Assembly (NCBI RefSeq): GCF_007750855.1
Contig: NZ_CP036291.1
Span: forward strand, 2,046,001 to 2,110,000
Length of the DNA stretch: 64,000 bases
Reading direction: 5' to 3'
From: Pirellulimonas nuda
GTDB lineage: Bacteria; Planctomycetota; Planctomycetia; Pirellulales; Lacipirellulaceae
Under the pieces are notes generated by a model. The model worked only from the letters and a program-made list of their open reading frames with translations. It did not search any database and had not been told where the DNA came from. Below, in pieces: positions 1 to 64,000 of the stretch. Both the position numbers and the translations under genes were made by a program. How positions within the stretch are numbered: the first letter of the stretch is position 1; each line of letters opens with the position of its first letter.

Positions 1-556
1 AATCAAACGGCTTGTGCAAGAAGATCGCTAGAAAGGCGCCGACCCCCGGAAGCGAGCTTACCGAGGCTTCGTGAGCCACGCTGGCGGCGAGGCCGATGCC
101 GGCGACGATGCTGTGAACCGCCAGCCCAAACGATGCGCCGGTCCAGGAGATATCATGCACATGGTCGGTGTGAGCGTGATCGTGCGAGTCACACTCGAAA
201 CGGTCCGTCGCCCCGCCTGCTTGATCGGGCGCGTCCGACGGGACATCGTGGTGGTGGAAGCAGAAGAACCGCTCAACGAAGAACATCGCCAAGAATCCTA
301 GAAGACACACTCCGAACACCATCGAGATGCCGGTGATCGGGGAAGCGGTGGGGGCGGCGGTCGGATCTGCCTGCTGAGAGGCCACTTGCACCGCGATTAG
401 CACCGCGTGTGGCAACAGGTGCAACAGGGCGACGCCCAGCATCACGCCGGCGACGCAGCTCACCGCGCACTCCATCCATTGATGCGTCAAACGCAGCCAC
501 GTGGGGAGCATGCCACCGAGGACGCTGATCGCCACGATCAGGACACAGTAGTACAT
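1..556 (-). CDS. ZIP family divalent metal transporter (partial)
   Basis: This is the N-terminal part of an inner-membrane ZIP-type metal (probably zinc) transporter; the 3' end is beyond the window. The reading frame is open across all 185 codons shown. It begins with a hydrophobic segment and an LGGMLP-type sequence, has a second segment ending in LLHLLPHAV, a cytoplasmic loop rich in His and Asp (HHHD, then DSHDHAHTDH) that resembles the metal-binding loop of ZIP proteins, and then an HSIVAGIGLA helix and AIFLHKP, both typical of ZIP helices IV and V. I chose the ATG at 556 because the first transmembrane helix starts immediately after it; a TTG one codon upstream is possible. A C-rich motif (CCCCTGCCCT type) lies 26-50 bases upstream. 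Family assignment is firm, metal specificity is inferred. Confidence 0.85.
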   Translation of the reverse strand, partial: MYYCVLIVAISVLGGMLPTWLRLTHQWMECAVSCVAGVMLGVALLHLLPHAVLIAVQVASQQADPTAAPTASPITGISMVFGVCLLGFLAMFFVERFFCFHHHDVPSDAPDQAGGATDRFECDSHDHAHTDHVHDISWTGASFGLAVHSIVAGIGLAASVAHEASVSSLPGVGAFLAIFLHKPFD

Positions 557-717
557 CAAGACAACGGCGGGCACGGCAAGCGCGGGGCAGGGGAGGGCAG
601 GGGGGTATGCTTCAAGCCCACTAGTATTGAGCCGCGGCGGAAAAGCCGCAATCGTCGGCAGTTGATTCAACCACGTCCTGGCACTCGAGTCCCGCCTTCA
701 AATACCAGGAAAATGCG

Positions 718-1182
718 ATGCGAAGCGTCATTCAGCGTGTGAGCGAGGCCCGCGTGACGGTAGACGACCAGGTCGTAGGTCAGGTCGGCGCTGGGCTGCT
801 TGTGCTGCTGGGAGTTGGCCCAGACGACGGCGAAAGCCAGGTCGAGTGGATGGCGGAGAAGCTGGTCGGGCTGCGCGTTTTCGAGGATGAGCACGGGAAG
901 ATGAATCGATCCCTGCTCGACGTACGAGGCGCGATGCTCATCGTGAGCCAATTCACGCTGCTTGGCGATTGTCGCAAGGGGCGCCGGCCAAGCTTCGTCA
1001 ATGCCGCGCCGCCGGAGCTGGCCGAGAGGCTCTATGACAGTTTCGTGCGGGCGGTCGGTCGACGGGGCGTTGAGACGGCCGCGGGAAAATTCCGCCGCCA
1101 GATGCAAGTCGCTTTGGTGAACGACGGTCCCGTGACGCTGATAGTCGACTCGCCAGAACCTGGCGGGGCGGGCGACGATTAG
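718..1182 (+). CDS. dtd: D-aminoacyl-tRNA deacylase
   Basis: This cytoplasmic enzyme hydrolyses D-amino acids (and glycine mischarged on tRNA-Ala) off tRNA, a chirality proofreading step. The 154-residue length is normal for DTD. The N terminus [15 protein letters not shown] is typical, and both active-site motifs are visible: SQFTLL near residue 80 and NDGPVT near residue 138, the latter carrying the Gly-Pro motif that distinguishes DTD from ATD paralogues. The gene converges on the next one and their last four bases overlap. Confidence 0.95.
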
Positions 1183-2081
1183 CGGGGCCAATCGCCCCAG
1201 TTGTTTTGAGCCGGCGGCGCAACCGCGTTGGGGGCGAAGCCGGGCGGTGGGGGCGAGAATCCCCCCGTGCTCCCTTGCGGGGCCCAACCCTGCGGATTGG
1301 CGGGGGGGTAGTAAGTTGCCGCGGCCCCTGGGGGCGCCACGGAGGGTTGAGTCGCCACGCCATCGCTAGGGTCGCGCCCATTGAAGCCCAGGTCCTCTCG
1401 GTATTCGCGGATCCGGTTGGCCAAACGAGGATTACGCATCTCGATTCTCTGAAGCACCATCGGCTCGCTGAGAATCGCGAGGAACACCGCGACAAGTTTG
1501 GCGTAGGTCGAGAAGTTCGCCCAACTGTCATTGCCCCAGAACTTTACGGCGGTGCCGAACGACTTCTTCAACTTGGGACGGATCCCTCGCATATCAACGC
1601 TATACACCTCGTCGAGCACCAAGTGGCTGATGACGCCGATGAAGACGCCAAAGGCCTTGAAGTAGCGCATCTGAAGGTCGGTGGCGCCGGCGATTAGGAA
1701 CGCCAGGCCTGCGAAAATGAGCGCGGCCGGGATGCTGTGAAACATGCCGCGATGGACGCTCCAGCGACCGATGAGTCGCGCGCCAACGAAGCGGATCCCG
1801 ACGTAAAGTACCGCAGCAAAGAGCACCATGCAGTCGTGCGACAGCTCGAGTTGCCGAAACCGATCGACAAGCAGCATCGGCACGATGGCTGCGGCGAAGC
1901 TCATCGCCTCGCGCCGCGGCCGACCGGAGTCGCTATCGATGTCCGGCAGCATCCCGCTTACGCCGCAGAGGCCACCCGCAACAAAGGCGGTCGCAGGCGG
2001 GACACCGGTCATCAGTCCAGCCGCGGTGTAGCCACAGCCTAGTACGCCGCTGAACGTGACGTGTGTCTTGAAGTCTGCCAT
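1179..2081 (-). CDS. YdjM/DUF457-type membrane metal-dependent hydrolase
   Basis: This is a 300-residue membrane protein of the YdjM (DUF457, LexA-regulated putative hydrolase) family, whose substrate is unknown. Features that show it are an N-terminal [12 protein letters not shown], the acidic motif LPDIDSDSG near residue 47, HRGMFHS near residue 112 and [10 protein letters not shown] near residue 155, supplying the His and Asp ligands expected of the family. Hydrophobic helices run between these motifs. The last 80 residues are a Pro-, Gly- and Ala-rich tail that ordinary YdjM proteins lack and that is probably disordered. It converges on dtd with a 4-base overlap. Function beyond the family is unknown. 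Confidence 0.75.
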
Positions 2082-2308
2082 GTCGGACGAGGCGGGGTCT
2101 AAGAGTTGCTTTGCGGGTGCGCCGGCGGAAGGCTACGCACTTCCGCAGATCCGCGTAAGACGAGTGCCGGAGCGGGGGCGATAGCTGATAGCGTTCGGGC
2201 CCCCTGCCCGGCCAAACTTCTATTCGCGTCGCTTTGCGTCCCCCCTATACTTCCATGCACCGTTCGATTTCCGCTGGCCTCCAACCCTGCCGACGCGGCC
2301 GATTTGCG

Positions 2309-3052
2309 ATGCAGCCCTACGACTACTTGATGCTCATGGTTCTGGCCGGGCTGACGCTCTATGGATACTCCAAGGGGATGGCCTGGCAGGTCGCGTACTT
2401 GGCGTCGCTGGTCGTCAGCTACTTCGTCGCCGTCAAGTTTGCCGACCAGATCAAGCCGCTGTTTGGCGACTCCGAACCGTTCAACAAGTTCTTGGCGATG
2501 CTGGCGATCTACATCGCCACGAGCCTGGGGATCTGGATCCTCTTCCGCTACGTCCGCGGGATCATCGATCGGGTTCGCCTGGAGAGCTTCGATCATCAGA
2601 TGGGCGCCATTATCGGGTTCGGTCGCGGCGTGCTGTGGTGCGTCGGTCTGACGTTCTTTGCCGTTGGGTTGCTTCCTCAGACGCAGAAGCAGCAGATCAT
2701 CGAGTCCCACAGCGGACGGTACATCGCCGTGCTGCTGGATCGCACCGACTCGATGGTGCCTCCGGAGATCCACCAAGTAATCGGACCGGTCATTCATACG
2801 ATCGAACAGCGGCTCGATCCAAACGCGGTCGGACACGGCGTGGCCGCCGATCAAACGCCCGCCGGCGCCGGATTCGGCTGGCCGACCTCGGCGGCCCAAC
2901 CGACCAACCAGCCAGCTCCGGCTGCGGCGTCGCAACCCGGCGGGCCGTTCGGCTGGCCATCCTCACAGCCACCGCAGGGGGGGGGATCCGGCAACAACTT
3001 CGGATGGCCCTCGGCCCAGCAGAACCCCGGTGGAAGCTGGCCGAATCAATGA
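2309..3052 (+). CDS. CvpA-family membrane protein
   Basis: This 247-residue protein has the four-helix membrane core of the CvpA family (colicin V production accessory protein): MQPYDYLMLMVLAGLTLYGY, a second helix containing YLASLVVSYFVAVKF, a third containing LAIYIATSLGIWILF, then the conserved IGFGRGVLWCVGL segment. The family has been linked to envelope homeostasis and biofilm or toxin export, without a defined reaction. The last 80 residues are a Pro-, Gln- and Gly-rich tail with repeated FGWPS/FGWPT units, absent from typical CvpA. The reading frame is open from 2234, but the ATG at 2309 starts exactly at the first helix. No strong ribosome-binding site is visible. Confidence 0.8.
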   Translation: MQPYDYLMLMVLAGLTLYGYSKGMAWQVAYLASLVVSYFVAVKFADQIKPLFGDSEPFNKFLAMLAIYIATSLGIWILFRYVRGIIDRVRLESFDHQMGAIIGFGRGVLWCVGLTFFAVGLLPQTQKQQIIESHSGRYIAVLLDRTDSMVPPEIHQVIGPVIHTIEQRLDPNAVGHGVAADQTPAGAGFGWPTSAAQPTNQPAPAAASQPGGPFGWPSSQPPQGGGSGNNFGWPSAQQNPGGSWPNQ

Positions 3053-3164
3053 GACCGGGGAGCCCGTGGGCCGCGGCGAGGGCCCGATGAGAATGGCTTC
3101 TCAACGCAGAAACAGGCCCAAAAACGGACATAACAGAGATTATCGGACGTTAGCGACAGCCGCC

Positions 3165-3731
3165 CTAACAGACCAAGCTCGCCACGATCGACTGGCCGAC
3201 GCACCAAGCGACTAGCCACCACCACCAGAACGCGACCTCATCGAGTCCCACATCTCGATCGCGAATATCTTTGTAGAAGCGGACGCTCGCCGAGCGAGCT
3301 CGAACGTATCCGATCACCGCTACGGCGGCGCCGATCGCGATCAGCATAGGCAGCGGCCAGCCCAGCGCGACCAGCTGCTCCGTGTCCGTCAGGGGCGTGC
3401 CGCCACCCACGGCAAGATAGACGCCGCCGGCGAGCAGACAGAAGCCGGCCCAGAATTCGGCGACCAAGCCGATCCGCATCCAACAAATCGGTCGCAGCGC
3501 CAGCGCGATCTGCGGCGTCAGCCAGCCGACAATGATCCCCGACCAAACGACTGCGGTCGGCCAAGGGTTGGGGAGAACCAGCGTGTGCGACAGACGGCCC
3601 GGCCGGAGCTCAACGTGCGCTATGCGGCCGCCGGTCAGCCAGCCAGCGACGACGTGCCCCAGTTCGTGGACGAACATCATCGCGAGCCAGCACCAGGCCG
3701 CTGCCGGGACGGCCAGCAATAAGCGACGCAC
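3165..3731 (-). CDS. M50-like membrane peptidase
   Basis: This is a 188-residue integral membrane protein with the zinc-binding motif HELGH within FVHELGHVVAGWL near residue 22, as in M50-type intramembrane peptidases. The substrate is unknown, and the second metal-ligand motif of M50 (NxxPxPxLDG) is not evident, so activity is uncertain. Four further hydrophobic helices follow. The start codon is GTG, overlapping the accA stop by one base (TAGTG), which suggests translational coupling downstream of accA. The chromosomal pairing with accA may be incidental. Confidence 0.6.
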   Translation of the reverse strand: MRRLLLAVPAAAWCWLAMMFVHELGHVVAGWLTGGRIAHVELRPGRLSHTLVLPNPWPTAVVWSGIIVGWLTPQIALALRPICWMRIGLVAEFWAGFCLLAGGVYLAVGGGTPLTDTEQLVALGWPLPMLIAIGAAVAVIGYVRARSASVRFYKDIRDRDVGLDEVAFWWWWLVAWCVGQSIVASLVC

Positions 3732-4696
3732 TACGCGCCCTCAAAGAATTGACCCATCTTGCGGAACTTGTCGTACCGCTGCTGCAGGAGCTGATCGGTC
3801 GGCAACTCGCCCAGCTCTTTCAGGCAACGCGCCAGATACATCTTCAGCCGGCCGGCCATCTGGTAGTGATCGCGGTGCGCGCCGCCCACAGGCTCCTCGA
3901 TGATGTCGTCGACCACTCCGAATCCCTTCAGGTGCTTGGAGGTCAGCCGTAGCGCCCGGGCGGCGCGGTCGGCGAAGTCGTGGCTCTTCCAAAGGATCCC
4001 GGCGCAGCCCTCGGGGCTGATTACGGAATAGTATGCGTGCTCCAGCATGGCGACGCGGTCGCCGACGCCGATGCCCAACGCGCCCCCAGATCCGCCTTCG
4101 CCGATGACGACGCAGATGATCGGCGTCGGAAGCCGCGACATCTCCAGCATGCTCTCCGCGATAACCTGGGCTTGGCCGCGCTCCTCGGCGCCGATCCCCG
4201 GATAGGCGCCCGGCGTGTCGATCAAGCAGATGATGGGCAGCCCGTACTTGGCCGCCATCCGCATCTTGCCCATCGCCTTGCGGTAACCCTCCGGGTGGGC
4301 GCAACCAAAGAAGCACTCGGTCCGCTCTTTAAAGGTCTTGCCCTTGTGGTGCCCGACGAGCATCACCTTGTATTGGTCGAGTTTCGCGAATCCTGTCCGC
4401 AAGGCGCGGTCGTCCCCAAAGAACTTGTCGCCGTGCAGCTCAACAAACTCGTCAAACGCGAGGTCGACATAGTCTGTGAACTTAGGACGATCGGACAGAC
4501 GGGCGACGCGGACGGTGTCCCAGGGGTCGAGATCGCCGTAGACGCGGCGGGTCGACTCCATGAGCTGCTTGCGCAGCTCGCGCACGCGCTCGCGATCTGC
4601 CGGCGATTTGTCCTGCTTGTGTTCGACTTCTGCGATCTGCGCTTCGAGTTGCTGGATGGGCAACTCGAACTCGAGCTGTAGCGTCATGTTGGCCAT
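3731..4696 (-). CDS. accA: Acetyl-CoA carboxylase carboxyltransferase subunit alpha
   Basis: This is the alpha half of the carboxyltransferase that transfers CO2 from carboxybiotin to acetyl-CoA to make malonyl-CoA, the first step of fatty acid synthesis. At 321 residues it has the usual length. The N-terminal coiled segment LEFELPIQQLEAQIAEV is characteristic, as are DPWDTVRVARLSDRP, the glycine-rich GEGGSGGALGIG oxyanion region and YYSVISPEGCAGILWK. It is followed by the M50-like gene with a 1-base overlap and preceded at 45 bases by a Ser/Thr kinase gene, so the three are probably co-transcribed. Confidence 0.97.
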   Translation of the reverse strand: MANMTLQLEFELPIQQLEAQIAEVEHKQDKSPADRERVRELRKQLMESTRRVYGDLDPWDTVRVARLSDRPKFTDYVDLAFDEFVELHGDKFFGDDRALRTGFAKLDQYKVMLVGHHKGKTFKERTECFFGCAHPEGYRKAMGKMRMAAKYGLPIICLIDTPGAYPGIGAEERGQAQVIAESMLEMSRLPTPIICVVIGEGGSGGALGIGVGDRVAMLEHAYYSVISPEGCAGILWKSHDFADRAARALRLTSKHLKGFGVVDDIIEEPVGGAHRDHYQMAGRLKMYLARCLKELGELPTDQLLQQRYDKFRKMGQFFEGA

Positions 4697-4741
4697 GATT
4701 GCACCTCGTATTGTTTCGGCGTCTTCCGCCTCGCTTTGGTC

Positions 4742-5620
4742 CTACTCTTCTTCGGCAGCGTCGACTTCGGGGTCGTCGCTGGGGGGGGAAGGCGGTGTGA
4801 TGAACATCCGCTGCGTCTTGATGGCGAGCATCACTTCGGTCATGGTCTCCGGACGATCTGACGGGTCTTTGGAGATCATCCGATGCACAAGCGACGCCAT
4901 GTCTGGGTGGACGTTGCGCTCCAGCGTTGTGATCTGCATGGGCTTTGTCTTGATGTGCTTCTGCAGCAACTCTTGCGAGCTGTTGGCCGTAAACGGCAGC
5001 TTGCCCGATAGCATCTCGTACATCATGCAGCCGAAGCTGTAGATGTCGCCTCGCGGGTCGGGCCCTTGGCCGCGGATTTGTTCGGGAGACATGTAGCTGT
5101 ACGTCCCCTGAACGGCGGTCCTCCCGAACGAGAATCGCCCGGCGGGCTTCTTGGCGATGGTGAAGTCGATCAGCCTTACCTCGTTGTCGTCCGATAGCAG
5201 GTAGTTGTCTGGCTTCACGTCGCGGTGGATCCACCCCTTTTGGTGCATGTGCGCCAGCCCCGCGGCCGCCGGCAGGAGGATTTCCTTGAGGCGGTAGTGC
5301 AGCCGGTGCGCCCCGGCGACCAACTGCTGCTTGATATTGAGCGTCTTGAACAGCTCCATCCGCAGGTAGGCGCCGTTGTTAGTGGTTCCGTAGTCGTAGG
5401 TCTTGATGATGCTGGGATGGTCGAGGTCCCTGCCGACGTTGTGCTCGTGCTTCAGCTCGGCCACCGCGCTACGGGTGTGCTTCGGACCGGGCGGCAGCCA
5501 TTTGATGGCGAACGCCTCGGTGCCGGATATCGGTCGGACGGCCCAAATCTCATATACGGCCCCACTCCGGATGAGGTGGAACAGCCGGTAGTCGCCCACA
5601 AATTGCTGCGAAGTGGCCAA
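4742..5620 (-). CDS. Serine/threonine protein kinase with DFT in place of DFG
   Basis: This is a cytoplasmic Hanks-type kinase of 292 residues, essentially just the kinase domain plus a Pro/Asp/Glu-rich tail. Visible motifs are the ATP-binding lysine in AFAIKWLP, catalytic HRDVKPDN, the magnesium-binding loop as DFT instead of DFG, GTYSYMSPEQ and DPSDRPE. The glycine-rich loop is degenerate (IRSGAVYEIW has one glycine). HRD and the lysine are intact, so activity is possible but may be reduced. No transmembrane segment or sensor is present. It lies 45 bases upstream of accA on the same strand, which raises the possibility of a link to lipid synthesis, although that is inference. Confidence 0.85.
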   Translation of the reverse strand: MATSQQFVGDYRLFHLIRSGAVYEIWAVRPISGTEAFAIKWLPPGPKHTRSAVAELKHEHNVGRDLDHPSIIKTYDYGTTNNGAYLRMELFKTLNIKQQLVAGAHRLHYRLKEILLPAAAGLAHMHQKGWIHRDVKPDNYLLSDDNEVRLIDFTIAKKPAGRFSFGRTAVQGTYSYMSPEQIRGQGPDPRGDIYSFGCMMYEMLSGKLPFTANSSQELLQKHIKTKPMQITTLERNVHPDMASLVHRMISKDPSDRPETMTEVMLAIKTQRMFITPPSPPSDDPEVDAAEEE

Positions 5621-5888
5621 AGGCCCGCCCCCTACGCACGTGCTGAAAGTCGTTGTCGCTACAGACGTTACAGTTTAGCGTGCCGGGGACGACCTCGGAA
5701 GAGCGACGGCTTTTGCCGGCGCCGACCACCCCCTTCTCCCGTAGTGGCCATCGGTCCGCAGGCTCGATGGGACGCTGGTCGCGGTCGCTGTCGACGACAG
5801 ATCGATCCTGCGTCCTTGCGGAAGTTGGCGCAGCCGGCGCGGGGACGCCGATCCCCTCGCCTTTCGACCGGGACCGGTCGCCGCTTTC

Positions 5889-6674
5889 CTACTCGTCCGA
5901 GCCTTGTGCGTACCGGACGCTCACCAGCACCAGCCCTAGCGCGGGTGCGTTCGGTCCGGCCGCGGCGCGGTCCCGAGCCGAGAGCGCCTCAGCTACCCAT
6001 TCCGGGTCACGCGCGCCGCGGCCGACTTCTACAAGCGTGCCCGCAATCGCACGCACCATGTTGTACAAGAAACCATCGCCCGTGACTGTGATATCCACCC
6101 GGCTAGCGAGACGGGTAACCTCGACTGCGAGGATGGTCCGGACGGTGCTGGTACGCTGAGATCCCGCGGTTTGGAACGACACGAAGTCATGGCGACCGAT
6201 GAGCCCCCCCCCTGCCCTGCCCATCCGTTCGATGTCCAACGGTTGGCGTACGTGCCAGACATATCGGCGGTCGAAGAGTGGCGGCGTGCGACTGTCGTGG
6301 ATCTGATATCGGTAGGTCTTGCTGAGAGCGTCGTGTGTGGCGTGAAACCCTTGCACTGCGGGGTCGATTGCGAGCACCACGATATCTTCGGGCAACACCG
6401 CGTTGAGACCGCGCGCCAACTCGCCTTCTGGTCGCTCGCTTGAGGTGCAGAGGCTCACCACTTGGCCGAGCGCGTGAACCCCGGCGTCCGTCCTACCGCT
6501 CGCAGTAAGCCGCGGCGTCTCACCCGTGATGCGGCGCCACGCGGACGCCAGCTCGTTCTGCACCGTGCGCAGCCCGGGCTGCTCCTGCCAACCGGCAAAG
6601 GCCGTGCCGTCGTAGCCGATCGTGAGCTTCAAGAAGCGAAACGCGGAGGGGCGCGATACGTCGTCCACAAGCAA
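5889..6674 (-). CDS. truA: tRNA pseudouridine(38-40) synthase
   Basis: TruA converts uridines 38-40 in the anticodon stem-loop to pseudouridine. The 261-residue protein has LTIGYDGTAFAGWQ, the catalytic aspartate in SGRTDAGVHALGQV, and KTYRYQI and FLYNMVRAIAGTLV, all conserved in the family. The first usable codon is TTG at 6674, directly after the stop of the cupin gene; GTG at 6668 is an alternative. It forms a minus-strand run with the cupin gene and asd. Confidence 0.96.
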   Translation of the reverse strand: MLVDDVSRPSAFRFLKLTIGYDGTAFAGWQEQPGLRTVQNELASAWRRITGETPRLTASGRTDAGVHALGQVVSLCTSSERPEGELARGLNAVLPEDIVVLAIDPAVQGFHATHDALSKTYRYQIHDSRTPPLFDRRYVWHVRQPLDIERMGRAGGGLIGRHDFVSFQTAGSQRTSTVRTILAVEVTRLASRVDITVTGDGFLYNMVRAIAGTLVEVGRGARDPEWVAEALSARDRAAAGPNAPALGLVLVSVRYAQGSDE

Positions 6675-6676
6675 GA

Positions 6677-6991
6677 CTACTGCGGAGGGTCAACGAGAAA
6701 CAACGTCACCGTGCCGTGGTTCACGGCGCCGCGGTGCGCCGAGGCCGGGCCATGCAGCGTGGTCAACACGTCTCCAGCGCAGAGCGTGCGAACGCCGTCC
6801 TGAAAAGTCACCTGCAGCTCGCCTTCCACCACATAGCCGATGTGGGCCTTGTCACACCAGTCGGATTCTTCGAAGCCAGCGTCGAGCTGAAGCAAGCGAA
6901 TGACGTATCCCTCGGATTCGATCCGCTTGAAGCGGGCGAGGTCGCTCGCCCGCTGCCAGGGCGCCTCGTCGAATTTAGACGTGAGCTGCAT
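6677..6991 (-). CDS. Small cupin-domain protein
   Basis: This 104-residue single cupin barrel has an AHIGYVVEGELQVTF strand pair and an ALCAGDV-like turn (TLCAGDVLTTLHGP) typical of the RmlC-like fold. The usual HxH metal motif is reduced to one His in the first cupin motif, so metal binding and catalysis are uncertain. It lies between asd and truA on the same strand, 27 bases after asd and 2 bases before truA. The substrate cannot be told from sequence. Confidence 0.75.
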   Translation of the reverse strand: MQLTSKFDEAPWQRASDLARFKRIESEGYVIRLLQLDAGFEESDWCDKAHIGYVVEGELQVTFQDGVRTLCAGDVLTTLHGPASAHRGAVNHGTVTLFLVDPPQ

Positions 6992-7018
6992 CGAAGTGCT
7001 CTCCGTGATGAGATCGAG

Positions 7019-8035
<1,017 letters not shown>

Positions 8036-8170
8036 GCGACGTCACTCCAGATTGAAAGGAGATGGCTTTCCAATGGAAAAAGTAGTATACGCGCCCCGCC
8101 CCCGCCGCGTTAGCGACCGGAGCCTCTTTCGATCAGGCCGACACGCCCAGCCAGGGGGGAAACCGACGCT

Positions 8171-9148
8171 TCACGCTGGAGCGGCGGCGCCGCTGCCGGC
8201 CAGTGCAAGCGAGATCCGTCCGGCAACGGGGTCGCAGGCCTTGCGGACCAGCGCCGGGGCGAAAAAGGCTAGGTTTGCAAAGATCATCGCCCACCCGAAA
8301 GTCTGCATCCCCATGCAGAAGGCGATGAACAAGTGGGCGCCAATCGCCGCCGCAAGAATCCAGGGCCGAGTGAATCGGTTCCACACCAAGAAGCAGTAGC
8401 TGAGTTCCCAGGCCACCGTGGCGTGTGTGAGGAAGTCGAGCAGGTAAAGGTGGTTTGCCAGCCAGGTCATGTCGGTCGATCGATAGGCGTCGTTGGCGAT
8501 CGTGAACCACGTCGCCGTGCCGTCCCACCAGCGATCCCCTTTCACTTTCCCGAGGCCAGCGAACAAGTACATCACACAGAGGTGAATCTGCATGAGTCGA
8601 AGCGCCAGATTGGCGCTGGAGCTGGACGCAGGGTCGTCCACCTCTCCGCGTCGGATCCTCAGCAGCCGGTCTACCGAGTAGCGGGCGCCGGAGGGGCCGA
8701 TCGCTAGGTAGGTTGCCAGCATGCAATTGACTTTGTCCAAACCGAAGAACGCCCCCGGCGACACGTGGGTCGCGTAAGCGATGGCGCCGATTGCGGCGAG
8801 AACGGAAGTCACCCTGGTCCACAAGCCAATGAACAAGCAGAAGAATGCAATCAGGAATCCGACGTGGACCGTCCAGAGCAATGCCGGCGATCCGAGCCAA
8901 CCAAACGGATCAATTGTCAGCCGCTCTGCGTTCTTCGCCGCGGCTAGCTCGTGTGAAATCCACCCATCGGGTCCAAAGAATGCCGTCAGGTCCTTTGACC
9001 AAACCAAGTGAGTGTAGAGCAGCATCCCCCCGGCGAGCACTCGGATCAAGCAAAGGGTCGCGGGATCGGTGGGCGCAAACCAGAACTGGTTCCACGCACG
9101 CCACAGGTCGCGCCAGTAAGTCACGATTCCGCTCCACACACCGCTCAT
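8171..9148 (-). CDS. HTTM-domain membrane protein
   Basis: This 325-residue polytopic protein matches the HTTM (horizontally transferred transmembrane) domain related to vitamin K-dependent gamma-carboxylase: IRVLAGGMLLYTHLVW, a luminal FFGPDGWIS loop, several helices, then LMQIHLCVMYLFAGLGKVKG and WWDGTATWF. Whether it carboxylates anything is unknown; HTTM proteins are frequent in planctomycetes. The frame is open further upstream, but the ATG at 9148 overlaps the stop of the preceding gene as ATGA, which decides the start and indicates coupling with the adjacent membrane-anchored protein. Confidence 0.8.
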   Translation of the reverse strand: MSGVWSGIVTYWRDLWRAWNQFWFAPTDPATLCLIRVLAGGMLLYTHLVWSKDLTAFFGPDGWISHELAAAKNAERLTIDPFGWLGSPALLWTVHVGFLIAFFCLFIGLWTRVTSVLAAIGAIAYATHVSPGAFFGLDKVNCMLATYLAIGPSGARYSVDRLLRIRRGEVDDPASSSSANLALRLMQIHLCVMYLFAGLGKVKGDRWWDGTATWFTIANDAYRSTDMTWLANHLYLLDFLTHATVAWELSYCFLVWNRFTRPWILAAAIGAHLFIAFCMGMQTFGWAMIFANLAFFAPALVRKACDPVAGRISLALAGSGAAAPA

Positions 9149-9855
9149 GGCAATCGGCCTCCGGGGATCTCTTCCGGCTGCGTCCACTCTTGCTGCTTGG
9201 GGATCAGCGGCTCGTTTAAATCGGCTGCGGAAACCGATACGGTTGTCGGCTCGAGCGCGAACTTCTTGTTGAGCGCATCCTCCCCAGCCAGCACGTCAGC
9301 GGGCATCAAGAGAAGCTTGTTCTGATGCGTTAGGTCGACACGCGCCCCGCCGTGGGCCCGCAGGACGTGGCGAGCGAACGATTTGAGGGTGAGTTGGTGC
9401 GCTTGTTCTGGGCTCAACCTCTCGAAAGGGATCGACGCCTGATCTGACAGCATCATGAAGCGGTGGTACCAGAGTCGGGGCCACTGATCCCGCAAGTCGG
9501 GAAACCGACCGCTTGCTATTTCCGCGCCCGATTCGTCAAGGACCACGTAGGAAATCACCCCGTTGGTCAGAGGGGGCTCGGGCCCGAAGAACCCGTAGCC
9601 GCTATTGAGGTAGAGCGTGTCTGCGTAGCACTGCACGAGCGGGTTCCGCACCACGCTTCTGGCCAACTCCGAAGACCCAAGTTGCGACTCGGTGGCGAAG
9701 AAGAACGGGCACGCCGCCAAGACGAAGCAGTGCCAGAGGATCACAATCGTGAGAACAACGCGCAGCCAAACGGGCCAAGTGGAGGTCTCTCCCCCGTCGA
9801 TCGGCGACGCCCGCCTCGGTCTGGGAGCGGGCGGCTTCTCGGTTTGCTTGGCCAT
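9145..9855 (-). CDS. Membrane-anchored protein coupled to the HTTM gene
   Basis: This 236-residue protein has a basic, Pro-rich N terminus, one hydrophobic helix (residues about 28-50, VWLRVVLTIVILWHCFVL) and a long exported or cytoplasmic domain. It is not a family I can name. The region after the helix contains NSGYGFFGPEPP and LWYHRFMMLSDQ. The ATGA overlap with the HTTM gene implies that the two proteins act together, perhaps as substrate carrier or partner subunit; that role is inference. Confidence 0.65.
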   Translation of the reverse strand: MAKQTEKPPAPRPRRASPIDGGETSTWPVWLRVVLTIVILWHCFVLAACPFFFATESQLGSSELARSVVRNPLVQCYADTLYLNSGYGFFGPEPPLTNGVISYVVLDESGAEIASGRFPDLRDQWPRLWYHRFMMLSDQASIPFERLSPEQAHQLTLKSFARHVLRAHGGARVDLTHQNKLLLMPADVLAGEDALNKKFALEPTTVSVSAADLNEPLIPKQQEWTQPEEIPGGRLP

Positions 9856-9930
9856 GCCGGAACGACCAGAGGATGGTTGCGTAAGGAAAGCGACGAACGG
9901 GCCGGAGACGCAGAGCGCTAAGCAAAAAGA

Positions 9931-9966
9931 AAACCCCCGTACCGGTCAATGCCAGTACGGGGGTTT
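9931..9966 (-). terminator. Rho-independent terminator
   Basis: A perfect 12-bp inverted repeat (AAACCCCCGTAC and its complement, loop 12 bases) is followed on the minus strand by a T-rich run. It sits about 25 bases after the stop of the TIGR03000-type gene and ends its transcript before the HTTM pair. Confidence 0.88.
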
Positions 9967-9991
9967 GAACTACAGAAAGGGATAGCATCCC

Positions 9992-11017
9992 CTACTTTGC
10001 GGCGATTTGATCTCCGCCGAAGTTGAACACCAACTCCTGCGAATCACCGCCACGAAGCGTGATCGTCCGTTGCTGAACCACTCCGTCCAGTTCTACCTGA
10101 ACCCGGTAGTCTTCCCAAGTCTGGCCGTTGGCGAGGCGAGTGGTGGAGAATTCCCGCTCCGCACCGGTCTGCTTGGTGGGCGCACCGGCGAGGGTTATCG
10201 ACGCCCCCTCGGGAACGCGTACCGTCAGCTTCGTAATGGTGGCCTCAGCCTTGGCGACAGTCACCGGAGTGGGCTGGCTAGCGGTGAAGTTCAGGCTAGC
10301 CGAAGCATCCGCGGTGAGCGTGGCCGACTTTGATTCAACCACTTTCTCGCCATTCAGCTCGTACTCAACCCGGACCTCGTAGGCGTAGTCTTCGCCCTGC
10401 GCCAGCCCTTTGGAAACGTACTGCCGCTGGGTGCCCGTGCTGGTGGTGCGCGAGCCATTGACGAACACAACCGCGTCTGCCGGCACGTTGACGCTCAGCG
10501 TGCCGCTTCCGGTCGCGGTTGAGGAAGCGTAGGTGGGCTGCACGACCGACGAAGACTCGCTGATCACCGTGCCGTAGCTGCCGGCGCTGCTGGATCCGAC
10601 GGAGGAATAACTGCCATGGCTGGCATTGCTTCCATAGCTGCCGCTGCTGCCGTAGCTCGAGCTGCTGCCATTGCTGCCGTACGAGACCGTGACGACGCCG
10701 TGCGAGCCGTAGCTCGACGACGATCCGTGCGAGCCGTACGAACCGCTGCTAGCATGCCGCGCCTTGATGCGAGCGATCAGGCCGCCGTGGCTGCCGTAGG
10801 ACGACGAGCTTCCGTGCGACGCATAGCTGCCATACGACGATGAACTACCATGCGAGGCATAGCTGCCGGACGAACCAGAACTCCCATACGACGCCGAACC
10901 CCCGTAGGAGCCGCGGGAACCGTAGCTTCCATAGCTGTTCCAGAAGGCGTCGGCGGTCGAGACCGCAAGCACCATCGTGAAAGCGACAACGAGCTTGCCG
11001 ATCGTAAGCTTCCTCAT
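9992..11017 (-). CDS. Exported Ser-Gly-Tyr-rich protein with two TIGR03000-type domains
   Basis: This 341-residue secreted protein starts with a signal peptide (MRKLTIGKLVVAFTMVLAVSTADA). Residues about 26-165 are low-complexity repeats of the type SYGSxGS/SYASHGS, with a short basic break (LIARIKARHAS). Two consecutive domains of about 75 residues follow, each opening with a strand like GTLSVNVPADAVVFVNG or TKLTVRVPEGASITLAG and ending in a QELVFNF-type strand, as in the planctomycete-specific TIGR03000 domain. The start is set by AGGAGA 7 bases before the ATG at 11,017; an in-frame start at 11,074 would hide the signal peptide. Function is unknown; a cell-surface or matrix structural role is inferred. 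A strong terminator follows. Confidence 0.75.
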   Translation of the reverse strand: MRKLTIGKLVVAFTMVLAVSTADAFWNSYGSYGSRGSYGGSASYGSSGSSGSYASHGSSSSYGSYASHGSSSSYGSHGGLIARIKARHASSGSYGSHGSSSSYGSHGVVTVSYGSNGSSSSYGSSGSYGSNASHGSYSSVGSSSAGSYGTVISESSSVVQPTYASSTATGSGTLSVNVPADAVVFVNGSRTTSTGTQRQYVSKGLAQGEDYAYEVRVEYELNGEKVVESKSATLTADASASLNFTASQPTPVTVAKAEATITKLTVRVPEGASITLAGAPTKQTGAEREFSTTRLANGQTWEDYRVQVELDGVVQQRTITLRGGDSQELVFNFGGDQIAAK

Positions 11018-11210
11018 CCGAAATTCTCCTTTTTTGACTGCCGGTTGCTGTCGAGACGGGAAACCGAACCCCAACCGTTCTCACAGCATAGCCGGGGAAA
11101 TTTATCCTTCAAGTAAGCTGGGCTAAAATCGCCGAAAATGACGTTTGCGAAAGATGGGGTACGGGGAGAGCGGGTCGCTAAATCCTAGCTCGCTCGGAAG
11201 CGCCGGGAGG

Positions 11211-12440
11211 CTACGGCGACCCGCGTCCCGCCGCCTCGACCCGCACTTCATCGAGCGCAAGCTCCCCGACCGCCCCCAGCAGGCCGATCCGGATGATCGC
11301 CTCGCGGGCGTGGACAGGAACGCTGACCTGTTTTGAGAACTCCCCCCACGCAAAGTCGCCCCGGAGGGGACCGACCGCGTCAACGCCAACCTCTTCCCGC
11401 CGATCGTCGTAGAACGTGATCGCCACGTACGGCCACTCCCGCAGTGTCTGCCCGGGGCGGATGCCGGTCCCGCGTGCTTGGAAGCTTACCTTGAGCCGCC
11501 GAACATGACGCCCGTCTACGGCGAGCCCCTGTAAGGCCCAGCACCCGCGGCCGGGTTCGCTGTTCTTAAAGAGCAAGTACCGATCGCCCTCGGGGGCTTC
11601 GGTGGGGTCGCGCATCACTTCTGCTTGACGCACGTAGTGCCATCCGGAAGGCAGCTTGCTCTGCTTAAGTTGTTCTTCGAACCCGCCGTTGACGAGGCTT
11701 GGATGGCGGGGATCGGGCATCATCTCACGGCGCTCTTCCGCCTCGCCCGTCATCGGCACGAAGAGCGTCGGCAGCAGCGGCTCTCGTTCAAGTCGCCCGT
11801 CTCGCTTCCGCAGCAGCACTAAGTCTTGGCGGTGGCGTTCCCCTACAGGGATCACCATCCGCCCTCCCTCTGCGAGTTGCTCGACCAACGGCGCCGGCAC
11901 GTCCTCTGGCGAGCAAGTGACGATGATCTTGTCGAACGGCGCCTCTGCTGGCCAACCCAGATAGCCGTCGCCGACGCGGACGTGCACGTTGTCGTAGCCG
12001 AGCCGCCGAAGCGTGCGTTCCGCCTTGCGTCCCAGGGTCCCAACGATCTCGATGGTGTAGACCTCGCGAGCAAGGCCGCTGAGCACCGCGGCTTGGTAGC
12101 CAGAGCCCGACCCGATCTCCAGCACCTTGTCGTCGGGCTGCGGGTCGAGCTGCTCCGTCATGTAGGCCACCACGAACGGGGGCGAGATCGTCTGCGAGCT
12201 CCCGATCGGAAGCGCCATGTCCAGGTACGCCTGCTTGCGGTAGGCGAGCGGCATGAACTCGTGGCGGGGCGTCTGGCGCATCGCGGCCACGACGCGCGGG
12301 CTCTTCACGCCCGCCGCGACGATCTCGTCGTCTACCATCTGATCCCGCTGCCGAGCAAACTCGGCCGGCGACTGGGCGGACAGCCCAATCGGGGCCAGCA
12401 GGATCAGCAGCGAGAAAATCGATCGAAGGTGAGGCGGCAT
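11211..12440 (-). CDS. pcm: Exported protein-L-isoaspartate O-methyltransferase with C-terminal beta domain
   Basis: The central part (about residues 25-230) is an isoaspartyl methyltransferase, which uses S-adenosylmethionine to start repair of damaged Asp and Asn residues: MALPIGSSQTISPPFVVAYM, VLEIGSGSGYQAAVLS and VTCSPEDVPAPLVEQL are its motifs. The first 23 residues look like a signal peptide (LLILLAPIGLSAQS). Residues 250-409 form an extra region resembling a carbohydrate-binding-like beta sandwich (LVNGGFEEQ, LKVSFQARG, LDEVRVEA). A standard PCMT is about 210 residues, so this is a fusion. How a SAM-dependent enzyme would work outside the cytoplasm is unclear. Confidence 0.85.
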   Translation of the reverse strand: MPPHLRSIFSLLILLAPIGLSAQSPAEFARQRDQMVDDEIVAAGVKSPRVVAAMRQTPRHEFMPLAYRKQAYLDMALPIGSSQTISPPFVVAYMTEQLDPQPDDKVLEIGSGSGYQAAVLSGLAREVYTIEIVGTLGRKAERTLRRLGYDNVHVRVGDGYLGWPAEAPFDKIIVTCSPEDVPAPLVEQLAEGGRMVIPVGERHRQDLVLLRKRDGRLEREPLLPTLFVPMTGEAEERREMMPDPRHPSLVNGGFEEQLKQSKLPSGWHYVRQAEVMRDPTEAPEGDRYLLFKNSEPGRGCWALQGLAVDGRHVRRLKVSFQARGTGIRPGQTLREWPYVAITFYDDRREEVGVDAVGPLRGDFAWGEFSKQVSVPVHAREAIIRIGLLGAVGELALDEVRVEAAGRGSP

Positions 12441-12523
12441 GAAGGCTCGCTGGTTCTCGGCGTTTCGTGGGGCCGAGGCGTCCGTGCCGTCATCGCGGTG
12501 TTTGCGTTTTCAAACGCGACGCG

Positions 12524-13402
12524 TCAATCGGCGTCCACCACCGTATCGCGTCGGATAAACCCATAGGCCGGGTTGTCTGCGTCAAAGTCGCCGTCGGTGA
12601 GCCCGACGTTCAGCTTGACGTCGGTGTAGATGTACTCCTCGGTCAGCATCGGCTTGCCGTCCGGCGTCTGTGGCCAGTTGTAAGCGGCGTATCCCAACGG
12701 AAGCCCCCGCTCGTCGTCGAGAAAGATCACCGCGCGGTGGTACCGGAAGTAATCGCGCGGCACGGGGTGCTCCACCGTGATGCGGGTGCACACACGGTCG
12801 CCGATCTTCGCGCCGTCGAAGTACCGCACCTCCACTTCATCGTGCTTCAGGTCTTCACGGCAGACCTCAATCAAACGCTCTACGAGACGGGCGAAGCCGA
12901 TCTCCGTGATCGGGTAGCGGTTCACTTCCATCGCGATGGGCGCCTCGGGATCGAGGTAGGTCGTCACGTAGGCCATCCGCGTCCCGCCGCGGCGGACGAG
13001 CATCTTGTTCGAGTCGCGTCCCTCGACAAACAGCGCCTCGCGGCCGGCGAGCGACTCCGGCTTCAGGAAATTGACGTAGACGCTCTTCGGGGTGAGCACG
13101 GCGCCATCGGGGCCGGTGCGGGGCTCTCGCACTTTCGCGTCGATAAACTCATAGGGACGCAGGTCGCCCCCGATCCGCTCGCGACGGATCACGGTGCAGG
13201 TGTAGTCGCGGACGTTCTCCCGGAGCTCCGCGAGCCCCCTCTCGGCTAGCGCCAGCACCGGCGTCAGCGGGTGCTCTTGGGCGCCCCCGTCGGGCCTGAG
13301 CGGCGATTCGGCGGTGGCGGGCACGACCTGTCCGGACGCCCAGGGGGCGCAGTACAGGGCGACAAGCAGGCATGCCATCATCAACAGTGAAGAACGGCGC
13401 AT
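12524..13402 (-). CDS. Exported DUF1571-type protein
   Basis: This is a 292-residue protein with a signal peptide (SSLLMMACLLVALYCAPWASG) and a domain running from YTCTVIRRERIGG to EEYIYTDVKLNVGL, which resembles the DUF1571 family common in planctomycetes. In these proteins the domain is thought to resemble lipoprotein-carrier beta sheets, but no substrate is known. The start at 13,402 is preferred over in-frame codons at 13,453 and 13,438 because it puts the signal peptide first and has GAGG upstream. It lies 84 bases before the methyltransferase gene on the same strand, and both products are predicted to be exported. Confidence 0.7.
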   Translation of the reverse strand: MRRSSLLMMACLLVALYCAPWASGQVVPATAESPLRPDGGAQEHPLTPVLALAERGLAELRENVRDYTCTVIRRERIGGDLRPYEFIDAKVREPRTGPDGAVLTPKSVYVNFLKPESLAGREALFVEGRDSNKMLVRRGGTRMAYVTTYLDPEAPIAMEVNRYPITEIGFARLVERLIEVCREDLKHDEVEVRYFDGAKIGDRVCTRITVEHPVPRDYFRYHRAVIFLDDERGLPLGYAAYNWPQTPDGKPMLTEEYIYTDVKLNVGLTDGDFDADNPAYGFIRRDTVVDAD

Positions 13403-13517
13403 CGGTACGGCCTCGGGGGAATGAGCCAGCAGGTTCATAATCGTACGCCACACACCGCGGACGAGCGCGCGGGATATCCAGTAAATCCGGACGAAATAGC
13501 GCCTCCGGAACGCGACT

Positions 13518-15272
13518 CTAAGGGTCAGGGGAGTCGGACTCGCCGGACGCTATCAGCTCGCCCCATTCAACCGTAAAAGACTGATCACACTTTGGGCACT
13601 TGACTTTCTCTCCCAGCAGTTTGGTCGAAACCACCTTGGTATGACCGCAGCCGGCGCACTCCAACCGGAACCTCAACAGCCCTTCGTCGATCGATTCGAA
13701 CGCGGCTGAGGGCACGTCCTCAAATTCGATGTCCGGGCCTTGCAGCGTGACGAGCTCTTGCTGGTCGATCTCAACCTGGGTCGCTAAGCGGTTCGCCATC
13801 CGCCGGATCGCCTGCTCGAACAGGTTCCGCACCGCCCGGCCGTTGCCGAAGTGGCGGTCGCGGTGGTCGTATTCCCATTTCAAGCCGATCATCACCTTGA
13901 GCCGCGCCGCGGGAGTGAGCTGGTAGTGGTTCTTAACGCACATCAGGCCGAAGATGCGCGCTAATTCCAGCGGCGTGTAGTCGTCGAACGCGAGCTGCCG
14001 GTTGAACCGCGACGAGAGCCCCGGGTTCGACGCCAGCAAGGCGGCCATCTCGTCGGGGTAGCCGGCCAGGATCACCACCAGCCGCTCGCGGTCGTCTTCG
14101 GACCGCTTGAGCAGCGCCTGCACCGCCTCGTGGCCAAACGCGTCGTCCTGGCGCGAGGCGACCAGGCTGTACGCCTCGTCGATGAACAAGACCCCGCCAA
14201 GGGCCTCGTCGATCTTCTTATTGGTCTTTGGGCCGGTCTGCCCCGCGTACTCCGCCACCAGGCCCGAGCGGTCTGTCTCGATTAGGTGTCCCTTCTCCAG
14301 CACACCCAGCGCCGAAAAGATCCGCCCGATGATCCGCGCGACCGTCGTCTTCCCGGTCCCGGGGTTGCCCGTGAACACCATGTGCAGGCTGATGTCGGTT
14401 TCCGGCAGCCCCGCCGCGGTGCGGCGTTGCTGGAGCTTGAGGAAGTTGGCGAGCGAACGAACCTCGTGCTTGATCGAGTCGAGCCCGATCAGGCGGTCGA
14501 GCTCCGCGAGCGATTCTTCGACCGTGGGCTGCGGGGCCTGCGGCGGCGCCGGCTTGTCCGCCTTGCTGATTTTTTCTTGGGGCGGCTTGGCGTCGCGACG
14601 GCCGACGGGCTTGGGTTGGTCGGCGGCGTCGCGGATCCTCCGCAAGCGTTCGCTCGTGCGGGGCTCGTCGACCCGCTCGGATTCCACCGCCGCCGGGGTC
14701 GAGGGGGCCCGGGCGTCGGGGCTCGCGTCCGGCTCGGGGTCGTCGTCCAGCGGGATCCGTAGCAGGTGATGATGCAGTTGGTCCTGGATCGCCTGGATGG
14801 CCTGCTGCTCTTCCGGCTTGAGCGACCCATCGGCGCGGGCCACCAGGTTGGCGACGCGGGTAATCACCGTCTCCAGCTCGGCGACGCGGTCGCGCAGCGG
14901 GGGCATGCGATCGAAGGGACGCAGCAGGCTGTACCAGGTCATCTTGGCGGCCGAGTCCGACGCGCGCTTGATCGCCTCGCGCAGCGTCGCGCCCTCCAGC
15001 CATTGACCCCACAGGTGGTGGCACAGCACCTCCGCAAGAAACCTCTCTTCTTTGCTCCACTCGCGGTCCGCCTCGCACACCGCGACGTACGTCTTGATCA
15101 GCACCCCTTTGTGCAGGTCGTCCATCAGCGTGACGTACTCCTGCCCGTCTCGTGCGATCAGCTCGGGGTAGTCGCGGGCGATCCGCTCCCCGCTTGAGAC
15201 GTACAACTCCCGGCACTCGCGCAGGGTGCGGCTGTAGAGCGAAGGCTGCGACGGGAATCCGAAGTCGGACAT
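13518..15272 (-). CDS. AAA+ ATPase of the CbbX/SpoVK type with TerB-like N terminus and zinc ribbon
   Basis: This 584-residue protein has three parts. Residues 1-190 are helical with acidic patches (ADREWSKEERFLAEVLCHHL) similar in style to TerB-like domains. A linker rich in Pro and Arg follows, and then a complete AAA+ domain from about 255: GLDSIKHEVRSL, Walker A GNPGTGKTT, Walker B GVLFIDEAYSL, and an arginine finger region SSRFNRQLAF, as in the CbbX/SpoVK subfamily that remodels proteins. The C terminus is a zinc ribbon (CAGC and CPKC). The protein target is unknown. It is preceded by a 404-base gap with repeated octamers (15,356-15,507). Confidence 0.8.
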   Translation of the reverse strand: MSDFGFPSQPSLYSRTLRECRELYVSSGERIARDYPELIARDGQEYVTLMDDLHKGVLIKTYVAVCEADREWSKEERFLAEVLCHHLWGQWLEGATLREAIKRASDSAAKMTWYSLLRPFDRMPPLRDRVAELETVITRVANLVARADGSLKPEEQQAIQAIQDQLHHHLLRIPLDDDPEPDASPDARAPSTPAAVESERVDEPRTSERLRRIRDAADQPKPVGRRDAKPPQEKISKADKPAPPQAPQPTVEESLAELDRLIGLDSIKHEVRSLANFLKLQQRRTAAGLPETDISLHMVFTGNPGTGKTTVARIIGRIFSALGVLEKGHLIETDRSGLVAEYAGQTGPKTNKKIDEALGGVLFIDEAYSLVASRQDDAFGHEAVQALLKRSEDDRERLVVILAGYPDEMAALLASNPGLSSRFNRQLAFDDYTPLELARIFGLMCVKNHYQLTPAARLKVMIGLKWEYDHRDRHFGNGRAVRNLFEQAIRRMANRLATQVEIDQQELVTLQGPDIEFEDVPSAAFESIDEGLLRFRLECAGCGHTKVVSTKLLGEKVKCPKCDQSFTVEWGELIASGESDSPDP

Positions 15273-15676
15273 AGCGGCGGGGGTTGTTGGTCGGGTCGGC
15301 TCGGGAAGCGATGGTCAGACGCGTCGCCTAGGATCGATGGAGAATGGCGCAAGAGTTTTGTCCCTTTTGTCCCCCCGTTGGAGGATCATTTTTTGGACAA
15401 AACCCCCCCTCAAGCGAACGACGTGTCCAAAATCCCCGCCTTTTTGGCGGACCGCGTCGGCTCCGGTGGTCTCCTGGGACCGGTCATCGGACACCAAGTG
15501 GACAAAAACCTGGCGCCGAGGACCCAACGAATTCCATCGGGGCGTCGCGTTGCACCGCCCCGCGAGGGCGGCGTCTCAGTCAGCGGGAGAAATAACGCCA
15601 GATTGTCTCAAAGCCCGTGGCCAATTGCGAGGCTCAAGCCTGCAAAAAGTTGGGAAGAAACGGGACCGCGGGGGGC
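15273..15676. promoter_or_regulatory. Intergenic region with four TTTTGTCC octamers
   Basis: No gene is supported in these 404 bases. The octamer TTTTGTCC occurs at 15,356-15,363 and 15,365-15,372 and, inverted, at 15,395-15,402 and 15,500-15,507. Four copies in about 150 bases are more than expected by chance and look like an operator upstream of the AAA+ ATPase gene, which starts at 15,272 on the minus strand. The binding protein is unknown. Confidence 0.45.
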
Positions 15677-16309
15677 TTAAACCAGCCCATTCCGCACCGC
15701 CCATACCGCCGCCTGGGTGCGATCGGAGACGCCGATCTTGCGGAGCAGGTGCTGGACGTGTTCTTTCACCGTTTCGTAGCTGATGCCCAGCGCCAACGCG
15801 ATCTCGCGGTTAGACAACCCCAGGGCAAGCTGCTGCAGCACCTCGTTCTCACGTTTGGTGAGGGGGGTCTCTAGCAGTTCCTGCACGCGTCGGTCTTCCA
15901 GCCCGCCGGAGAGGCGGCGACGGTCTTCCGCCGACCAGCTCGCGGCGCCGGAAGCGACCTTGCGGATCGCGGCCTCCAGCTCCTGGGCAGACGCCTCTTT
16001 CGACACCATCCCGGCGGCCCCAAACGCGTGCGCCCGCGCCGCGTAGGTGGGGTTGGCCGAACCGCTAAACATGAGGACGGCGGAGTCGCTGCGCGCGCGC
16101 TTGATGCGGCCGATCGCGTCGAGGCCCGAGCCGCGGGGCAGGCGGGCTTCTAGCAGCACGACCTCAGGCCTGAGGGAACGGGCCAGCTCGACCGCTACGT
16201 CTGGGTCGTCCGTCTCGCCGACGATGTCGATCCCGACCCCGGCCAGCAGAGCTCGCACGCCGGCCCGAACCACCGGATGGCCATCGACCAACAGCAGTGT
16301 TACAGCCAT
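15677..16309 (-). CDS. NarL/FixJ-type response regulator with Glu at the phospho-acceptor site
   Basis: This is a 210-residue DNA-binding regulator: receiver domain (residues 1-120) plus LuxR-type HTH (about 145-205, LTKRENEVLQQLALGLSNRE, ISYETVKEHVQHLLRKIG). The usual phospho-acceptor Asp is replaced by Glu54 (VVLLEARLP), and the acidic pair before it is Asp9-Gly10 rather than two acids. The conserved Lys of the receiver (MVSKEAS) is present. This pattern suggests it is phosphorylation-independent or constitutively active. No histidine kinase gene is adjacent. The ATG at 16,309 is chosen because the receiver begins there; 16,354 is in frame but adds a non-conserved leader. Confidence 0.85.
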   Translation of the reverse strand: MAVTLLLVDGHPVVRAGVRALLAGVGIDIVGETDDPDVAVELARSLRPEVVLLEARLPRGSGLDAIGRIKRARSDSAVLMFSGSANPTYAARAHAFGAAGMVSKEASAQELEAAIRKVASGAASWSAEDRRRLSGGLEDRRVQELLETPLTKRENEVLQQLALGLSNREIALALGISYETVKEHVQHLLRKIGVSDRTQAAVWAVRNGLV

Positions 16310-16512
16310 CCCCACGACTCTCCCAGACGGGACCGATCTACCGGGGCCTAGCAACCCAAAACGAGGTTTTCGAGGGTCTCCCTAATCGCCTAGCGTACCA
16401 CGTTCACGCCCCCGAACAACCACCGGGGCGTCGGCCGCCCCTGGCGGGAAAAGCCGCCTCGCACCAACGCCGTGCTGTCACGGTTTACAGGCCTGCGGCT
16501 TCGAGCGCATAC

Positions 16513-16526
16513 TCCCCTGCCCTGCC
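16513..16526 (+). promoter_or_regulatory. CCCCTGCCCT-type upstream motif
   Basis: TCCCCTGCCCTGCC here recurs at 18,858-18,871, in shorter form at 28,330-28,340, and on the minus strand before the ZIP gene (about 582-605). At 18,858 it is followed after a few bases by CTACAAT, which could be a -10 element, and here by CTACTCT. It may belong to the promoter or 5' leader of these genes; chance in GC-rich DNA cannot be excluded. Confidence 0.3.
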
Positions 16527-16550
16527 CCGCTACTCTTGAGACGCCGCGAC

Positions 16551-17408
16551 ATGGCTGAAGGCTACCCATCGTCCCGAAATCGGCTCGCGGTCGCGCAGCA
16601 ATCCGCCTACCGATGGACGTTTGACGAAGACCTTCACTACCTCGCCGGCTGTGGTTGCGGCGCCGTAGGGGTGTGGCGGCGGAAGCTGGCCGATTTCGGG
16701 CTGGAGCGAGCCTGCGAGCTGATCTCCGACAGCGGGCTGGCGGTCTCGAGCCTGTTCTGGGCCGGTGGCTTCACCGGCAGCGACGGTCGCTCGCTCGCGG
16801 CAAGCGTCCGCGACGCAGAACTGGCTCTGCACGCCGCCGCCGCGATCGGGGCCGAGTGTGTCGTGCTGTACGCCGGGGGCAGAAACAACCACACGCTCAA
16901 CCACGCAGGCCGGTTGCTGGACGCCGCGCTCGACCGCCTGCTCCCCTTGGCGGAACAATTAGGGGTTCCGCTGGCGATCGAGCCGATGCACCCGGCCGCT
17001 GCGGCCGAATGGACCTTCATCACCGACCTGGACCAGGCGCTGACGCTGGTCGAACAGCGCAACAGCCCCTGGCTGCGGGTGGTGCTGGACACCTACCACT
17101 TCCCCGAAGCGCTCGACGACCCCGCGGCACTGGCGCGGATCACGCCACTGTTGGGTTTGGTGCAGCTAGGCGATCGCTGCATCGCGCCGGACATCGACCA
17201 GGAACGCTGCATTGTGGGGCAAGGGTGCGTGCGCAATGAACAGTTGGTTCGTGCGCTAATTGATGCCGGGTATCCGGGCCGATTCGAGATCGAGTTGACC
17301 GGCAGCCTGGTGGAGCAACGCGACTACGAGCGGATCTTGGACGCGTCGTGCCGGGGCGTCGCGGCGTTGATCGCCGGGGCCGAGCCCTCCGCGTTGCCGA
17401 CTGTTTGA
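16551..17408 (+). CDS. Xylose isomerase-like TIM-barrel sugar isomerase/epimerase
   Basis: This 285-residue cytoplasmic protein belongs to the AP endonuclease 2/xylose isomerase-like TIM barrel family. Conserved positions are the metal-binding glutamate in VPLAIEPMHP, the Asp-His pair in VVLDTYHFP, a further ligand in LVQLGDRC and the final EIELTGSL. Such proteins isomerise or epimerise sugars or sugar acids, and the substrate is not predictable. The reading frame opens at a TTG at 16,536, but the ATG at 16,551 gives the natural start. Confidence 0.8.
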   Translation: MAEGYPSSRNRLAVAQQSAYRWTFDEDLHYLAGCGCGAVGVWRRKLADFGLERACELISDSGLAVSSLFWAGGFTGSDGRSLAASVRDAELALHAAAAIGAECVVLYAGGRNNHTLNHAGRLLDAALDRLLPLAEQLGVPLAIEPMHPAAAAEWTFITDLDQALTLVEQRNSPWLRVVLDTYHFPEALDDPAALARITPLLGLVQLGDRCIAPDIDQERCIVGQGCVRNEQLVRALIDAGYPGRFEIELTGSLVEQRDYERILDASCRGVAALIAGAEPSALPTV

Positions 17409-17515
17409 GCCTTCGACTTTCGCGAGCCACGGACCACGACAGCCCGGCGTCCAACGCGTCGTTCGATCGACCCGCGTCGCCGGCCGCTTGCCGGGATTCA
17501 TAAGGGATAGCTGGC

Positions 17516-17944
17516 GTGGGAGACCTCGTTGTCAACGATCAGATCGTGATCCCAAGCGGCGAGCTGCGCTTCACGTTCGCGCGGAGTTCGGGCCCTGGGG
17601 GCCAGAACGTGAACAAGGTCAATTCCAAGGCGGTGCTGCACTGGAACGTGGCGACGACGACCGCCCTCCCGCCGAGCGTGCGGACGCGGATGACGCGGCG
17701 CTTCGCGAACCGGATCGACCAGCAAGGGGAGTTGTTGCTCTTTGGGCAGCGGCACCGTGAACAGGGCCGCAACGTGCGCGACTGCCTAGACAAGCTGCGT
17801 GCGATGGTGCTTTCGGTCGCGGCGCCCCCAACGGTCCGCAAGGCGACCCGGCCCCCGGCCGCGGCGCGACGCGCGCGCCTCGAGGGCAAACGGATACGCT
17901 CCGATCGGAAGCAATCGCGTCGTCCGCCGTCGGCGGACGACTAA
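17516..17944 (+). CDS. arfB: Alternative ribosome-rescue factor, peptidyl-tRNA hydrolase
   Basis: ArfB (YaeJ) releases stalled peptides from ribosomes lacking a stop codon by hydrolysing peptidyl-tRNA. The 142-residue protein has the catalytic GGQ at residues 28-30 inside SGPGGQNVNKVNSKAVL and a basic C-terminal tail (KATRPPAAARRARLEGKR) that would enter the mRNA channel. The start is GTG 17,516 with AAGGGA about 9 bases upstream. It follows the sugar isomerase gene by 107 bases. Confidence 0.92.
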   Translation: MGDLVVNDQIVIPSGELRFTFARSSGPGGQNVNKVNSKAVLHWNVATTTALPPSVRTRMTRRFANRIDQQGELLLFGQRHREQGRNVRDCLDKLRAMVLSVAAPPTVRKATRPPAAARRARLEGKRIRSDRKQSRRPPSADD

Positions 17945-18318
17945 ACCACGCGTGTGAGGATGCGTGATTTGCGGGGAGCTTGCCCCCACTTCCTGGGGGC
18001 GCCGGGAAAAATTCTTCGTCTGGGCACAAGAAAGTAGTTGCAATCGCCCCGCGGATAGCGACTATAATGCCGCTGCTCAGGGACGCCGCAGTCCTCATCT
18101 CATCTACCCATATCTCTGCGGCGTGTCGGGCACGGTTGGTTGCTATCGCGTTCGTCCTGAAGTCCTAGCGACCACCGCGTCGCGTCGCCTCTGCGTCCCG
18201 TTGACGCCGGGCCCCGTGACGCCCAATCGCTGAGTTTGCTGCGCCTGCCCACCGGCGAGTCCGCCGGCGCTGGCGCCGTGGTATCTCTTATTTCGGCCCA
18301 TTGGAAGGAGGATCCAAC
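17945..18318. other. Intergenic region with one hairpin
   Basis: This 374-base stretch holds no supported gene. A hairpin at 17,982-18,000 (GCCCCCA, loop CTTCC, TGGGGGC) follows arfB and may terminate it, although no T run follows. Upstream of the hemerythrin gene is a strong ribosome-binding site, AAGGAGG at 18,305-18,311. Confidence 0.5.
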
Positions 18319-18783
18319 GTGCTTACTACACCAACGCAGTCGCTTGCTGGCGCTTGTTACCTGGAGCACCAGATCCTAGACCACGTGAAAGGCGCCCTGC
18401 GCGTAACCGTGGACTGGCGGGCCTCGGAGGTCAGCCCCGAGATGCGCCGCGGGAGCATGCGGTTCGCGCTAGGCTCGTTCTGCAGGCACCTCGAGCGGCT
18501 GATGCGGATCGAGGAAGAAGGGGGCTACCTGTCCGTTGTGTCGGAGGTGAAACCGCACCTCCAGGACCGCATCAATCGACTCGCGTTCGACCACGAGACT
18601 TTCCGCGTCCGGATCCAGAAGCTGCGCGACCGGATCGACACGTTCGACGAGTGGGACTCGGGCGACTTCGAGCAAACCTGCGACGTGATCCGCGACCTGC
18701 TGGACGATGTGGACCAGCACGACCATGCCGAGGTGGTGTTGCTGCAAGAAGCGCTCGTGCTAGACGAGGGGGGCGAGGGGTAG
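18319..18783 (+). CDS. Hemerythrin-like domain protein
   Basis: This 154-residue protein has the four-helix pattern of hemerythrins with His and Glu residues at LEHQILDHV, FCRHLERLMRIEEE, NRLAFDHETFRVRI and DVDQHDHAEVVLLQEAL, consistent with a di-iron site that binds oxygen or senses oxidants. The start at GTG 18,319 is set by AAGGAGG seven bases upstream; the TTG at 18,301 precedes this site and is not used. No fused output domain is present. Confidence 0.72.
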   Translation: MLTTPTQSLAGACYLEHQILDHVKGALRVTVDWRASEVSPEMRRGSMRFALGSFCRHLERLMRIEEEGGYLSVVSEVKPHLQDRINRLAFDHETFRVRIQKLRDRIDTFDEWDSGDFEQTCDVIRDLLDDVDQHDHAEVVLLQEALVLDEGGEG

Positions 18784-18911
18784 CGCGCCCGTTGTTCTGG
18801 CGCGCTGGGCGTGGATTCTTTACCCGCGCGAAAAAATCTTGTGCCCACCGCTCCCCCTCCCCTGCCCTGCCGAGCTACAATGCCGGCGGGCAGTATTGCC
18901 CGGGAGAGCCC

Positions 18912-19703
18912 ATGTCAGAACAGTCTCGAAACAACAAGCCGGGGGATGCGCCCCGGCTCCCGAAGAACGACGCCAGTGCGAAGCAGCTCGACAAGCTTCT
19001 GCAGCGGTGGCCGTACGAGTTCGGCGAGGTCTCCGCTCGGATGGCGCGCGGCGCGGATGGTCGAGACCTGATCCAGATGCGGGTCGACCTCGGCGTGCTG
19101 CAGATGGAAGTGGTGGATCGGCCCGACGGCGATCTGCCGATGGGCGAACGGACCTTCTACGACGCGCTGCTAACGATGGCGTTTGAAGAGGGGGACGCCT
19201 TTATGCTGGACATGGGCTTGCAGGTAGAGGTGGACCGCGAGTTTATGCAGTTCTACCACCGGCGGATCGCTTGGCTGGCGTTGCGAGAGTTCAACCGCGC
19301 CGTCGCCGACGCCGACCACACGCTGGCGCTGATGGACTTCAGCACGGCCCACGCCCCCGATGAAGAATGGGCCGATCAGCACGAGCAGTACCGGCCGTTC
19401 GTGCTGTTCCACCGGACCCAGGCGTTAGCGCTGAGCCGCCTGGAGCAGGCAGAGCCCGCGGCGGCGGTCGAGGCGATCCGTGCCGGGCTGAAGAGCATCC
19501 AAGAAGTATTTGCTCGCCACGAGATTGCCGAAGAATTCGATTCTGACGAATTGGTGGTGAAGCTGCGGGAGATGAAGCGCTCGCTCGTAGACCACTACGA
19601 GGTAGAGCCGTCCCTCTCGGAGCAATTGGCCGAAGCCATCGCTCGGGAGCAGTACGAACGGGCCGCCGACCTCCGCGATGAGATCGCCCGTCGAGGATGC
19701 TGA
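18912..19703 (+). CDS. UVR-motif protein with TPR-like helices
   Basis: This 263-residue protein is mostly helical. Residues 20-190 include the antiparallel-looking segment QMRVDLGVLQMEVV and a TPR-like pair (AWLALREFNRAVADADHTL, FVLFHRTQALALSRLEQ). The C terminus EQLAEAIAREQYERAADLRD is a UvrB/UvrC interaction motif, as in UvrC and in McsA-type regulators. Function beyond a protein-interaction role is not known. The ATG at 18,912 follows GGGAGAG; the longer open frame from 18,354 is an artefact of GC bias. Confidence 0.6.
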   Translation: MSEQSRNNKPGDAPRLPKNDASAKQLDKLLQRWPYEFGEVSARMARGADGRDLIQMRVDLGVLQMEVVDRPDGDLPMGERTFYDALLTMAFEEGDAFMLDMGLQVEVDREFMQFYHRRIAWLALREFNRAVADADHTLALMDFSTAHAPDEEWADQHEQYRPFVLFHRTQALALSRLEQAEPAAAVEAIRAGLKSIQEVFARHEIAEEFDSDELVVKLREMKRSLVDHYEVEPSLSEQLAEAIAREQYERAADLRDEIARRGC

Positions 19704-19985
19704 TGGTGGGGGCTAGCGGCGGCTGCTAGCGGGGCTGGCGCCCCAGAATTGCAAAGTTGATTGCAAGGTTGATAACGCCCCGCGCCACGCCCGCTGTTTG
19801 CCTGGCTCATCTTATCTGCTTGCGGCAGAGCACCTTGCGCCCATTCCCTCCGCAGCGAGCGAACCACGGCGCGGGACGTGCGTAGTCAATCCTGTGAGCG
19901 GGTGGTCGATCGACCCACCGCTCGCTTGTCGCGGGCCCGTCGGAGACGGGCAGACTTATCCTGTCGAACCAATGGAGTGACTCAG

Positions 19986-20336
19986 ATGCTAGTGCTAACA
20001 CGGAAGCAACAGGAAACCATCCAGATTGGCGACTCGATCATCGTCAAGGTCCTCCGCACCAAGGGAAACACCGTGCGACTGGGGATCGAAGCCCCGGAAG
20101 GCCTGCGGGTGCTCCGCGGCGAACTGACGCCCGAGCCGAACCACAGAGAGCCTCCGGCCGCTCCCCTCGCCCGTCGGCAACGCGCCTCGGCGCCAGCGGC
20201 CCGCGCAGAAGGTGAAGTGCGGATGGCCCGGGTGCCGCGCAGCCGAGTGGCGACGGTGCTGCCGCAGATGCTGGGAAGCAGCGCCCCGTTGCGGGCGATG
20301 CTTGACCGCCGCGCGACCGTGAGCGCCGATGCGTAG
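19986..20336 (+). CDS. csrA: Carbon storage regulator CsrA with extended C terminus
   Basis: CsrA binds ANGGA hairpins around ribosome-binding sites and controls mRNA translation. Residues 1-50 are canonical (MLVLTRKQQETIQIGDSI, VRLGIEAPEGLRVLR), with Arg44 in the RNA-binding RVLRGEL. The remaining 60 residues are Arg-, Ala- and Pro-rich; standard CsrA ends near residue 61, so this tail is unusual, perhaps a second RNA-binding region. The ATG at 19,986 has GGAG upstream. Confidence 0.92.
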   Translation: MLVLTRKQQETIQIGDSIIVKVLRTKGNTVRLGIEAPEGLRVLRGELTPEPNHREPPAAPLARRQRASAPAARAEGEVRMARVPRSRVATVLPQMLGSSAPLRAMLDRRATVSADA

Positions 20337-20453
20337 CCGACCAAGCTGGACGGCGGGGGCGCACCGCGTTGCGGCGGCCCCCGCTAGCAGCGAAGTTGGT
20401 TTCCACGAACCGAGGGCTTTCTGGCTCTCGGCATTTCCCGGCGCCCGCCGAAG

Positions 20454-22469
20454 TCATTGAGGCAACGGCGTCTCGGCGCTGGCGGTGCTGACAGCTCCGT
20501 CGGCCGCCTGGCCGCTTGCAACCGCTTCGTGCAAGCCGAACGTAGGGGATTGGAGGTCGGCGACCTGCTCGAACAAGATCCGCCGCACCTCCAAGATGCT
20601 CTGCGGATGACGGTGGACCGAGAGGTGGTCGGCCGGCACAACCACTTGTGATTTGAGCCGGCTCTGGCCGTCGAGCCGGGCGCTCTCAATGGCGACGATG
20701 CCGTCCCCTTCACGGGTCAAGAAGCCTTGGAAGGTGTTCTCCGGCACTCGGCCGACGATGTTGTGGTAGTCGACCCACGGCCCGGGGTCGGCCGAAGCCA
20801 AGACTGGGAGCCACGGTGATTTTGGGTCGAGCGAGTCGACGCTGGTGCGGATCGCTAGCGAGGAGTTGGGGCGGAAGTAGTCGCCGTTGCGGGCGAAGAG
20901 TTGTCGCTGACCGTTGAGCATCTGCATGGGAGCGTCGATGAGCTTGGCGCTCACCCAGCGCGTGAAGCCGTTGGCGAAATCACTGCCGCGGTGGGGGGTG
21001 CCGATCGTCACCACCCGGCGCACCGAGGGGCTGGGCCGGAAGAAGTAGCTCTCGGCGAGCGCTTCGCGCACATCCGGGTCGGCGTCTAGCTCCGCGAAAG
21101 GCTGGTCGGTGTTGGTGCGCCAGAACTGGTCGCCGCTGTCGACCGTCTGCAGCTTCGACACCAGCCCCCCCATGCTGTGACCCACGAGCACGGTCTGGTC
21201 GAGCGCCGGCAGGCGGTGGTCGGGGTCGAGCCTGCGCCTCATGTCGGCCAGGTCGCCGCGGAACTGCGCGGCGCTTTCCCAGAAGGGTTGGCCGGTCGGG
21301 TAGAGGTAGAACCAGAACTGGTAGTGCTGGCGGACCAGCGGCTCGCTGCGTAGGTCGTTGAACATCTCCATCCAGGTCGCCGGGCTCGACCACAGCCCAT
21401 GCACCATCACCACGGGCATCTTGTTCGGGTCGTAGGGCTCTAGCATGTAAAGGCCCTGGACCGCCTTGAGCTCGTCCGGCCTAAGCAGACCAAGCGTGGA
21501 GATGTCTTTCTCTTGAAACTCCGGCTGGTTGAGGAAGTAGGCCAGCGGGGTGCTGAGGTCGGTCTCCAATGGCGCCTGCTTGGCGCCGATCGCCAGTGTC
21601 TGACGGTCGAGGGGGTCGTGTAGCTCCAGCACGAACCGCGGCGCGCGGGGCTTGTCCCGTTCGGCGACCTGGATCCCTGGCTGGTCGGGCTGCGTGTCGC
21701 GGTCGATGCGCAAGAAGGCGGTCAGCGGGAAGCAGAGGTTGTTGGGATAGAATTGCTCCGCGACGTCGCCATCGCCGTGCGCCTGACGGACCGCGATCAG
21801 CGGCACGCCCAGCCCGTAGGTGTGGTAGTGGTTGCGGAGGCCGTTGACCTCGTAGTCGCTGACAAACAGGAAATTATTCAGGTCCTCCGCGTGCCAGCCG
21901 GTGGACTTCAGTTCGACGTCGAACGAGCAGGTGTGATTGGTGGTCTGGATGGTCCGGCGATCGCCCGGCCGCAGATCGCCCTCTTCTTGCACGAGGCGCA
22001 GCAGGCCCTCGAGCGATTGGTTGTAGAGGTCGCAGGCGCCGCGGAACTGCGGGTCGTACGGGTTGCAGGCGACCCCGTCTGCCGGGTCGAAGAGGTACTC
22101 GTAAGCGTGCAGCAACGAGGTGCCATAGAGCTCGACCGCCAACGTGCGGCGCCTGCCTTCGGCCCGTTTGGCGCCCAGGTAGGCCAGTTCGCTCATGGCG
22201 TACTGATGTTCGTGGAGCGAGTCGGTCGTTGCGAGCCCCGCGAGCCTGGCGACCAACGCGGAGCGGTCGCCATCTAGCTCACCCACAAGATCGTAGCGGC
22301 GCAGCAATTGCTGAGTGCGGTCGCTGGCCTGCGGTCCGCGCGGATGCACCGAGCGGATCGACTCGGCCAGCGGGTTGCGGGGCGTGGCGCGCAGCGTGAC
22401 CCACTGGGAACGCGAAGCGCATCCCACAGCGATCATCAGCAGCAGAATCACACCGCTTCTTCGCAGCAC
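20454..22469 (-). CDS. Alpha/beta-hydrolase lipoprotein, lipase-like
   Basis: This 671-residue protein has an N-terminal lipobox (MIAVGCAS), indicating a lipid-anchored envelope protein. The C-terminal half is an alpha/beta hydrolase with VVMVHGLWSSPATW (oxyanion loop), the nucleophile motif VLVGHSMGGLVS and TIGTPHRGSDFA, and a late catalytic His in VVPADHLSVHRHP. It probably hydrolyses ester bonds in lipids or related polymers. Residues 30-330 are an N-terminal domain with no family I recognise. The start is GTG with AAAGGG upstream. Confidence 0.8.
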   Translation of the reverse strand: MLRRSGVILLLMIAVGCASRSQWVTLRATPRNPLAESIRSVHPRGPQASDRTQQLLRRYDLVGELDGDRSALVARLAGLATTDSLHEHQYAMSELAYLGAKRAEGRRRTLAVELYGTSLLHAYEYLFDPADGVACNPYDPQFRGACDLYNQSLEGLLRLVQEEGDLRPGDRRTIQTTNHTCSFDVELKSTGWHAEDLNNFLFVSDYEVNGLRNHYHTYGLGVPLIAVRQAHGDGDVAEQFYPNNLCFPLTAFLRIDRDTQPDQPGIQVAERDKPRAPRFVLELHDPLDRQTLAIGAKQAPLETDLSTPLAYFLNQPEFQEKDISTLGLLRPDELKAVQGLYMLEPYDPNKMPVVMVHGLWSSPATWMEMFNDLRSEPLVRQHYQFWFYLYPTGQPFWESAAQFRGDLADMRRRLDPDHRLPALDQTVLVGHSMGGLVSKLQTVDSGDQFWRTNTDQPFAELDADPDVREALAESYFFRPSPSVRRVVTIGTPHRGSDFANGFTRWVSAKLIDAPMQMLNGQRQLFARNGDYFRPNSSLAIRTSVDSLDPKSPWLPVLASADPGPWVDYHNIVGRVPENTFQGFLTREGDGIVAIESARLDGQSRLKSQVVVPADHLSVHRHPQSILEVRRILFEQVADLQSPTFGLHEAVASGQAADGAVSTASAETPLPQ

Positions 22470-22724
22470 AGCCGGCCCTTTCTTCGGTCATCCCCCCCGA
22501 TGGAGCGCAGACTGAGCGGGACCGTAGCGGCTTGGGGCGCCGGCGTCAAAGTCAGTTGCCGGCTTCGAGGAAGCAATGCTGAGCGATTACTTCGGACGCA
22601 AGCGATTTTCCTCCAATCTGCTTGCTTTTACCTTGCTGCTGGAATACGCTGTCGGATGTCCGCAACAGGTGCTGGCTCTGCGGGTGCTTTTCTAACGGTT
22701 TCACAATTTATCAGGGGGAGTGTC

Positions 22725-23375
22725 ATGAGACGTAACTGGGTTCGGGCGTTTCTTGCATCGTCCGCGTGTCTGCTGTGCACGGGGGCATTCGCCGTGACGC
22801 TTGATTTCGAGGGGATGAACGACCTCGACCCCATCCAGAACTTCTACAACGGCGGGCTCAGCGGCGGCGGCGCTGGAGCCGGCCCCGCGTACGGCATCAC
22901 CTTCTCTGCCGACGCGATCACGGTCAAAGACTCCGATCAAGGCGGGTCGGCACTCGGCAACTTCGCCAATGAGCCTTCGCCGGATCACGTGATGTCCTTC
23001 CTCCAAAACGGGGGCGTTACTCTCAATCGCACCGGAGGCTTTACTTCCGCGCTATCGTTTTACTACTCTGCGTTCGCGGTGCCTGGATCGGTTTCGATCT
23101 TCGCCGGACCCAACGGCACTGGCGCCACCCTTGCTACGCAGCCATTGGCGATAACTCCCGTAGGTGCGGGCGACCCAACCGGCGACTTTAGCACCTTTGC
23201 GCTCGTGAACGTCCCCTTTGTGGGCATCGCTCAGTCGGCCGTCTTTTCCGGTACGAACAACGAGATCGCTTTCGACAACGTTGGTCTGACGCTTGTGCCG
23301 GAACCGAGCGGCATTGTCGCATCGTTGCTCGTCGTCGCCGGCCTAGCAGCGTCGCGTCGGCGGCTGATTGGTTAA
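22725..23375 (+). CDS. PEP-CTERM sorting-signal protein
   Basis: This 216-residue exported protein has an N-terminal signal peptide (RAFLASSACLLCTGAFA), a beta-rich central region and a C-terminal PEP-CTERM tripartite signal: VPEPSG, a hydrophobic helix (VASLLVVAGLAA) and SRRRLIG. PEP-CTERM proteins are processed by exosortase/archaeosortase-type enzymes and end in the envelope or matrix. The actual biological function is unknown. The ATG at 22,725 follows GGGGAG; the earlier open frame from 22,308 has no signal peptide. A terminator follows. Confidence 0.85.
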   Translation: MRRNWVRAFLASSACLLCTGAFAVTLDFEGMNDLDPIQNFYNGGLSGGGAGAGPAYGITFSADAITVKDSDQGGSALGNFANEPSPDHVMSFLQNGGVTLNRTGGFTSALSFYYSAFAVPGSVSIFAGPNGTGATLATQPLAITPVGAGDPTGDFSTFALVNVPFVGIAQSAVFSGTNNEIAFDNVGLTLVPEPSGIVASLLVVAGLAASRRRLIG

Positions 23376-23408
23376 TCCGATCCGCTGAAAGAAAGTGCGC
23401 TCAGCACC

Positions 23409-23444
23409 AAGGCTCACTCGCGTCGCGAGTGGGCCTTTTTTATT
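23409..23444 (+). terminator. Rho-independent terminator
   Basis: A near-perfect inverted repeat (AAGGCTCACTCGCG against CGCGAGTGGGCCTT, with one G-T pair) ends in a six-T run. It lies 34 bases after the PEP-CTERM gene. Confidence 0.9.
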
Positions 23445-23462
23445 GCCAGTCGGGCCCTCTAG

Positions 23463-24497
<1,035 letters not shown>

Positions 24498-24658
24498 TAA
24501 ACCGCCCTGCCCTGGTCGTTCGCCGCCCGGCGCTTGCTAGCACCGTGGGCCAGCCCCGGGATCGCGTTGACACGCAGATTCCCGGTCGGCTACAGTCCGC
24601 TCGCGTCACGCTCGTGCAGCCGTCGGCTCAGTTCGAATCCCCTCTGGACCCGCCCGCC

Positions 24659-25402
24659 ATGATGAGAAACGAGTCGGCTGTTCTGTCTACGCTTCAAAAC
24701 GCACCGCAGCCTCAACTCGGCGCCTGGTTCGATCCGGCGAGAGACGACGCGCCGCCAGAGCGGCTCGCCTACTTCGCCCCGATGCACTACGAACGGCGCT
24801 ACGCCTACCCATTGATCGTGTGGCTGCACGATCAAAAAGGGAGCGAGAGAGACCTCTCTCGCTTGATGCCGCACGTTAGCACCCGCAACTACGTGGCGGT
24901 CGCCGTGGGCGACTCCGACCGAGACCGGCCCTGGGGCCAGACGCGGGACGCGATCGCGGAGACCGGGGCCCGCGTCGATCTTGCCATCGAATCGGCCGGC
25001 GAGCGGTTCAACGTTCACCCCGACCGGGTCTTCCTGGCGGGAGTAGGACCCGGGGGCGCCATGGCGTTGCGGATCGCTCTCGGGCGTCCGACCGCCTACG
25101 CCGGGGTCGCGTCGTTCGACGCCGGTTTGCCCCGTGGGGGGCGCCCCTTCGGACAGCTCAAGTCCGTTCGCTCCCTCCCGATGCTGCTCGCGGTCAATCG
25201 CGACAGCCCGCGTTATGGCGCAGGGGAGGTGAGCCACGATCTCAGGCTGCTCCATTCCGCTGGCTGCACCCTGGACATCCGCCAGTACCCGGACGACGGG
25301 CCCGTAAACACGATGATGTTGGCGGATTTTGACAGTTGGATGATGAAGCTGGTGTGCGGTCAGAGCCCAGCGCCGAGCAAACGCGGCGCTACTCTGGCCT
25401 AG
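24659..25402 (+). CDS. Alpha/beta-hydrolase-fold protein lacking the nucleophile serine
   Basis: This 247-residue protein resembles predicted esterase/phospholipase family proteins: APMHYERRYAYPLIVWLHDQKG, DRVFLAGVGPGGAMALRIAL and a final strand plus helix (LDIRQYPDDGPVN, FDSWMMKLV). In active relatives the second motif is GFSQGG; here it is GVGPGG (residues 128-133), so Gly130 replaces the catalytic Ser. The usual C-terminal catalytic His is also missing (YPDDGPVN in place of a GHE-type motif). It may be a non-catalytic binder. Start codons ATG 24,659 and ATG 24,662 are equivalent. Confidence 0.65.
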   Translation: MMRNESAVLSTLQNAPQPQLGAWFDPARDDAPPERLAYFAPMHYERRYAYPLIVWLHDQKGSERDLSRLMPHVSTRNYVAVAVGDSDRDRPWGQTRDAIAETGARVDLAIESAGERFNVHPDRVFLAGVGPGGAMALRIALGRPTAYAGVASFDAGLPRGGRPFGQLKSVRSLPMLLAVNRDSPRYGAGEVSHDLRLLHSAGCTLDIRQYPDDGPVNTMMLADFDSWMMKLVCGQSPAPSKRGATLA

Positions 25403-25446
25403 GCGTCCGCCCCTGTTACGCCTATGTTCAGTAGGTCGGCCGCGCG

Positions 25447-25467
25447 TTTTGAGAGGCCGTCTCAAAA
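25447..25467. promoter_or_regulatory. Perfect 8-bp inverted repeat upstream of the desaturase
   Basis: TTTTGAGA and TCTCAAAA flank a GGCCG loop, 118 bases before the desaturase start. It could be an operator or the stem of an attenuator/terminator for the preceding gene. Confidence 0.4.
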
Positions 25468-25584
25468 ATTCTCCTTCGGCCGGGGCAACCAAAACTTGCT
25501 GGACCACGTAGTAGAAGCGTCCCGCTATCGGTTCCTGCCTATTTCCGGCTGGCCCAACCCATCCGCTTCCGGAGTCCCCTCCTG

Positions 25585-26574
25585 ATGTCCGAGTTGCACG
25601 AATCCGATTCCGCACTGCTCGACCCCCCCGGCAGCGCGGTCAAGTCGGTCGAGGCGCCCAAGCGCCGTACCGCGATGGAAACGCCGATGCCGCCGGCCAA
25701 TTCCCCGAGCATGTGGAAACGCGGCATCAACTGGCCGATCGCTGGTTGGATCGGGTTGGTGCACGTGATCGCGCTGTTCGCCCCGTTCTATTTTAGTTGG
25801 CAGGGGTTTGTGGCCTTTGTCGTGCTCTCGCTCGCCACCGGTTCGCTGGGCGTTTGCATGGGTTACCACCGGTTGCTAACGCACGGAAGCTTCAAGACGT
25901 TCAAGCCGGTCCGCTGGCTCTTGGCGTTCCTCGGCGGGCTTTCCGGTGAAGGGTCCGCCATCAGTTGGGTGGCCAACCACCGCAAGCACCACGCCTACAG
26001 CGACAAAGAAGGCGATCCGCACTCCCCTCGCGATGGCAAGTGGTGGAGCCACATGTTTTGGTTCATCCCCCAACTCGGCAACGAGTGGCACAAAGAACTG
26101 CTCGACCGCTACGCCCCCGACCTGATGAAAGACCGTGTCATGCTGTGGCTGCACTGGCTCTTCTTGCCGTCGCACATCGCCTGCGGCGCCGTGCTGTTCG
26201 CCATCGGCTACTTCGGCACCGCGATCGGGCTGGGCGGCGCGTGGAACGGCTGGTCGATGGTCGTCTGGGGCCTCGGCGTGCGGATGGTCTACGTCTTCCA
26301 CGTCACCTGGTTCGTCAACTCCGCGACCCATCTGTGGGGCTACCGCAACTACGAAACCAGCGACGACAGCAAGAACCTCTGGTGGGTCGGCCTGCTCGCC
26401 TTCGGCGAGGGGTGGCACAACAACCACCACGCCTACCAACGCGTCGCCGCCCAAGGCCACAAGTGGTGGGAGTTCGACATGACCTACTGGGTGATCCTGG
26501 CCATGGAAAAAGTCGGCCTGGTGTGGGACGTAGTCCGCGTCAAAGACATCCCCCGCGGCGCGAAGCCCGCGTAG
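25585..26574 (+). CDS. Acyl-CoA/acyl-lipid delta-9 fatty acid desaturase
   Basis: This membrane di-iron enzyme introduces a cis double bond into a saturated acyl chain. The 329-residue protein carries the three His boxes in the right spacing: HRLLTH, NHRKHHAYSD and GEGWHNNHH, which match stearoyl-CoA type desaturases (SCD/OLE1-like). The boxes are set between pairs of hydrophobic helices. It is probably part of membrane-fluidity control, and a palindrome lies upstream. Confidence 0.9.
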   Translation: MSELHESDSALLDPPGSAVKSVEAPKRRTAMETPMPPANSPSMWKRGINWPIAGWIGLVHVIALFAPFYFSWQGFVAFVVLSLATGSLGVCMGYHRLLTHGSFKTFKPVRWLLAFLGGLSGEGSAISWVANHRKHHAYSDKEGDPHSPRDGKWWSHMFWFIPQLGNEWHKELLDRYAPDLMKDRVMLWLHWLFLPSHIACGAVLFAIGYFGTAIGLGGAWNGWSMVVWGLGVRMVYVFHVTWFVNSATHLWGYRNYETSDDSKNLWWVGLLAFGEGWHNNHHAYQRVAAQGHKWWEFDMTYWVILAMEKVGLVWDVVRVKDIPRGAKPA

Positions 26575-26646
26575 CAAAGTGCCACGCGTAACGCGGGGCG
26601 CACCCGTCCCATCGTGTCAGTGATCGACGCGTCAGTGATCGAAGCC

Positions 26647-26679
26647 GCCGTCCTCGGCCCCTTCCGGGCCGAGGACGGC
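26647..26679. terminator. Hairpin between convergent genes
   Basis: A perfect 14-bp stem (GCCGTCCTCGGCCC and its complement) closes a CTTCC loop between the ends of the desaturase and HIT genes. There is no T run on either side, so factor-independent termination is likely but not certain. A direct repeat GTCAGTGATCGA precedes it. Confidence 0.6.
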
Positions 26680-26692
26680 CAGGCTCACTTCT

Positions 26693-27820
<1,128 letters not shown>

Positions 27821-27824
27821 TCGC

Positions 27825-28112
27825 CTAGCTCGCGGCCGCGCGGCGACGGCGACGCTTGGGCGCCGGCACGCTCCACTCCTTGGTGAGCGTCTCAAACACC
27901 TCGGGGCTCTCGTAGCGGACCACTTCCTTTCCCTCGGGCATCGGACCGATCAGCCCGCGGTAAACGGGCATCCCGCGCAGGCCCAGATCGGTGCTGCAGT
28001 CGTCGATGCCGATCTGGGTGTGCATTTTCAGCACCGAGTCTTGGTGCGTGTAGTCCTTGCTGCGGATCTCGCCATTGGCGCCGCGAGTGACGATTCGGAT
28101 GGTGCGCTGCAT
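27825..28112 (-). CDS. Small hypothetical protein
   Basis: This 95-residue product begins MQRTIRIVTRGANGEI and ends in a very basic tail (KRRRRRAAAS). I do not recognise a family. The tail suggests nucleic-acid binding, which is inference. The longer open frame to 28,364 has no credible start upstream. Confidence 0.45.
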   Translation of the reverse strand: MQRTIRIVTRGANGEIRSKDYTHQDSVLKMHTQIGIDDCSTDLGLRGMPVYRGLIGPMPEGKEVVRYESPEVFETLTKEWSVPAPKRRRRRAAAS

Positions 28113-28423
28113 GATGGGGGGCGCCTGATTGGTACGGTGGGAAGGTTGTCGGACGGCCACCTCGCGGCCAGGTCCAGCTCCAGACAACTGGTATCGACAC
28201 GAGTGCTGGCGCCCGTCGAGAATCACCCCGCGGCCGCGCAAAAGTGGATCAGCCGAAGCAACCGGACGCCCCGCAGCTCCAGATGTAGGGCCTGAATCGA
28301 TCGTGCGGCCCGTCTGAGGCGTGGCCCGCTCCCCTGCCCTACCGCCGCTCGGCCTTGAGATCACCGGCCGGTGCGGCTAGGATTCGTCGTCCGGCGATTG
28401 GTTGGCAAGCGATGCCGCCGTCC

Positions 28424-28506
28424 GGAGGGTAAGCGAATTGGCTAGCAACCTGACTCGAAATCAGGCGCCCCGTAAGGGGTTGGGGGTTCGAGTCCCCTGC
28501 CCTCCG
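28424..28506 (+). tRNA. tRNA-Ser (anticodon CGA)
   Basis: The 83 bases fold into a class II tRNA: acceptor GGAGGGT pairs with GCCCTCC (one T-G pair), the anticodon stem CCTGA/TCAGG closes the loop CTCGAAA with anticodon CGA at 28,456-28,458, the variable arm has a CCCC/GGGG stem, and the T arm has a TTCGAGT loop with G-rich stem. It is the likely chromosomal attachment site of the element that follows, since a tyrosine recombinase gene runs into it from the right. Confidence 0.88.
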
Positions 28507-30085
28507 CTATCGTAAGTCCTTGGCCAGTAAGGGCTTTACAGCTCTCGGCCGCCTTCTGGTTAATTTTGCCCAAACTACCAGTTTGGGACATGCGCGGACC
28601 CCGAATACCGTGTTTGCGCGCAACCGGCGCGCAAACATTTTCCCCCTCTCGGCGGCCTGCGTCTGGCGCCGGCCGGGCGTCGGCGGTCCCGGTCGCCTGC
28701 TGAGGGAGCGGCCCGCTTGTTGGATCCGCGACCGTCTCGACCGCGCTCGCCAGGTCGGCCGATTGCAGGTGCGTGTAGCGGTTCATCGTGAGCTCGATCG
28801 TGGAGTGCCTCGCGAGGCCCTGCGCCTTCCGCGGGTGAACCCCTGCCTCGCTGAGCGACGTGATGAACTGGTGTCTCAATGCGTGGAAGTCGAACTTCTG
28901 GCCGTACTGGTCCTCGTACTCGATCCCCGCCGCTGTGAGGTCGGCTCGGAGCATCGCCGCGGACCGGCCGCCCCAAGAGCCGGGCCACAGCTTCGCAGCG
29001 CCGCCGTTGAACGCGAGCGCGGAAGGCTCTGCAGCCCGCTTCGCATCACGCCACGCCCGCAGCCGAGCGACCAGCCAGGCCGGCAGGGGCTGCTCGTCGC
29101 GTCGGCGGCGCTTCGAGTACGCTGCTTCGACGACCGCGACCGGCGCGTCGCCGTCGAGCCTCAGCGACCGCTCCGTGAGGCTGGCGAGCTCGCCCGCACG
29201 GAACCCGGTGCCGATCGCCATGGCGTACAGCGCGGCCCGGTCGGCACCGTCGAGTCCGCGGAACGTGCTGTCGCTCTTCTGCGTAGCGTCGATCAGCCGC
29301 CGAACCTCATACTGGGAAAGGGCACGGCGCTCGTGACGCGGGTCGGTGCGATCGTTCTGCGACTTGAGGTGGACCAGGGGGTCGGCCGGGAGCCGCTTCG
29401 TGCAGACGCACCACTTCGCGAACCCCTTAATGGCCGTCAGGTGGGCGTTCATCGTGCGGACGCCCCGCGAGGTCGGCTTGGCTGGCGTGTCCTCGGAGGC
29501 AAGGCCCTGCCGCTCATAGCGGGCAACGGTCCCGGGGTCGATCGAGAGCCGCTTGGCGATCTTGTTCTTCGACAGCTCCCCCTCTGCCAGCAGATTCAGC
29601 AGCTCGGCCACCTTCTCTGGCGCGAGCGTGGTGGGCGTTTTCTGTGCGCGTAGCGCGTCGAGGGCCGCTTCGACCCTGTCCCCCGTCAGGTCCCGCAGGA
29701 AAGCCATCCGGCCCGTCTCACGGACCCGCCGCAGGTAGCGCCCGCACTCCGCGACGTAGTCCGGCGTGTTCCCCTTCGCGCGCAGGTGGTCGAGGAACGC
29801 GGCCATCGTCTCGCCGATGGGGGTTTGCAGGTGGTCGTCGAATTCATCGGTGCGGCCGCTCGCGCGGCGCTCGGCCTTCAGCTCGAGCGCGTTCAGCATC
29901 GTCTGCGCGGCGTCCTTGTTCTTCGCCAGCGCTTTGCGTTTGTAGACGCCATGCTCGTTCTTGTAGACTCCGTACCACTTCGGCGAGCGGACCTTCTTGG
30001 CCACGGCCCCGGGCGTGCCGCGCTTCACGCGGCGGCCTCGGTCATCGACGTAGTGCGTCGTGGTGATCTTCTGTAGTGAAGCCAT
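28442..30085 (-). CDS. Tyrosine recombinase/integrase
   Basis: This 547-residue integrase would integrate and excise a mobile element at tRNA-Ser. The catalytic domain has the first Arg in GTGFRAGELASL, HxxR in HALRHQF, the second His in GLARHST and the nucleophile Tyr in TMNRYTH. A helix-turn-helix-like insertion (ELSKNKIAKRLSIDPGTVA) lies near residue 185, which is unusual. The last 20 or so residues are encoded by the antisense of the tRNA gene, a common arrangement for tRNA-integrating elements. The ATG at 30,085 follows GGGAGG; the open frame to 30,292 is not used. Confidence 0.9.
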   Translation of the reverse strand: MASLQKITTTHYVDDRGRRVKRGTPGAVAKKVRSPKWYGVYKNEHGVYKRKALAKNKDAAQTMLNALELKAERRASGRTDEFDDHLQTPIGETMAAFLDHLRAKGNTPDYVAECGRYLRRVRETGRMAFLRDLTGDRVEAALDALRAQKTPTTLAPEKVAELLNLLAEGELSKNKIAKRLSIDPGTVARYERQGLASEDTPAKPTSRGVRTMNAHLTAIKGFAKWCVCTKRLPADPLVHLKSQNDRTDPRHERRALSQYEVRRLIDATQKSDSTFRGLDGADRAALYAMAIGTGFRAGELASLTERSLRLDGDAPVAVVEAAYSKRRRRDEQPLPAWLVARLRAWRDAKRAAEPSALAFNGGAAKLWPGSWGGRSAAMLRADLTAAGIEYEDQYGQKFDFHALRHQFITSLSEAGVHPRKAQGLARHSTIELTMNRYTHLQSADLASAVETVADPTSGPLPQQATGTADARPAPDAGRREGENVCAPVARKHGIRGPRMSQTGSLGKINQKAAESCKALTGQGLTIAEGRGLEPPTPYGAPDFESGC

Positions 30086-30176
30086 CACAAACCTCCCTGG
30101 CAGGAGCCGCACCGCGGGGCCGCCCCTGCCAGGAGGCGACCACCGCGAGCGCGGCAAAGGTTGATCTCGGCGCACT

Positions 30177-30587
30177 CTAAGGCGCCGTGGTGGACGGCGA
30201 AAGCTCCGGGGGGTGTGCCCCCGCCGACGGTGAGCCGGCCGCGCAGCTCGGCTGCGAAGCGGCCTCAGAAGCGGCGACATGAATGCGGGCAAGGTTTTGC
30301 GCCTTCGTCAGGCGGTCCCGTCCGGTGTCGATCAGCAAGCCACGACGAACCAAGGCAAGCCGAGCCGGACGGACGGTCGAACCGTCGATGCCCAGGGCCG
30401 CGCAGATTTCTTGGTCAGTCGCCCCCGCGGCGCCGCAGTCGCGGACGTGAGCCAGGATGCTCCCGCGGATCGAACGGGCACGCGGCACGATCGCCTTCGC
30501 CGCTGCGGCGCTGTTGGCGCTGCGGGGCGGCGGCGGCGCCTCGAAGAGCGGGAGAGTTTCGGAAGCAGGCGAGTAGTAGTCGGACAT
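30177..30587 (-). CDS. Winged-helix/HTH protein of the mobile element
   Basis: The central part of this 136-residue protein (IRGSILAHVRDCGAAGATDQ, ICAALGIDGSTVRPARLALV) reads as a winged helix that could act as a transcriptional regulator or excisionase-type control factor. Both tails are Pro- and Ala-rich. The ATG at 30,587 has GAGGGAT upstream. It lies downstream of the replication-like gene on the same strand and upstream of the integrase gene. Confidence 0.5.
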   Translation of the reverse strand: MSDYYSPASETLPLFEAPPPPRSANSAAAAKAIVPRARSIRGSILAHVRDCGAAGATDQEICAALGIDGSTVRPARLALVRRGLLIDTGRDRLTKAQNLARIHVAASEAASQPSCAAGSPSAGAHPPELSPSTTAP

Positions 30588-30639
30588 GGGTGATCCCTCG
30601 GATTGTTGGGCGGGGAAGCAAAGCACGCCGGTCGGCGTG

Positions 30640-31629
30640 CTACGGGGGGTGCGTGTCGCACGCCTGTTCAATGCCGCTAGTGGCCTTCGCCGCGCGTAGC
30701 TCGTCCACCAGACTCGTGGACTTCTCCCGCCACTCGGCGGCGTTCTTTTCGCGAAGCCTTTTGTTCTCGACCCGCCGGCGCTCTATGCGATCCACTTCGG
30801 CGGCGCGTCGAACTACGCTCGCCTGGCGGGCCTGCGCATCGCGGTAGTCGGCCGACGGTGGGGGCCATCCCAATTCGGGGTCATCGTCACGCTTGGCGCG
30901 GCGGACACGGTGGTAGAGCCTCACATGATCGTAAGGCGCCCACTCAGTGCGTCGGAGGCTCCAAACGGCAATGAGACGACGCACGCACCTAGGAGAGGCG
31001 CCAGCGGCCCGTGCGGCGGCGATGGCGCCCGCGGCGTCGTCAACGCCAACGCGAAAAAGTTCCTCCTCCACCTTCGGCCAGTCGTCTGGCTGGTCGCTGG
31101 GGGTAGGGGGAGGAAGGTTCTGTTCTGAACTTAAACTAAGGACCTCATCCTTACTATGAATCACGTTTCGTGATTCAGGTCGCGCGTTTCGTGATTCAGG
31201 TCGCGCGTTTCGTGATTCAGGTCCCAGTGCTTCTGACGACGGCAAACCGATGCCAGCTACCGCGGCCCAGTCCACTCGGAGAATATTCGTGTCGCGGCCT
31301 CGGCCGCTGCGAGTGGCCCTCCGATGAACCCTCACCAGCCCCATGAGTTCCGCATCGCGGCGGGCTACGTTCAGGCTGTTTCGGTTTAGCTCGGTCTCCG
31401 CGGTCATGCGAGCAATGCCCGCAAAGCAGCCGTCGCCGCGCGAGTCGAGTCGGTGGATCGCCTTGAGCAGGGTGCGAACATTCCGCCAGCGAACGCGAGA
31501 CAGGCCGGTGCGGGAATGATCGATAGCGTCCAGTAGCGCGTATCGCTCGGCGCGACTCGCGTCAAAAGCGAGCATGTACTGGTCCGAGCCGTTTGCTCGG
31601 CGCCACCGCGACTTGCTATGATGAGGCAT
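30640..31629 (-). CDS. HTH protein, possible replication initiator
   Basis: This 329-residue protein has a helical N-terminal domain with a winged-helix-like stretch (GCFAGIARMTAETELN, SLNVARRDAELMGLVRVHRR) of the kind found in plasmid and phage replication proteins. Its middle contains PESRNAR repeats because three tandem 21-bp DNA repeats lie inside the gene. The C terminus is a coiled-coil-like Arg/Glu-rich helix (IERRRVENKRLREKNAAEW). The initiator role is inferred from the repeats and gene position, not from a recognised domain. Start ATG 31,629 has AGGAA upstream. Confidence 0.45.
   Translation of the reverse strand: MPHHSKSRWRRANGSDQYMLAFDASRAERYALLDAIDHSRTGLSRVRWRNVRTLLKAIHRLDSRGDGCFAGIARMTAETELNRNSLNVARRDAELMGLVRVHRRATRSGRGRDTNILRVDWAAVAGIGLPSSEALGPESRNARPESRNARPESRNVIHSKDEVLSLSSEQNLPPPTPSDQPDDWPKVEEELFRVGVDDAAGAIAAARAAGASPRCVRRLIAVWSLRRTEWAPYDHVRLYHRVRRAKRDDDPELGWPPPSADYRDAQARQASVVRRAAEVDRIERRRVENKRLREKNAAEWREKSTSLVDELRAAKATSGIEQACDTHPP
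31164..31223. repeat. Three 21-bp tandem repeats (iteron-like)
   Basis: The unit CGTTTCGTGATTCAGGTCGCG occurs at 31,164-31,184 and 31,185-31,205, with a partial third copy from 31,206. The 40 bases to the left (about 31,127-31,163) are AT-rich compared with the surroundings. Iterons inside an initiator gene beside an AT-rich stretch recall the lambda O origin. GAATCAC and GTGATTC also form an inverted repeat at the left edge. Confidence 0.6.
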
Positions 31630-31673
31630 CGATTCCTCGCTCAGTGAGCTCCCCAGCTCGTTCGTCGAATCGT

Positions 31674-31985
31674 CTACGGGCGCCCTCCGGGGCGCCCGTA
31701 CTTTTGCGCGGTGAGCGTCTCCCATTCGGGCCGCGCAGGTGCGCCGGCGCGGAGCCAGTTCTCTACCTCGTCACGACGCCAACGGACCTTGCTCCCGAGC
31801 CGCAGGGGTCTAGGTACGAGGCCGGCTTGATCCATGCGTCGAATTTCGCGAGTCGAGCACCGCAGCTCGATTGCGAAGTCGTCGGCATCAAGTAGCGAGG
31901 CTCGCGAGCGCTCGGCCACGCCGCGTAGCTCGGCAATCAGCTCTTCGAGGGCCGTCGCCATAGCGGTAAAAGGCTGGACGGTCAT
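31674..31985 (-). CDS. AlpA/excisionase-like HTH protein
   Basis: This 103-residue protein has the MerR-like helix-turn-helix of AlpA/HTH_17 proteins: DDFAIELRCSTREIRRMDQ then GLVPRPLRLGSKVRWRRDEV, followed by ENWLRAG. Such proteins regulate excision or element gene expression. Its ATG overlaps the stop of the upstream small gene as ATGA. A hairpin (ACGGGCGCC stem) covers its last codons. Confidence 0.75.
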   Translation of the reverse strand: MTVQPFTAMATALEELIAELRGVAERSRASLLDADDFAIELRCSTREIRRMDQAGLVPRPLRLGSKVRWRRDEVENWLRAGAPARPEWETLTAQKYGRPGGRP

Positions 31986-32176
31986 TGCTCGCCCACCTGC
32001 TTCTGCTTCCTAATCCGCTTTGGCAGAGTCACTTTGACACCCAATTCGGACAGATTTTCCTTCGCGCGAGCAGCCGCGGAAAAGTTGTCCGATTCCCACG
32101 CGTGGATCAGCGCGGAGAAAATCGCAACTATGCGTACCGCTCTGTCGCGGTCAGGATCGGTCGCAGGTATCGTCAT
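31982..32176 (-). CDS. Small hypothetical protein of the element
   Basis: This 64-residue protein overlaps the AlpA-like gene by four bases. It is charged, with a helix SALIHAWESDNFSAAARA and a Lys/Arg-rich tail. No family is recognised. The overlap and shared strand support it as a real coupled gene. Confidence 0.5.
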   Translation of the reverse strand: MTIPATDPDRDRAVRIVAIFSALIHAWESDNFSAAARAKENLSELGVKVTLPKRIRKQKQVGEQ

Positions 32177-32324
32177 TTGGAGTTGGCCTCATCGATGGGT
32201 CGATGAAGTCAGCTCCGCGTTGCGGGACCGTTGCGTGGATGAGAGCGGAATTGCCTAGAAATCTAGGGCAAACCGACTGTTGGAGTTGCGTTCTGCGTTG
32301 CGTTGCTTTTTGCAACGGCTATGA

Positions 32325-34097
32325 TCAGTCCCAGTCCATCTTTCTGGGATCGCCGGATTCGTCGTAAGCGACCACGTCGGCGGGGCCTCGATAACCTCGG
32401 CGACGAGACCTCTTTTCGCCGCGTGCCATTGCCGCCGCGGCCTGGAACGTGCGATTGCGGCTCAAAGTCGATGGCGAGAATCCGACCTCTCGAGCAATCT
32501 CTGCGGCCGACCGGTCGGGGTTGTCTCGCAATGTCAACAACGCCGCGGCATGTTTCTCGCGATTGGTGAGTTTGGTCCGGCCAGGGATATCGGCTGTTGA
32601 GGAAGCCGACCCGTCGTCGGTAGGCGAGCCTTGACCTGCTTCGTCGTCTGGACCGATCAACGCCGAGTGTCGAATTTGAGTCCCGCCGGGCCGCGTTGCC
32701 GCCAGGAGTTTGTTAGCCGCTGTTGCTTCTTTCAAGAGCGCGACCCGGGCGTACTCTAGATCAATCGTCGGCCGTTCTGCGATGTCGACAAGAAAACCGG
32801 GGAGCATCGTCTGCAATTGTCGCGGGTTTAGTTCCTGCCAATCGGCAACCGGTAGGTAGCTGCGGGGCAAGGGATCGTAGTCCGGGCTTCCCAAGTGCGA
32901 GTAGTCGATCACGCGTTCCAAATAGAGCTTGCCCAGTTCGAGCGAAGCGCTGACGAAGCTGACGCCGTGGCAGTCGAACAGGGTGCACGGCCCTGCAGAG
33001 GCACGAGCAAGTGCTTCGGCCTGGTCGGACCTTTTGCGCAGCAGCGCATCAAGTTCGGAGGTCACAGACCGCAATCGACCGGCGATGCCGACCAATTCTC
33101 CACAGACTCCGCCGCGTGCGGTCAGATCGTCTGCGATGGGATCGATACCTGTCTGGGGATGGTGGTGTTTCGCCCTTCTCTGAACGAGCAGGGCGGCAGC
33201 CACCACGTCGAGCCCAAGCGACGCTAGTTCGCCTGCCTTGACCTCTGCCACATCTCGCGACGCACTGTCGCTCACCAATCGCGAAACTTCGCTGAAAGAC
33301 CGATTCGCGATTGAATTAGGCAGAACAGTCGGGGCCGCACGCGATAGCTCTTTTTCAATCTGGACGCGGGCTTGAACGGGATCGACCTCGGGAAGCGACG
33401 CAACTGACGCCGGATGTTTCTCGTGATTGGTGAGTTTGGCCCCGTCCAGGTTTGCGGCAGGTAACTCTTTGGATCCTGACTCGCCGCCAACTTTGACTGT
33501 CGGCGGCATCGGGCCCACACCGGAGAAGAGGTCCGCTTGCGAACGGCGCCCTCGAATCCACTTGAGCGTATAGTCCATCTCCAGCGATAACCGCTTCTCG
33601 AATCGAATTAGGTCCATTGTGTTCCACTCTTGCTTCCACACTTCTATTTCCGCCCGATACTCTGGGTGGGACAGTAGCTGGATTGTCGTGAGGTCGCGGA
33701 GTTGGAGGGTGGGCATGAGAGACAAGGCGCAAGACGAGTGGCCCGCTGCAAACTCGTGGGCGGAACTACTGAGATACTGGCCGTCCGCGAAAGCATCGAA
33801 AGGTGGTAAGCCTGCACAAGCCAGTTCAATTGCGCCAAGAACGTGCTCGTTCAATGCCGATGTGGTAAGGTCTATTTCACGCCGATACGCACTCTTGGCC
33901 CTTTGGAATGACTTCAGGTGGCCGTTTGCGTCGGAAGTAGCCAGCCAGGACGGTGGGTAACCGACACAATGGAAGGCATCAGCAAAGAGTTCCTCCTGCG
34001 TTTCGACCGAACCATAAGCCGAAAGTCTAGCTTCCAGCAGGTCTTCTTCAGTGACCTGCTCGATGGCGGCGAATTCGATTTGCACTCGATAGTTCAT
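32325..34097 (-). CDS. Large hypothetical protein with C-terminal HTH
   Basis: This 590-residue protein has no domain I can name over most of its length. The C terminus contains a helix-turn-helix (SAAEIAREVGFSPSTLSRNR) and a basic tail (GEKRSRRRGYRGP), so DNA binding is likely. A segment is duplicated: KLTNHEKHPAS near residue 225 and KLTNREKHAAA near residue 515, the second leading into the HTH. The start at 34,097 overlaps the next gene's stop as ATGA and has GGGTGGAG upstream. Composition is less GC-rich than the flanking core genome. Confidence 0.55.
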   Translation of the reverse strand: MNYRVQIEFAAIEQVTEEDLLEARLSAYGSVETQEELFADAFHCVGYPPSWLATSDANGHLKSFQRAKSAYRREIDLTTSALNEHVLGAIELACAGLPPFDAFADGQYLSSSAHEFAAGHSSCALSLMPTLQLRDLTTIQLLSHPEYRAEIEVWKQEWNTMDLIRFEKRLSLEMDYTLKWIRGRRSQADLFSGVGPMPPTVKVGGESGSKELPAANLDGAKLTNHEKHPASVASLPEVDPVQARVQIEKELSRAAPTVLPNSIANRSFSEVSRLVSDSASRDVAEVKAGELASLGLDVVAAALLVQRRAKHHHPQTGIDPIADDLTARGGVCGELVGIAGRLRSVTSELDALLRKRSDQAEALARASAGPCTLFDCHGVSFVSASLELGKLYLERVIDYSHLGSPDYDPLPRSYLPVADWQELNPRQLQTMLPGFLVDIAERPTIDLEYARVALLKEATAANKLLAATRPGGTQIRHSALIGPDDEAGQGSPTDDGSASSTADIPGRTKLTNREKHAAALLTLRDNPDRSAAEIAREVGFSPSTLSRNRTFQAAAAMARGEKRSRRRGYRGPADVVAYDESGDPRKMDWD

Positions 34098-34381
34098 GGC
34101 TCCACCCTTGCAGCTTGGAGGCGACCCCGATTGAGTCGAGCGTCGCAAACGCGGCAAGGCAGCGTCGTTTGCCCTCCGCAACTTGGGCATCGCCGCTTCC
34201 GCTGCTTCGAAGTTGGATACAACCCACGTTGCGTATAGAGCCGCACCGTCCGACGATCGAGGCCCAAGGCCCGCCCAACGGCTGTAGCGTTCCAGCCGTC
34301 TTGAACGAGCACGAGAATGCGGCGGACTGTTTCTACAGGTAGAGGCCGGCCGCTATTTGCGTTGCCCATAAGATTCACCAT
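34094..34381 (-). CDS. Small HTH protein with CxxC knuckle
   Basis: This 95-residue protein opens with GNANSGRPLPVETVRRILVL and an HTH (NATAVGRALGLDRRTVRLYT), then a zinc-binding CPSCGGQTTLPCRVC (two CxxC). It is probably a DNA-binding regulator. The gene is coupled to the 590-residue gene by ATGA overlap. An inner start at ATG 34,369 is possible. Confidence 0.6.
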   Translation of the reverse strand: MVNLMGNANSGRPLPVETVRRILVLVQDGWNATAVGRALGLDRRTVRLYTQRGLYPTSKQRKRRCPSCGGQTTLPCRVCDARLNRGRLQAARVEP

Positions 34382-34757
34382 CTTGGTCGAGGAGAGCCGG
34401 CGGCTCGGCGTCGGGGGATGGTGAACCCTCAGACGCCGAGCAACCGAACACGGATTGCAAGCCCGCTACTCTCTGCGTCAAATCTTGCAAATCTCCCCTC
34501 GCATGGTCAAGGCGGGATCTGCTCGCCGGGCCCCTGTCCCTTCAGAATCATCCCGTTTCTAGGCGTGAATGCGGTAATGCAACTGCTTCCCACGATTGGA
34601 GCCCGGGCCGACGCGCCTGAACGCTTAACCGATGCTGCGCGCTTTAGCCGTAGTTTCGCGACGCCATAGCGTTGAGAAGTCGAACTGAAGCCCGAGAGCC
34701 ACGCAGTACCGAATCTGAGTTAGCTGAATCGAAAGGCGTCCGCCATTCCGAAAGACA
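34382..34757. other. Intergenic region without a visible gene
   Basis: No open frame with credible coding character, RNA gene or repeat is visible in these 376 bases. It probably contains the promoter of the minus-strand genes that begin at 34,381. Confidence 0.4.
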
Positions 34758-35468
34758 TCATTCTCCGCCGCGTCGAGTGACGCTAACGATCAGCGTTCGA
34801 TTCGGCATGGTCGCGGATACGCCCGAGAGTTTCAGATTGCCGACCACGAGGGGCTCGAATGTTCCTGAGCGGGTATTCGCAGCCCTGTGGTTCGACAACC
34901 ATTCACCTAGCTTGTCGTCGGGAATCCCCAGCAGGTCTTGCAAGATCACGATCGCGACCGCCATCGATGAGAGATCAGTTTCGTCGCCAAGAGTCACTAG
35001 CACCCGAACTGCATCTACGTCCGAGGGCCGGCCTTCGACGATGAGCGAGCAATTGCAGCTTTTGTGAGTGGCAGAGTAGCTGATCGAGTCGCCACGATCG
35101 GGGAAGTGTTGGATCGAAGTCGTCGTGAAGTCCTTCTCATCACCCCATCGTTCCAGCAGGTCGTGCATCGCCCTTCCAATACCGGGAGTTAGGCGTGGGG
35201 GCTTTGGTTGTGGCCGAGATGCGGCAGGTTTTCTTTGCGACTGGAGCCGAGCAAGCGACGCTCGGAGCCCTTCGTTCGCCGCCTTCTGTCCCTTCAGCTC
35301 GCGCTGCGTAGAGGCGTGCTCCGCAGTAAGCCGCTTGAGGCTGGCATCTAGCTCCGTGAGCTTCGCTGTTTGAGTCGCGTCGGCATTCGCCGAGGATTCA
35401 ATTCTGGGCGAAGAGCCACAGCCAGCGAGAATGAGCGAAAGTCCAGCTATCGCTAGGTTACGGGGCAT
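34758..35468 (-). CDS. Lipoprotein with coiled coil
   Basis: This 236-residue protein has a lipoprotein signal (LSLILAGCGSS), a coiled-coil segment of about 60 residues (LTELDASLKRLTAEHASTQR) and a globular domain (residues 90-236) that I do not recognise. It is likely anchored in the outer or inner membrane. On a mobile element it may be a cargo gene. Confidence 0.55.
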   Translation of the reverse strand: MPRNLAIAGLSLILAGCGSSPRIESSANADATQTAKLTELDASLKRLTAEHASTQRELKGQKAANEGLRASLARLQSQRKPAASRPQPKPPRLTPGIGRAMHDLLERWGDEKDFTTTSIQHFPDRGDSISYSATHKSCNCSLIVEGRPSDVDAVRVLVTLGDETDLSSMAVAIVILQDLLGIPDDKLGEWLSNHRAANTRSGTFEPLVVGNLKLSGVSATMPNRTLIVSVTRRGGE

Positions 35469-36112
35469 CGTGGTTGCTCCCTGGGAATGGAAAGCTCCGA
35501 GTATGATCGCCAGGCATCCTGCCGGCGAGCACGAGTTTCCGGCAGGCCCGTGCCAAGGATTAGGGGCGGGTCGACACCTGTCACGGGACGCCGCCTAAGA
35601 CCTCTGGTCGGTCGCCGCAGCGTCATCCGAAGGCCCCCCCCGGGCCCGATTCCGCAGCACAGCCTGCACACGGTTTATCCGCATTTGCCCGTCAGAACCC
35701 CGGGGCAGATATGAGCCGGCGCCCCGGCCCGCAGCGACGGCGGCGGAGACGACGGAGAACTTGGTGGGTAAGTATGTTTTGCAGCGCATGTCGGATTCTA
35801 CAGGGAAAAACCCACCTCGTGCGCAACTTACTTACCCAGCTCAACCACCTCGACGTGAGAAAAAACCCCTCGATCGCGAACGGAGTCGCCCCCAGGGGGG
35901 GGCCCCGGAAGGACCCCAAGAGGGGGGGGAGGGGGTGGGGAGGCCCCCCAGCGCTCGCCAGGGCGCGTTGGCCGCGATGCGGCTAGCGAGGCGATGCTTA
36001 CTCGCCCAACGACAACGGGCAGCGCCAGCAACGCTCAGCAAGACCTGGCAACGCCCGGCTTACTTTGCCTGACTGATCGGGCAGCGCATAGGCAAATGGC
36101 CCCGCCCCGTCG
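35469..36112. other. Gene-free region with poly-G tracts and an inverted repeat
   Basis: No gene is supported in these 644 bases; all open frames look like GC-driven artefacts. The stretch 35,892-35,950 has runs of seven to nine Gs. TGGGTAAGTA at 35,765-35,774 is repeated inverted at 35,829-35,838 and could be a regulator binding site or stem. Confidence 0.4.
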
Positions 36113-36556
36113 CTACGCTGCCGCCGCGGCCAGAACGCCCACCGGCAGGTCCCAGAGGCTCAGACGCCCCGGCACCCGGACGGCCGCGAGCGGCCGCACC
36201 TGATCCAGCTCCCAGCACCAGGGGCCAGTCGCAAACAGGTCCGGGGCCGTCGGAAACAATTCGGCGTCCGTGCTCGCCAACTCCCGGCACCCCACCAGGT
36301 CGGCAATTCCCAGCACGCAACCGCGAACCGCGGCGACCTGCTCCTCGGTGGCCAGGCTCCCCGGTGCGTACCGCTCCAGCCACGCGACCGCCTCGGCGTC
36401 CCGTCTGCGGGTCCGGCCGGCATGGATCACCAGCGCCCCCCGGTAGTGCGTCTGCCAGGTGCGATTCTCTACCCGCTTCTGGCCGTAGACGATCGCCCAC
36501 GCCCAGTAGGCGTCGATCGTTAACGCCTTGATTGTGCCCGGTCCGTGGCTAGGCAT
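36113..36556 (-). CDS. ASCH-domain protein
   Basis: This 147-residue protein matches the ASCH (PUA-like) fold: IKALTIDAYWAWAIVYGQKR, VENRTWQTHYRGALVIHAG, VLGIADLVGC and PWCWELDQVRPL. ASCH and related EVE domains bind modified bases or RNA, and one branch (YqfB) hydrolyses N4-acetylcytidine. A reader or eraser role is possible given the neighbouring modification-type genes. Its start shares one base with the previous stop (TGATG). Confidence 0.8.
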   Translation of the reverse strand: MPSHGPGTIKALTIDAYWAWAIVYGQKRVENRTWQTHYRGALVIHAGRTRRRDAEAVAWLERYAPGSLATEEQVAAVRGCVLGIADLVGCRELASTDAELFPTAPDLFATGPWCWELDQVRPLAAVRVPGRLSLWDLPVGVLAAAAA

Positions 36557-37062
36557 CAGAAGCCCTCGTTGGTGGTCGATTCGTTCGCGTTTCTAGGGTC
36601 GCAGACGGCGCGCTCTATTTGATCGAAGGCCGTGCCAAGGAACGCGTCGGCAGCCGGACGCGGCACGTAGTCGTCCCACAGCAGCTCGAAGATCTGCTCC
36701 GTGCTCCAGCCCCGCACCTCGGGCGTCGCCTCGCGAAGCTCGCGGCCGATCAGGTCGTAGCAGGGGACCGACGTGAAGTCACGCCCATCGCGCTCGACCC
36801 GCTGGCGGACGTGGCGCCATCCAACACGCCAGAACGCGGCGCTCCCAGCGACGCAGCGCCGCACGCTCCGCAGATAGATCTCCCAGGCGTTACGCCGCAG
36901 GTCCTCGGTCCATTGGCGGGCCTCGATCGCCTGCCGCCGCAGCTCGCGGGCCAGGTCGCGGACCTCGCGGACGCTCACCCCCAGCCGCCGGGCCTCGGCC
37001 CGCAGCCATTCGTCGGCCGCTTCTGTCGCGTCGCTCACCGGTTGGTGGTATCCTGCGTGCAT
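36556..37062 (-). CDS. Hypothetical helical protein
   Basis: This 168-residue protein is rich in Arg and Glu helices (RRLGVSVREVRDLARELRRQ, EDLRRNAWEIYLRSVRRC). No family is recognised. The ATG at 37,062 overlaps the divergent gene's start codon (CATG); GTG at 37,038 has AGGAT upstream and is a likely alternative. It is coupled to the ASCH gene. Confidence 0.45.
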   Translation of the reverse strand: MHAGYHQPVSDATEAADEWLRAEARRLGVSVREVRDLARELRRQAIEARQWTEDLRRNAWEIYLRSVRRCVAGSAAFWRVGWRHVRQRVERDGRDFTSVPCYDLIGRELREATPEVRGWSTEQIFELLWDDYVPRPAADAFLGTAFDQIERAVCDPRNANESTTNEGF

Positions 37063-37270
37063 GACCTGCCCTCGATGTCAGAAGCCCGTTGTCTCGGCCG
37101 GTGAGCTCACCACCGACGGCAAAACCCTGGCCGTCTACCAGTGCGACGACTGCACCACGTCGTGGGAGCTGGGGGGCAAATCCTTCAAGGCCGCCCTCAC
37201 CTTTGCCGTCGATGCCCAGGGCCGCTTCATCGACCCCGACACGCTAGCGCCGATCGCGTCGCTCAACTGA
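37061..37270 (+). CDS. Small zinc-ribbon protein
   Basis: This 69-residue protein has CPRCQK and CDDC (two CxxC about 26 residues apart) in a zinc-ribbon layout. It could bind nucleic acid or assist a partner. The start lies in the shared CATG with the divergent gene at 37,062. Confidence 0.5.
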   Translation: MTCPRCQKPVVSAGELTTDGKTLAVYQCDDCTTSWELGGKSFKAALTFAVDAQGRFIDPDTLAPIASLN

Positions 37271-37406
37271 TCTTGGCGCGTGGCTAACCGAGTTCTCCGT
37301 GCTGGGGGATCGTCGCCACCGCGCCGGCCGCGGCGAGCGTCAACTCGCCGCGGCCAACTTTTTCCGCCCGCGTCGGAACGCCCGCCGCTGGCCAAGGGTC
37401 GATCGA

Positions 37407-37928
37407 TCAGTCGCGCCGCGGGCGTCGCAGTACCATGCCGTCCTTCTCGGCCCGCTCGAACGACTTCGGGAACACCCGCTTGAACAGGTTCAGCGAGAAC
37501 TCGCAGCGGTCGGCCGGGCTCAGCCCGCGGGCGGCGCCCACCAGGTGCAGGTAGCTCACCAGGCTCAGCCTGCCCTGCAGCCGGATAGCGAAGTCCGGCG
37601 CCACGGCGCTGATCGGGACCGTCCGGCCCCGTCGGGTCAGGAATCGCCGATCCTGCAGCACCGAGTCGAGCGACGGCTCGTCCTCGCCGAAGCCGGTGCC
37701 GAACTCCAGTTCGACATTCAGCGAGTAGGCCTCGACGATCACCGCGTGCATCGCCTTGAGCGCGGCCTTCTGCTCGTCGATCGTGCCGCGAAACGGCTTG
37801 GCCCTGCGGAATGCCTTCACGGCCCGCAGCACGTCCGCGTTGAAACGGCGTCGCTCGTTTATCACGTCCTCCACGCCGAGCGGCTCGTGGTCCTGGTCGT
37901 CGCTCGGGTTGTAGTCGTACTCGTTCAT
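37407..37928 (-). CDS. Hypothetical protein of the modification cassette
   Basis: This 173-residue protein starts MNEYDYNPSDDQDHEPL after a strong ribosome-binding site (CACGGAGAACCAGACG), one of several near-identical leaders. It contains FRGTIDEQKAALKAMHAVIV and LSLVSYLHLVGAARGLSPAD. No domain is recognised. It lies downstream of the amidoligase and amidotransferase genes on the same strand. Confidence 0.5.
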   Translation of the reverse strand: MNEYDYNPSDDQDHEPLGVEDVINERRRFNADVLRAVKAFRRAKPFRGTIDEQKAALKAMHAVIVEAYSLNVELEFGTGFGEDEPSLDSVLQDRRFLTRRGRTVPISAVAPDFAIRLQGRLSLVSYLHLVGAARGLSPADRCEFSLNLFKRVFPKSFERAEKDGMVLRRPRRD

Positions 37929-38008
37929 CGTCTGGTTCTCCGTGCTGGGGAAAGGTTGCCCGCGGCGGTACGCCCGCCGCGGGCGGAAAAAGATCGTCGA
38001 TCGTCGCG

Positions 38009-38548
38009 CTACTGGCCGAGCTTGGTGCGGGCCATCTTCCAGGCCCGCATCTGCCCGGAGTGGCCGCCGTTCTTTCGCATCCAGACGGCGTAGTCGCGGA
38101 GCGTCCGGCCGAGCGACATGCTGTAGGCGTTCGGGTGCGGGTGGTTGTTCAGCTCTTCGCCGTTCTGCTCGATCCAGCGGGCGAACTCGTCGCGCCGCTT
38201 CGCTTCGCGCTGGCGCCGCAGGTTGTACTTGGCGACCTCGACCGCGCGCTGGGCCCGCTGGTCGCCCTTGACCTGGCCGACACGTTCGACGCAGTCGCAG
38301 CCCACCTTGAACTCTTTGCCGTCGCTGCTGACGCAGTGGCAGACGTGGGCGATCCCCTGCCCGCAATAGTCGCAGCTGCTCATGGGCTGGCCCGGCGCCC
38401 CGACGATCAGCTCAATCTCTTCGCCGTTGGGGGCGTAGGTGGTCACCTTCTGCGGGCCGACCTCGTGCGAGTAGCCGACGTAGCGGAACGGCGCCTTGCC
38501 GAGGCCGGCGGCCTCGAACGGGTGGACCTGGTGGGTGGTGGCGTTCAT
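38009..38548 (-). CDS. Cys-rich hypothetical protein
   Basis: This 179-residue protein has a zinc-binding cluster (CDYCGQGI, CHCVS, VGCDCVERVG), then a basic helix (LRRQREAKRRDEFARWIEQN). No family can be named. The upstream leader is again CACGGAGACCAAGACG, and it probably belongs to the same operon as its neighbours. Confidence 0.5.
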   Translation of the reverse strand: MNATTHQVHPFEAAGLGKAPFRYVGYSHEVGPQKVTTYAPNGEEIELIVGAPGQPMSSCDYCGQGIAHVCHCVSSDGKEFKVGCDCVERVGQVKGDQRAQRAVEVAKYNLRRQREAKRRDEFARWIEQNGEELNNHPHPNAYSMSLGRTLRDYAVWMRKNGGHSGQMRAWKMARTKLGQ

Positions 38549-38604
38549 CGTCTTGGTCTCCGTGGTGGGGATAGGAAAAGTCGGTCGGTCGGTCGGTCGG
38601 TCGC

Positions 38605-39297
38605 TCAGGCGGTCACGTCCACGGCGCCCAGGTCGAGCCCGCGGGTCGCGATCTTGCCGTCGCGGATCCGGTACTCGAGTGCCCGCTCGTCGCGGATCTT
38701 GCGGACGCCGGGCAGCCCGCCCGGCAGGCTGGCGAGGTACGTTCCCTCGCGGGTCGATCCGGTGTGCAGCGGCTGCGTCCCCGATCGCAGGACGACCATC
38801 CGCAGCGGGTTGCGCCACAGCGCCATCGTCGCCAGCGGGGCGCCCCCGCAGAGCTTGGCGGCCTTCGCGACGCGCTGGAGCATCGTCCCGTCGAGCTCCT
38901 CGACCAGCAGCGCCAGCGTCTCGCTGTCGCACTGCGTGGTGGGCGAAAGCATGTAGCCCTCGTTCAGCTCCTCGTGCTGGTGGATCACGCCGTTGTGGAC
39001 CAGCCAGCCCCCGTCGCAGGCAAACGGGTGGTTGTTCAGGTTGTTGCTGGGCGAGCCGTGGGTGGCGTAGCGGCAATGGCCGATCAGCATCCGGGCGTCG
39101 TGGGCCATCGCCAGGCAGCCGATGTAGTCGCTGATCTTCCCGGTCCGCTTGAACATCTTGAGCCGGCCGCGGGCGTCGACCCAGGCGAAGCCGAAGGCGT
39201 GGGGCCCGCGTCGCTGGGTGACCTCGGCGATCCGCGCCAGCCGGTCGATGTTGAAGGTCTGGCCGGGGGTCGCGACGAATCCGAATAGTCCGCACAT
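38605..39297 (-). CDS. Class II glutamine amidotransferase (Ntn hydrolase)
   Basis: This 230-residue protein is a stand-alone glutaminase domain. The catalytic nucleophile is Cys2 (MCGLFG), exposed after Met removal, with GHCRYATHGSP and HNGVI as substrate and oxyanion motifs. It releases ammonia from glutamine for a partner. The amidoligase gene 90 bases upstream is an obvious partner. Its leader is the shared CACGGAG motif. Confidence 0.85.
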   Translation of the reverse strand: MCGLFGFVATPGQTFNIDRLARIAEVTQRRGPHAFGFAWVDARGRLKMFKRTGKISDYIGCLAMAHDARMLIGHCRYATHGSPSNNLNNHPFACDGGWLVHNGVIHQHEELNEGYMLSPTTQCDSETLALLVEELDGTMLQRVAKAAKLCGGAPLATMALWRNPLRMVVLRSGTQPLHTGSTREGTYLASLPGGLPGVRKIRDERALEYRIRDGKIATRGLDLGAVDVTA

Positions 39298-39387
39298 GAT
39301 GAACTCCGTGGTGGGTGGTGAAGCGTGGAAGGAAACCGCCGGTCGGGCGGACCCGCCCCCAGCGTGGGGGCGGGTCGTCGGCCGCGA

Positions 39388-40218
39388 TCAGCTCGCGGCG
39401 TCGTACTTCTTCGCGAGCCGCATCAGCTCGGCCTTGACCTGCTTGGCGCCGGGGGCGGGGGTGCAGTCCAGGTCGCCGTAGACCCGCTTGGCGCGGCCCT
39501 TGGTCCAGCCCAGGTGGTAGAACAGCCGGTTCAGCTCCGTCTGGCCTTCGCCGCCCCGCTTGATCGGGCTCGTCTCGACCGTCGGCTTCGCGATCCACTT
39601 CACCTTGCGGGTCTCGATCGCCCGCTCAACCAGGCCCAGGGCCATCCGCAGGTAGCCGACGACCTTCACCTCGTTGAGCGTTCCGGCGAACGCCCGGAAC
39701 TCGACGGCTGGGCGGCGTCCGCTGTGGACGTTGGTCAGGTTCAGCACGCGGTAGCGATCGCTCGGGAGGACGCGGCGGGCGACGATCTCGGTCACGCTAC
39801 GGATGCCGCGACAGTAGCTGCCCCGCTCGCGCTTCTTGGTGCCGGTCGAAGCGTAGATGGCCCGCTCGAAGTTGGAGACCATCGTCGTGAGCCGATCGAG
39901 GTTGACCGGGCTGGTCGTGAAGCCGCCGACGTGGATGTGCAGGCCGCAGGACTCGTTGACGCGGGCGCCGCGACGCTTCAGCTCGGCGAGCACCGTCAGC
40001 ACCTGCTGGAGGCCGTCGACGCCCTTGAGGACGGGCGAGACGAACTCGACGCCGACCCGATTGCCGCGGGCGTAGATCGACCCGTCGCCTTCGGCCGTCC
40101 AGCCCTGGGGGAGCCACTCGACTTGCAGGCCGCGGTGGTAGCCGCCGCGGATCGCGCCGTACTCGGCGGGCATGGTCGTCTCGAACTCGATGCCGAAAGT
40201 GAGGTCGTTGGCCGTCAT
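39388..40218 (-). CDS. Amidoligase-family protein
   Basis: This 276-residue protein looks like the putative amidoligase family (PF12224-like): TFGIEFETTMP, the Asp-rich strand GWTAEGDGSI, GVEFVSP, the His pair in CGLHIHVGG, and PAVEFRAFAGTLN. Such enzymes are predicted to have a glutamine-synthetase-like fold and to join carboxylates to amines using ATP. Neighbouring GATase II could supply ammonia. The substrate (peptide, nucleobase side chain or metabolite) is unknown. Confidence 0.75.
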   Translation of the reverse strand: MTANDLTFGIEFETTMPAEYGAIRGGYHRGLQVEWLPQGWTAEGDGSIYARGNRVGVEFVSPVLKGVDGLQQVLTVLAELKRRGARVNESCGLHIHVGGFTTSPVNLDRLTTMVSNFERAIYASTGTKKRERGSYCRGIRSVTEIVARRVLPSDRYRVLNLTNVHSGRRPAVEFRAFAGTLNEVKVVGYLRMALGLVERAIETRKVKWIAKPTVETSPIKRGGEGQTELNRLFYHLGWTKGRAKRVYGDLDCTPAPGAKQVKAELMRLAKKYDAAS

Positions 40219-40493
40219 CGTGGTCTCCGTGCCGGGGTGTTCAGTCGTTCGCGAACGTCAATCGCGATGGACTGACTATCGATGACCAAACAACCCGCGC
40301 GAGGAGGCATTTCGGGTCGAGCCGGCTAGAGCCAAACCGATCGAGACGCGGTCGGCTCAGGCCCGCTAGAGCCGGCCGAGGGGGGAGAATCCCGAAGATT
40401 TCCGAGAATAGTCGGGCGGCTCTAGCCGGCCAGCGCCGTTGCAGCGTGGATCAGCGCCGCGGCTAGGTGGAACAGCGCCGCGGCAAGCGCGGG
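40219..40493. promoter_or_regulatory. Intergenic region with GGCTAGAGCC repeats
   Basis: This 275-base region precedes the amidoligase operon. GGCTAGAGCC occurs at 40,324-40,333, a near copy at 40,365-40,373, and the inverse GGCTCTAGCC at 40,418-40,427. A palindromic TCGTTCGCGAACG lies near 40,245. They may be operators for the leftward operon and a stem ending the leftward transcript of the ABC/GNAT gene. Confidence 0.4.
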
Positions 40494-41867
40494 TCAGCCC
40501 GCCGCCGCGCGGAATCCGACGCGGCGCCCAGCCCGTACGCGTTCGACCTCGCCCGTGGCCGTCAATCGACGCAGCGCCGACGCGGCCTGGCGCCGATCGA
40601 TCCCCGCCCGTCGGGCGATCGCCGCGTCGCCCATCAGCCCGTCGGGCTTCAGCGCCGCCAGAACAGTTGCGGCCGTGGCGTCTGCAAAGATCCGCGGCCG
40701 ATCGGCGAGGATCGCCTCGGCCTGGTCGCGAGGCATCGGGGGCCCAACGTACTCGAAGCCTCCCGTGAGCCGTTCCATCGAGCAGCCCGTGATCTTGCTC
40801 TTCACGCCCGGCGGCGTCACACGGCCGAACCTCGCAACCCGCCACAACGGGCTCGCCGCGCGGTAGTGGATCATCCCCGGGTGACTGGTGGTGCCGGCGG
40901 CGATCCCGCCGAGCCCCGTCCACAGCGACGCGCAGCACTCGCTGATCCGGTTGCCGATGCCGATCCCCTGGTAGTCGGGCAGCACTACCGTGCGGTGCTC
41001 GCGCATGTCCCCCGACCGCCGGTTACGCGTCATCCGGTGGACCCACGCGCTGAACGCTACCGGCTCGTCGCCCCAGAACGCAGCGAAGCAAACCGCGGCC
41101 CCCATCAGGCGCGTGTCGAGATAGTGATGCCTGCGAAAGAGCACCCAGGCCGAAGGGTGGACGCGAGCGACACGCAGCTCGATCGCTGGATGGCCCCCTG
41201 ACCACGGTCGCTGAAGACGCCCCCTTGCCAGTTGCTGGCTGCTCATGTCCAGCACCCAGTCGGGCGCCAGCCAGTCGAGCACGTCGTAGTGACAGGTGAC
41301 GGCGACAAACTGCTTGGTCGGGCCGAAGCGGTCTTTGCGGACGCTTCTGGCGATCGCCGCCGAGCCGACCTTCGCCACGGTGCGGTCGACCACCGAAGTA
41401 AACTCGTCGAACGCCAACAGCCCTCCGCCAGCATCGGACTCGCCGCTGGCGAGCAACGCGCGGGCCAGGTCGCAGCGGAACTTCTCGCCCCCCGACAGAA
41501 CCGCGTACGGCTTCACCCAACTCGGCGGGCTGCTGAAGCCCACCGCGGTGAGCGTCTGCGTGAGCATCTTGATCGGTACGCCGGGGAATGAGTCGATCAC
41601 CGCCTTGCCGGAGGGCCAGTCGTGCCCCTCCACGAAGCGGTCGCCATACGCCTGCCGAGCGACCGTGCTTTTTCCCGAGCCGCTGGGGCCGACGATCACG
41701 CCGATCCGCCAGGGCCGGCCGTCGATCAGCTCGTCGCTGGCCGGCAGCTCGACGCTGTAGCTGACGCGGGCGGTCTTCTCGACCTTCAGGTCGAACATCC
41801 CACGCACCTGGTCCACGGCAAACCCGCTCGGGACCCGGCAGGTCGCCTCTACATCGAACTGCGGCAT
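40494..41867 (-). CDS. ABC-type ATPase fused to an acetyltransferase-like domain (COG2401-like)
   Basis: This 457-residue protein joins a soluble ABC ATPase (Walker A VGPSGSGKSTVA near residue 55, signature LSGGEKFRCDLARALL, Walker B LLAFDEFTS) to a GNAT-like domain (WVLFRRHHYL near residue 240, AFSAWVHR, VVLPDYQGIGIGNRISE), with a C-terminal winged helix (AIARRAGIDRRQAASALRRL). No membrane segments are present, so it is not a transporter. The combination is known as COG2401 and is spread on phages and mobile elements; its substrate is unknown. The ATG at 41,867 has GGAG upstream. Confidence 0.8.
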   Translation of the reverse strand: MPQFDVEATCRVPSGFAVDQVRGMFDLKVEKTARVSYSVELPASDELIDGRPWRIGVIVGPSGSGKSTVARQAYGDRFVEGHDWPSGKAVIDSFPGVPIKMLTQTLTAVGFSSPPSWVKPYAVLSGGEKFRCDLARALLASGESDAGGGLLAFDEFTSVVDRTVAKVGSAAIARSVRKDRFGPTKQFVAVTCHYDVLDWLAPDWVLDMSSQQLARGRLQRPWSGGHPAIELRVARVHPSAWVLFRRHHYLDTRLMGAAVCFAAFWGDEPVAFSAWVHRMTRNRRSGDMREHRTVVLPDYQGIGIGNRISECCASLWTGLGGIAAGTTSHPGMIHYRAASPLWRVARFGRVTPPGVKSKITGCSMERLTGGFEYVGPPMPRDQAEAILADRPRIFADATAATVLAALKPDGLMGDAAIARRAGIDRRQAASALRRLTATGEVERVRAGRRVGFRAAAG

Positions 41868-42021
41868 CGCTCCGCGGGGGCTAGGGATGGCGCGGCTGAC
41901 GCTGCGGGGGCAGCGCGGCAAAGCCGCGGGGGCTGGAGACTACGGGGACGCGCGGCCGCGATGCAGTGGCGTGGTTCTCCGGGGTCCGCGTTCCGCCGTG
42001 GCGGACATCCCCAGCCCCCGC

Positions 42022-42036
42022 TGCGAAGCAGCGCCT
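42022..42036 (-). terminator. Small hairpin after the ParB-like gene
   Basis: CGCTGC-GAA-GCAGCG forms a short stem-loop 12 bases after the stop of the ParB-like gene. There is no T run, so it may only be a weak terminator or transcript stabiliser. Confidence 0.35.
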
Positions 42037-42047
42037 CCCCCAGCCCC

Positions 42048-42761
42048 CTAAATGGTCAACAGCTTGCAGGTCCGTCCGTCCTTGCACAGCCGCTCGTACA
42101 GCTCGCGCTGCTGCTTCTCGTCCTCGCATTCAACGATCACCTGGAACGCCTCGGGGACGCGGGCCTCGGCGTGTTTCTTCTCGTCCTCGGCCAGCAGCCC
42201 GTCGCCCATCATGTCGGCCAACAGCAGGTCGTCGAACACGCCCGGCATCTCCTCGGTCGCCTCGGCTTCGACCTCCAGCAAGAAGCTCGCCAGGTCGTCC
42301 GTGAAAGCACCCTGCATCCGCTGGTTGTTGGCTGCTACGTTGGCGGCCCGCTGTTTGGCCCGCGACCATTCGACGATCCGCACGGCGAACCGGTTGCCCC
42401 CGAGCGTCAGCGAAGCGGATCCGTCTGCCGCGTGCTCCAGCCGGGGCTCGTCGCCGTATTCTGCCCTGAGCTGCTCGATCCGTTGGTGCCCGGCCACCAG
42501 CTCGCCGGTGGTGCGGTTGAAGGTGATCCCGCTAAGGTCGCCAAACCGTCGGAGGCTCGCTCGCAGGGCACGTTTTGCCTCGTCGCTGATCTTCCGCGGG
42601 TTGGCGGCGTCTGGGTGCAGATCGTTCAGCACGGCGGGCAAGCCGGCGCCGCTGACAGCGGATCCGGACTTGGATGCCTTGGCCCGGGAGCGTGGTTTGA
42701 CGGCGGCGGGCTTCTTGGCCGGTTGCGAACCCGGCTTCTTCGCAGAAGGCTTCTTGTTCAT
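42048..42761 (-). CDS. ParB-like nuclease-domain protein
   Basis: This 237-residue protein has a Lys/Ala/Pro-rich leader (KKPGSQPAKKPAAVKPRSRA) and a ParB N-terminal-like domain: LHPDAANPRKISDEAKRAL, GDLSGITFNRTTGELVAGHQ and VEWSRAKQRAANVAANN. It lacks the C-terminal DNA-partition HTH of chromosomal ParB. ParB-like CTPase/nuclease domains of this kind accompany DNA-modification genes on mobile elements. It lies 180 bases upstream of the COG2401-like gene. Confidence 0.78.
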   Translation of the reverse strand: MNKKPSAKKPGSQPAKKPAAVKPRSRAKASKSGSAVSGAGLPAVLNDLHPDAANPRKISDEAKRALRASLRRFGDLSGITFNRTTGELVAGHQRIEQLRAEYGDEPRLEHAADGSASLTLGGNRFAVRIVEWSRAKQRAANVAANNQRMQGAFTDDLASFLLEVEAEATEEMPGVFDDLLLADMMGDGLLAEDEKKHAEARVPEAFQVIVECEDEKQQRELYERLCKDGRTCKLLTI

Positions 42762-43071
42762 GGCGGCTATCCTGGCCGACTAGGCGTCCATTTTTCTGGT
42801 GAGCGCGTCAGGACTACCAGTCCTCCAATCCTGACCGGTGGGCGATCGTCCGGGCGCGGACGCTCTGGGCACAGTTGTTTCTAAGCTGATTGCGAGCTGG
42901 GACTCGTCCGGATGACCGCGACCTGCAACAGGACTACCTCGCTCGCTGCGGGGTTGGTAGTCCTGTTGTTGGCGATAGGGTGTTGCCACGATTGCACCCT
43001 CGCTAGGCCTTGGCCAGGCGCATCCGGAACACTCTACTTTGGTCGTTCGCCTTTCTCTGGGACGACCACTT
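42762..43071. promoter_or_regulatory. Divergent promoter region with nested palindromes
   Basis: This 310-base gap separates the ParB-like gene (leftward) from the Mrr gene (rightward) and has no gene. An inverted repeat CAACAGGACTACC (42,926-42,938) pairs with 42,956-42,968. Nearer to ParB, GTCAGGA (42,807-42,813) pairs with TCCTGAC (42,828-42,834), and AGGACT pairs with AGTCCT inside it. The shared AGGACTACC core suggests that one regulator controls both genes. Confidence 0.5.
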
Positions 43072-44112
43072 ATGAGCGCAAATTCCATGAGCGTATCACC
43101 GATCTGGATGGTCCGCGCCGGCAAGGGCGCGGAGAGCGTCGACGACTTTATCGAGGGAAGCTTCGTGGCGATCGACTGCTGCACCAGCGAGATCGGTCCG
43201 ATTGACGCTTCGACCGAGAAGAGTGACATCCAGCAGCGGCTCGCCCACCTGCGGCCCAGCGACAACCAAGCGAAGATCGGAGTGTGGGCGTCGCAGATCA
43301 AGCGGTTCCTCGGCGAGGTCGCGATCGGAGACGCCGTCACCACCTACGATCCGAATCAGCGCATCTATTTCCTGGGACAGATCACGTCGGATGCCAGCCC
43401 GCGTCCAAACGACGGGAGTAGCAGCCGAGCGGTGCGTTGGGAGGCTAAGATTCCGCGTGACAGGCTGTCGCCTAGCACGCGGAACACGCTGGGCGCCATC
43501 AGCACCCTGTTTCTCATCCAGGACGACGCGGCGGAAGACATGCGCCGGAATGCTATCCCGATTGGAGACCCCTCCCCTGCTGGACCGGCCACGGATTCTG
43601 GCGCCACGTCGAGTTCTCAAGCAGACGCCGAAGTCGAGGTGCTCGAGGATATGGCGACCAGATCACGTGAGTTCTTGGAAGATAGAATTGCCAAGCTCAC
43701 GTGGGAGCAAATGCAGGAACTTGCCGCGGAGATACTGCGTGCGATGGGATATCGGGCCCGTATCTCGCCTAAGGGAGCTGACCGGGGCGTAGACATCTTT
43801 GCATCTCCCGACGGTCTCGGCCTGGAAGAGCCGCGGATCTTTGTTGAGGTGAAGCACCGCCCAGGCACTTCTATCTCTGCCGACCAAGTACGGTCATTCG
43901 TCGGGGGCCGACAAGCGGGGGATCGTTGTCTCTACGTGAGCACCGGAGGTTTCACCAAAGACGCTCGGTACGAAGCAGAGCGGTCGAGCATCCCACTCAC
44001 GCTGGTAGCTTTGCCTGAGCTTCGCGAGCTGCTGACGGAACACTACCACAGATTCTCTCCCGCCGGTTCTGCGTTGATTCCTTTGCACAGGCTGTACTGG
44101 CCGGCGTTCTAG
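43072..44112 (+). CDS. Mrr-type restriction endonuclease with N-terminal PUA/EVE-like domain
   Basis: This 346-residue protein is a nuclease of the Mrr type. The catalytic domain (about residues 200-340) has the Asp in DRGVDIF, the ExK motif in FVEVKHR and QVRSFVGG. Residues 1-120 form an N-terminal domain of the PUA/EVE-like kind (WMVRAGKGAESV, GDAVTTYDPNQRIYFLG), which in related enzymes senses modified bases. It probably cuts modified invader DNA (type IV restriction). It is transcribed away from the modification-type cassette. Confidence 0.8.
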   Translation: MSANSMSVSPIWMVRAGKGAESVDDFIEGSFVAIDCCTSEIGPIDASTEKSDIQQRLAHLRPSDNQAKIGVWASQIKRFLGEVAIGDAVTTYDPNQRIYFLGQITSDASPRPNDGSSSRAVRWEAKIPRDRLSPSTRNTLGAISTLFLIQDDAAEDMRRNAIPIGDPSPAGPATDSGATSSSQADAEVEVLEDMATRSREFLEDRIAKLTWEQMQELAAEILRAMGYRARISPKGADRGVDIFASPDGLGLEEPRIFVEVKHRPGTSISADQVRSFVGGRQAGDRCLYVSTGGFTKDARYEAERSSIPLTLVALPELRELLTEHYHRFSPAGSALIPLHRLYWPAF

Positions 44113-44557
44113 GGTCTGGTTCCGATCGCAAGTCAGATTCGTTGAAGGATCAGCTGTCGGGCAAGTTGCCGAACGCTCCTGCTGCACGGCGCTCTTCCCA
44201 GCTCCGGTATGGATCACCCGCGTGGGGAAGCTTCCGTTCTTGACCATCAGCCGCCGACCCGCTCTTTCCCGCCGGCATTCGTGGGCCGCGACGAGTGCCG
44301 GCACCTCTACAACAATGGTTACCTGCCGCATCCGTCACGCCTCCTCGCGGATAGGCTCGCCGTGCCTAACTGCTCTCGGCACGTGACCACTTCTGGGTCT
44401 AGCGCTGGATCTGCTGGACGGCCCGCGACGACTCCGCTAACCTTCTCCTGGTGACTGGCCGTGACCCCGTCGGGTCGCTGAAATCGTGGTAGACATCAGC
44501 AGGACAGGCCGCCTTTTTGCCATTCAGGAACACGAGTAATGACGGGCCCGGTAAAAC
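44113..44557. other. Intergenic region left of the insertion sequence
   Basis: No gene or RNA is supported in these 445 bases. They separate the Mrr gene from the left end of the ISL3-type element and may include remnants displaced by its insertion, but nothing is recognisable. Confidence 0.35.
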
Positions 44558-45885
44558 TGGTCCATCCGGGTTTCATGTGGGTAGACTACGAATTTCCCTT
44601 GGAAAGGAGAGCCCAAGCGAGACACGGATTTGTACCAGCACCTGCTGGGCCTGGAGTCGCCCCGCCTCGGCGGACGTTCCGCTTGGAGGGTGGCCGAGGT
44701 GCGGCTGGATGTTGGGGCGGAGACGATCGAGGTGGTGGCGGAGCACCCGGAGGGGACGCCCGCCGCGGCGGGCTGCCCGGAGTGCGGGCTGTCGCTGGCC
44801 TGCTACGACCATGCGCCCCCGCGTAAGTGGCGCCACCTGGACAGCTGCCAGTTCAAGACCTACCTGATCGCGTCGATCCCGCGGGTTCAGTGCCCGGAGC
44901 ACGGCGTCCGCCAAGTGGGCGTGCCGTGGGCCGAGGGGTCGAGCCGGTTCACGCTGCTGTTCGAGCGGCTGGCGATCGACGTGCTGCTGGCGACGCAGAC
45001 GGTCAAGGGCGCGATGGGGCTGCTGCGGACCAATTGGGATCAGACCTGGAACATCGTGCAGCGCGCGGTGGCGCGGGGGAAGTCGCGGAAGGTCGATGGG
45101 CCGCTGCCGCGGATCGGCATCGACGAGAAGGCGTTCTCCAAGGGGCAGCGTTACCTCACGCTGCTGTACGACCTCGACCACAGCACGGTGGAGGCGATCT
45201 CCGATAGCAACGACACTGAGGCAGGGATCGACTGCTTTTCGCAGCTTTCTGAGGGCCAAATCGCCTCGGTCGAGGCGGTGGCGATGGACATGAGCGCCGC
45301 CTACGTCAAAGCGGCCAAGGCGGTAATCCCGCTGGCCGACCAGAAGATCGTCCACGACCGGTTCCACGTGATGCAGCTGGCGACGACCGCGGTCGATCAG
45401 GTGCGTCGCGGTGAGCACCGCCTGCTGGGGAGGGGGGAGACGAGCCCGCTGACCAAGACGCGTTACCTGTGGCTCACCAGCCTAGAGAACCTCAATGAAA
45501 AGCAGCGCGGACTACTCGACGAGGTCTGTGAGCAGAACCTCCAGACCGGCAAGGCGTGGGCCTACAAGGAGATGCTACGCGACCTGTGGCATCACGCAGA
45601 CGCCGCTTCGGCGACCGACTACTTCAAGGACTGGTACAAGCGGGTCATCCACACCAAGCTCGCGCCGATCAAGAAGGTCGCCCGCACCATCAAGCAACGG
45701 CTGGCCAACGTGATGAGCTACTGCACCCACGGCATCACCAACGCCGTGGCCGAAGGCGTCAACAGCAAGATCATGGCCATCAAGCGCCGCGTCGGCGGCT
45801 ACCGCAACAAGCAACACTTCAAAACCGCCATCTTCTTCTACTGCGGCGGGCTCAACCTGTACCCATGAAGAACCCGGATGGACCA
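44558..45885 (+). mobile_element. ISL3-family insertion sequence
   Basis: The element is about 1.33 kb and carries one transposase gene. Its ends are imperfect inverted repeats: TGGTCCATCCGGGTTTCATG from 44,558 and, inverted, TGGTCCATCCGGGTTCTTCA from 45,885 inward. I see no matching 8-bp target duplication at the flanks, so the insertion may be old or rearranged. It separates the Mrr/modification region from the AAA-led operon. Confidence 0.8.
44630..45868 (+). CDS. ISL3-family transposase
   Basis: This 412-residue transposase is intact. It has the N-terminal zinc finger (CPECGLSLACYDH and CPEHGVRQ), the DDE catalytic domain with Asp in IGIDEKAFSKG, Asp in AVAMDMSAAYVKAA and Glu in VAEGVNSKIMAIKRR, and a C-terminal GYRNKQHFKTAIFFYCGGL. 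The first available start is TTG 44,630 after DTD codons; the gene may initiate upstream at a non-ATG codon. It looks functional. Confidence 0.92.
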   Translation: MYQHLLGLESPRLGGRSAWRVAEVRLDVGAETIEVVAEHPEGTPAAAGCPECGLSLACYDHAPPRKWRHLDSCQFKTYLIASIPRVQCPEHGVRQVGVPWAEGSSRFTLLFERLAIDVLLATQTVKGAMGLLRTNWDQTWNIVQRAVARGKSRKVDGPLPRIGIDEKAFSKGQRYLTLLYDLDHSTVEAISDSNDTEAGIDCFSQLSEGQIASVEAVAMDMSAAYVKAAKAVIPLADQKIVHDRFHVMQLATTAVDQVRRGEHRLLGRGETSPLTKTRYLWLTSLENLNEKQRGLLDEVCEQNLQTGKAWAYKEMLRDLWHHADAASATDYFKDWYKRVIHTKLAPIKKVARTIKQRLANVMSYCTHGITNAVAEGVNSKIMAIKRRVGGYRNKQHFKTAIFFYCGGLNLYP

Positions 45886-45926
45886 TTTCTCTCACGTGAT
45901 GGAATCTGCCATTCTGTCGGCGGCGT

Positions 45927-47303
45927 TCAACTACTTGGCGTGGATTGATCCTGTTTTACCAAAACTCCTGGAATCCCCATTTCGCGCAGAAGGTCACCGA
46001 AGTGGCTGGTGATACCCACATCACCAATCAACCGCACGCCAATTCCCATTCCGCTGATATCTCCAACCAGTTTTCGCAGCCCCTCCAAGCCCTCTTCCAC
46101 AATATATTCCACCCAAGTGTTTGCCTCACCTTCTGAGATCACATTCGGCGCGCTGGAAATGCCTCCTACATGCAGTTGAAGCACCCAGACAACGTTGCCG
46201 TCGTGAGCCCACTCAATACGGACAGGGCCACAACTCTTAGTCAAGATTTCCAGAATAGCCTCAACATCGTCCTGTATGTTCTTCGGTAGGGCCTCAGGGG
46301 GTTTCTGGCCCAACATGAACCCGACGCCATCGCCCTTCACGCCCTCCACGACTAGACTCCCCTGACTCGTGACACCTGCTGCGCCAGCGAACGCCGACTC
46401 GACTCCCTCTTGGCTCAGCAGTGACGCGCAGCTTTCCGCGGTTCCACTACGAACCATGCCCGCCCATGTCTCGAACGGATCCGTCCAGCCGAATGTTGTT
46501 GGCAATTGTCCCGGACTCTGGATGCTCGGAGCAGTTCGCTGCCAATGCTCGCAAGTCCCGGTAGTTTCGCCAAAAACGAAGGGCGCGACCTGCCTCGACA
46601 TAACGACGGTTCTAGGAACATGCACGCCGCACGAATATGCAATTAAAAGACCGAAGACTTTGTCTCCGAGGAACTGACTGAAACGGTTAGGCCACTGCGG
46701 ATGAAATTGGCTCGTCAGTTCCGGTGCGTCTTCCACCTCCCAAATCACGGTATGATCGTGACGATGTCCCCGGCGAATTGGATGAATGCTGAACTCGATT
46801 CGCTTCTTGGCAGCATCTTCTAGTCCCGGTGCAAACCCGTAAACGGTTTGAAGGAGACGATTTCCCAAGTCAAATGACAACCTGCAGGTCCCAGGCTTCT
46901 CGACACATCGCGGAGTGTCACCGGGAGCAAACTCCATCGTGTGCCCCATGGACACTCCGGAGACGCCCCCATCGTTCACATCGATTGTCTCGTTAACGAT
47001 CACGAACCAGCCGGACTGCGACAAACGGCTCACGTCTGAGATAACCTTCTCTTGTGACCGCAGTCCGTAAAGGAACTCCCCTCCCTTCGTTTGCCCTGGT
47101 CGGAAAGAGCGAATATTCAAACTGTTCTCAGGGCTTCGTTCCATGAGTAGCCGAACCGCAGAAGGCAAATCGACATCTATGCTATCGGCGTCTCTGATTC
47201 GGCAAAATCGCAGGTCTGGCTTCTGCCCGGGTGCAAAGCTTACAAACTGCGCGACGTTAGCGTGATCGGCCAGCCTGTTGAGAACGGCATCTTTCTCAAG
47301 CAT
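45927..47303 (-). CDS. PEP-synthase/PPDK-like protein of the three-gene operon
   Basis: This 458-residue protein resembles a short relative of phosphoenolpyruvate synthase or pyruvate phosphate dikinase. Near residue 355, EILTKSCGPVRIEWAHDGN and VVWVLQLHVGG recall the ATP-grasp part. Near residue 437, TSHFGDLLREMGIP recalls the phosphohistidine swivelling domain, where SH carries the phospho-His. The PEP-binding barrel is absent. It could phosphorylate or activate a small molecule. The start at ATG 47,303 is set by GGAG six bases before it, and the gene overlaps the previous one by eight bases. No known defence family is recalled. Confidence 0.5.
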   Translation of the reverse strand: MLEKDAVLNRLADHANVAQFVSFAPGQKPDLRFCRIRDADSIDVDLPSAVRLLMERSPENSLNIRSFRPGQTKGGEFLYGLRSQEKVISDVSRLSQSGWFVIVNETIDVNDGGVSGVSMGHTMEFAPGDTPRCVEKPGTCRLSFDLGNRLLQTVYGFAPGLEDAAKKRIEFSIHPIRRGHRHDHTVIWEVEDAPELTSQFHPQWPNRFSQFLGDKVFGLLIAYSCGVHVPRTVVMSRQVAPFVFGETTGTCEHWQRTAPSIQSPGQLPTTFGWTDPFETWAGMVRSGTAESCASLLSQEGVESAFAGAAGVTSQGSLVVEGVKGDGVGFMLGQKPPEALPKNIQDDVEAILEILTKSCGPVRIEWAHDGNVVWVLQLHVGGISSAPNVISEGEANTWVEYIVEEGLEGLRKLVGDISGMGIGVRLIGDVGITSHFGDLLREMGIPGVLVKQDQSTPSS

Positions 47304-47937
47304 CACCATCTCCGATGAACGATGTCTCAGAGAGTTCTGCGAGTTTGCGAATCACGACATCAACAAACTCTGTGTCCACCCCGATACCGTTAATCTCGGC
47401 TCTCCCCTCTCTGGCAAGTGTAAGCCCCTGTTCGATGGTCAAGTCATTGCTTGACTGGTTCTTCGCTGGAATGCCTAACAAGTTGGTCACAAGGAACTCA
47501 TATACGCAACCGCTGCTCAGGTGCCATCCGTCTAGAAAGATGGCTCTCGCCGCAAACCGTTCGATCACGAGACTCCAAAAGTGCCGATAGTCGCTCTGCG
47601 TCCACATCTTGACATAAAACTCAGACGGATCGATGAAAGCCTCACTGCTCCGCCTTCTGAACTCCTCGATGCGTACCTTGGCATCGCGGGTGTTTGGGGC
47701 GATCACATGCTCCCGTAGTTCGGAGCTATACTCTTTGCTGTCTCTCTCCTGATGTATTCCGTTCCGCTTGTACCACTGAACGAATCTTGGACCACCAGTG
47801 ACCGGCGTTGCAATATAGACGCACTTGTGCCCATTTAGAACGCAGCTTAGTGCTTCAATCGCAACTCTAAACTCGTCGTGCCGCGTCGAGGGGGGACGGA
47901 ATAGCGACTCAAGTCCTTGAATGCTTACGTCTTCCAT
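47296..47937 (-). CDS. Nucleoside deoxyribosyltransferase-like protein of the three-gene operon
   Basis: This 213-residue protein resembles nucleoside 2-deoxyribosyltransferase-like enzymes (DUF4406/NDT type). YIATPVTGG near residue 40 matches the nucleotide-binding opening strand and loop, and AIFLDGWHLSSGCVYEFLV near residue 130 matches the DGW...E motif of that family. The reaction (base exchange, glycohydrolysis of a nucleotide or a signalling derivative) is not known. It overlaps the AAA gene by 13 bases and the PEP-synthase-like gene by eight, which supports one operon. Confidence 0.55.
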   Translation of the reverse strand: MEDVSIQGLESLFRPPSTRHDEFRVAIEALSCVLNGHKCVYIATPVTGGPRFVQWYKRNGIHQERDSKEYSSELREHVIAPNTRDAKVRIEEFRRRSSEAFIDPSEFYVKMWTQSDYRHFWSLVIERFAARAIFLDGWHLSSGCVYEFLVTNLLGIPAKNQSSNDLTIEQGLTLAREGRAEINGIGVDTEFVDVVIRKLAELSETSFIGDGDA

Positions 47938-50516
47938 TTTTGATTGTCCTTCATTGCTTCCTCTACAAATTGAAGGGCAACCTTTACTGGCTGAAAGGCT
48001 GGCTGACCGGCAAGGATCTTGACCAATTGTGCCAGCCCTTCGGGGCATTTCCCGTCTACGCCAGTAATCGCCACGTCGTAAGTCTCGCAAGCGTCTCGCA
48101 GCACTTCACTAATCGTCTCGCAGATCGACCGCTTGAGATGTTCTCGCGTGCTATCATTTTCACAAAGCAGACCAGCTAAGTCGATAAACTCAAGGAATGG
48201 TTGCTTTACTGTCGAATGCCCCTTGTCAGCGTTCTCTTGCTTTGTGTAGACCTTGAAGCGGGACCGATAACTCCCAATTGTGACCGCCGAAGAGAACATC
48301 CTCTGTTCGTTCTTTGTGGCTTCTAACACCTCGCTCTTCAGCACGTACCGACGTCCTTTGTGATCTCGCAATTCCACTCTAGCAGCAGAGTTCCTGATCA
48401 ACTCGCAGAGTTCGCCGTAAGCGCCGAGAGCACAAGCGTTAGCCACGTCAGTCAAGTCGCTATGTGTAATCTCAACCTGAGCCGGGTCGCCCCCGCCAGT
48501 CGGGGCTGACTCAAGCACTTCTGCATCTAACTTACCGAGTTCGTCCTTCAGTTCGCTGGCAAGAATCTTCGATCTTGCTTCAGAGTTTGGAAGACTGACG
48601 AGGAACTGCTTGTCAATTCTTCCAATGCGTATTGCTGCCGGGTCGAGACGTTCCCAGTAGTTTGTGGCGAGAATGAAAATACTCCGCTGACGTGAACGGA
48701 GTAGCTTCAACTTCGGGAGCATTCCGGGGGTCATTACCTGGAACATATCGCCCTGTTCGAGGTAAAGAGCCGAATCGCGATCCAAGATAAGGCGATCAAT
48801 CTCATCAAAGAGAATGACGGTATCCTCTTGCTCGGACAAAGCGGTAAATATTTCCCTTGCCCGCAACTCCACCTCTGATTCGCCACTGGCGACAAAGTCA
48901 CTTGGAGTAATCTCACAGAATTTCCAGCCTAGAGTTGCTGCGAGGTCTTCCGCTATGGAGGTTTTCCCTGTTCCTGGTGGGCCAAACAGGACCATTGAGA
49001 AACCTTGCCTGCCTCTGACGCCGGGATGTCTGCATTCAACAAGCAGCTTGGCCACGTCTTTATAGAGTTTCGTATCTGGCGGCTGTGGGTCCTTCTTCGA
49101 TGCTTCGTTGTTCCAGTATTCGGTAAGAGGGAGGGAGGCATGCTCTTCCTTTCGCTTCAACGGATGCGAAGTCAGCCGCGCTGCTGATAGGGCGCGTCTT
49201 GCAAGATGCGTTTGCAGCATCTCTTTGTAATGAAGCAAGTACACTGCGACCTGACTTGTTTCCCAAATGTGAATTGAGCCGGGTTGTTGCACATGTTCAG
49301 AATGCCACCCAGTGAACCTGTGAGGCGTATCGAATTCGTCCTTGAATTCGCCGTGAGTGGATCGGCTCACAATCCACTCGTAGTATCGCTTGAAGACACT
49401 GATGTGTTGAGAGAAATATTCTTCTCCAGAATGCTCGAGCAGCCAGCAGGTTCTGAACAGCGAATTAACGATCTCGACACTCAGAGGCAGAAGCGCGAAG
49501 CCTCGATTGTTCGTCAACACAGGTGCGAGTGGACGCCAGTACGGATTTACTTCTTGGCGCTGGTGCAAGACTTCAAAAACTTTGCGGACTAAGTCTGGAT
49601 CATGATTCCTTCCGTTGAAACTCTCGGCCTCGCAACACAGATATCCTTCGAGGGAGAACGCCAGTTCCGCTGCATCGAATGGTGCATCTCTAATTGATGC
49701 AAGAGCAAGATGATCCAGGAGTCGCGAACGAAACCATATCCCTGCTGCGCTTATGTCCGCTTGGCTTAGGGTCGCGGCCTTTTGGAACGAGTTCTTCAAT
49801 TGATCATCCTGCGTTCCGTCGCGGTAGATGTTCGTGGCCATCTTAAAGAGATGGATTGCTCGGAGTGCCGGAAACGCATGCACTGATGCCTTGCCTTCAT
49901 CAGTTGGAATGTCGAGAAGTTGTGGCTGAATTTGGTTGAGGTATTTGATGCGACGAGTCGCGACCGCGACCCATTCGCCGAGACTGGCCACGAAGTGCTT
50001 TTCGTTAAATGCCGCAACGGACTCTGTGAAGTCATCCGCGTGTTGGAGAACACCGCCGACTACTGCTGTCAACCAGGCAAGTGTGAATGGATTCTTTTTC
50101 CCGAACGATGATCTATCTAGCTGCGCTTCGGTGACATTCGCCAGCGATGTTAATTGTTTGTCAACAGCCGTCTTTAGGTTGTTGTTTAATGTGTCTGACT
50201 CAGTGCTTGGGATTGGCAGCCGTTGGACACTTGACGAACCTGCTGGAGCGATGGTCCGCAGCGAAACAACTCCAAGTTGCGTACACAATGCAAATAGAAC
50301 CATGCTTTGCGTGCTTACCGAAGCTGACAGTGGAGGAACTACGTTTGCGCTCTGAACGAGTTCGTAAGGCCAGCCTGAAGCCGTGCGGCACGCCACAAGA
50401 GACCGCCACACGGTCCCCAGGAGTTCGTCGATCTCCTTGAGTTTTCGCCGGTCAACACGGTATTCAGTTTGGAAGTACGCGCTCGGAGCGGAATCCATCA
50501 ATTGCCCTGCCTTCAT
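47925..50516 (-). CDS. AAA+ ATPase of the three-gene operon
   Basis: This 863-residue protein has a large N-terminal region (about residues 1-450) that I do not recognise, then an AAA+ domain: Walker A FGPPGTGKTSIAEDL near residue 510, Walker B TVILFDEID near 565, sensor 1 ILATNYWERLD and an arginine pair in IRIGRIDKQF. About 220 further residues follow. It probably acts as the motor or sensor of the system. The start is uncertain (ATG 50,516 preferred; GTG 50,525 or ATG 50,498). Composition is more AT-rich than the flanking genes, pointing to transfer. Confidence 0.65.
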   Translation of the reverse strand: MKAGQLMDSAPSAYFQTEYRVDRRKLKEIDELLGTVWRSLVACRTASGWPYELVQSANVVPPLSASVSTQSMVLFALCTQLGVVSLRTIAPAGSSSVQRLPIPSTESDTLNNNLKTAVDKQLTSLANVTEAQLDRSSFGKKNPFTLAWLTAVVGGVLQHADDFTESVAAFNEKHFVASLGEWVAVATRRIKYLNQIQPQLLDIPTDEGKASVHAFPALRAIHLFKMATNIYRDGTQDDQLKNSFQKAATLSQADISAAGIWFRSRLLDHLALASIRDAPFDAAELAFSLEGYLCCEAESFNGRNHDPDLVRKVFEVLHQRQEVNPYWRPLAPVLTNNRGFALLPLSVEIVNSLFRTCWLLEHSGEEYFSQHISVFKRYYEWIVSRSTHGEFKDEFDTPHRFTGWHSEHVQQPGSIHIWETSQVAVYLLHYKEMLQTHLARRALSAARLTSHPLKRKEEHASLPLTEYWNNEASKKDPQPPDTKLYKDVAKLLVECRHPGVRGRQGFSMVLFGPPGTGKTSIAEDLAATLGWKFCEITPSDFVASGESEVELRAREIFTALSEQEDTVILFDEIDRLILDRDSALYLEQGDMFQVMTPGMLPKLKLLRSRQRSIFILATNYWERLDPAAIRIGRIDKQFLVSLPNSEARSKILASELKDELGKLDAEVLESAPTGGGDPAQVEITHSDLTDVANACALGAYGELCELIRNSAARVELRDHKGRRYVLKSEVLEATKNEQRMFSSAVTIGSYRSRFKVYTKQENADKGHSTVKQPFLEFIDLAGLLCENDSTREHLKRSICETISEVLRDACETYDVAITGVDGKCPEGLAQLVKILAGQPAFQPVKVALQFVEEAMKDNQKWKT

Positions 50517-50525
50517 TTGCCACAC

Positions 50526-51247
50526 CGGGGGGGGAGTGGTGTTGGATCGTCGGTTTCTTCGATTCTAGCGACTTCGGTTTCCGCAGGACAGGACGCGGGC
50601 GGCCAGTATTCGGACGGCTGTCGAGCACTTCAGGAAGCACTCCCGATGCAGCCGAGTTTCTACGCGATGCGGAGGTGCGTCTTGCACATAATCCCCTGCG
50701 CGCACCGCCGCCGACCGGATGGGGCTCCAGCAACTAAGCTTCCGGTGGTACGGACACTGGCCGGCGCTGACCGCATCGCGTCAGGCCCAGGCTCTACCCA
50801 CGCAGGACGCTGCTGACTCGCCTAGCTTCTGGGGGAATTTCTGGAAGGGACTCGGGATCGGTTTCGTAGGCGGGTTCATCGCCACTTTCCGACCATTCAA
50901 ACGGGATTAAGCTGGCGGCCCAGGCGTTCTGCTTGAAGGGCTGAGGTCCATTGGGGCTCAGCTGTGCCGAGCCGCTTGAAGTTGTCTGGTAATGACATCG
51001 GGCAGTGGCCGCAAACCAGGCAACTGATGGCCAAGTCGGCTTGGAGCCGCACTGTCCCGCCATCTGGCGACCTATTGTCTGAACGCGATGCAAATGTCCT
51101 AATGGCTCGAATGCGCCGCCAAGCCCCGCTATACTCGGCACGCTCTCGCAACGCAGCGCGTCGGGCCGCGTGCCCGTATGATCTGCTCCCGGCGGAGTGC
51201 GATTGGGTGGTTCGCTCGGACCGCTCGGCACTGGATGGCAGCTATCG
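50526..51247. other. Intergenic region between two divergent defence-like blocks
   Basis: No confident gene lies in these 722 bases. One short frame at 50,719-50,910 (63 codons) ends in an aromatic, hydrophobic stretch (FWGNFWKGLGIGFVGGFIAT) like a small membrane protein, but there is no ribosome-binding site. The region should hold the promoters of the leftward AAA operon and of drmD. Confidence 0.4.
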
Positions 51248-54200
51248 ATGGCGACCGCTACCGCGACTCTCCCCGAGCAGGGGCAACTTGTGCAGCTCCG
51301 CTCGCGCCAGTGGGTGGTCAATCAGATCGGGCAGAGCACGCTCCCGCCTAGCGGGCTGTCGGCGGCGCAGAACGCCCAGCACCTGCTGACGCTCTCTTCC
51401 GTGGAAGATGACGCAATTGGGGAAGAGTTGCAGGTGGTATGGGAGATCGAGCCCGGGGCGCGGGTGATCGAGCGATTCGCGTTACCGGACGCCAGCGGCT
51501 TCGACTCACCGGCAAGGCTCGACGCGTTTCTCGACGCAGTCCGCTGGGGCGCCGCTTCCACGGCCGACGTGCGGAACATCCAGGCGCCGTTCCGCAGCGG
51601 GATCGAGATCGAAGACTACCAGCTCGATCCCGTGGTCCGCGCCATCCAGATGCCCCGCGTTAACCTGCTGATCGCAGACGACGTGGGCCTCGGCAAGACC
51701 ATCGAGGCGGGGCTGGTGGCGCTTGAGCTCATCATCCGGCACCGGGCGCGGCGGATGCTGGTGGTTTGTCCCTCGGCGCTGCAGGTGCAATGGCGTGACC
51801 AGATGCGTGACAAGTTCGGCCTCGAGTTCCGCATCGTCGACTCGGCGATGATGCGCGAGCTCCGCCGCCGCCGCGGGATCCACGCCAACCCGTGGAGCCA
51901 TTTCCCGCGGCTGATCACCAGCATCGACTTCCTCAAACGCGAGCGGCCGCTGCGGCAGTTCCGCGAGACGCTGCCGGCGCCGGGCGAGCCGGTCTACCCG
52001 CGGAAGTACGACCTGCTAATCGTCGACGAGGCCCACAACTGCGCCCCGTCGGGGGCGGGCAAGTACGCCACCGACTCGCTCCGCACCCAAGCGCTACGCG
52101 AGCTGACCCCCCACTTCGAGCACAAGCTGTTCCTCACCGCGACGCCGCACAACGGCTACCGCGAGAGCTTCTGCGCGTTGCTAGAGCTGCTCGACAACCA
52201 GCGGTTTTCGCGCGGCGCCGAGCCCGACCGCAAGCAGCTCGACGCGGTGATGGTCCGCCGGCTGCGGAGCGACCCGTCGTTCTCGAAAAAATGGGACGGC
52301 ACGCCCCGTTTCCCGCCGCGGGTGCTCGAGCCGATCGAGGTCCCCTACACGGACGAAGAACGGGCGTGCCACGCCGCGCTGCGCGAGTACACCAAGCTCC
52401 GCTCTAGCCGGGCCGATGGCGCCGCGGAGCGGTTCGCGACGGAGTTTGTGCTCAAGACGCTGAAGAAGCGGCTCTTCTCTAGCCCCGCCGCGTTCCTGGC
52501 GACGCTCAAGCGGCACGAAGAGTCGCTCAAGACCGCCCGCCGCAAGAAGGCGGCCAAGCCCACCATTAGTGTGCTGCAACGCGAGCTCGACCGCCTGGAC
52601 GAGGAGTACGGCGACGACGACGAGTTCGACCAGGCGTCTGACGACGCCCTCGACTCCGCCAGCCGGCTGTTTGCGGAGCCGACCCCCACGGAGACCGGCC
52701 TGCTTAAGCAGATGAAGGACTGGGCCGAGAAGGCGAGCGGCCAACGTGACTCGAAAGCCAAGCAGCTCATCGCCTGGCTGCACGATCTGCTCAGGCCGGG
52801 GGGCAAGTGGTCCGCCGAGCGGGTGATCCTGTTCACCGAGTACCGAGCCTCCCAGAATTGGCTGCAGCAGCAACTGGCCACGGAGGGGCTCGGGGGCGAC
52901 CGGCTGATGACGATGCACGGCGGCATGGACAGCGACCGCCGCGAAGAAGTAAAGGCAGCCTTCCAAGCGTCCCCCGCGATCAGCCCCGTGCGGATCCTGC
53001 TGGCGACCGACGCCGCCTCCGAGGGGCTCGACCTGCAGAACCACTGCTCCCGGCTGGTGCACTACGAGATCCCGTGGAACCCCAATCGCATGGAGCAGCG
53101 GAACGGCCGCGTGGATCGGCACGGCCAGAAGGCCCCCAAGGTGCAGATCTACCACTTCGTCGGCGCCGGCTACCAGCAGAAAGCGGCCACGGGCGCCGTC
53201 ACCACCGCCGGCGATCTCGAAGCAGACTACGAGTTCTTGATGCGGGTCGCGATGAAAATCGAGACAATCCGCGAAGACCTCGGCAAGGTCGGGCCGGTAA
53301 TCGCCCAGCAGGTCGAGGAGGCCATGCTCGGCCGCCGCACCACGCTGCAGACGGAGCAGGCCGAGAGCGAGGCCCAGCCCATCCGCCGGCTGCTGCGTTT
53401 CGAGCGCGACCTGCAGAAGCAGGTCCAGGCGCTGATGGACCAGTACCGCGAGACCCGCCGCGAGCTGCGCCTCTCGCCGGAAAACATCGCCACGGTGGTG
53501 CAGACCGGGCTCGAGCTGGCCGGGCAGCCGCCCCTGGCGCCGGCGCAAACGCCCGACGGCAAGCCATGCTTTCGGCTGCCGCCGATGAAGGGGAGCTGGG
53601 CCGCCTGCTCGCAGGGGCTCGAGCACCCCCACACCCGCGACCTGCGGCCGATCACGTTCGACGAGTCGGTCAGCCGCGACCGCGACGACGTGGTCCTCGT
53701 GCACCTGAACCACCGCCTGCCGCAGATGTGCCTGCGGCTGCTCCGCGCCGAGGTATGGGCGGAGAAGGGCCGTTCGAAGCTCCAGCGCGTCACCGCCCGC
53801 GTGATCCCCAACAATCTGCTGGAAGGGCCCGCGGCGATCGCCCACGCCCGGCTGGTGGTTATCGGCGGCGACTGCCACCGCCTGCACGAAGAAGTGATCG
53901 CCGCCGGCGGGCTGATCAAGGAGGGCAAGTGGGGGGGCCGGCTCAAGGTGGGCCAACTTGAAGCCGCCCTGGCCGCCGCCGGTCCCGATGAGCCCCCAAC
54001 CGCGGTTCAGGCCACGCTACTGGAGCTCTACCCCGCGCTAGCCGAACCGCTCGGCGCCGCGCTCGAGGCCCGCAAGAAGGACCGCGTCACCGGCCTCGAG
54101 AAGCGCCTGAACGAACGCGCGGACAAAGAAGCGGCCGACATCGCCGCGATCCTCACCGAGCTGAAGCGCTCCATCGAGACCGAGCTCGACGAGCCGGAGT

Positions 54201-54397
54201 ACCAGCAGCTCGAGCTGTTCACGAGCCCCGAACGCGATCAGTTCAACCGCAACAAAGAAGCGATGCGCCAACGGGCCCGCGAGATCCCGACGGAGATCAA
54301 CCGTGAGACCGCCGCGATCCGCGCCCGGTTCGCCGACCCGCAAGCAAGAATGTTCCCGGTGGCGGTCACCTTCCTGATCCCTGCGGGGCTAGCCTAA
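51248..54397 (+). CDS. drmD: DISARM SNF2-like helicase DrmD
   Basis: This 1,049-residue protein is an SNF2-family helicase of class 1 DISARM, which blocks entering phage DNA. Motifs are LIADDVGLGKTIEAGL (Walker A-like, about residue 143), IVDEAHNCAPSG (about 258), LFLTATPHNGY, and in the second lobe ILFTEYRASQNW (about 528), LDLQNHCSRLVHYEIPWNPN and RNGRVDRHGQ (about 618). The N-terminal PEQGQLVQLRSRQWVV is typical of DrmD. The ATG at 51,248 gives this start; the open frame to 51,197 is not conserved. The kinase gene follows after 15 bases. Confidence 0.85.
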   Translation: MATATATLPEQGQLVQLRSRQWVVNQIGQSTLPPSGLSAAQNAQHLLTLSSVEDDAIGEELQVVWEIEPGARVIERFALPDASGFDSPARLDAFLDAVRWGAASTADVRNIQAPFRSGIEIEDYQLDPVVRAIQMPRVNLLIADDVGLGKTIEAGLVALELIIRHRARRMLVVCPSALQVQWRDQMRDKFGLEFRIVDSAMMRELRRRRGIHANPWSHFPRLITSIDFLKRERPLRQFRETLPAPGEPVYPRKYDLLIVDEAHNCAPSGAGKYATDSLRTQALRELTPHFEHKLFLTATPHNGYRESFCALLELLDNQRFSRGAEPDRKQLDAVMVRRLRSDPSFSKKWDGTPRFPPRVLEPIEVPYTDEERACHAALREYTKLRSSRADGAAERFATEFVLKTLKKRLFSSPAAFLATLKRHEESLKTARRKKAAKPTISVLQRELDRLDEEYGDDDEFDQASDDALDSASRLFAEPTPTETGLLKQMKDWAEKASGQRDSKAKQLIAWLHDLLRPGGKWSAERVILFTEYRASQNWLQQQLATEGLGGDRLMTMHGGMDSDRREEVKAAFQASPAISPVRILLATDAASEGLDLQNHCSRLVHYEIPWNPNRMEQRNGRVDRHGQKAPKVQIYHFVGAGYQQKAATGAVTTAGDLEADYEFLMRVAMKIETIREDLGKVGPVIAQQVEEAMLGRRTTLQTEQAESEAQPIRRLLRFERDLQKQVQALMDQYRETRRELRLSPENIATVVQTGLELAGQPPLAPAQTPDGKPCFRLPPMKGSWAACSQGLEHPHTRDLRPITFDESVSRDRDDVVLVHLNHRLPQMCLRLLRAEVWAEKGRSKLQRVTARVIPNNLLEGPAAIAHARLVVIGGDCHRLHEEVIAAGGLIKEGKWGGRLKVGQLEAALAAAGPDEPPTAVQATLLELYPALAEPLGAALEARKKDRVTGLEKRLNERADKEAADIAAILTELKRSIETELDEPEYQQLELFTSPERDQFNRNKEAMRQRAREIPTEINRETAAIRARFADPQARMFPVAVTFLIPAGLA

Positions 54398-54412
54398 GAA
54401 AGTGGTGTATGA

Positions 54413-55819
54413 ATGGCAAAACTAGAAAAGGACATCGTCCTGAATTGCCGTTTTCGACTCCTGGAGAAACTCGGGGCCGGAGGTTTTGGCGAAGTCTGGA
54501 AAGCCGAAGATCAATCGCTGCACCGTGAAGTGGCGATAAAGAGTCTGTTTGGCATGGCTGCTGACTCTGATGCCGTGGACGAAGCTCGCAAACTCGCAAG
54601 CGTTCAGCACGCCAATATTGTGCAGATTTACGATGTGTTCAATCATGAGGACAGGTCCATCATTGTGATGGAGTACGTCGACGGCCAGTCGTTAGCCGAA
54701 ATACTGCGCCACAGCATCTCCCTTGGTCATTGGATCAGCCGGGAACAATCGCTCCGCTATCTCGCCAATCTAGCAGAGGCGGTAATACACGCTCACGCAT
54801 CATCCATACTCCATCGCGACATTAAGCCGGAGAACGTGATTATCTCTCGACAGGACGAAGCAAAGCTGACTGACTTTGGAATAGCGAAGATCGAGTCGCA
54901 ACAAGATGGCTTTGGGCGAACTAACAATCAAACGGTCGATGGAGCTCGGACCGGTACTTGTGAGTACATGTCTCCGGAGCAACTTAATGGCAAGCCACTG
55001 GACTATCAGTCGGATTTGTTTTCTCTTGGCATTGTTGCTTACCTGCTTTTGTCCAAGCGCCATCCGTTTTGTCATCATTCTGGGCTGTTCTCGATATCAG
55101 AGCTAATCTCCCACGGTAGGTGGCCGATCGACCGCGCTCCTCTTGGTGAAATCGCATCGGACTCAGTTGTCGACGTTGTACTGAAACTGTTGGAGTTTGA
55201 CCCAAAAGATCGCCCGCAATCTGCTGCGGACTTGCTTGGTGCGATTCGCTCCTCGGAGGTAAGTGGGCTGCTTTGTCCGCATTGCGGAGCGCCAAACGTA
55301 CACGTCGCTGTGTTTTGCAATCAGTGTGGAAGGTCTCTCCGGCGAGATACTTCTACAGACAATAGGGCCAGAGGGAGAGCCGCTGCGCTGACCGATGAGG
55401 GAGTAGCCGCGTCTGAAGCCGGCAATTGGGACCTTGCGGTCGCAAAGTATAAGACGGCACTCCTTGAAGACGGGACGTATGCTCGGGCACTTGGCAACCT
55501 AGGTTACGCCCTTAGTAGGTTTGGGAGGTACGACGAAGCGGTTGTCGTTTTGGATCGTGCCATAAGGCTCGAAGAGCACCCGTTATGCTACGACTACCGG
55601 GCGTTTGCTCTTAGCAAGTTGCTTCGCAATGAAGAGGCACTAAGTAGCATCGACAAAGCCATTGCGATTAGCCCACAGAACGTCAATTACATGGTGAGTC
55701 GCGCGCACATTCTTTTACTTCTCGGCCGGCGCAATGACGCAATGGGCCAGCTCAAGCAGGTGCTTGAACTTGACCCCGGCAATACGCGAGCGTCAGACCT
55801 CCGATCGCGGATCTACTAA
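54413..55819 (+). CDS. Ser/Thr kinase with zinc ribbon and TPRs, inserted in the DISARM locus
   Basis: This 468-residue protein has an intact Hanks-type kinase domain (residues 10-270): glycine loop LGAGGFGEVWKAED, AIKSL, HRDIKPEN near 134, DFGIAK and TCEYMSPEQL. A zinc ribbon (CPHCG near 287, CNQCG near 301) and three TPR-like repeats (about 320-465) follow. It lies 15 bases after drmD and 21 before drmMI on the same strand, yet its base composition is clearly more AT-rich than both. Kinases are not standard class 1 DISARM subunits, so it may sense infection or switch the system; that is inference. Confidence 0.85.
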   Translation: MAKLEKDIVLNCRFRLLEKLGAGGFGEVWKAEDQSLHREVAIKSLFGMAADSDAVDEARKLASVQHANIVQIYDVFNHEDRSIIVMEYVDGQSLAEILRHSISLGHWISREQSLRYLANLAEAVIHAHASSILHRDIKPENVIISRQDEAKLTDFGIAKIESQQDGFGRTNNQTVDGARTGTCEYMSPEQLNGKPLDYQSDLFSLGIVAYLLLSKRHPFCHHSGLFSISELISHGRWPIDRAPLGEIASDSVVDVVLKLLEFDPKDRPQSAADLLGAIRSSEVSGLLCPHCGAPNVHVAVFCNQCGRSLRRDTSTDNRARGRAAALTDEGVAASEAGNWDLAVAKYKTALLEDGTYARALGNLGYALSRFGRYDEAVVVLDRAIRLEEHPLCYDYRAFALSKLLRNEEALSSIDKAIAISPQNVNYMVSRAHILLLLGRRNDAMGQLKQVLELDPGNTRASDLRSRIY

Positions 55820-55840
55820 GAAAGAGGATTTGACATCCAT

Positions 55841-58800
55841 ATGTCCATAGCCCGCCACCACGCCGAATGGCTCTCCCTCACCCCCGTCTCGGGCCCATTC
55901 CTGAGTCTGCCGGTGCTGCAGCAGGCATTTCCGCAGGGGCTTGATGCGCACGACCCCGACGGCTTCCGCCTGCTGCGGCAAGCCTATGAGGAGTGGGACG
56001 CCGCGACGGCGGAAGGGCCGAACGGCTCCGCCACGCACGAAGCCTGGGCGCGGTTTGTGCTGACGCAGACGCTGGAGCACGACGAGGCCAATCTGGTCGC
56101 CGGCCCCGAGATCTCGCAGACGCTCCAGGTCGAGCTCCCCGAGCACGGCGAGCTGCTCCGCCCCTCGCTGGTGCTGCTCGACCCGGCCGACAAGCGGCCA
56201 CGGCTGCTAGTCAAACACTACCCGCGGTCGCAGAGCCTGGCGGGCTACGTCGGCGGGTCACGGTGGAAGGCGTCGCCCGACACGCGGATGACAGAGCTGC
56301 TCCGCGGCGCCGGCGTGCGGCTGGGGCTGGTGACCAACGGCGAGCAGTGGATGCTGGTCGACGCCCCCAAGGGCGAGACCGCCGGCTACGCGTCGTGGTA
56401 CGCCCCGCTGTGGCTGGAAGAGAAGATCACCCTGCAGGCGTTCCGCAGCCTGCTGAGCGCCCAGCGGTTCTTCGGCGTCGCGGACGACGAGACGCTCGAA
56501 GGGCTGCTGGCCAAGAGCGCGGGAGACCAGCAGGAGGTCACCGATCAGCTCGGCAAGCAGGTGCTGCGGGCCGTGGAGGTGCTGATCCAGTCGCTCGACC
56601 GGGCCGACCAAGACAACCAGCGGGTGCTGCTGGCGGGGGTCCCCGAGGCCGTGCTCTACGAGTCGGCCCTCACGGTGATGATGCGGCTGGTGTTCTTGTT
56701 CTGCGCCGAAGAACGCGAGCTGATCCCCACCAAGCCCTTCCCGGTGTACGAAGAGAACTACAGCGTCTCGACCATCTCCAAGCAGCTCCGCGAGACCGCC
56801 GACCAGCACGGCGAGGAGCTGCTCGAACGCCGCTTCGACGCCTGGCCCCGACTGCTGGCCACATTCCGGGCCGTGTACGGGGGGGTGTCGCACGACCAGG
56901 TCTACCTGCCGGCCTACGGTGGCGGGCTGTTTGCACCAGACCGGTTCCCGTTCCTCGAAGGCCGCCCCGCCGGGACGACTTGGAAAGACACGCCCGCCAG
57001 CCCACTGCCGGTCAACAACCGCACCACCCTCCACCTGCTCGAAGCGCTGCAGTTGCTGCAGATCAATGCGGGCCGCGGCGCGGTCGAGGCCCGCCGGCTC
57101 AGCTTCCGGGCGCTCGACATCGAACAAATCGGCCACGTCTACGAGGGCCTGCTCGACCACACCGCGAAGCGGGCCGGGGAGACCTTCTTGGGGCTGATCG
57201 GCAAGACAGAGCCGGAGATCCCGCTAGCCCGCATCGAAGAAGAACGCGCCAAGGGGGAAGACAAGTTCGCCGAGTTCCTCAAGAAGCAGACAGGCGGCAA
57301 CCGCAAGTGGCAGAAGTACCTCGATCAGCCGCTCGACGACCACGAGCAATCGAAGCTGCTGGTCGCATGCGGCAATGACGCACAACTTGCTGCGCGGGTC
57401 GCCCCCTACGCCAAGCTGCTGCGGGCCGACACGCTCGGCTTCCCGGTGGTGGTGACCGAGGGGAGCGTGTTTGTCACCGCCGGCATGGACCGCCGCAGCA
57501 GCGGCACCCACTACACGCCGCGGAGCCTGACCGAGCCCATTGTGCAGTACACGCTGGAGCCGCTGGTGTACGTGGGGCCGGCCGAGGGGGCAGAGAAGAA
57601 GGACTGGAAGCTCAAGCCCGCGGCCGAGCTGCTCGAGCTGAACATCTGCGACATGGCGTGCGGCAGCGGCGCGTTCTTGGTGCAGGCGGCGCGGTACATG
57701 GCGGCGCGGCTGCTCGAAGCGTGGGACGCCGCGGCCGCGGACCACCCCGACGCCCCCGGCGTCACGCCGCTGGGAGAGCCCGCCATCGGCGAGCGCAGCG
57801 AGCAACTCATCCCCAGCGACCCCGCGGAGCGGACCACCTACGCGATGCGGCTGGTCGCCCAGCGCTGCCTGTACGGCGTCGACATCAACCCGCTAGCCGT
57901 CGAGATGGCCAAGCTGTCGCTGTGGCTGCTGACGCTGGCGCGGGACAAGCCGTTTGAGTTCCTCGACCACGCCATCCGCTGCGGCGACTCGCTGGTAGGG
58001 ATCCACAACCTCGAGCAACTCAAGCACTTTAGCCTCAAACCCGAGGACGAAGACGCGGTGCTGTTCTACGGTCCGCTGCTCGAAGGGGTCGACGAGGCGG
58101 TCGACCTACGGCTGCAACTCGAAGCCTTTTCGGCCGACACGTTCGAAGGGGTCAAGCAGCAGGTGAGGCTGCACCGCGAGGCCGAGGACAAGATCGCCCG
58201 GCTGCGATGCGCGGCCGACCTGCTGGTTTCGGCCGAGTTCTGGGGCGAGGGCGCTAAGGACAAGCAAGAGCGTGTCCGCCACGCCGCGGTGGTTGCGGGG
58301 CACTACGTCGAGCACGGGCCGACCGAAGAGTTCGTAGCGAAAGCAACGTCCGAGCGGCAGGGGCAGCGGATGTTCCACTGGCCGCTGGAGTTTCCGGAGG
58401 TATTCACAAAGGGCGGATTCCATGCGTGCATTGGAAATCCGCCGTTCGTGGGGGGCAAACGTATTTCTACGTCATGCAGCAGTTCTCTCGCATTGTGGAT
58501 CCGAACTACTTATGAAAACGGTCGCAATACAGCAGATCTTTGCGCATACTTCTTCCAAAGATGCCATCACTTGCTTTCGGATGGTGGCGCATTGGGACTA
58601 CTTGCAACGGACTCCGTGTCCGATGGCGACAGCGCGAGAGTCGCATTCGTCCCCGCTTTAGAGGCAGGTGGCACAATTTTTCTCGCCACAACATCGTTTC
58701 CATGGCCTGGGGCCGCAAGCGTTGTAGCAAGTCTCGCGCACTTACAAAAAGGGGGCCATCAAGGCGAGCGTCGCCTAAACGGCTCGCCTGTCGGTCAGAT

Positions 58801-59875
58801 AGATGCGCACCTCGTGGCTGCTAGCGGGCTGAGTCACCCGAAACGCCTCTGTTCGGCAGCTATTCCTGCGTTCGTAGGCTCTTTCGTTCGTGGTGAAGGA
58901 TTCATCATCTCTCCCCAAGAGGCCGAAGATTTCTTGCGTTCCGATCCACGCAATGCTGATGTGGTATTCCCATACTTAACTGGTGAAGATCTATGTCAGT
59001 CAGCAGGACAGCATGGAACGCGATTCATCATTAACTTCTTTGATTGGCCGCTTGGTCGTGCAGAGAGCTACTTGCTCCCGATTCAGACGATAGTTGAAAG
59101 AGTGCGGCCATTTCGCGCAAAGGTTAAAGAGAAGGCAGCGAGAAGTAGATGGTGGCAATACGCAGGACTGAAAGCGGGACTGTATCGATCTCTTCAGAAT
59201 GCAAGTCATGCTTTCGTTCGAGCACGTGTTTCAAGCACTCACGCAATAATGCGTGTCGATTCACGACAGGTGTTTTCGGACCAGATCGTTGTCTTCGGTG
59301 TTGATGGCGACGACGGCTTTGGGATCCTGCAGAGCTGCCTTCACGAAGAGTGGGTGTCGAGGTATTCGTCGACATTGGGAGGAACAATTCGCTACTCGCC
59401 AACCGAGTGCTTCGAAACATTTCCATTCCCAGACCGCATCGCAAAAATTGATTGCTTTCTTGAAGTCATCGCGGCGTATGAAGCTCGCAGGGAACTACTA
59501 CTGCGCGACGAGATCACAGGGCTTACATCGCTTTACAATTCCGTAGATTTGCCCAGTGAGAGGTCCGTCGCCATGACGTCATTTCGCGATGTGATCGTTG
59601 ACCTCGACGGTCGGGCTAGTTTAGCGTACGGATGGGACGACCTGGACCTCTGTCACGACTTTCACGAAACCAAGCAGGGCATCCGCTTCACGATCAGCGA
59701 ACCGGCCCGCCGCGAGGTGCTGCAGCGGCTGCTGAAGCTGAACCACGAGCGCTACGCCGAAGAGGTGCGGCAGGGGCTGCACGAGAAGAAGAAGGGGAAG
59801 AAGCCCGCGGCGAAGCGGGGGGCGAAACGGTTGAAGGAGAATGCCCGGATGTTGTTTGATGGGGAGGGGGCGTGA
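55841..59875 (+). CDS. drmMI: DISARM adenine methyltransferase DrmMI
   Basis: This 1,344-residue protein is an N6-adenine methyltransferase with the Eco57I/BREX-like layout of DISARM class 1. SAM-binding motif I is NICDMACGSGAFLVQAAR near residue 603 and catalytic motif IV is IGNPPFVGG near residue 866. Methylation would mark host DNA as self. From just after motif IV to about residue 1,265 the DNA is clearly more AT-rich and the codon use differs, then it returns to GC-rich, as if the target-recognition domain had been exchanged. The C terminus is Lys-rich. Confidence 0.88.
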   Translation: MSIARHHAEWLSLTPVSGPFLSLPVLQQAFPQGLDAHDPDGFRLLRQAYEEWDAATAEGPNGSATHEAWARFVLTQTLEHDEANLVAGPEISQTLQVELPEHGELLRPSLVLLDPADKRPRLLVKHYPRSQSLAGYVGGSRWKASPDTRMTELLRGAGVRLGLVTNGEQWMLVDAPKGETAGYASWYAPLWLEEKITLQAFRSLLSAQRFFGVADDETLEGLLAKSAGDQQEVTDQLGKQVLRAVEVLIQSLDRADQDNQRVLLAGVPEAVLYESALTVMMRLVFLFCAEERELIPTKPFPVYEENYSVSTISKQLRETADQHGEELLERRFDAWPRLLATFRAVYGGVSHDQVYLPAYGGGLFAPDRFPFLEGRPAGTTWKDTPASPLPVNNRTTLHLLEALQLLQINAGRGAVEARRLSFRALDIEQIGHVYEGLLDHTAKRAGETFLGLIGKTEPEIPLARIEEERAKGEDKFAEFLKKQTGGNRKWQKYLDQPLDDHEQSKLLVACGNDAQLAARVAPYAKLLRADTLGFPVVVTEGSVFVTAGMDRRSSGTHYTPRSLTEPIVQYTLEPLVYVGPAEGAEKKDWKLKPAAELLELNICDMACGSGAFLVQAARYMAARLLEAWDAAAADHPDAPGVTPLGEPAIGERSEQLIPSDPAERTTYAMRLVAQRCLYGVDINPLAVEMAKLSLWLLTLARDKPFEFLDHAIRCGDSLVGIHNLEQLKHFSLKPEDEDAVLFYGPLLEGVDEAVDLRLQLEAFSADTFEGVKQQVRLHREAEDKIARLRCAADLLVSAEFWGEGAKDKQERVRHAAVVAGHYVEHGPTEEFVAKATSERQGQRMFHWPLEFPEVFTKGGFHACIGNPPFVGGKRISTSCSSSLALWIRTTYENGRNTADLCAYFFQRCHHLLSDGGALGLLATDSVSDGDSARVAFVPALEAGGTIFLATTSFPWPGAASVVASLAHLQKGGHQGERRLNGSPVGQIDAHLVAASGLSHPKRLCSAAIPAFVGSFVRGEGFIISPQEAEDFLRSDPRNADVVFPYLTGEDLCQSAGQHGTRFIINFFDWPLGRAESYLLPIQTIVERVRPFRAKVKEKAARSRWWQYAGLKAGLYRSLQNASHAFVRARVSSTHAIMRVDSRQVFSDQIVVFGVDGDDGFGILQSCLHEEWVSRYSSTLGGTIRYSPTECFETFPFPDRIAKIDCFLEVIAAYEARRELLLRDEITGLTSLYNSVDLPSERSVAMTSFRDVIVDLDGRASLAYGWDDLDLCHDFHETKQGIRFTISEPARREVLQRLLKLNHERYAEEVRQGLHEKKKGKKPAAKRGAKRLKENARMLFDGEGA

Positions 59876-59934
59876 TGAACGATCGCCGCGCGGCGATCAT
59901 CGGAGCGATTGCTTAAAGCTAAGGTCAGAAGGCG

Positions 59935-60600
59935 ATGCCAAACGTCAGGGTCATTGTTGTTTTCAAGGGTCACGATTCGGTCCCAACAGATGTCGTGATT
60001 GGTGTCATCAAAGATATCGAGCGCATTGCGTACAAGGTCGAACGGAGCGTTCTGGATGACTCGCTGTCACAATGCTTGCAGCAGAAGTACCTCACCAGCG
60101 TTGAGGTGGATGCAATTCAGTATCGTTTCGATGCAATGAAAGGGGCATCGATGATGGTTCGTGGAACCGAACGAGGGTCGTTGATCCTCACCTTAGTCGG
60201 AGGTGGAGCGGCTATTTGGCTAATTAAGAACACGGTGGGCGAGTCGTTGCGTGAAGGCTACAAGGGATCTGCGCTTGACATGCTGTTGCAAAACCTGTCC
60301 CGAAAGGGGGCCGATTATCTGGGCGCGGGCATTAAGGTAGCCATGGAAAGGCAGAGCGAGCTAAACCTGCGCAGTCTCGATCGCAGTCAGGAGGCCACCC
60401 GGCAGGGGCGCAGACTTAGTCGGATTAAGTCGGCCCTTTGGACAGTTAAGCTCATCGAAGTCGACGAAGGGGATGATGGGGTCATCTCGGTTCGGGCGTG
60501 GATGACTTACGAGGAAGCCTCGATCGAGACTAGGGAATACATCCGGATGCTAGAGGGGACAAACGAGGACCCGCCTCCGCAGCAATTCGCCAATGAGTAG
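59935..60600 (+). CDS. Hypothetical protein with one membrane segment
   Basis: This 221-residue protein has a hydrophobic segment near residue 82 (GSLILTLVGGGAAIWLI) and otherwise soluble, charged regions (ALDMLLQNLSRKGADYLG). No family is recognised. Composition is lower in GC than drmMI. It might anchor a defence component to the membrane, but that is only a guess. Confidence 0.5.
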   Translation: MPNVRVIVVFKGHDSVPTDVVIGVIKDIERIAYKVERSVLDDSLSQCLQQKYLTSVEVDAIQYRFDAMKGASMMVRGTERGSLILTLVGGGAAIWLIKNTVGESLREGYKGSALDMLLQNLSRKGADYLGAGIKVAMERQSELNLRSLDRSQEATRQGRRLSRIKSALWTVKLIEVDEGDDGVISVRAWMTYEEASIETREYIRMLEGTNEDPPPQQFANE

Positions 60601-61064
60601 CCACAAGAGCTCATCTCCGATCAAAACTGATTCGCAAATGATCGTCCGAATACGCACCAGCCGCGACCTGCTCGGCCTGCTGGCCATCGGCCAGACCGCG
60701 GCGTGGGTCGTCAGCAAGCAGTCGCTCAAGAGCCACGCCACGACCCGCGTGCACGTGGTCAACTGGACCGGCACGCAGCGGATCGAGGCCGACTACTCCG
60801 AAGAGCACACCATCGAGAACCACCCCGACCACCCCCAGGGGCCGCACCGCCATCGGCCTGGCCAACCCCCGCATCGTCCGCTGCCGGGTCAGCTTCCCGC
60901 ACCGCACCGCCCTCACCTACCACCCGCTGGACTACGAGCAACAAACCGCCGCCCAGCCCACCTACCAAGCCCCAGCAACCGGCTGGCCACCACCCACCCG
61001 AAAAGAAGCCCTCGCCCCCTACGAGGCCGAAGCCGCGGCACACGCGGAGGTCGAGGAGGAATGA
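60593..61064 (+). pseudogene. Frameshifted small gene in the DISARM locus
   Basis: Codons from 60,593 (or ATG 60,638) give RIRTSRDLLGLLAIGQTAAW and RVHVVNWTGTQRIEADYSEE (split), then the frame breaks near the run CACCCCCAGGGG at about 60,835-60,842. Removing one base would restore a frame that continues TAIGLANPRIVRCRVSFPHR and ends in AHAEVEEE at a stop at 61,064. It is a recent frameshift, a sequencing error in the homopolymer, or possibly programmed. The product's function is unknown. It lies between drmMI-linked and PLD genes. Confidence 0.6.
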
Positions 61065-61143
61065 ACGCAGGGAGCAGCAGGTCTACCGGGCAGAGGGAAG
61101 GCGCCAGCGCAATGCAGGTGAGCCCTCGAGCTGGAGGATCGCA

Positions 61144-62364
61144 TTGAAGATCCTCGCGAGTGGCCAAGAAGCAGCGTCGCAGTTCAGCAAACTGATTAAG
61201 CGGCACGACCGGGTCCGGATCGCGGCGGCCTGGGCGACGCGACGTTGTCCCCTCTTCCCGGTGCTGAGCGAGAACACCGCCAAGATCTCCGACCTGACGA
61301 TCGGCATCCACTTCTATCAGACCGACCCAGACTTCATCGAAGCCTTCCGTGAGCACCCCGCGGCACGCTTTGTGATGAACCCGGCCGGCGTCTTCCACCC
61401 GAAGGTCTACCTGTTTGAATCTGAAGGAGGCAGGTGGAGCGCGATCATCGGCAGCCCGAATCTTACCCACGGCGCATTCACCAAGAACGACGAGATCGCG
61501 GTCGCGATCGACTCGTCCGATATCGGCGCCGAGGACGCCTACCGTCAGCTAGACGCGAACCTCATCCAGTACCGTGCACAGGGCCACCGGATGGACCGCG
61601 ACGGCCTCGAACGCTACCGCCAGGTTTGGCGCCGCCAGCAGCAACGGCTCGCAAGTCTGCGGGGCGACTACACGATCTCTGAAGCAAAAACTCGGCCGCG
61701 GCCTACCAAGTCGCCGCTCGAGGTTCCGCTGTTCGTTCAGAGCTGGTCGGAGTACTTCGCGTCAATTATGGAGGGGAGCAAAGGCTTGCTTGAGGGGGGT
61801 CTCGCGGTGCTGGAAGAGGCCCGTCGCTTGTTCGCGCAGCACGATCACTTCAGCGATATGCCAGTCGACGTGCGCAAGGGGATCGCCGGCATCATGCGGA
61901 CCGAGGAGCTCGACTGGTTGTGGTTCGGGAGCATGCGGGGAGCGGGGTACTTCAAAGAGGCGATCGGCCTGAACAACAGCGTCGTTTCTGAGGCCCTAGA
62001 CACCATCCCAAGCACCGGCGCCGTGACGCAGAGCGACTACGACCGCTTCGCAGCGACTTACGCGAACGCGTTCCAGGACGCCGGCGTCGCCACCGGGACG
62101 CGGCTGCTCGCGATCAAGCGTCCCGACTACTTCGTTTGCTTTGACAGCAAGAACCGCAAGGCGCTCTGCAAAACCTTCGAGATCCCGCAGGACGTGCGCC
62201 TCGAGAGCTACTGGGACCGCATCGTTGCGCGGATCACCGAAACGAACTGGTGGAACGACACGCCCCCCACAGACCCGCTCCAAAGGCGGGTATGGCAGTG
62301 TCGTGCGGCATTCCTCGACGTGCTATTCTACGAACCTGGCGGGCGAGAGGACTCGGAGGTTTGA
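61144..62364 (+). CDS. PLD-family nuclease-like protein
   Basis: This 406-residue protein has one phospholipase-D-type motif: FHPKVYLFE near residue 85 followed by IIGSPNLTHGAF near 102 and a conserved acidic NDEIAVA. HKD proteins of this kind often act as dimeric nucleases. The C-terminal half (RRLFAQHDHFSDMPVDVRKG to RAAFLDVLFYE) is a separate domain I do not recognise. The start is TTG 61,144, set by GGAGG seven bases upstream. DISARM's own PLD protein DrmC normally follows drmB, so this seems to be an extra member rather than DrmC. Confidence 0.7.
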   Translation: MKILASGQEAASQFSKLIKRHDRVRIAAAWATRRCPLFPVLSENTAKISDLTIGIHFYQTDPDFIEAFREHPAARFVMNPAGVFHPKVYLFESEGGRWSAIIGSPNLTHGAFTKNDEIAVAIDSSDIGAEDAYRQLDANLIQYRAQGHRMDRDGLERYRQVWRRQQQRLASLRGDYTISEAKTRPRPTKSPLEVPLFVQSWSEYFASIMEGSKGLLEGGLAVLEEARRLFAQHDHFSDMPVDVRKGIAGIMRTEELDWLWFGSMRGAGYFKEAIGLNNSVVSEALDTIPSTGAVTQSDYDRFAATYANAFQDAGVATGTRLLAIKRPDYFVCFDSKNRKALCKTFEIPQDVRLESYWDRIVARITETNWWNDTPPTDPLQRRVWQCRAAFLDVLFYEPGGREDSEV

Positions 62365-62683
62365 GCGAGCCGGCTTCGTAATCGTGACGGGGCATGAACG
62401 GGCTGAAGCCGAGCGGAAGAGACACAGGTAGGCGGGTGTCCGACTCCGGACATAGCGCCGCGTTAGGTCCAGACATAACGGATCAGAGGTCCGGACATAA
62501 ACCAGGCGTAGCCACAACTTCCGCGTCGGCTTTTGGTGGCTCGTTCGAGGAGGATCCCGACCCGAGCTGGTGGCGCTTGCCGAAACGATTTACCAAAGTC
62601 GCTGGTGGGCCTGCTAGCGGCCAATCGCAATTCCAACGAAGATAAGTGCCCCAAGCCTTCGACTTACCACTTACCTCGCCCGT
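62365..62683 (+). promoter_or_regulatory. Upstream region of drmA with three TCCGGACATA repeats
   Basis: No gene is seen in these 319 bases. TCCGGACATA occurs at 62,445-62,454 and 62,490-62,499, with TCCAGACATA at 62,468-62,477. The 22-23 base spacing puts the copies on one face of the helix, as for an operator. It would control drmA. Confidence 0.45.
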
Positions 62684-64000
62684 ATGCTTACCGCCGACCT
62701 ACTCTCCGCCGTCCCCTCGCAGGCCGCTATCCGCGAGGAGCTTGAGCGGATGCTGATCGGCGACCTGCTCGGCCCCGCGGCCGGGCAAGACGAGGAGATC
62801 ACCGAACGCTCCGTTCGCGACCGTTACTTGGTGGGGGTGTTGTCGCCGAGCCGTGGCGCGTCGGGCGAGCCGAGCGGAGGCAAGGAAGACGAGGACGACT
62901 TCGAGACCCCTCTGATCCCCGACGAGTTGGCCGCCGGCGGGAGTGACAACGCCCAGGACGGCGTTACCGACCGCGACGTGCCGGCCGCGAGTGGGTTTCT
63001 GCCGTCGTCGATCGGATTGACCTTCTCGGTCGAGGGGGAGACGGAGGCTTTGCGGGTGTCGGTCGAGTGGGGGCAGTACCGCCGAGAGAAGCGGGAAGAG
63101 CAGCAACCGCCGCGAATCTGGAAGCGCTACCCGCGTGGCGGGTCGATCGAGCTGAAGCTGGCCGCCGGATCGATCAAGCCGCAGGCGCCCGACCCGGAGT
63201 TTCCCGAGGTTTACGTGCAGGGGCAGGTCCGCCGACGCGACGAGCACTGGGTGGTGACGCTGTTCCTGGTGAACGCCCAAGAAGAGGGGACGCCGAAAGA
63301 CGAGTCGTACATCTTCCAGTCGGTGCTGGCGGTTGAAGGCCCCGCGGGAGAGGCGCCATTCTGCAAACGGATGGCGATCGGCGCCGCCGACGACCTCGAA
63401 GAGCGGATGATGGCGATGCTCTACCGCCGGCAGGTAGAGTTCGCGGTCGGGCACGGCGTGAGCGTGCACGCAGAGCCGTCGCCGGACCGGCCCGACCGGG
63501 CGACAGCGCTGCGAACGGTTTTCCTTCCCACGTACGAGGTGCCACGCACCACCCCCCCTACCCCGTCCGACGCGGCCCAGAACCCGGCCTTCGCCAAGCT
63601 GGAGGGCTTGGTGCTGGACATGAAGGAGCTGGCCGAGGCAGACGGACCGCGGTTGCAGAAGCTGCTCGCCCCGCTGGTGACCGCCTACCGCGCCTGGATC
63701 GAGGGCGAAGCGGTCAAGCTGAACGTCCCAGAAGAGCAACTGGCGCCATACGGCGACGCGTCGCGGGTGGCGGTCGACAACTGCCGTCAGACCCTGTCGC
63801 GGATCGAGCAGGGGCTGGGGCTGCTGCGGGACGACCCGCAGGCGTTCGAGGCGTTCTGCTTCATGAACCGGGCGATGTGGTACCAGCGGACGCACTCGCT
63901 GTACGCAGAACGTAAACGCCGCGGCGAAGACCCCGACTTTAGCGCGACGGTCGACGTGCCGAAGAACCGCACGTGGCGGTCGTTCCAGATCGCGTTCGTG
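62684..64000 (+). CDS. drmA: DISARM helicase DrmA (partial)
   Basis: The first 439 codons of DrmA are present, and the gene runs off the window. The opening (IREELERMLIGDLLGPAAGQ, then YLVGVLSPS) and later FLPSSIGLTFSVEGE, EFAVGHGVSVHAE and AFCFMNRAMWYQRTHS match the N-terminal part of DrmA. Helicase motifs should lie beyond the window. Together with drmD and drmMI this identifies class 1 DISARM; drmB and drmC are expected further right. Confidence 0.82.
   Translation, partial: MLTADLLSAVPSQAAIREELERMLIGDLLGPAAGQDEEITERSVRDRYLVGVLSPSRGASGEPSGGKEDEDDFETPLIPDELAAGGSDNAQDGVTDRDVPAASGFLPSSIGLTFSVEGETEALRVSVEWGQYRREKREEQQPPRIWKRYPRGGSIELKLAAGSIKPQAPDPEFPEVYVQGQVRRRDEHWVVTLFLVNAQEEGTPKDESYIFQSVLAVEGPAGEAPFCKRMAIGAADDLEERMMAMLYRRQVEFAVGHGVSVHAEPSPDRPDRATALRTVFLPTYEVPRTTPPTPSDAAQNPAFAKLEGLVLDMKELAEADGPRLQKLLAPLVTAYRAWIEGEAVKLNVPEEQLAPYGDASRVAVDNCRQTLSRIEQGLGLLRDDPQAFEAFCFMNRAMWYQRTHSLYAERKRRGEDPDFSATVDVPKNRTWRSFQIAFV

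Follow-up and report, generated by a model that had tools for sequence, protein, structure and literature searches.

Restriction loci of type I and CRISPR loci are already known to harbor nested defence genes. Among defence-associated kinases, PglW and MAD6 are subunits of BREX and MADS, respectively, and Stk2 and PD-T4-6 are single-gene defence kinases proposed to phosphorylate host proteins and thereby stall growth. The tRNA nuclease PrrC is an effector encoded within ecoprrI, a type IC restriction locus, and triggered when its host system is inhibited (PMC12707154), and an anti-restriction protein triggers PARIS (PMC12409349).

The window, that is, the whole stretch of 64,000 nucleotides analyzed here, ends within an operon with the following features:

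51248..54397, plus strand: drmD, SNF2-like helicase of class 1 DISARM (NCBIfam NF038317 DISARM_DrmD, 1360.9 bits, cut-off 610; PADLOC DrmD, 1422 bits)
54398..55840, plus strand: probable cargo slot 1, from the drmD stop to the drmMI start
54413..55819, plus strand: cargo gene for a 468-aa Ser/Thr kinase (Pfam domains, catalytic motifs, GC3 0.56)
55841..58459, plus strand: drmMI, N-terminal and methyltransferase part (PADLOC and Pfam; alignable at the DNA level with the relative L087)
58460..59875, plus strand: drmMI, C-terminal part with the target recognition domain (AT-rich and diverged; Pfam MmeI_TRD at 1017-1198)
59935..60600, plus strand: cargo slot 2, gene 1, 221-aa protein without a family match (GC 0.54)
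60703..62364, plus strand: cargo slot 2, gene 2, predicted PLD-like/NgoFVII-like nuclease (PLDc_2, 6.7e-7; RE_NgoFVII, 3.9e-6)
62684..64000, plus strand: drmA, first 439 aa within the window (gene end at 66277 in window numbering, past the window edge)

The operon is a complete class 1 DISARM system, with drmD, drmMI, drmA, drmB, and drmC in order. Full-length DrmA, read past the window, scores 1390.5 bits against DISARM_DrmAS (cut-off 950), and the genome beyond the window encodes DrmB (673.6 bits against DrmB_fam, cut-off 240) and DrmC (212.2 bits against DISARM_DrmC_I, cut-off 133). The adenine methyltransferase DrmMI matches the PADLOC DrmMI model over residues 2-1329 with 1601.9 bits. The longest drmD open reading frame (ORF) begins at 51197, versus 51248 for the annotated start.

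An earlier, sequence-only reading of this DNA had recognized drmD, drmMI, and drmA in class 1 order, together with an AT-rich insert encoding a 468-residue kinase with a zinc ribbon and TPRs, 15 and 21 bases from its neighbors; ORFs and family models bear out this description. The gaps are 15 bases between drmD and the kinase gene and 21 between the latter and drmMI. The kinase domain spans residues ~13-280 (Pfam Pkinase, 1e-50) and retains all catalytic motifs (GAGGFG at 21, VAIK at 40, HRD at 134, and DFG at 154), followed by Zn_Ribbon_1 at about 288-309 and TPR matches from ~304 to 463 (Pfam). Its base composition (GC 0.53, GC3 0.56) is distinctly more AT-rich than that of drmD (GC 0.68, GC3 0.89). 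Because of the tight spacing, the shared strand, and the absence, in a sequence scan, of terminator-like sites on the plus strand from drmD to drmMI, co-expression of the kinase with both neighbors is plausible. Promoter-like sites were likewise missing from this stretch, a weak result, since shuffled sequence averages just 1.7. No close homologue of the kinase was recovered at E 1e-52 in a sample of 391 further genomes of the phylum, with four first-look candidates scored per genome, and the best other kinase in its own genome is 41% identical to it.

We surveyed 163 distinct drmD-drmMI loci from several phyla. Because a high DrmD score guided most of the choice of loci, the frequencies given here are not population estimates. 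Screening 209 loci with a kinase HMM placed a kinase at the drmD-drmMI junction in the present locus only (1 of the 163), which within this sample rules out the kinase as a conserved part of DISARM and agrees with the earlier statement that it is not among the standard subunits. Kinases elsewhere lie outside the junction: those of L160 and L172 are located upstream of drmD (by coordinates, ~7 and ~5 kb away), L113 has three opposite-strand genes, and the L220 gene, on the drmD strand, ends 269 nt before drmD, whereas in L211 housekeeping-type genes separate the kinase from drmD and drmMI was not found. Thus, of the earlier proposal that the kinase is co-expressed and has a role in the system, insertion into an otherwise standard operon and plausible co-expression stand, whereas the kinase as a DISARM component does not. 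That reading also held that absence of the kinase from related DISARM loci would point to chance insertion. The kinase is indeed missing from all other loci of the present sample, but chance insertion accounts poorly for the data because other genes fill the same junction in 46 of the 162 other loci and control junctions, scored as filled at a gap of at least 300 nt, are empty (drmA-drmB, 0/58; drmB-drmC, 0/14).

Altogether, the drmD-drmMI junction holds cargo in 47 of the 163 distinct loci, including 23 of the 31 in the nearest score group (6 without), and in 97 of the 163 the two genes abut (≤60 nt). Of the four junctions examined, only the two flanking drmMI are filled. The 62 same-strand cargo proteins, against 6 in the opposite orientation, fall into 45 clusters (phmmer, E 1e-5); this count includes a second type of drmD in L214 (1058 aa, 1632.4 bits), a locus kept among the 47 as its gap also holds a 491-aa gene, and some short ORFs that may be spurious (for example, 98 aa in L223 and 129 aa in L157). 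The slot is lower in GC than its flanks in 47 of 51 cases (Wilcoxon p 1.6e-9), and a FastTree phylogeny of 101 DrmD proteins implies 14 presence/absence changes and 34 changes of cargo identity. Turnover is visible between close relatives, with filled/empty pairs at 91% (L090/L091) and 85% (L157/L152) drmD DNA identity and a swapped-cargo pair at 88% (L191/L195). In the nearest relative, L087, an unrelated 248-aa gene occupies the slot, and DNA homology to the present locus stops at 54381, at the end of drmD, and restarts at 55841, the drmMI start codon. Judging from these comparisons, we are confident that the drmD-drmMI junction is a cargo slot, with the kinase as its current occupant.

A possible trace of insertion is the motif CTAAGAAAG, followed by one differing base and then GG, whose two copies start at the stop codons of drmD and of the kinase gene. 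Across loci, the longest words common to both slot ends average 6.0, versus 5.4 (sd 0.15) for shuffled locus pairings, and with stop codons aligned the score is at least 6 in 5 of the 47 cargo loci versus 1% of cross-locus pairs. Since at least two of the five scoring loci (L117 and L118) are of low complexity, these shared words are only a hint of an insertion footprint.

The operon also contains two genes between drmMI and drmA and an AT-rich drmMI C-terminal part, neither of which had been mentioned in the earlier reading. The 221-aa protein matched no family in PADLOC, Pfam, or NCBIfam, and neither it nor the predicted nuclease, whose true start probably lies nearer 61100, had a phmmer homologue among the other fetched loci. 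Within drmMI, the GC content of 58460-59875 is 0.54 versus 0.68, and the identity to L087 per 100 aa, 58-84% at first, falls to 12-38%, where the final figure is influenced by the L087 contig running out; the C-terminal part is apparently a second exchangeable module.

Cargo in the other loci includes an AriAB-model protein of PARIS (464.8 bits, in L054), matches to HEC-06 (773.7 bits) and the candidate PDC-S41 (753.2 bits), a GmrSD-type enzyme, Mrr-like nucleases, CHAT and nSTAND1 proteins, and the toxins ParE (27.5 bits) and YhaV (169.4 bits), accompanied by a small partner gene and a PrlF-like partner, respectively, both below cut-off. Other cargo matches 23S rRNA IVP, DUF4058, DUF433, and DUF429, families that we do not know as defence-related, and of the 43 cargo proteins scanned besides the kinase, 16 lacked a Pfam match at E 0.01; neutral passengers may therefore make up part of the cargo.

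The kinase is probably an exchangeable, co-expressed accessory gene of the DISARM operon. Taken as a whole, the data are likely best explained by an ordinary class 1 DISARM system with exchangeable kinase cargo serving as a backup effector; for the last element taken singly, the balance tips slightly toward a backup antiphage role, given the slot. The cargo would be expressed along with drmD and drmMI and would form an accessory defence complete in itself, broadening the protection given by DISARM or serving as its backup. The likeliest action would be that of a soluble effector kinase, in which the TPR/zinc-ribbon half might sense either a sign of infection or disturbance of the DISARM complex, whereupon the kinase domain would phosphorylate host proteins and stall growth, as proposed for Stk2 and PD-T4-6. 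The PADLOC labels PD-T4-6 and mad6 are not taken as evidence of a defence kinase: the match appears generic, with the slot kinase scoring 217 bits against PD-T4-6 and three of four control kinases from the same genome scoring higher (267.9-310.8), the fourth being without a match at E 1e-30.

Alternatively, the cargo could be an addiction device or guard wired to DISARM, whose loss or inhibition would trigger the effector in a PrrC- or CRISIS-like manner. The kinase does lie inside another defence operon, as embedded guards of this type do, and the cargo includes toxins with small partners as well as PARIS, with its anti-restriction trigger (PMC12409349); PrrC offers a precedent within a type IC RM locus (PMC12707154). 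The 45 clusters speak against it, since cargo so divided at E 1e-5 has no apparent common adaptor at that level, and we consider this reading unlikely. Its general form, in which class 1 DISARM carries two slots flanking drmMI loaded with interchangeable guard effectors that monitor DISARM integrity and provide a fallback when a phage blocks the system, is a tentative and rather doubtful proposal. Were a guard role true, the TPR/zinc-ribbon kinase would be, to our knowledge, the first kinase to guard a restriction-type system.

Passive cargo, entering a tolerant junction and later lost with no defence benefit, would fit the 34 identity changes, the foreign base composition of cargo and kinase, and the cargo proteins without a Pfam match. 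Mere passengers are nonetheless improbable in view of the confinement of cargo, among the four junctions examined, to the two flanking drmMI, the 62:6 strand bias, start/stop overlaps on both sides of the cargo in L195 and L191, matches to known or candidate defence systems, and the intact ORF and motifs of the kinase. A lineage-specific DISARM subunit that senses infection and phosphorylates DrmD, DrmMI, or DrmA as an on/off switch, in line with the sensor or switch role suggested in the earlier reading, would suit the tightly spaced, same-strand flanks and the kinases of other methylation-linked systems (PglW and MAD6 models), but is very improbable given the single occurrence in 163 loci, the different gene at the same place in the sister locus L087, and PglW and MAD6 scores far under cut-off.

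We found no description of a cargo slot in DISARM among titles and abstract openings, a search largely outside subscription papers, and extra DISARM-operon genes may well be in print. Provided that accessory defence systems are what occupies the slot, the occupants without annotation are candidate new antiphage genes; examples are the L087 gene (248 aa), the family shared by L174 and L090 (276/287 aa), and the slot-2 gene described here (221 aa). The question of fallback effectors in defence operons could also be tested in a single operon, using its many naturally occurring replacements.

Compared with known systems, the locus shares the drmD-drmMI-drmA-drmB-drmC order of class 1 DISARM, with DrmD, DrmA, DrmB, and DrmC above curated cut-offs and DrmMI assigned by the PADLOC model, but adds the kinase at drmD-drmMI and two genes at drmMI-drmA. 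PglW and MAD6 are likewise Ser/Thr kinases in methylation-linked defence but belong to their own systems, and the slot kinase falls far below both cut-offs (NCBIfam BREX_PglW, 109.3 bits, cut-off 990, matching the kinase domain alone; antiphage_MADS6, 147.1 bits, cut-off 460). PD-T4-6 and Stk2 share the use of a stand-alone kinase domain as defence effector, although the PADLOC model of the former appears to match the slot kinase only generically. PARIS (AriA/AriB) is represented in the same slot in L054 by a protein family unrelated to the kinase. Other cases of defence systems nested in a further defence operon show the same arrangement with a host system other than DISARM. As in ecoprrI, an extra effector gene sits inside a restriction-type operon, but PrrC is a tRNA nuclease with a known trigger (PMC12707154), whereas the DISARM cargo is here a kinase and varies in identity from locus to locus.

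The order drmD, kinase gene, drmMI described in the sequence-only reading, with gaps of 15 and 21 bases, was confirmed from the ORFs and family matches. From position 51248 onward (window numbering), the genes run in the following order:

51248-54397, plus strand, drmD
54413-55819, plus strand, gene of the 468-residue Ser/Thr kinase
55841-59875, plus strand, drmMI
59935-62364, plus strand, two genes, the first for a 221-residue protein that shows a hydrophobic stretch by eye, the second for a PLD-like nuclease
thereafter, plus strand, drmA

The remainder of drmA, then drmB and drmC, lie beyond the window in the same 6.6-Mb, single-contig genome (stretch L039). DrmD, DrmA, DrmB, and DrmC pass the NCBIfam cut-offs, the PADLOC DrmMI model covers nearly the full length of its protein, and the operon is a complete class 1 DISARM system. 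Terminator-like sites on the plus strand were found within drmMI only; a promoter scan of 50800-63000 returned 0 sites, which is uninformative, since shuffled sequence averages 1.7. The kinase gene is probably co-expressed with the operon.

The kinase combines a protein kinase domain, a zinc ribbon (cysteines 288, 291, 302, and 305), and TPR repeats by Pfam, all its catalytic motifs are intact (glycine loop, VAIK lysine, HRD, and DFG), and by sequence the solved structures nearest to it are those of PknB-type kinases. Its AT-richer composition was borne out, with GC of 0.53 overall and 0.56 at third positions versus 0.68 and 0.89 in drmD, and the kinase-coding regions of seven further genes in this genome span GC 0.62 to 0.71. 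The kinase query matches 52 places in its own genome at E 0.001, mostly kinase domains, the best other match being 41% identical. On these figures, the gene looks to be an acquisition, not a recent local duplicate.

To survey this arrangement, DISARM neighbourhoods were fetched around DrmD matches in a phylum sample (77 of 392 genomes matched; 40 of 93 listed places, our own excluded, fetched, mostly top scorers), a class sample (54 of 397 genomes; 40 of 64 listed places fetched, 8 more already included), a named genome collection (best 80 of at least 549 confirmed loci), plasmid records (7 of 11 taken), and phylum samples centred on a cyanobacterium (17 of 244 genomes; 16 of 18 places), a Chloroflexota genome (22 of 281; 18 of 24), and an Acidobacteriota genome (7 of 267; 6 of 7). 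The total was 209 loci, two own stretches included. A drmD gene was present in 206, of which 14 were dropped because their DrmD shared 97% identity or more with that of a retained locus; of the remaining 192, 163 had drmMI on the strand of drmD and no more than 6.5 kb downstream, and these were counted as distinct loci. Eight kinases of our genome served to build a kinase HMM, which atypical kinases could escape; searched against every ORF of 60 aa or more, it placed a kinase between drmD and drmMI in 1 of these 163 loci, chosen by DrmD score: our own. The proposal that the kinase belongs to the system is not supported in the sense of a new DISARM subunit.

The junction itself is recurrently occupied. 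We scored the drmD-drmMI junction as filled when the gap reached 300 nt or more and contained an ORF of 80 aa or longer on the operon strand, and as tight when the gap did not exceed 60 nt. By these rules it was filled in 47 and tight in 97 of 163 loci, counts that rest on simple ORF calling and on loci picked by DrmD score. Among loci nearest ours (DrmD above 1400 bits), 23/31 were filled and 6/31 tight; the two lower-scoring groups had 12/71 and 12/61 filled. The drmMI-drmA junction, the second slot, was readable in 91 loci and filled in 55 of them. Gaps of at least 300 nt occurred in 0/58 drmA-drmB and 0/14 drmB-drmC junctions, in stretches mostly of ~20 kb (~21-23 kb for named-collection and plasmid loci), so that a huge insertion could hide drmB or drmC. 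The junctions beside drmMI are thus filled, whereas the two others examined are not. Cargo ORFs mostly run along the operon (62, with 6 opposed), and in 47 of 51 gaps the slot has a lower GC than its flanking genes have on average (0.484 vs 0.566, p 1.6e-9).

Cargo is mostly unrelated between loci: the 62 same-strand proteins form 45 clusters at E 1e-5, and a FastTree tree of 101 DrmD proteins requires at least 14 filled/empty changes and 34 changes of cargo identity. In the 13-member clade containing our DrmD, ten loci are filled with nine kinds of cargo, only L090 and L174 sharing one. The boundaries of replacement are sharp. The nearest relative, L087 (DrmD 77% identical), carries an unrelated 248-aa gene in the slot; the two loci are homologous at the DNA level up to 54381, at the tail end of drmD, and then again from the start codon of drmMI (55841) to 58459 within that gene. 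Filled L090 and empty L091 share 91% DNA identity across drmD, and likewise over ~6 kb after drmMI, and differ in the slot, the C-terminal part of drmMI, and ~330 nt before drmA found in L091. Filled L157 and empty L152 are 85% identical in drmD and drmMI (the latter only to the L157 contig end), and L191 and L195, with drmD 88% identical, carry different cargo. Two Planktothrix agardhii plasmids, excluded from the counts as near-duplicates, are ~95% identical from drmD through the cargo to drmMI; in the second slot, one plasmid has a GIY-YIG nuclease and the other a pair made up of a hypothetical and a PIN-domain protein. A direct repeat, CTAAGAAAG.GG, at 54394-54405 and 55816-55827, begins at the drmD and kinase stops, and similar repeats lie near stops in L081 and L207; it is possibly an insertion footprint.

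Replacement appears to extend into drmMI. Per 100 residues, DrmMI identity in the pairs L090/L091 and L191/L195 falls from ~90% to 33-40% at residues ~900-1200 and rises again at the end, and between our protein and that of L087 (cut at residue 1199) from 58-84% to 12-38%; DrmD showed no comparable dip in the two pairs computed. Our C-terminal part (58460-59875), diverged from the nearest relative, is AT-rich (GC 0.54 vs 0.68). The dip region of our protein contains the MmeI-type target recognition domain; its AT-richness and divergence suggest that this module was exchanged, and methylation specificity would thus seem to shift by module exchange too. The 221-aa and PLD-like nuclease genes, for which a phmmer search of the rest of the fetched DISARM loci gave no homologue, occupy the second slot as cargo. 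Separately, ~1.3 kb of extra DNA splits drmMI in L089 (9405-10707), compared with L085.

Besides the kinase, 43 slot-1 cargo proteins were scanned by Pfam and 16, picked as likely informative, by PADLOC, which also took the second gene of L137, the second drmD of L214, and a pair member of L056. The assignments by locus were as follows:

L054, match to AriAB of PARIS (PADLOC)
L133, GmrSD-type enzyme matching HEC-06
L195, schlafen-group helicase matching candidate PDC-S41
L179, Mrr-type nucleases (clustering with L191)
L137, CHAT plus nSTAND1
L148, ParE-type toxin with a ribbon-helix-helix-like partner (partner below its cut-off)
L207, YhaV toxin with a PrlF-like partner (partner below its cut-off)
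L157 and L216, schlafen AlbA_2 proteins (L058 falls in their cluster)
L224, PLD-like protein
five loci, one PD-(D/E)XK cluster, which we take to be of the GxxExxY type
six loci, 23S rRNA IVP-like proteins

Several cargo proteins thus show matches to known or candidate defence genes. Pfam returned nothing at E 0.01 for 16 of the 43, and DUF4058, DUF433, DUF429, and DUF3800 are among the remaining families, so that part of the cargo may not be defence genes. Two loci depart from the usual layout: L214 (4817-12730) has two different drmD types in tandem, then a 491-aa gene and drmMI, and in L043 (5955-11261) a single 1769-aa ORF matches DrmD as well as DrmA and no drmMI was found, possibly through fusion or methyltransferase loss.

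Upstream of drmD, an AT-rich minus-strand cluster (45927-50525) encodes an 866-aa AAA+ ATPase with weak IetA/TRIP13-type PADLOC matches and two proteins without family matches, and may be another defence module; Mrr-like nuclease and transposase-like ORFs (by eye from translation) lie at 43039-45868. Past the end of the window, the operon is followed by repeat arrays and CRISPR-Cas genes, recognised visually in our stretch L040 (7973-17594; genome ~2.123-2.133 Mb) and resembling type I-C, which makes the region a defence island.

We consider the cargo slot a more interesting result than the kinase as a subunit. As cargo, the kinase would contribute an accessory defence function, and may be either self-contained or a guard of DISARM. 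The word kinase is absent from the main text of two DISARM-related articles (PMC12458937, PMC9142583). Effectors nested in this manner have precedents in PrrC, inside the ecoprrI defence operon (PMC12707154), and in CRISIS, which sits between cas genes; PARIS and Ronin are systems that react to anti-restriction proteins (PMC12409349).
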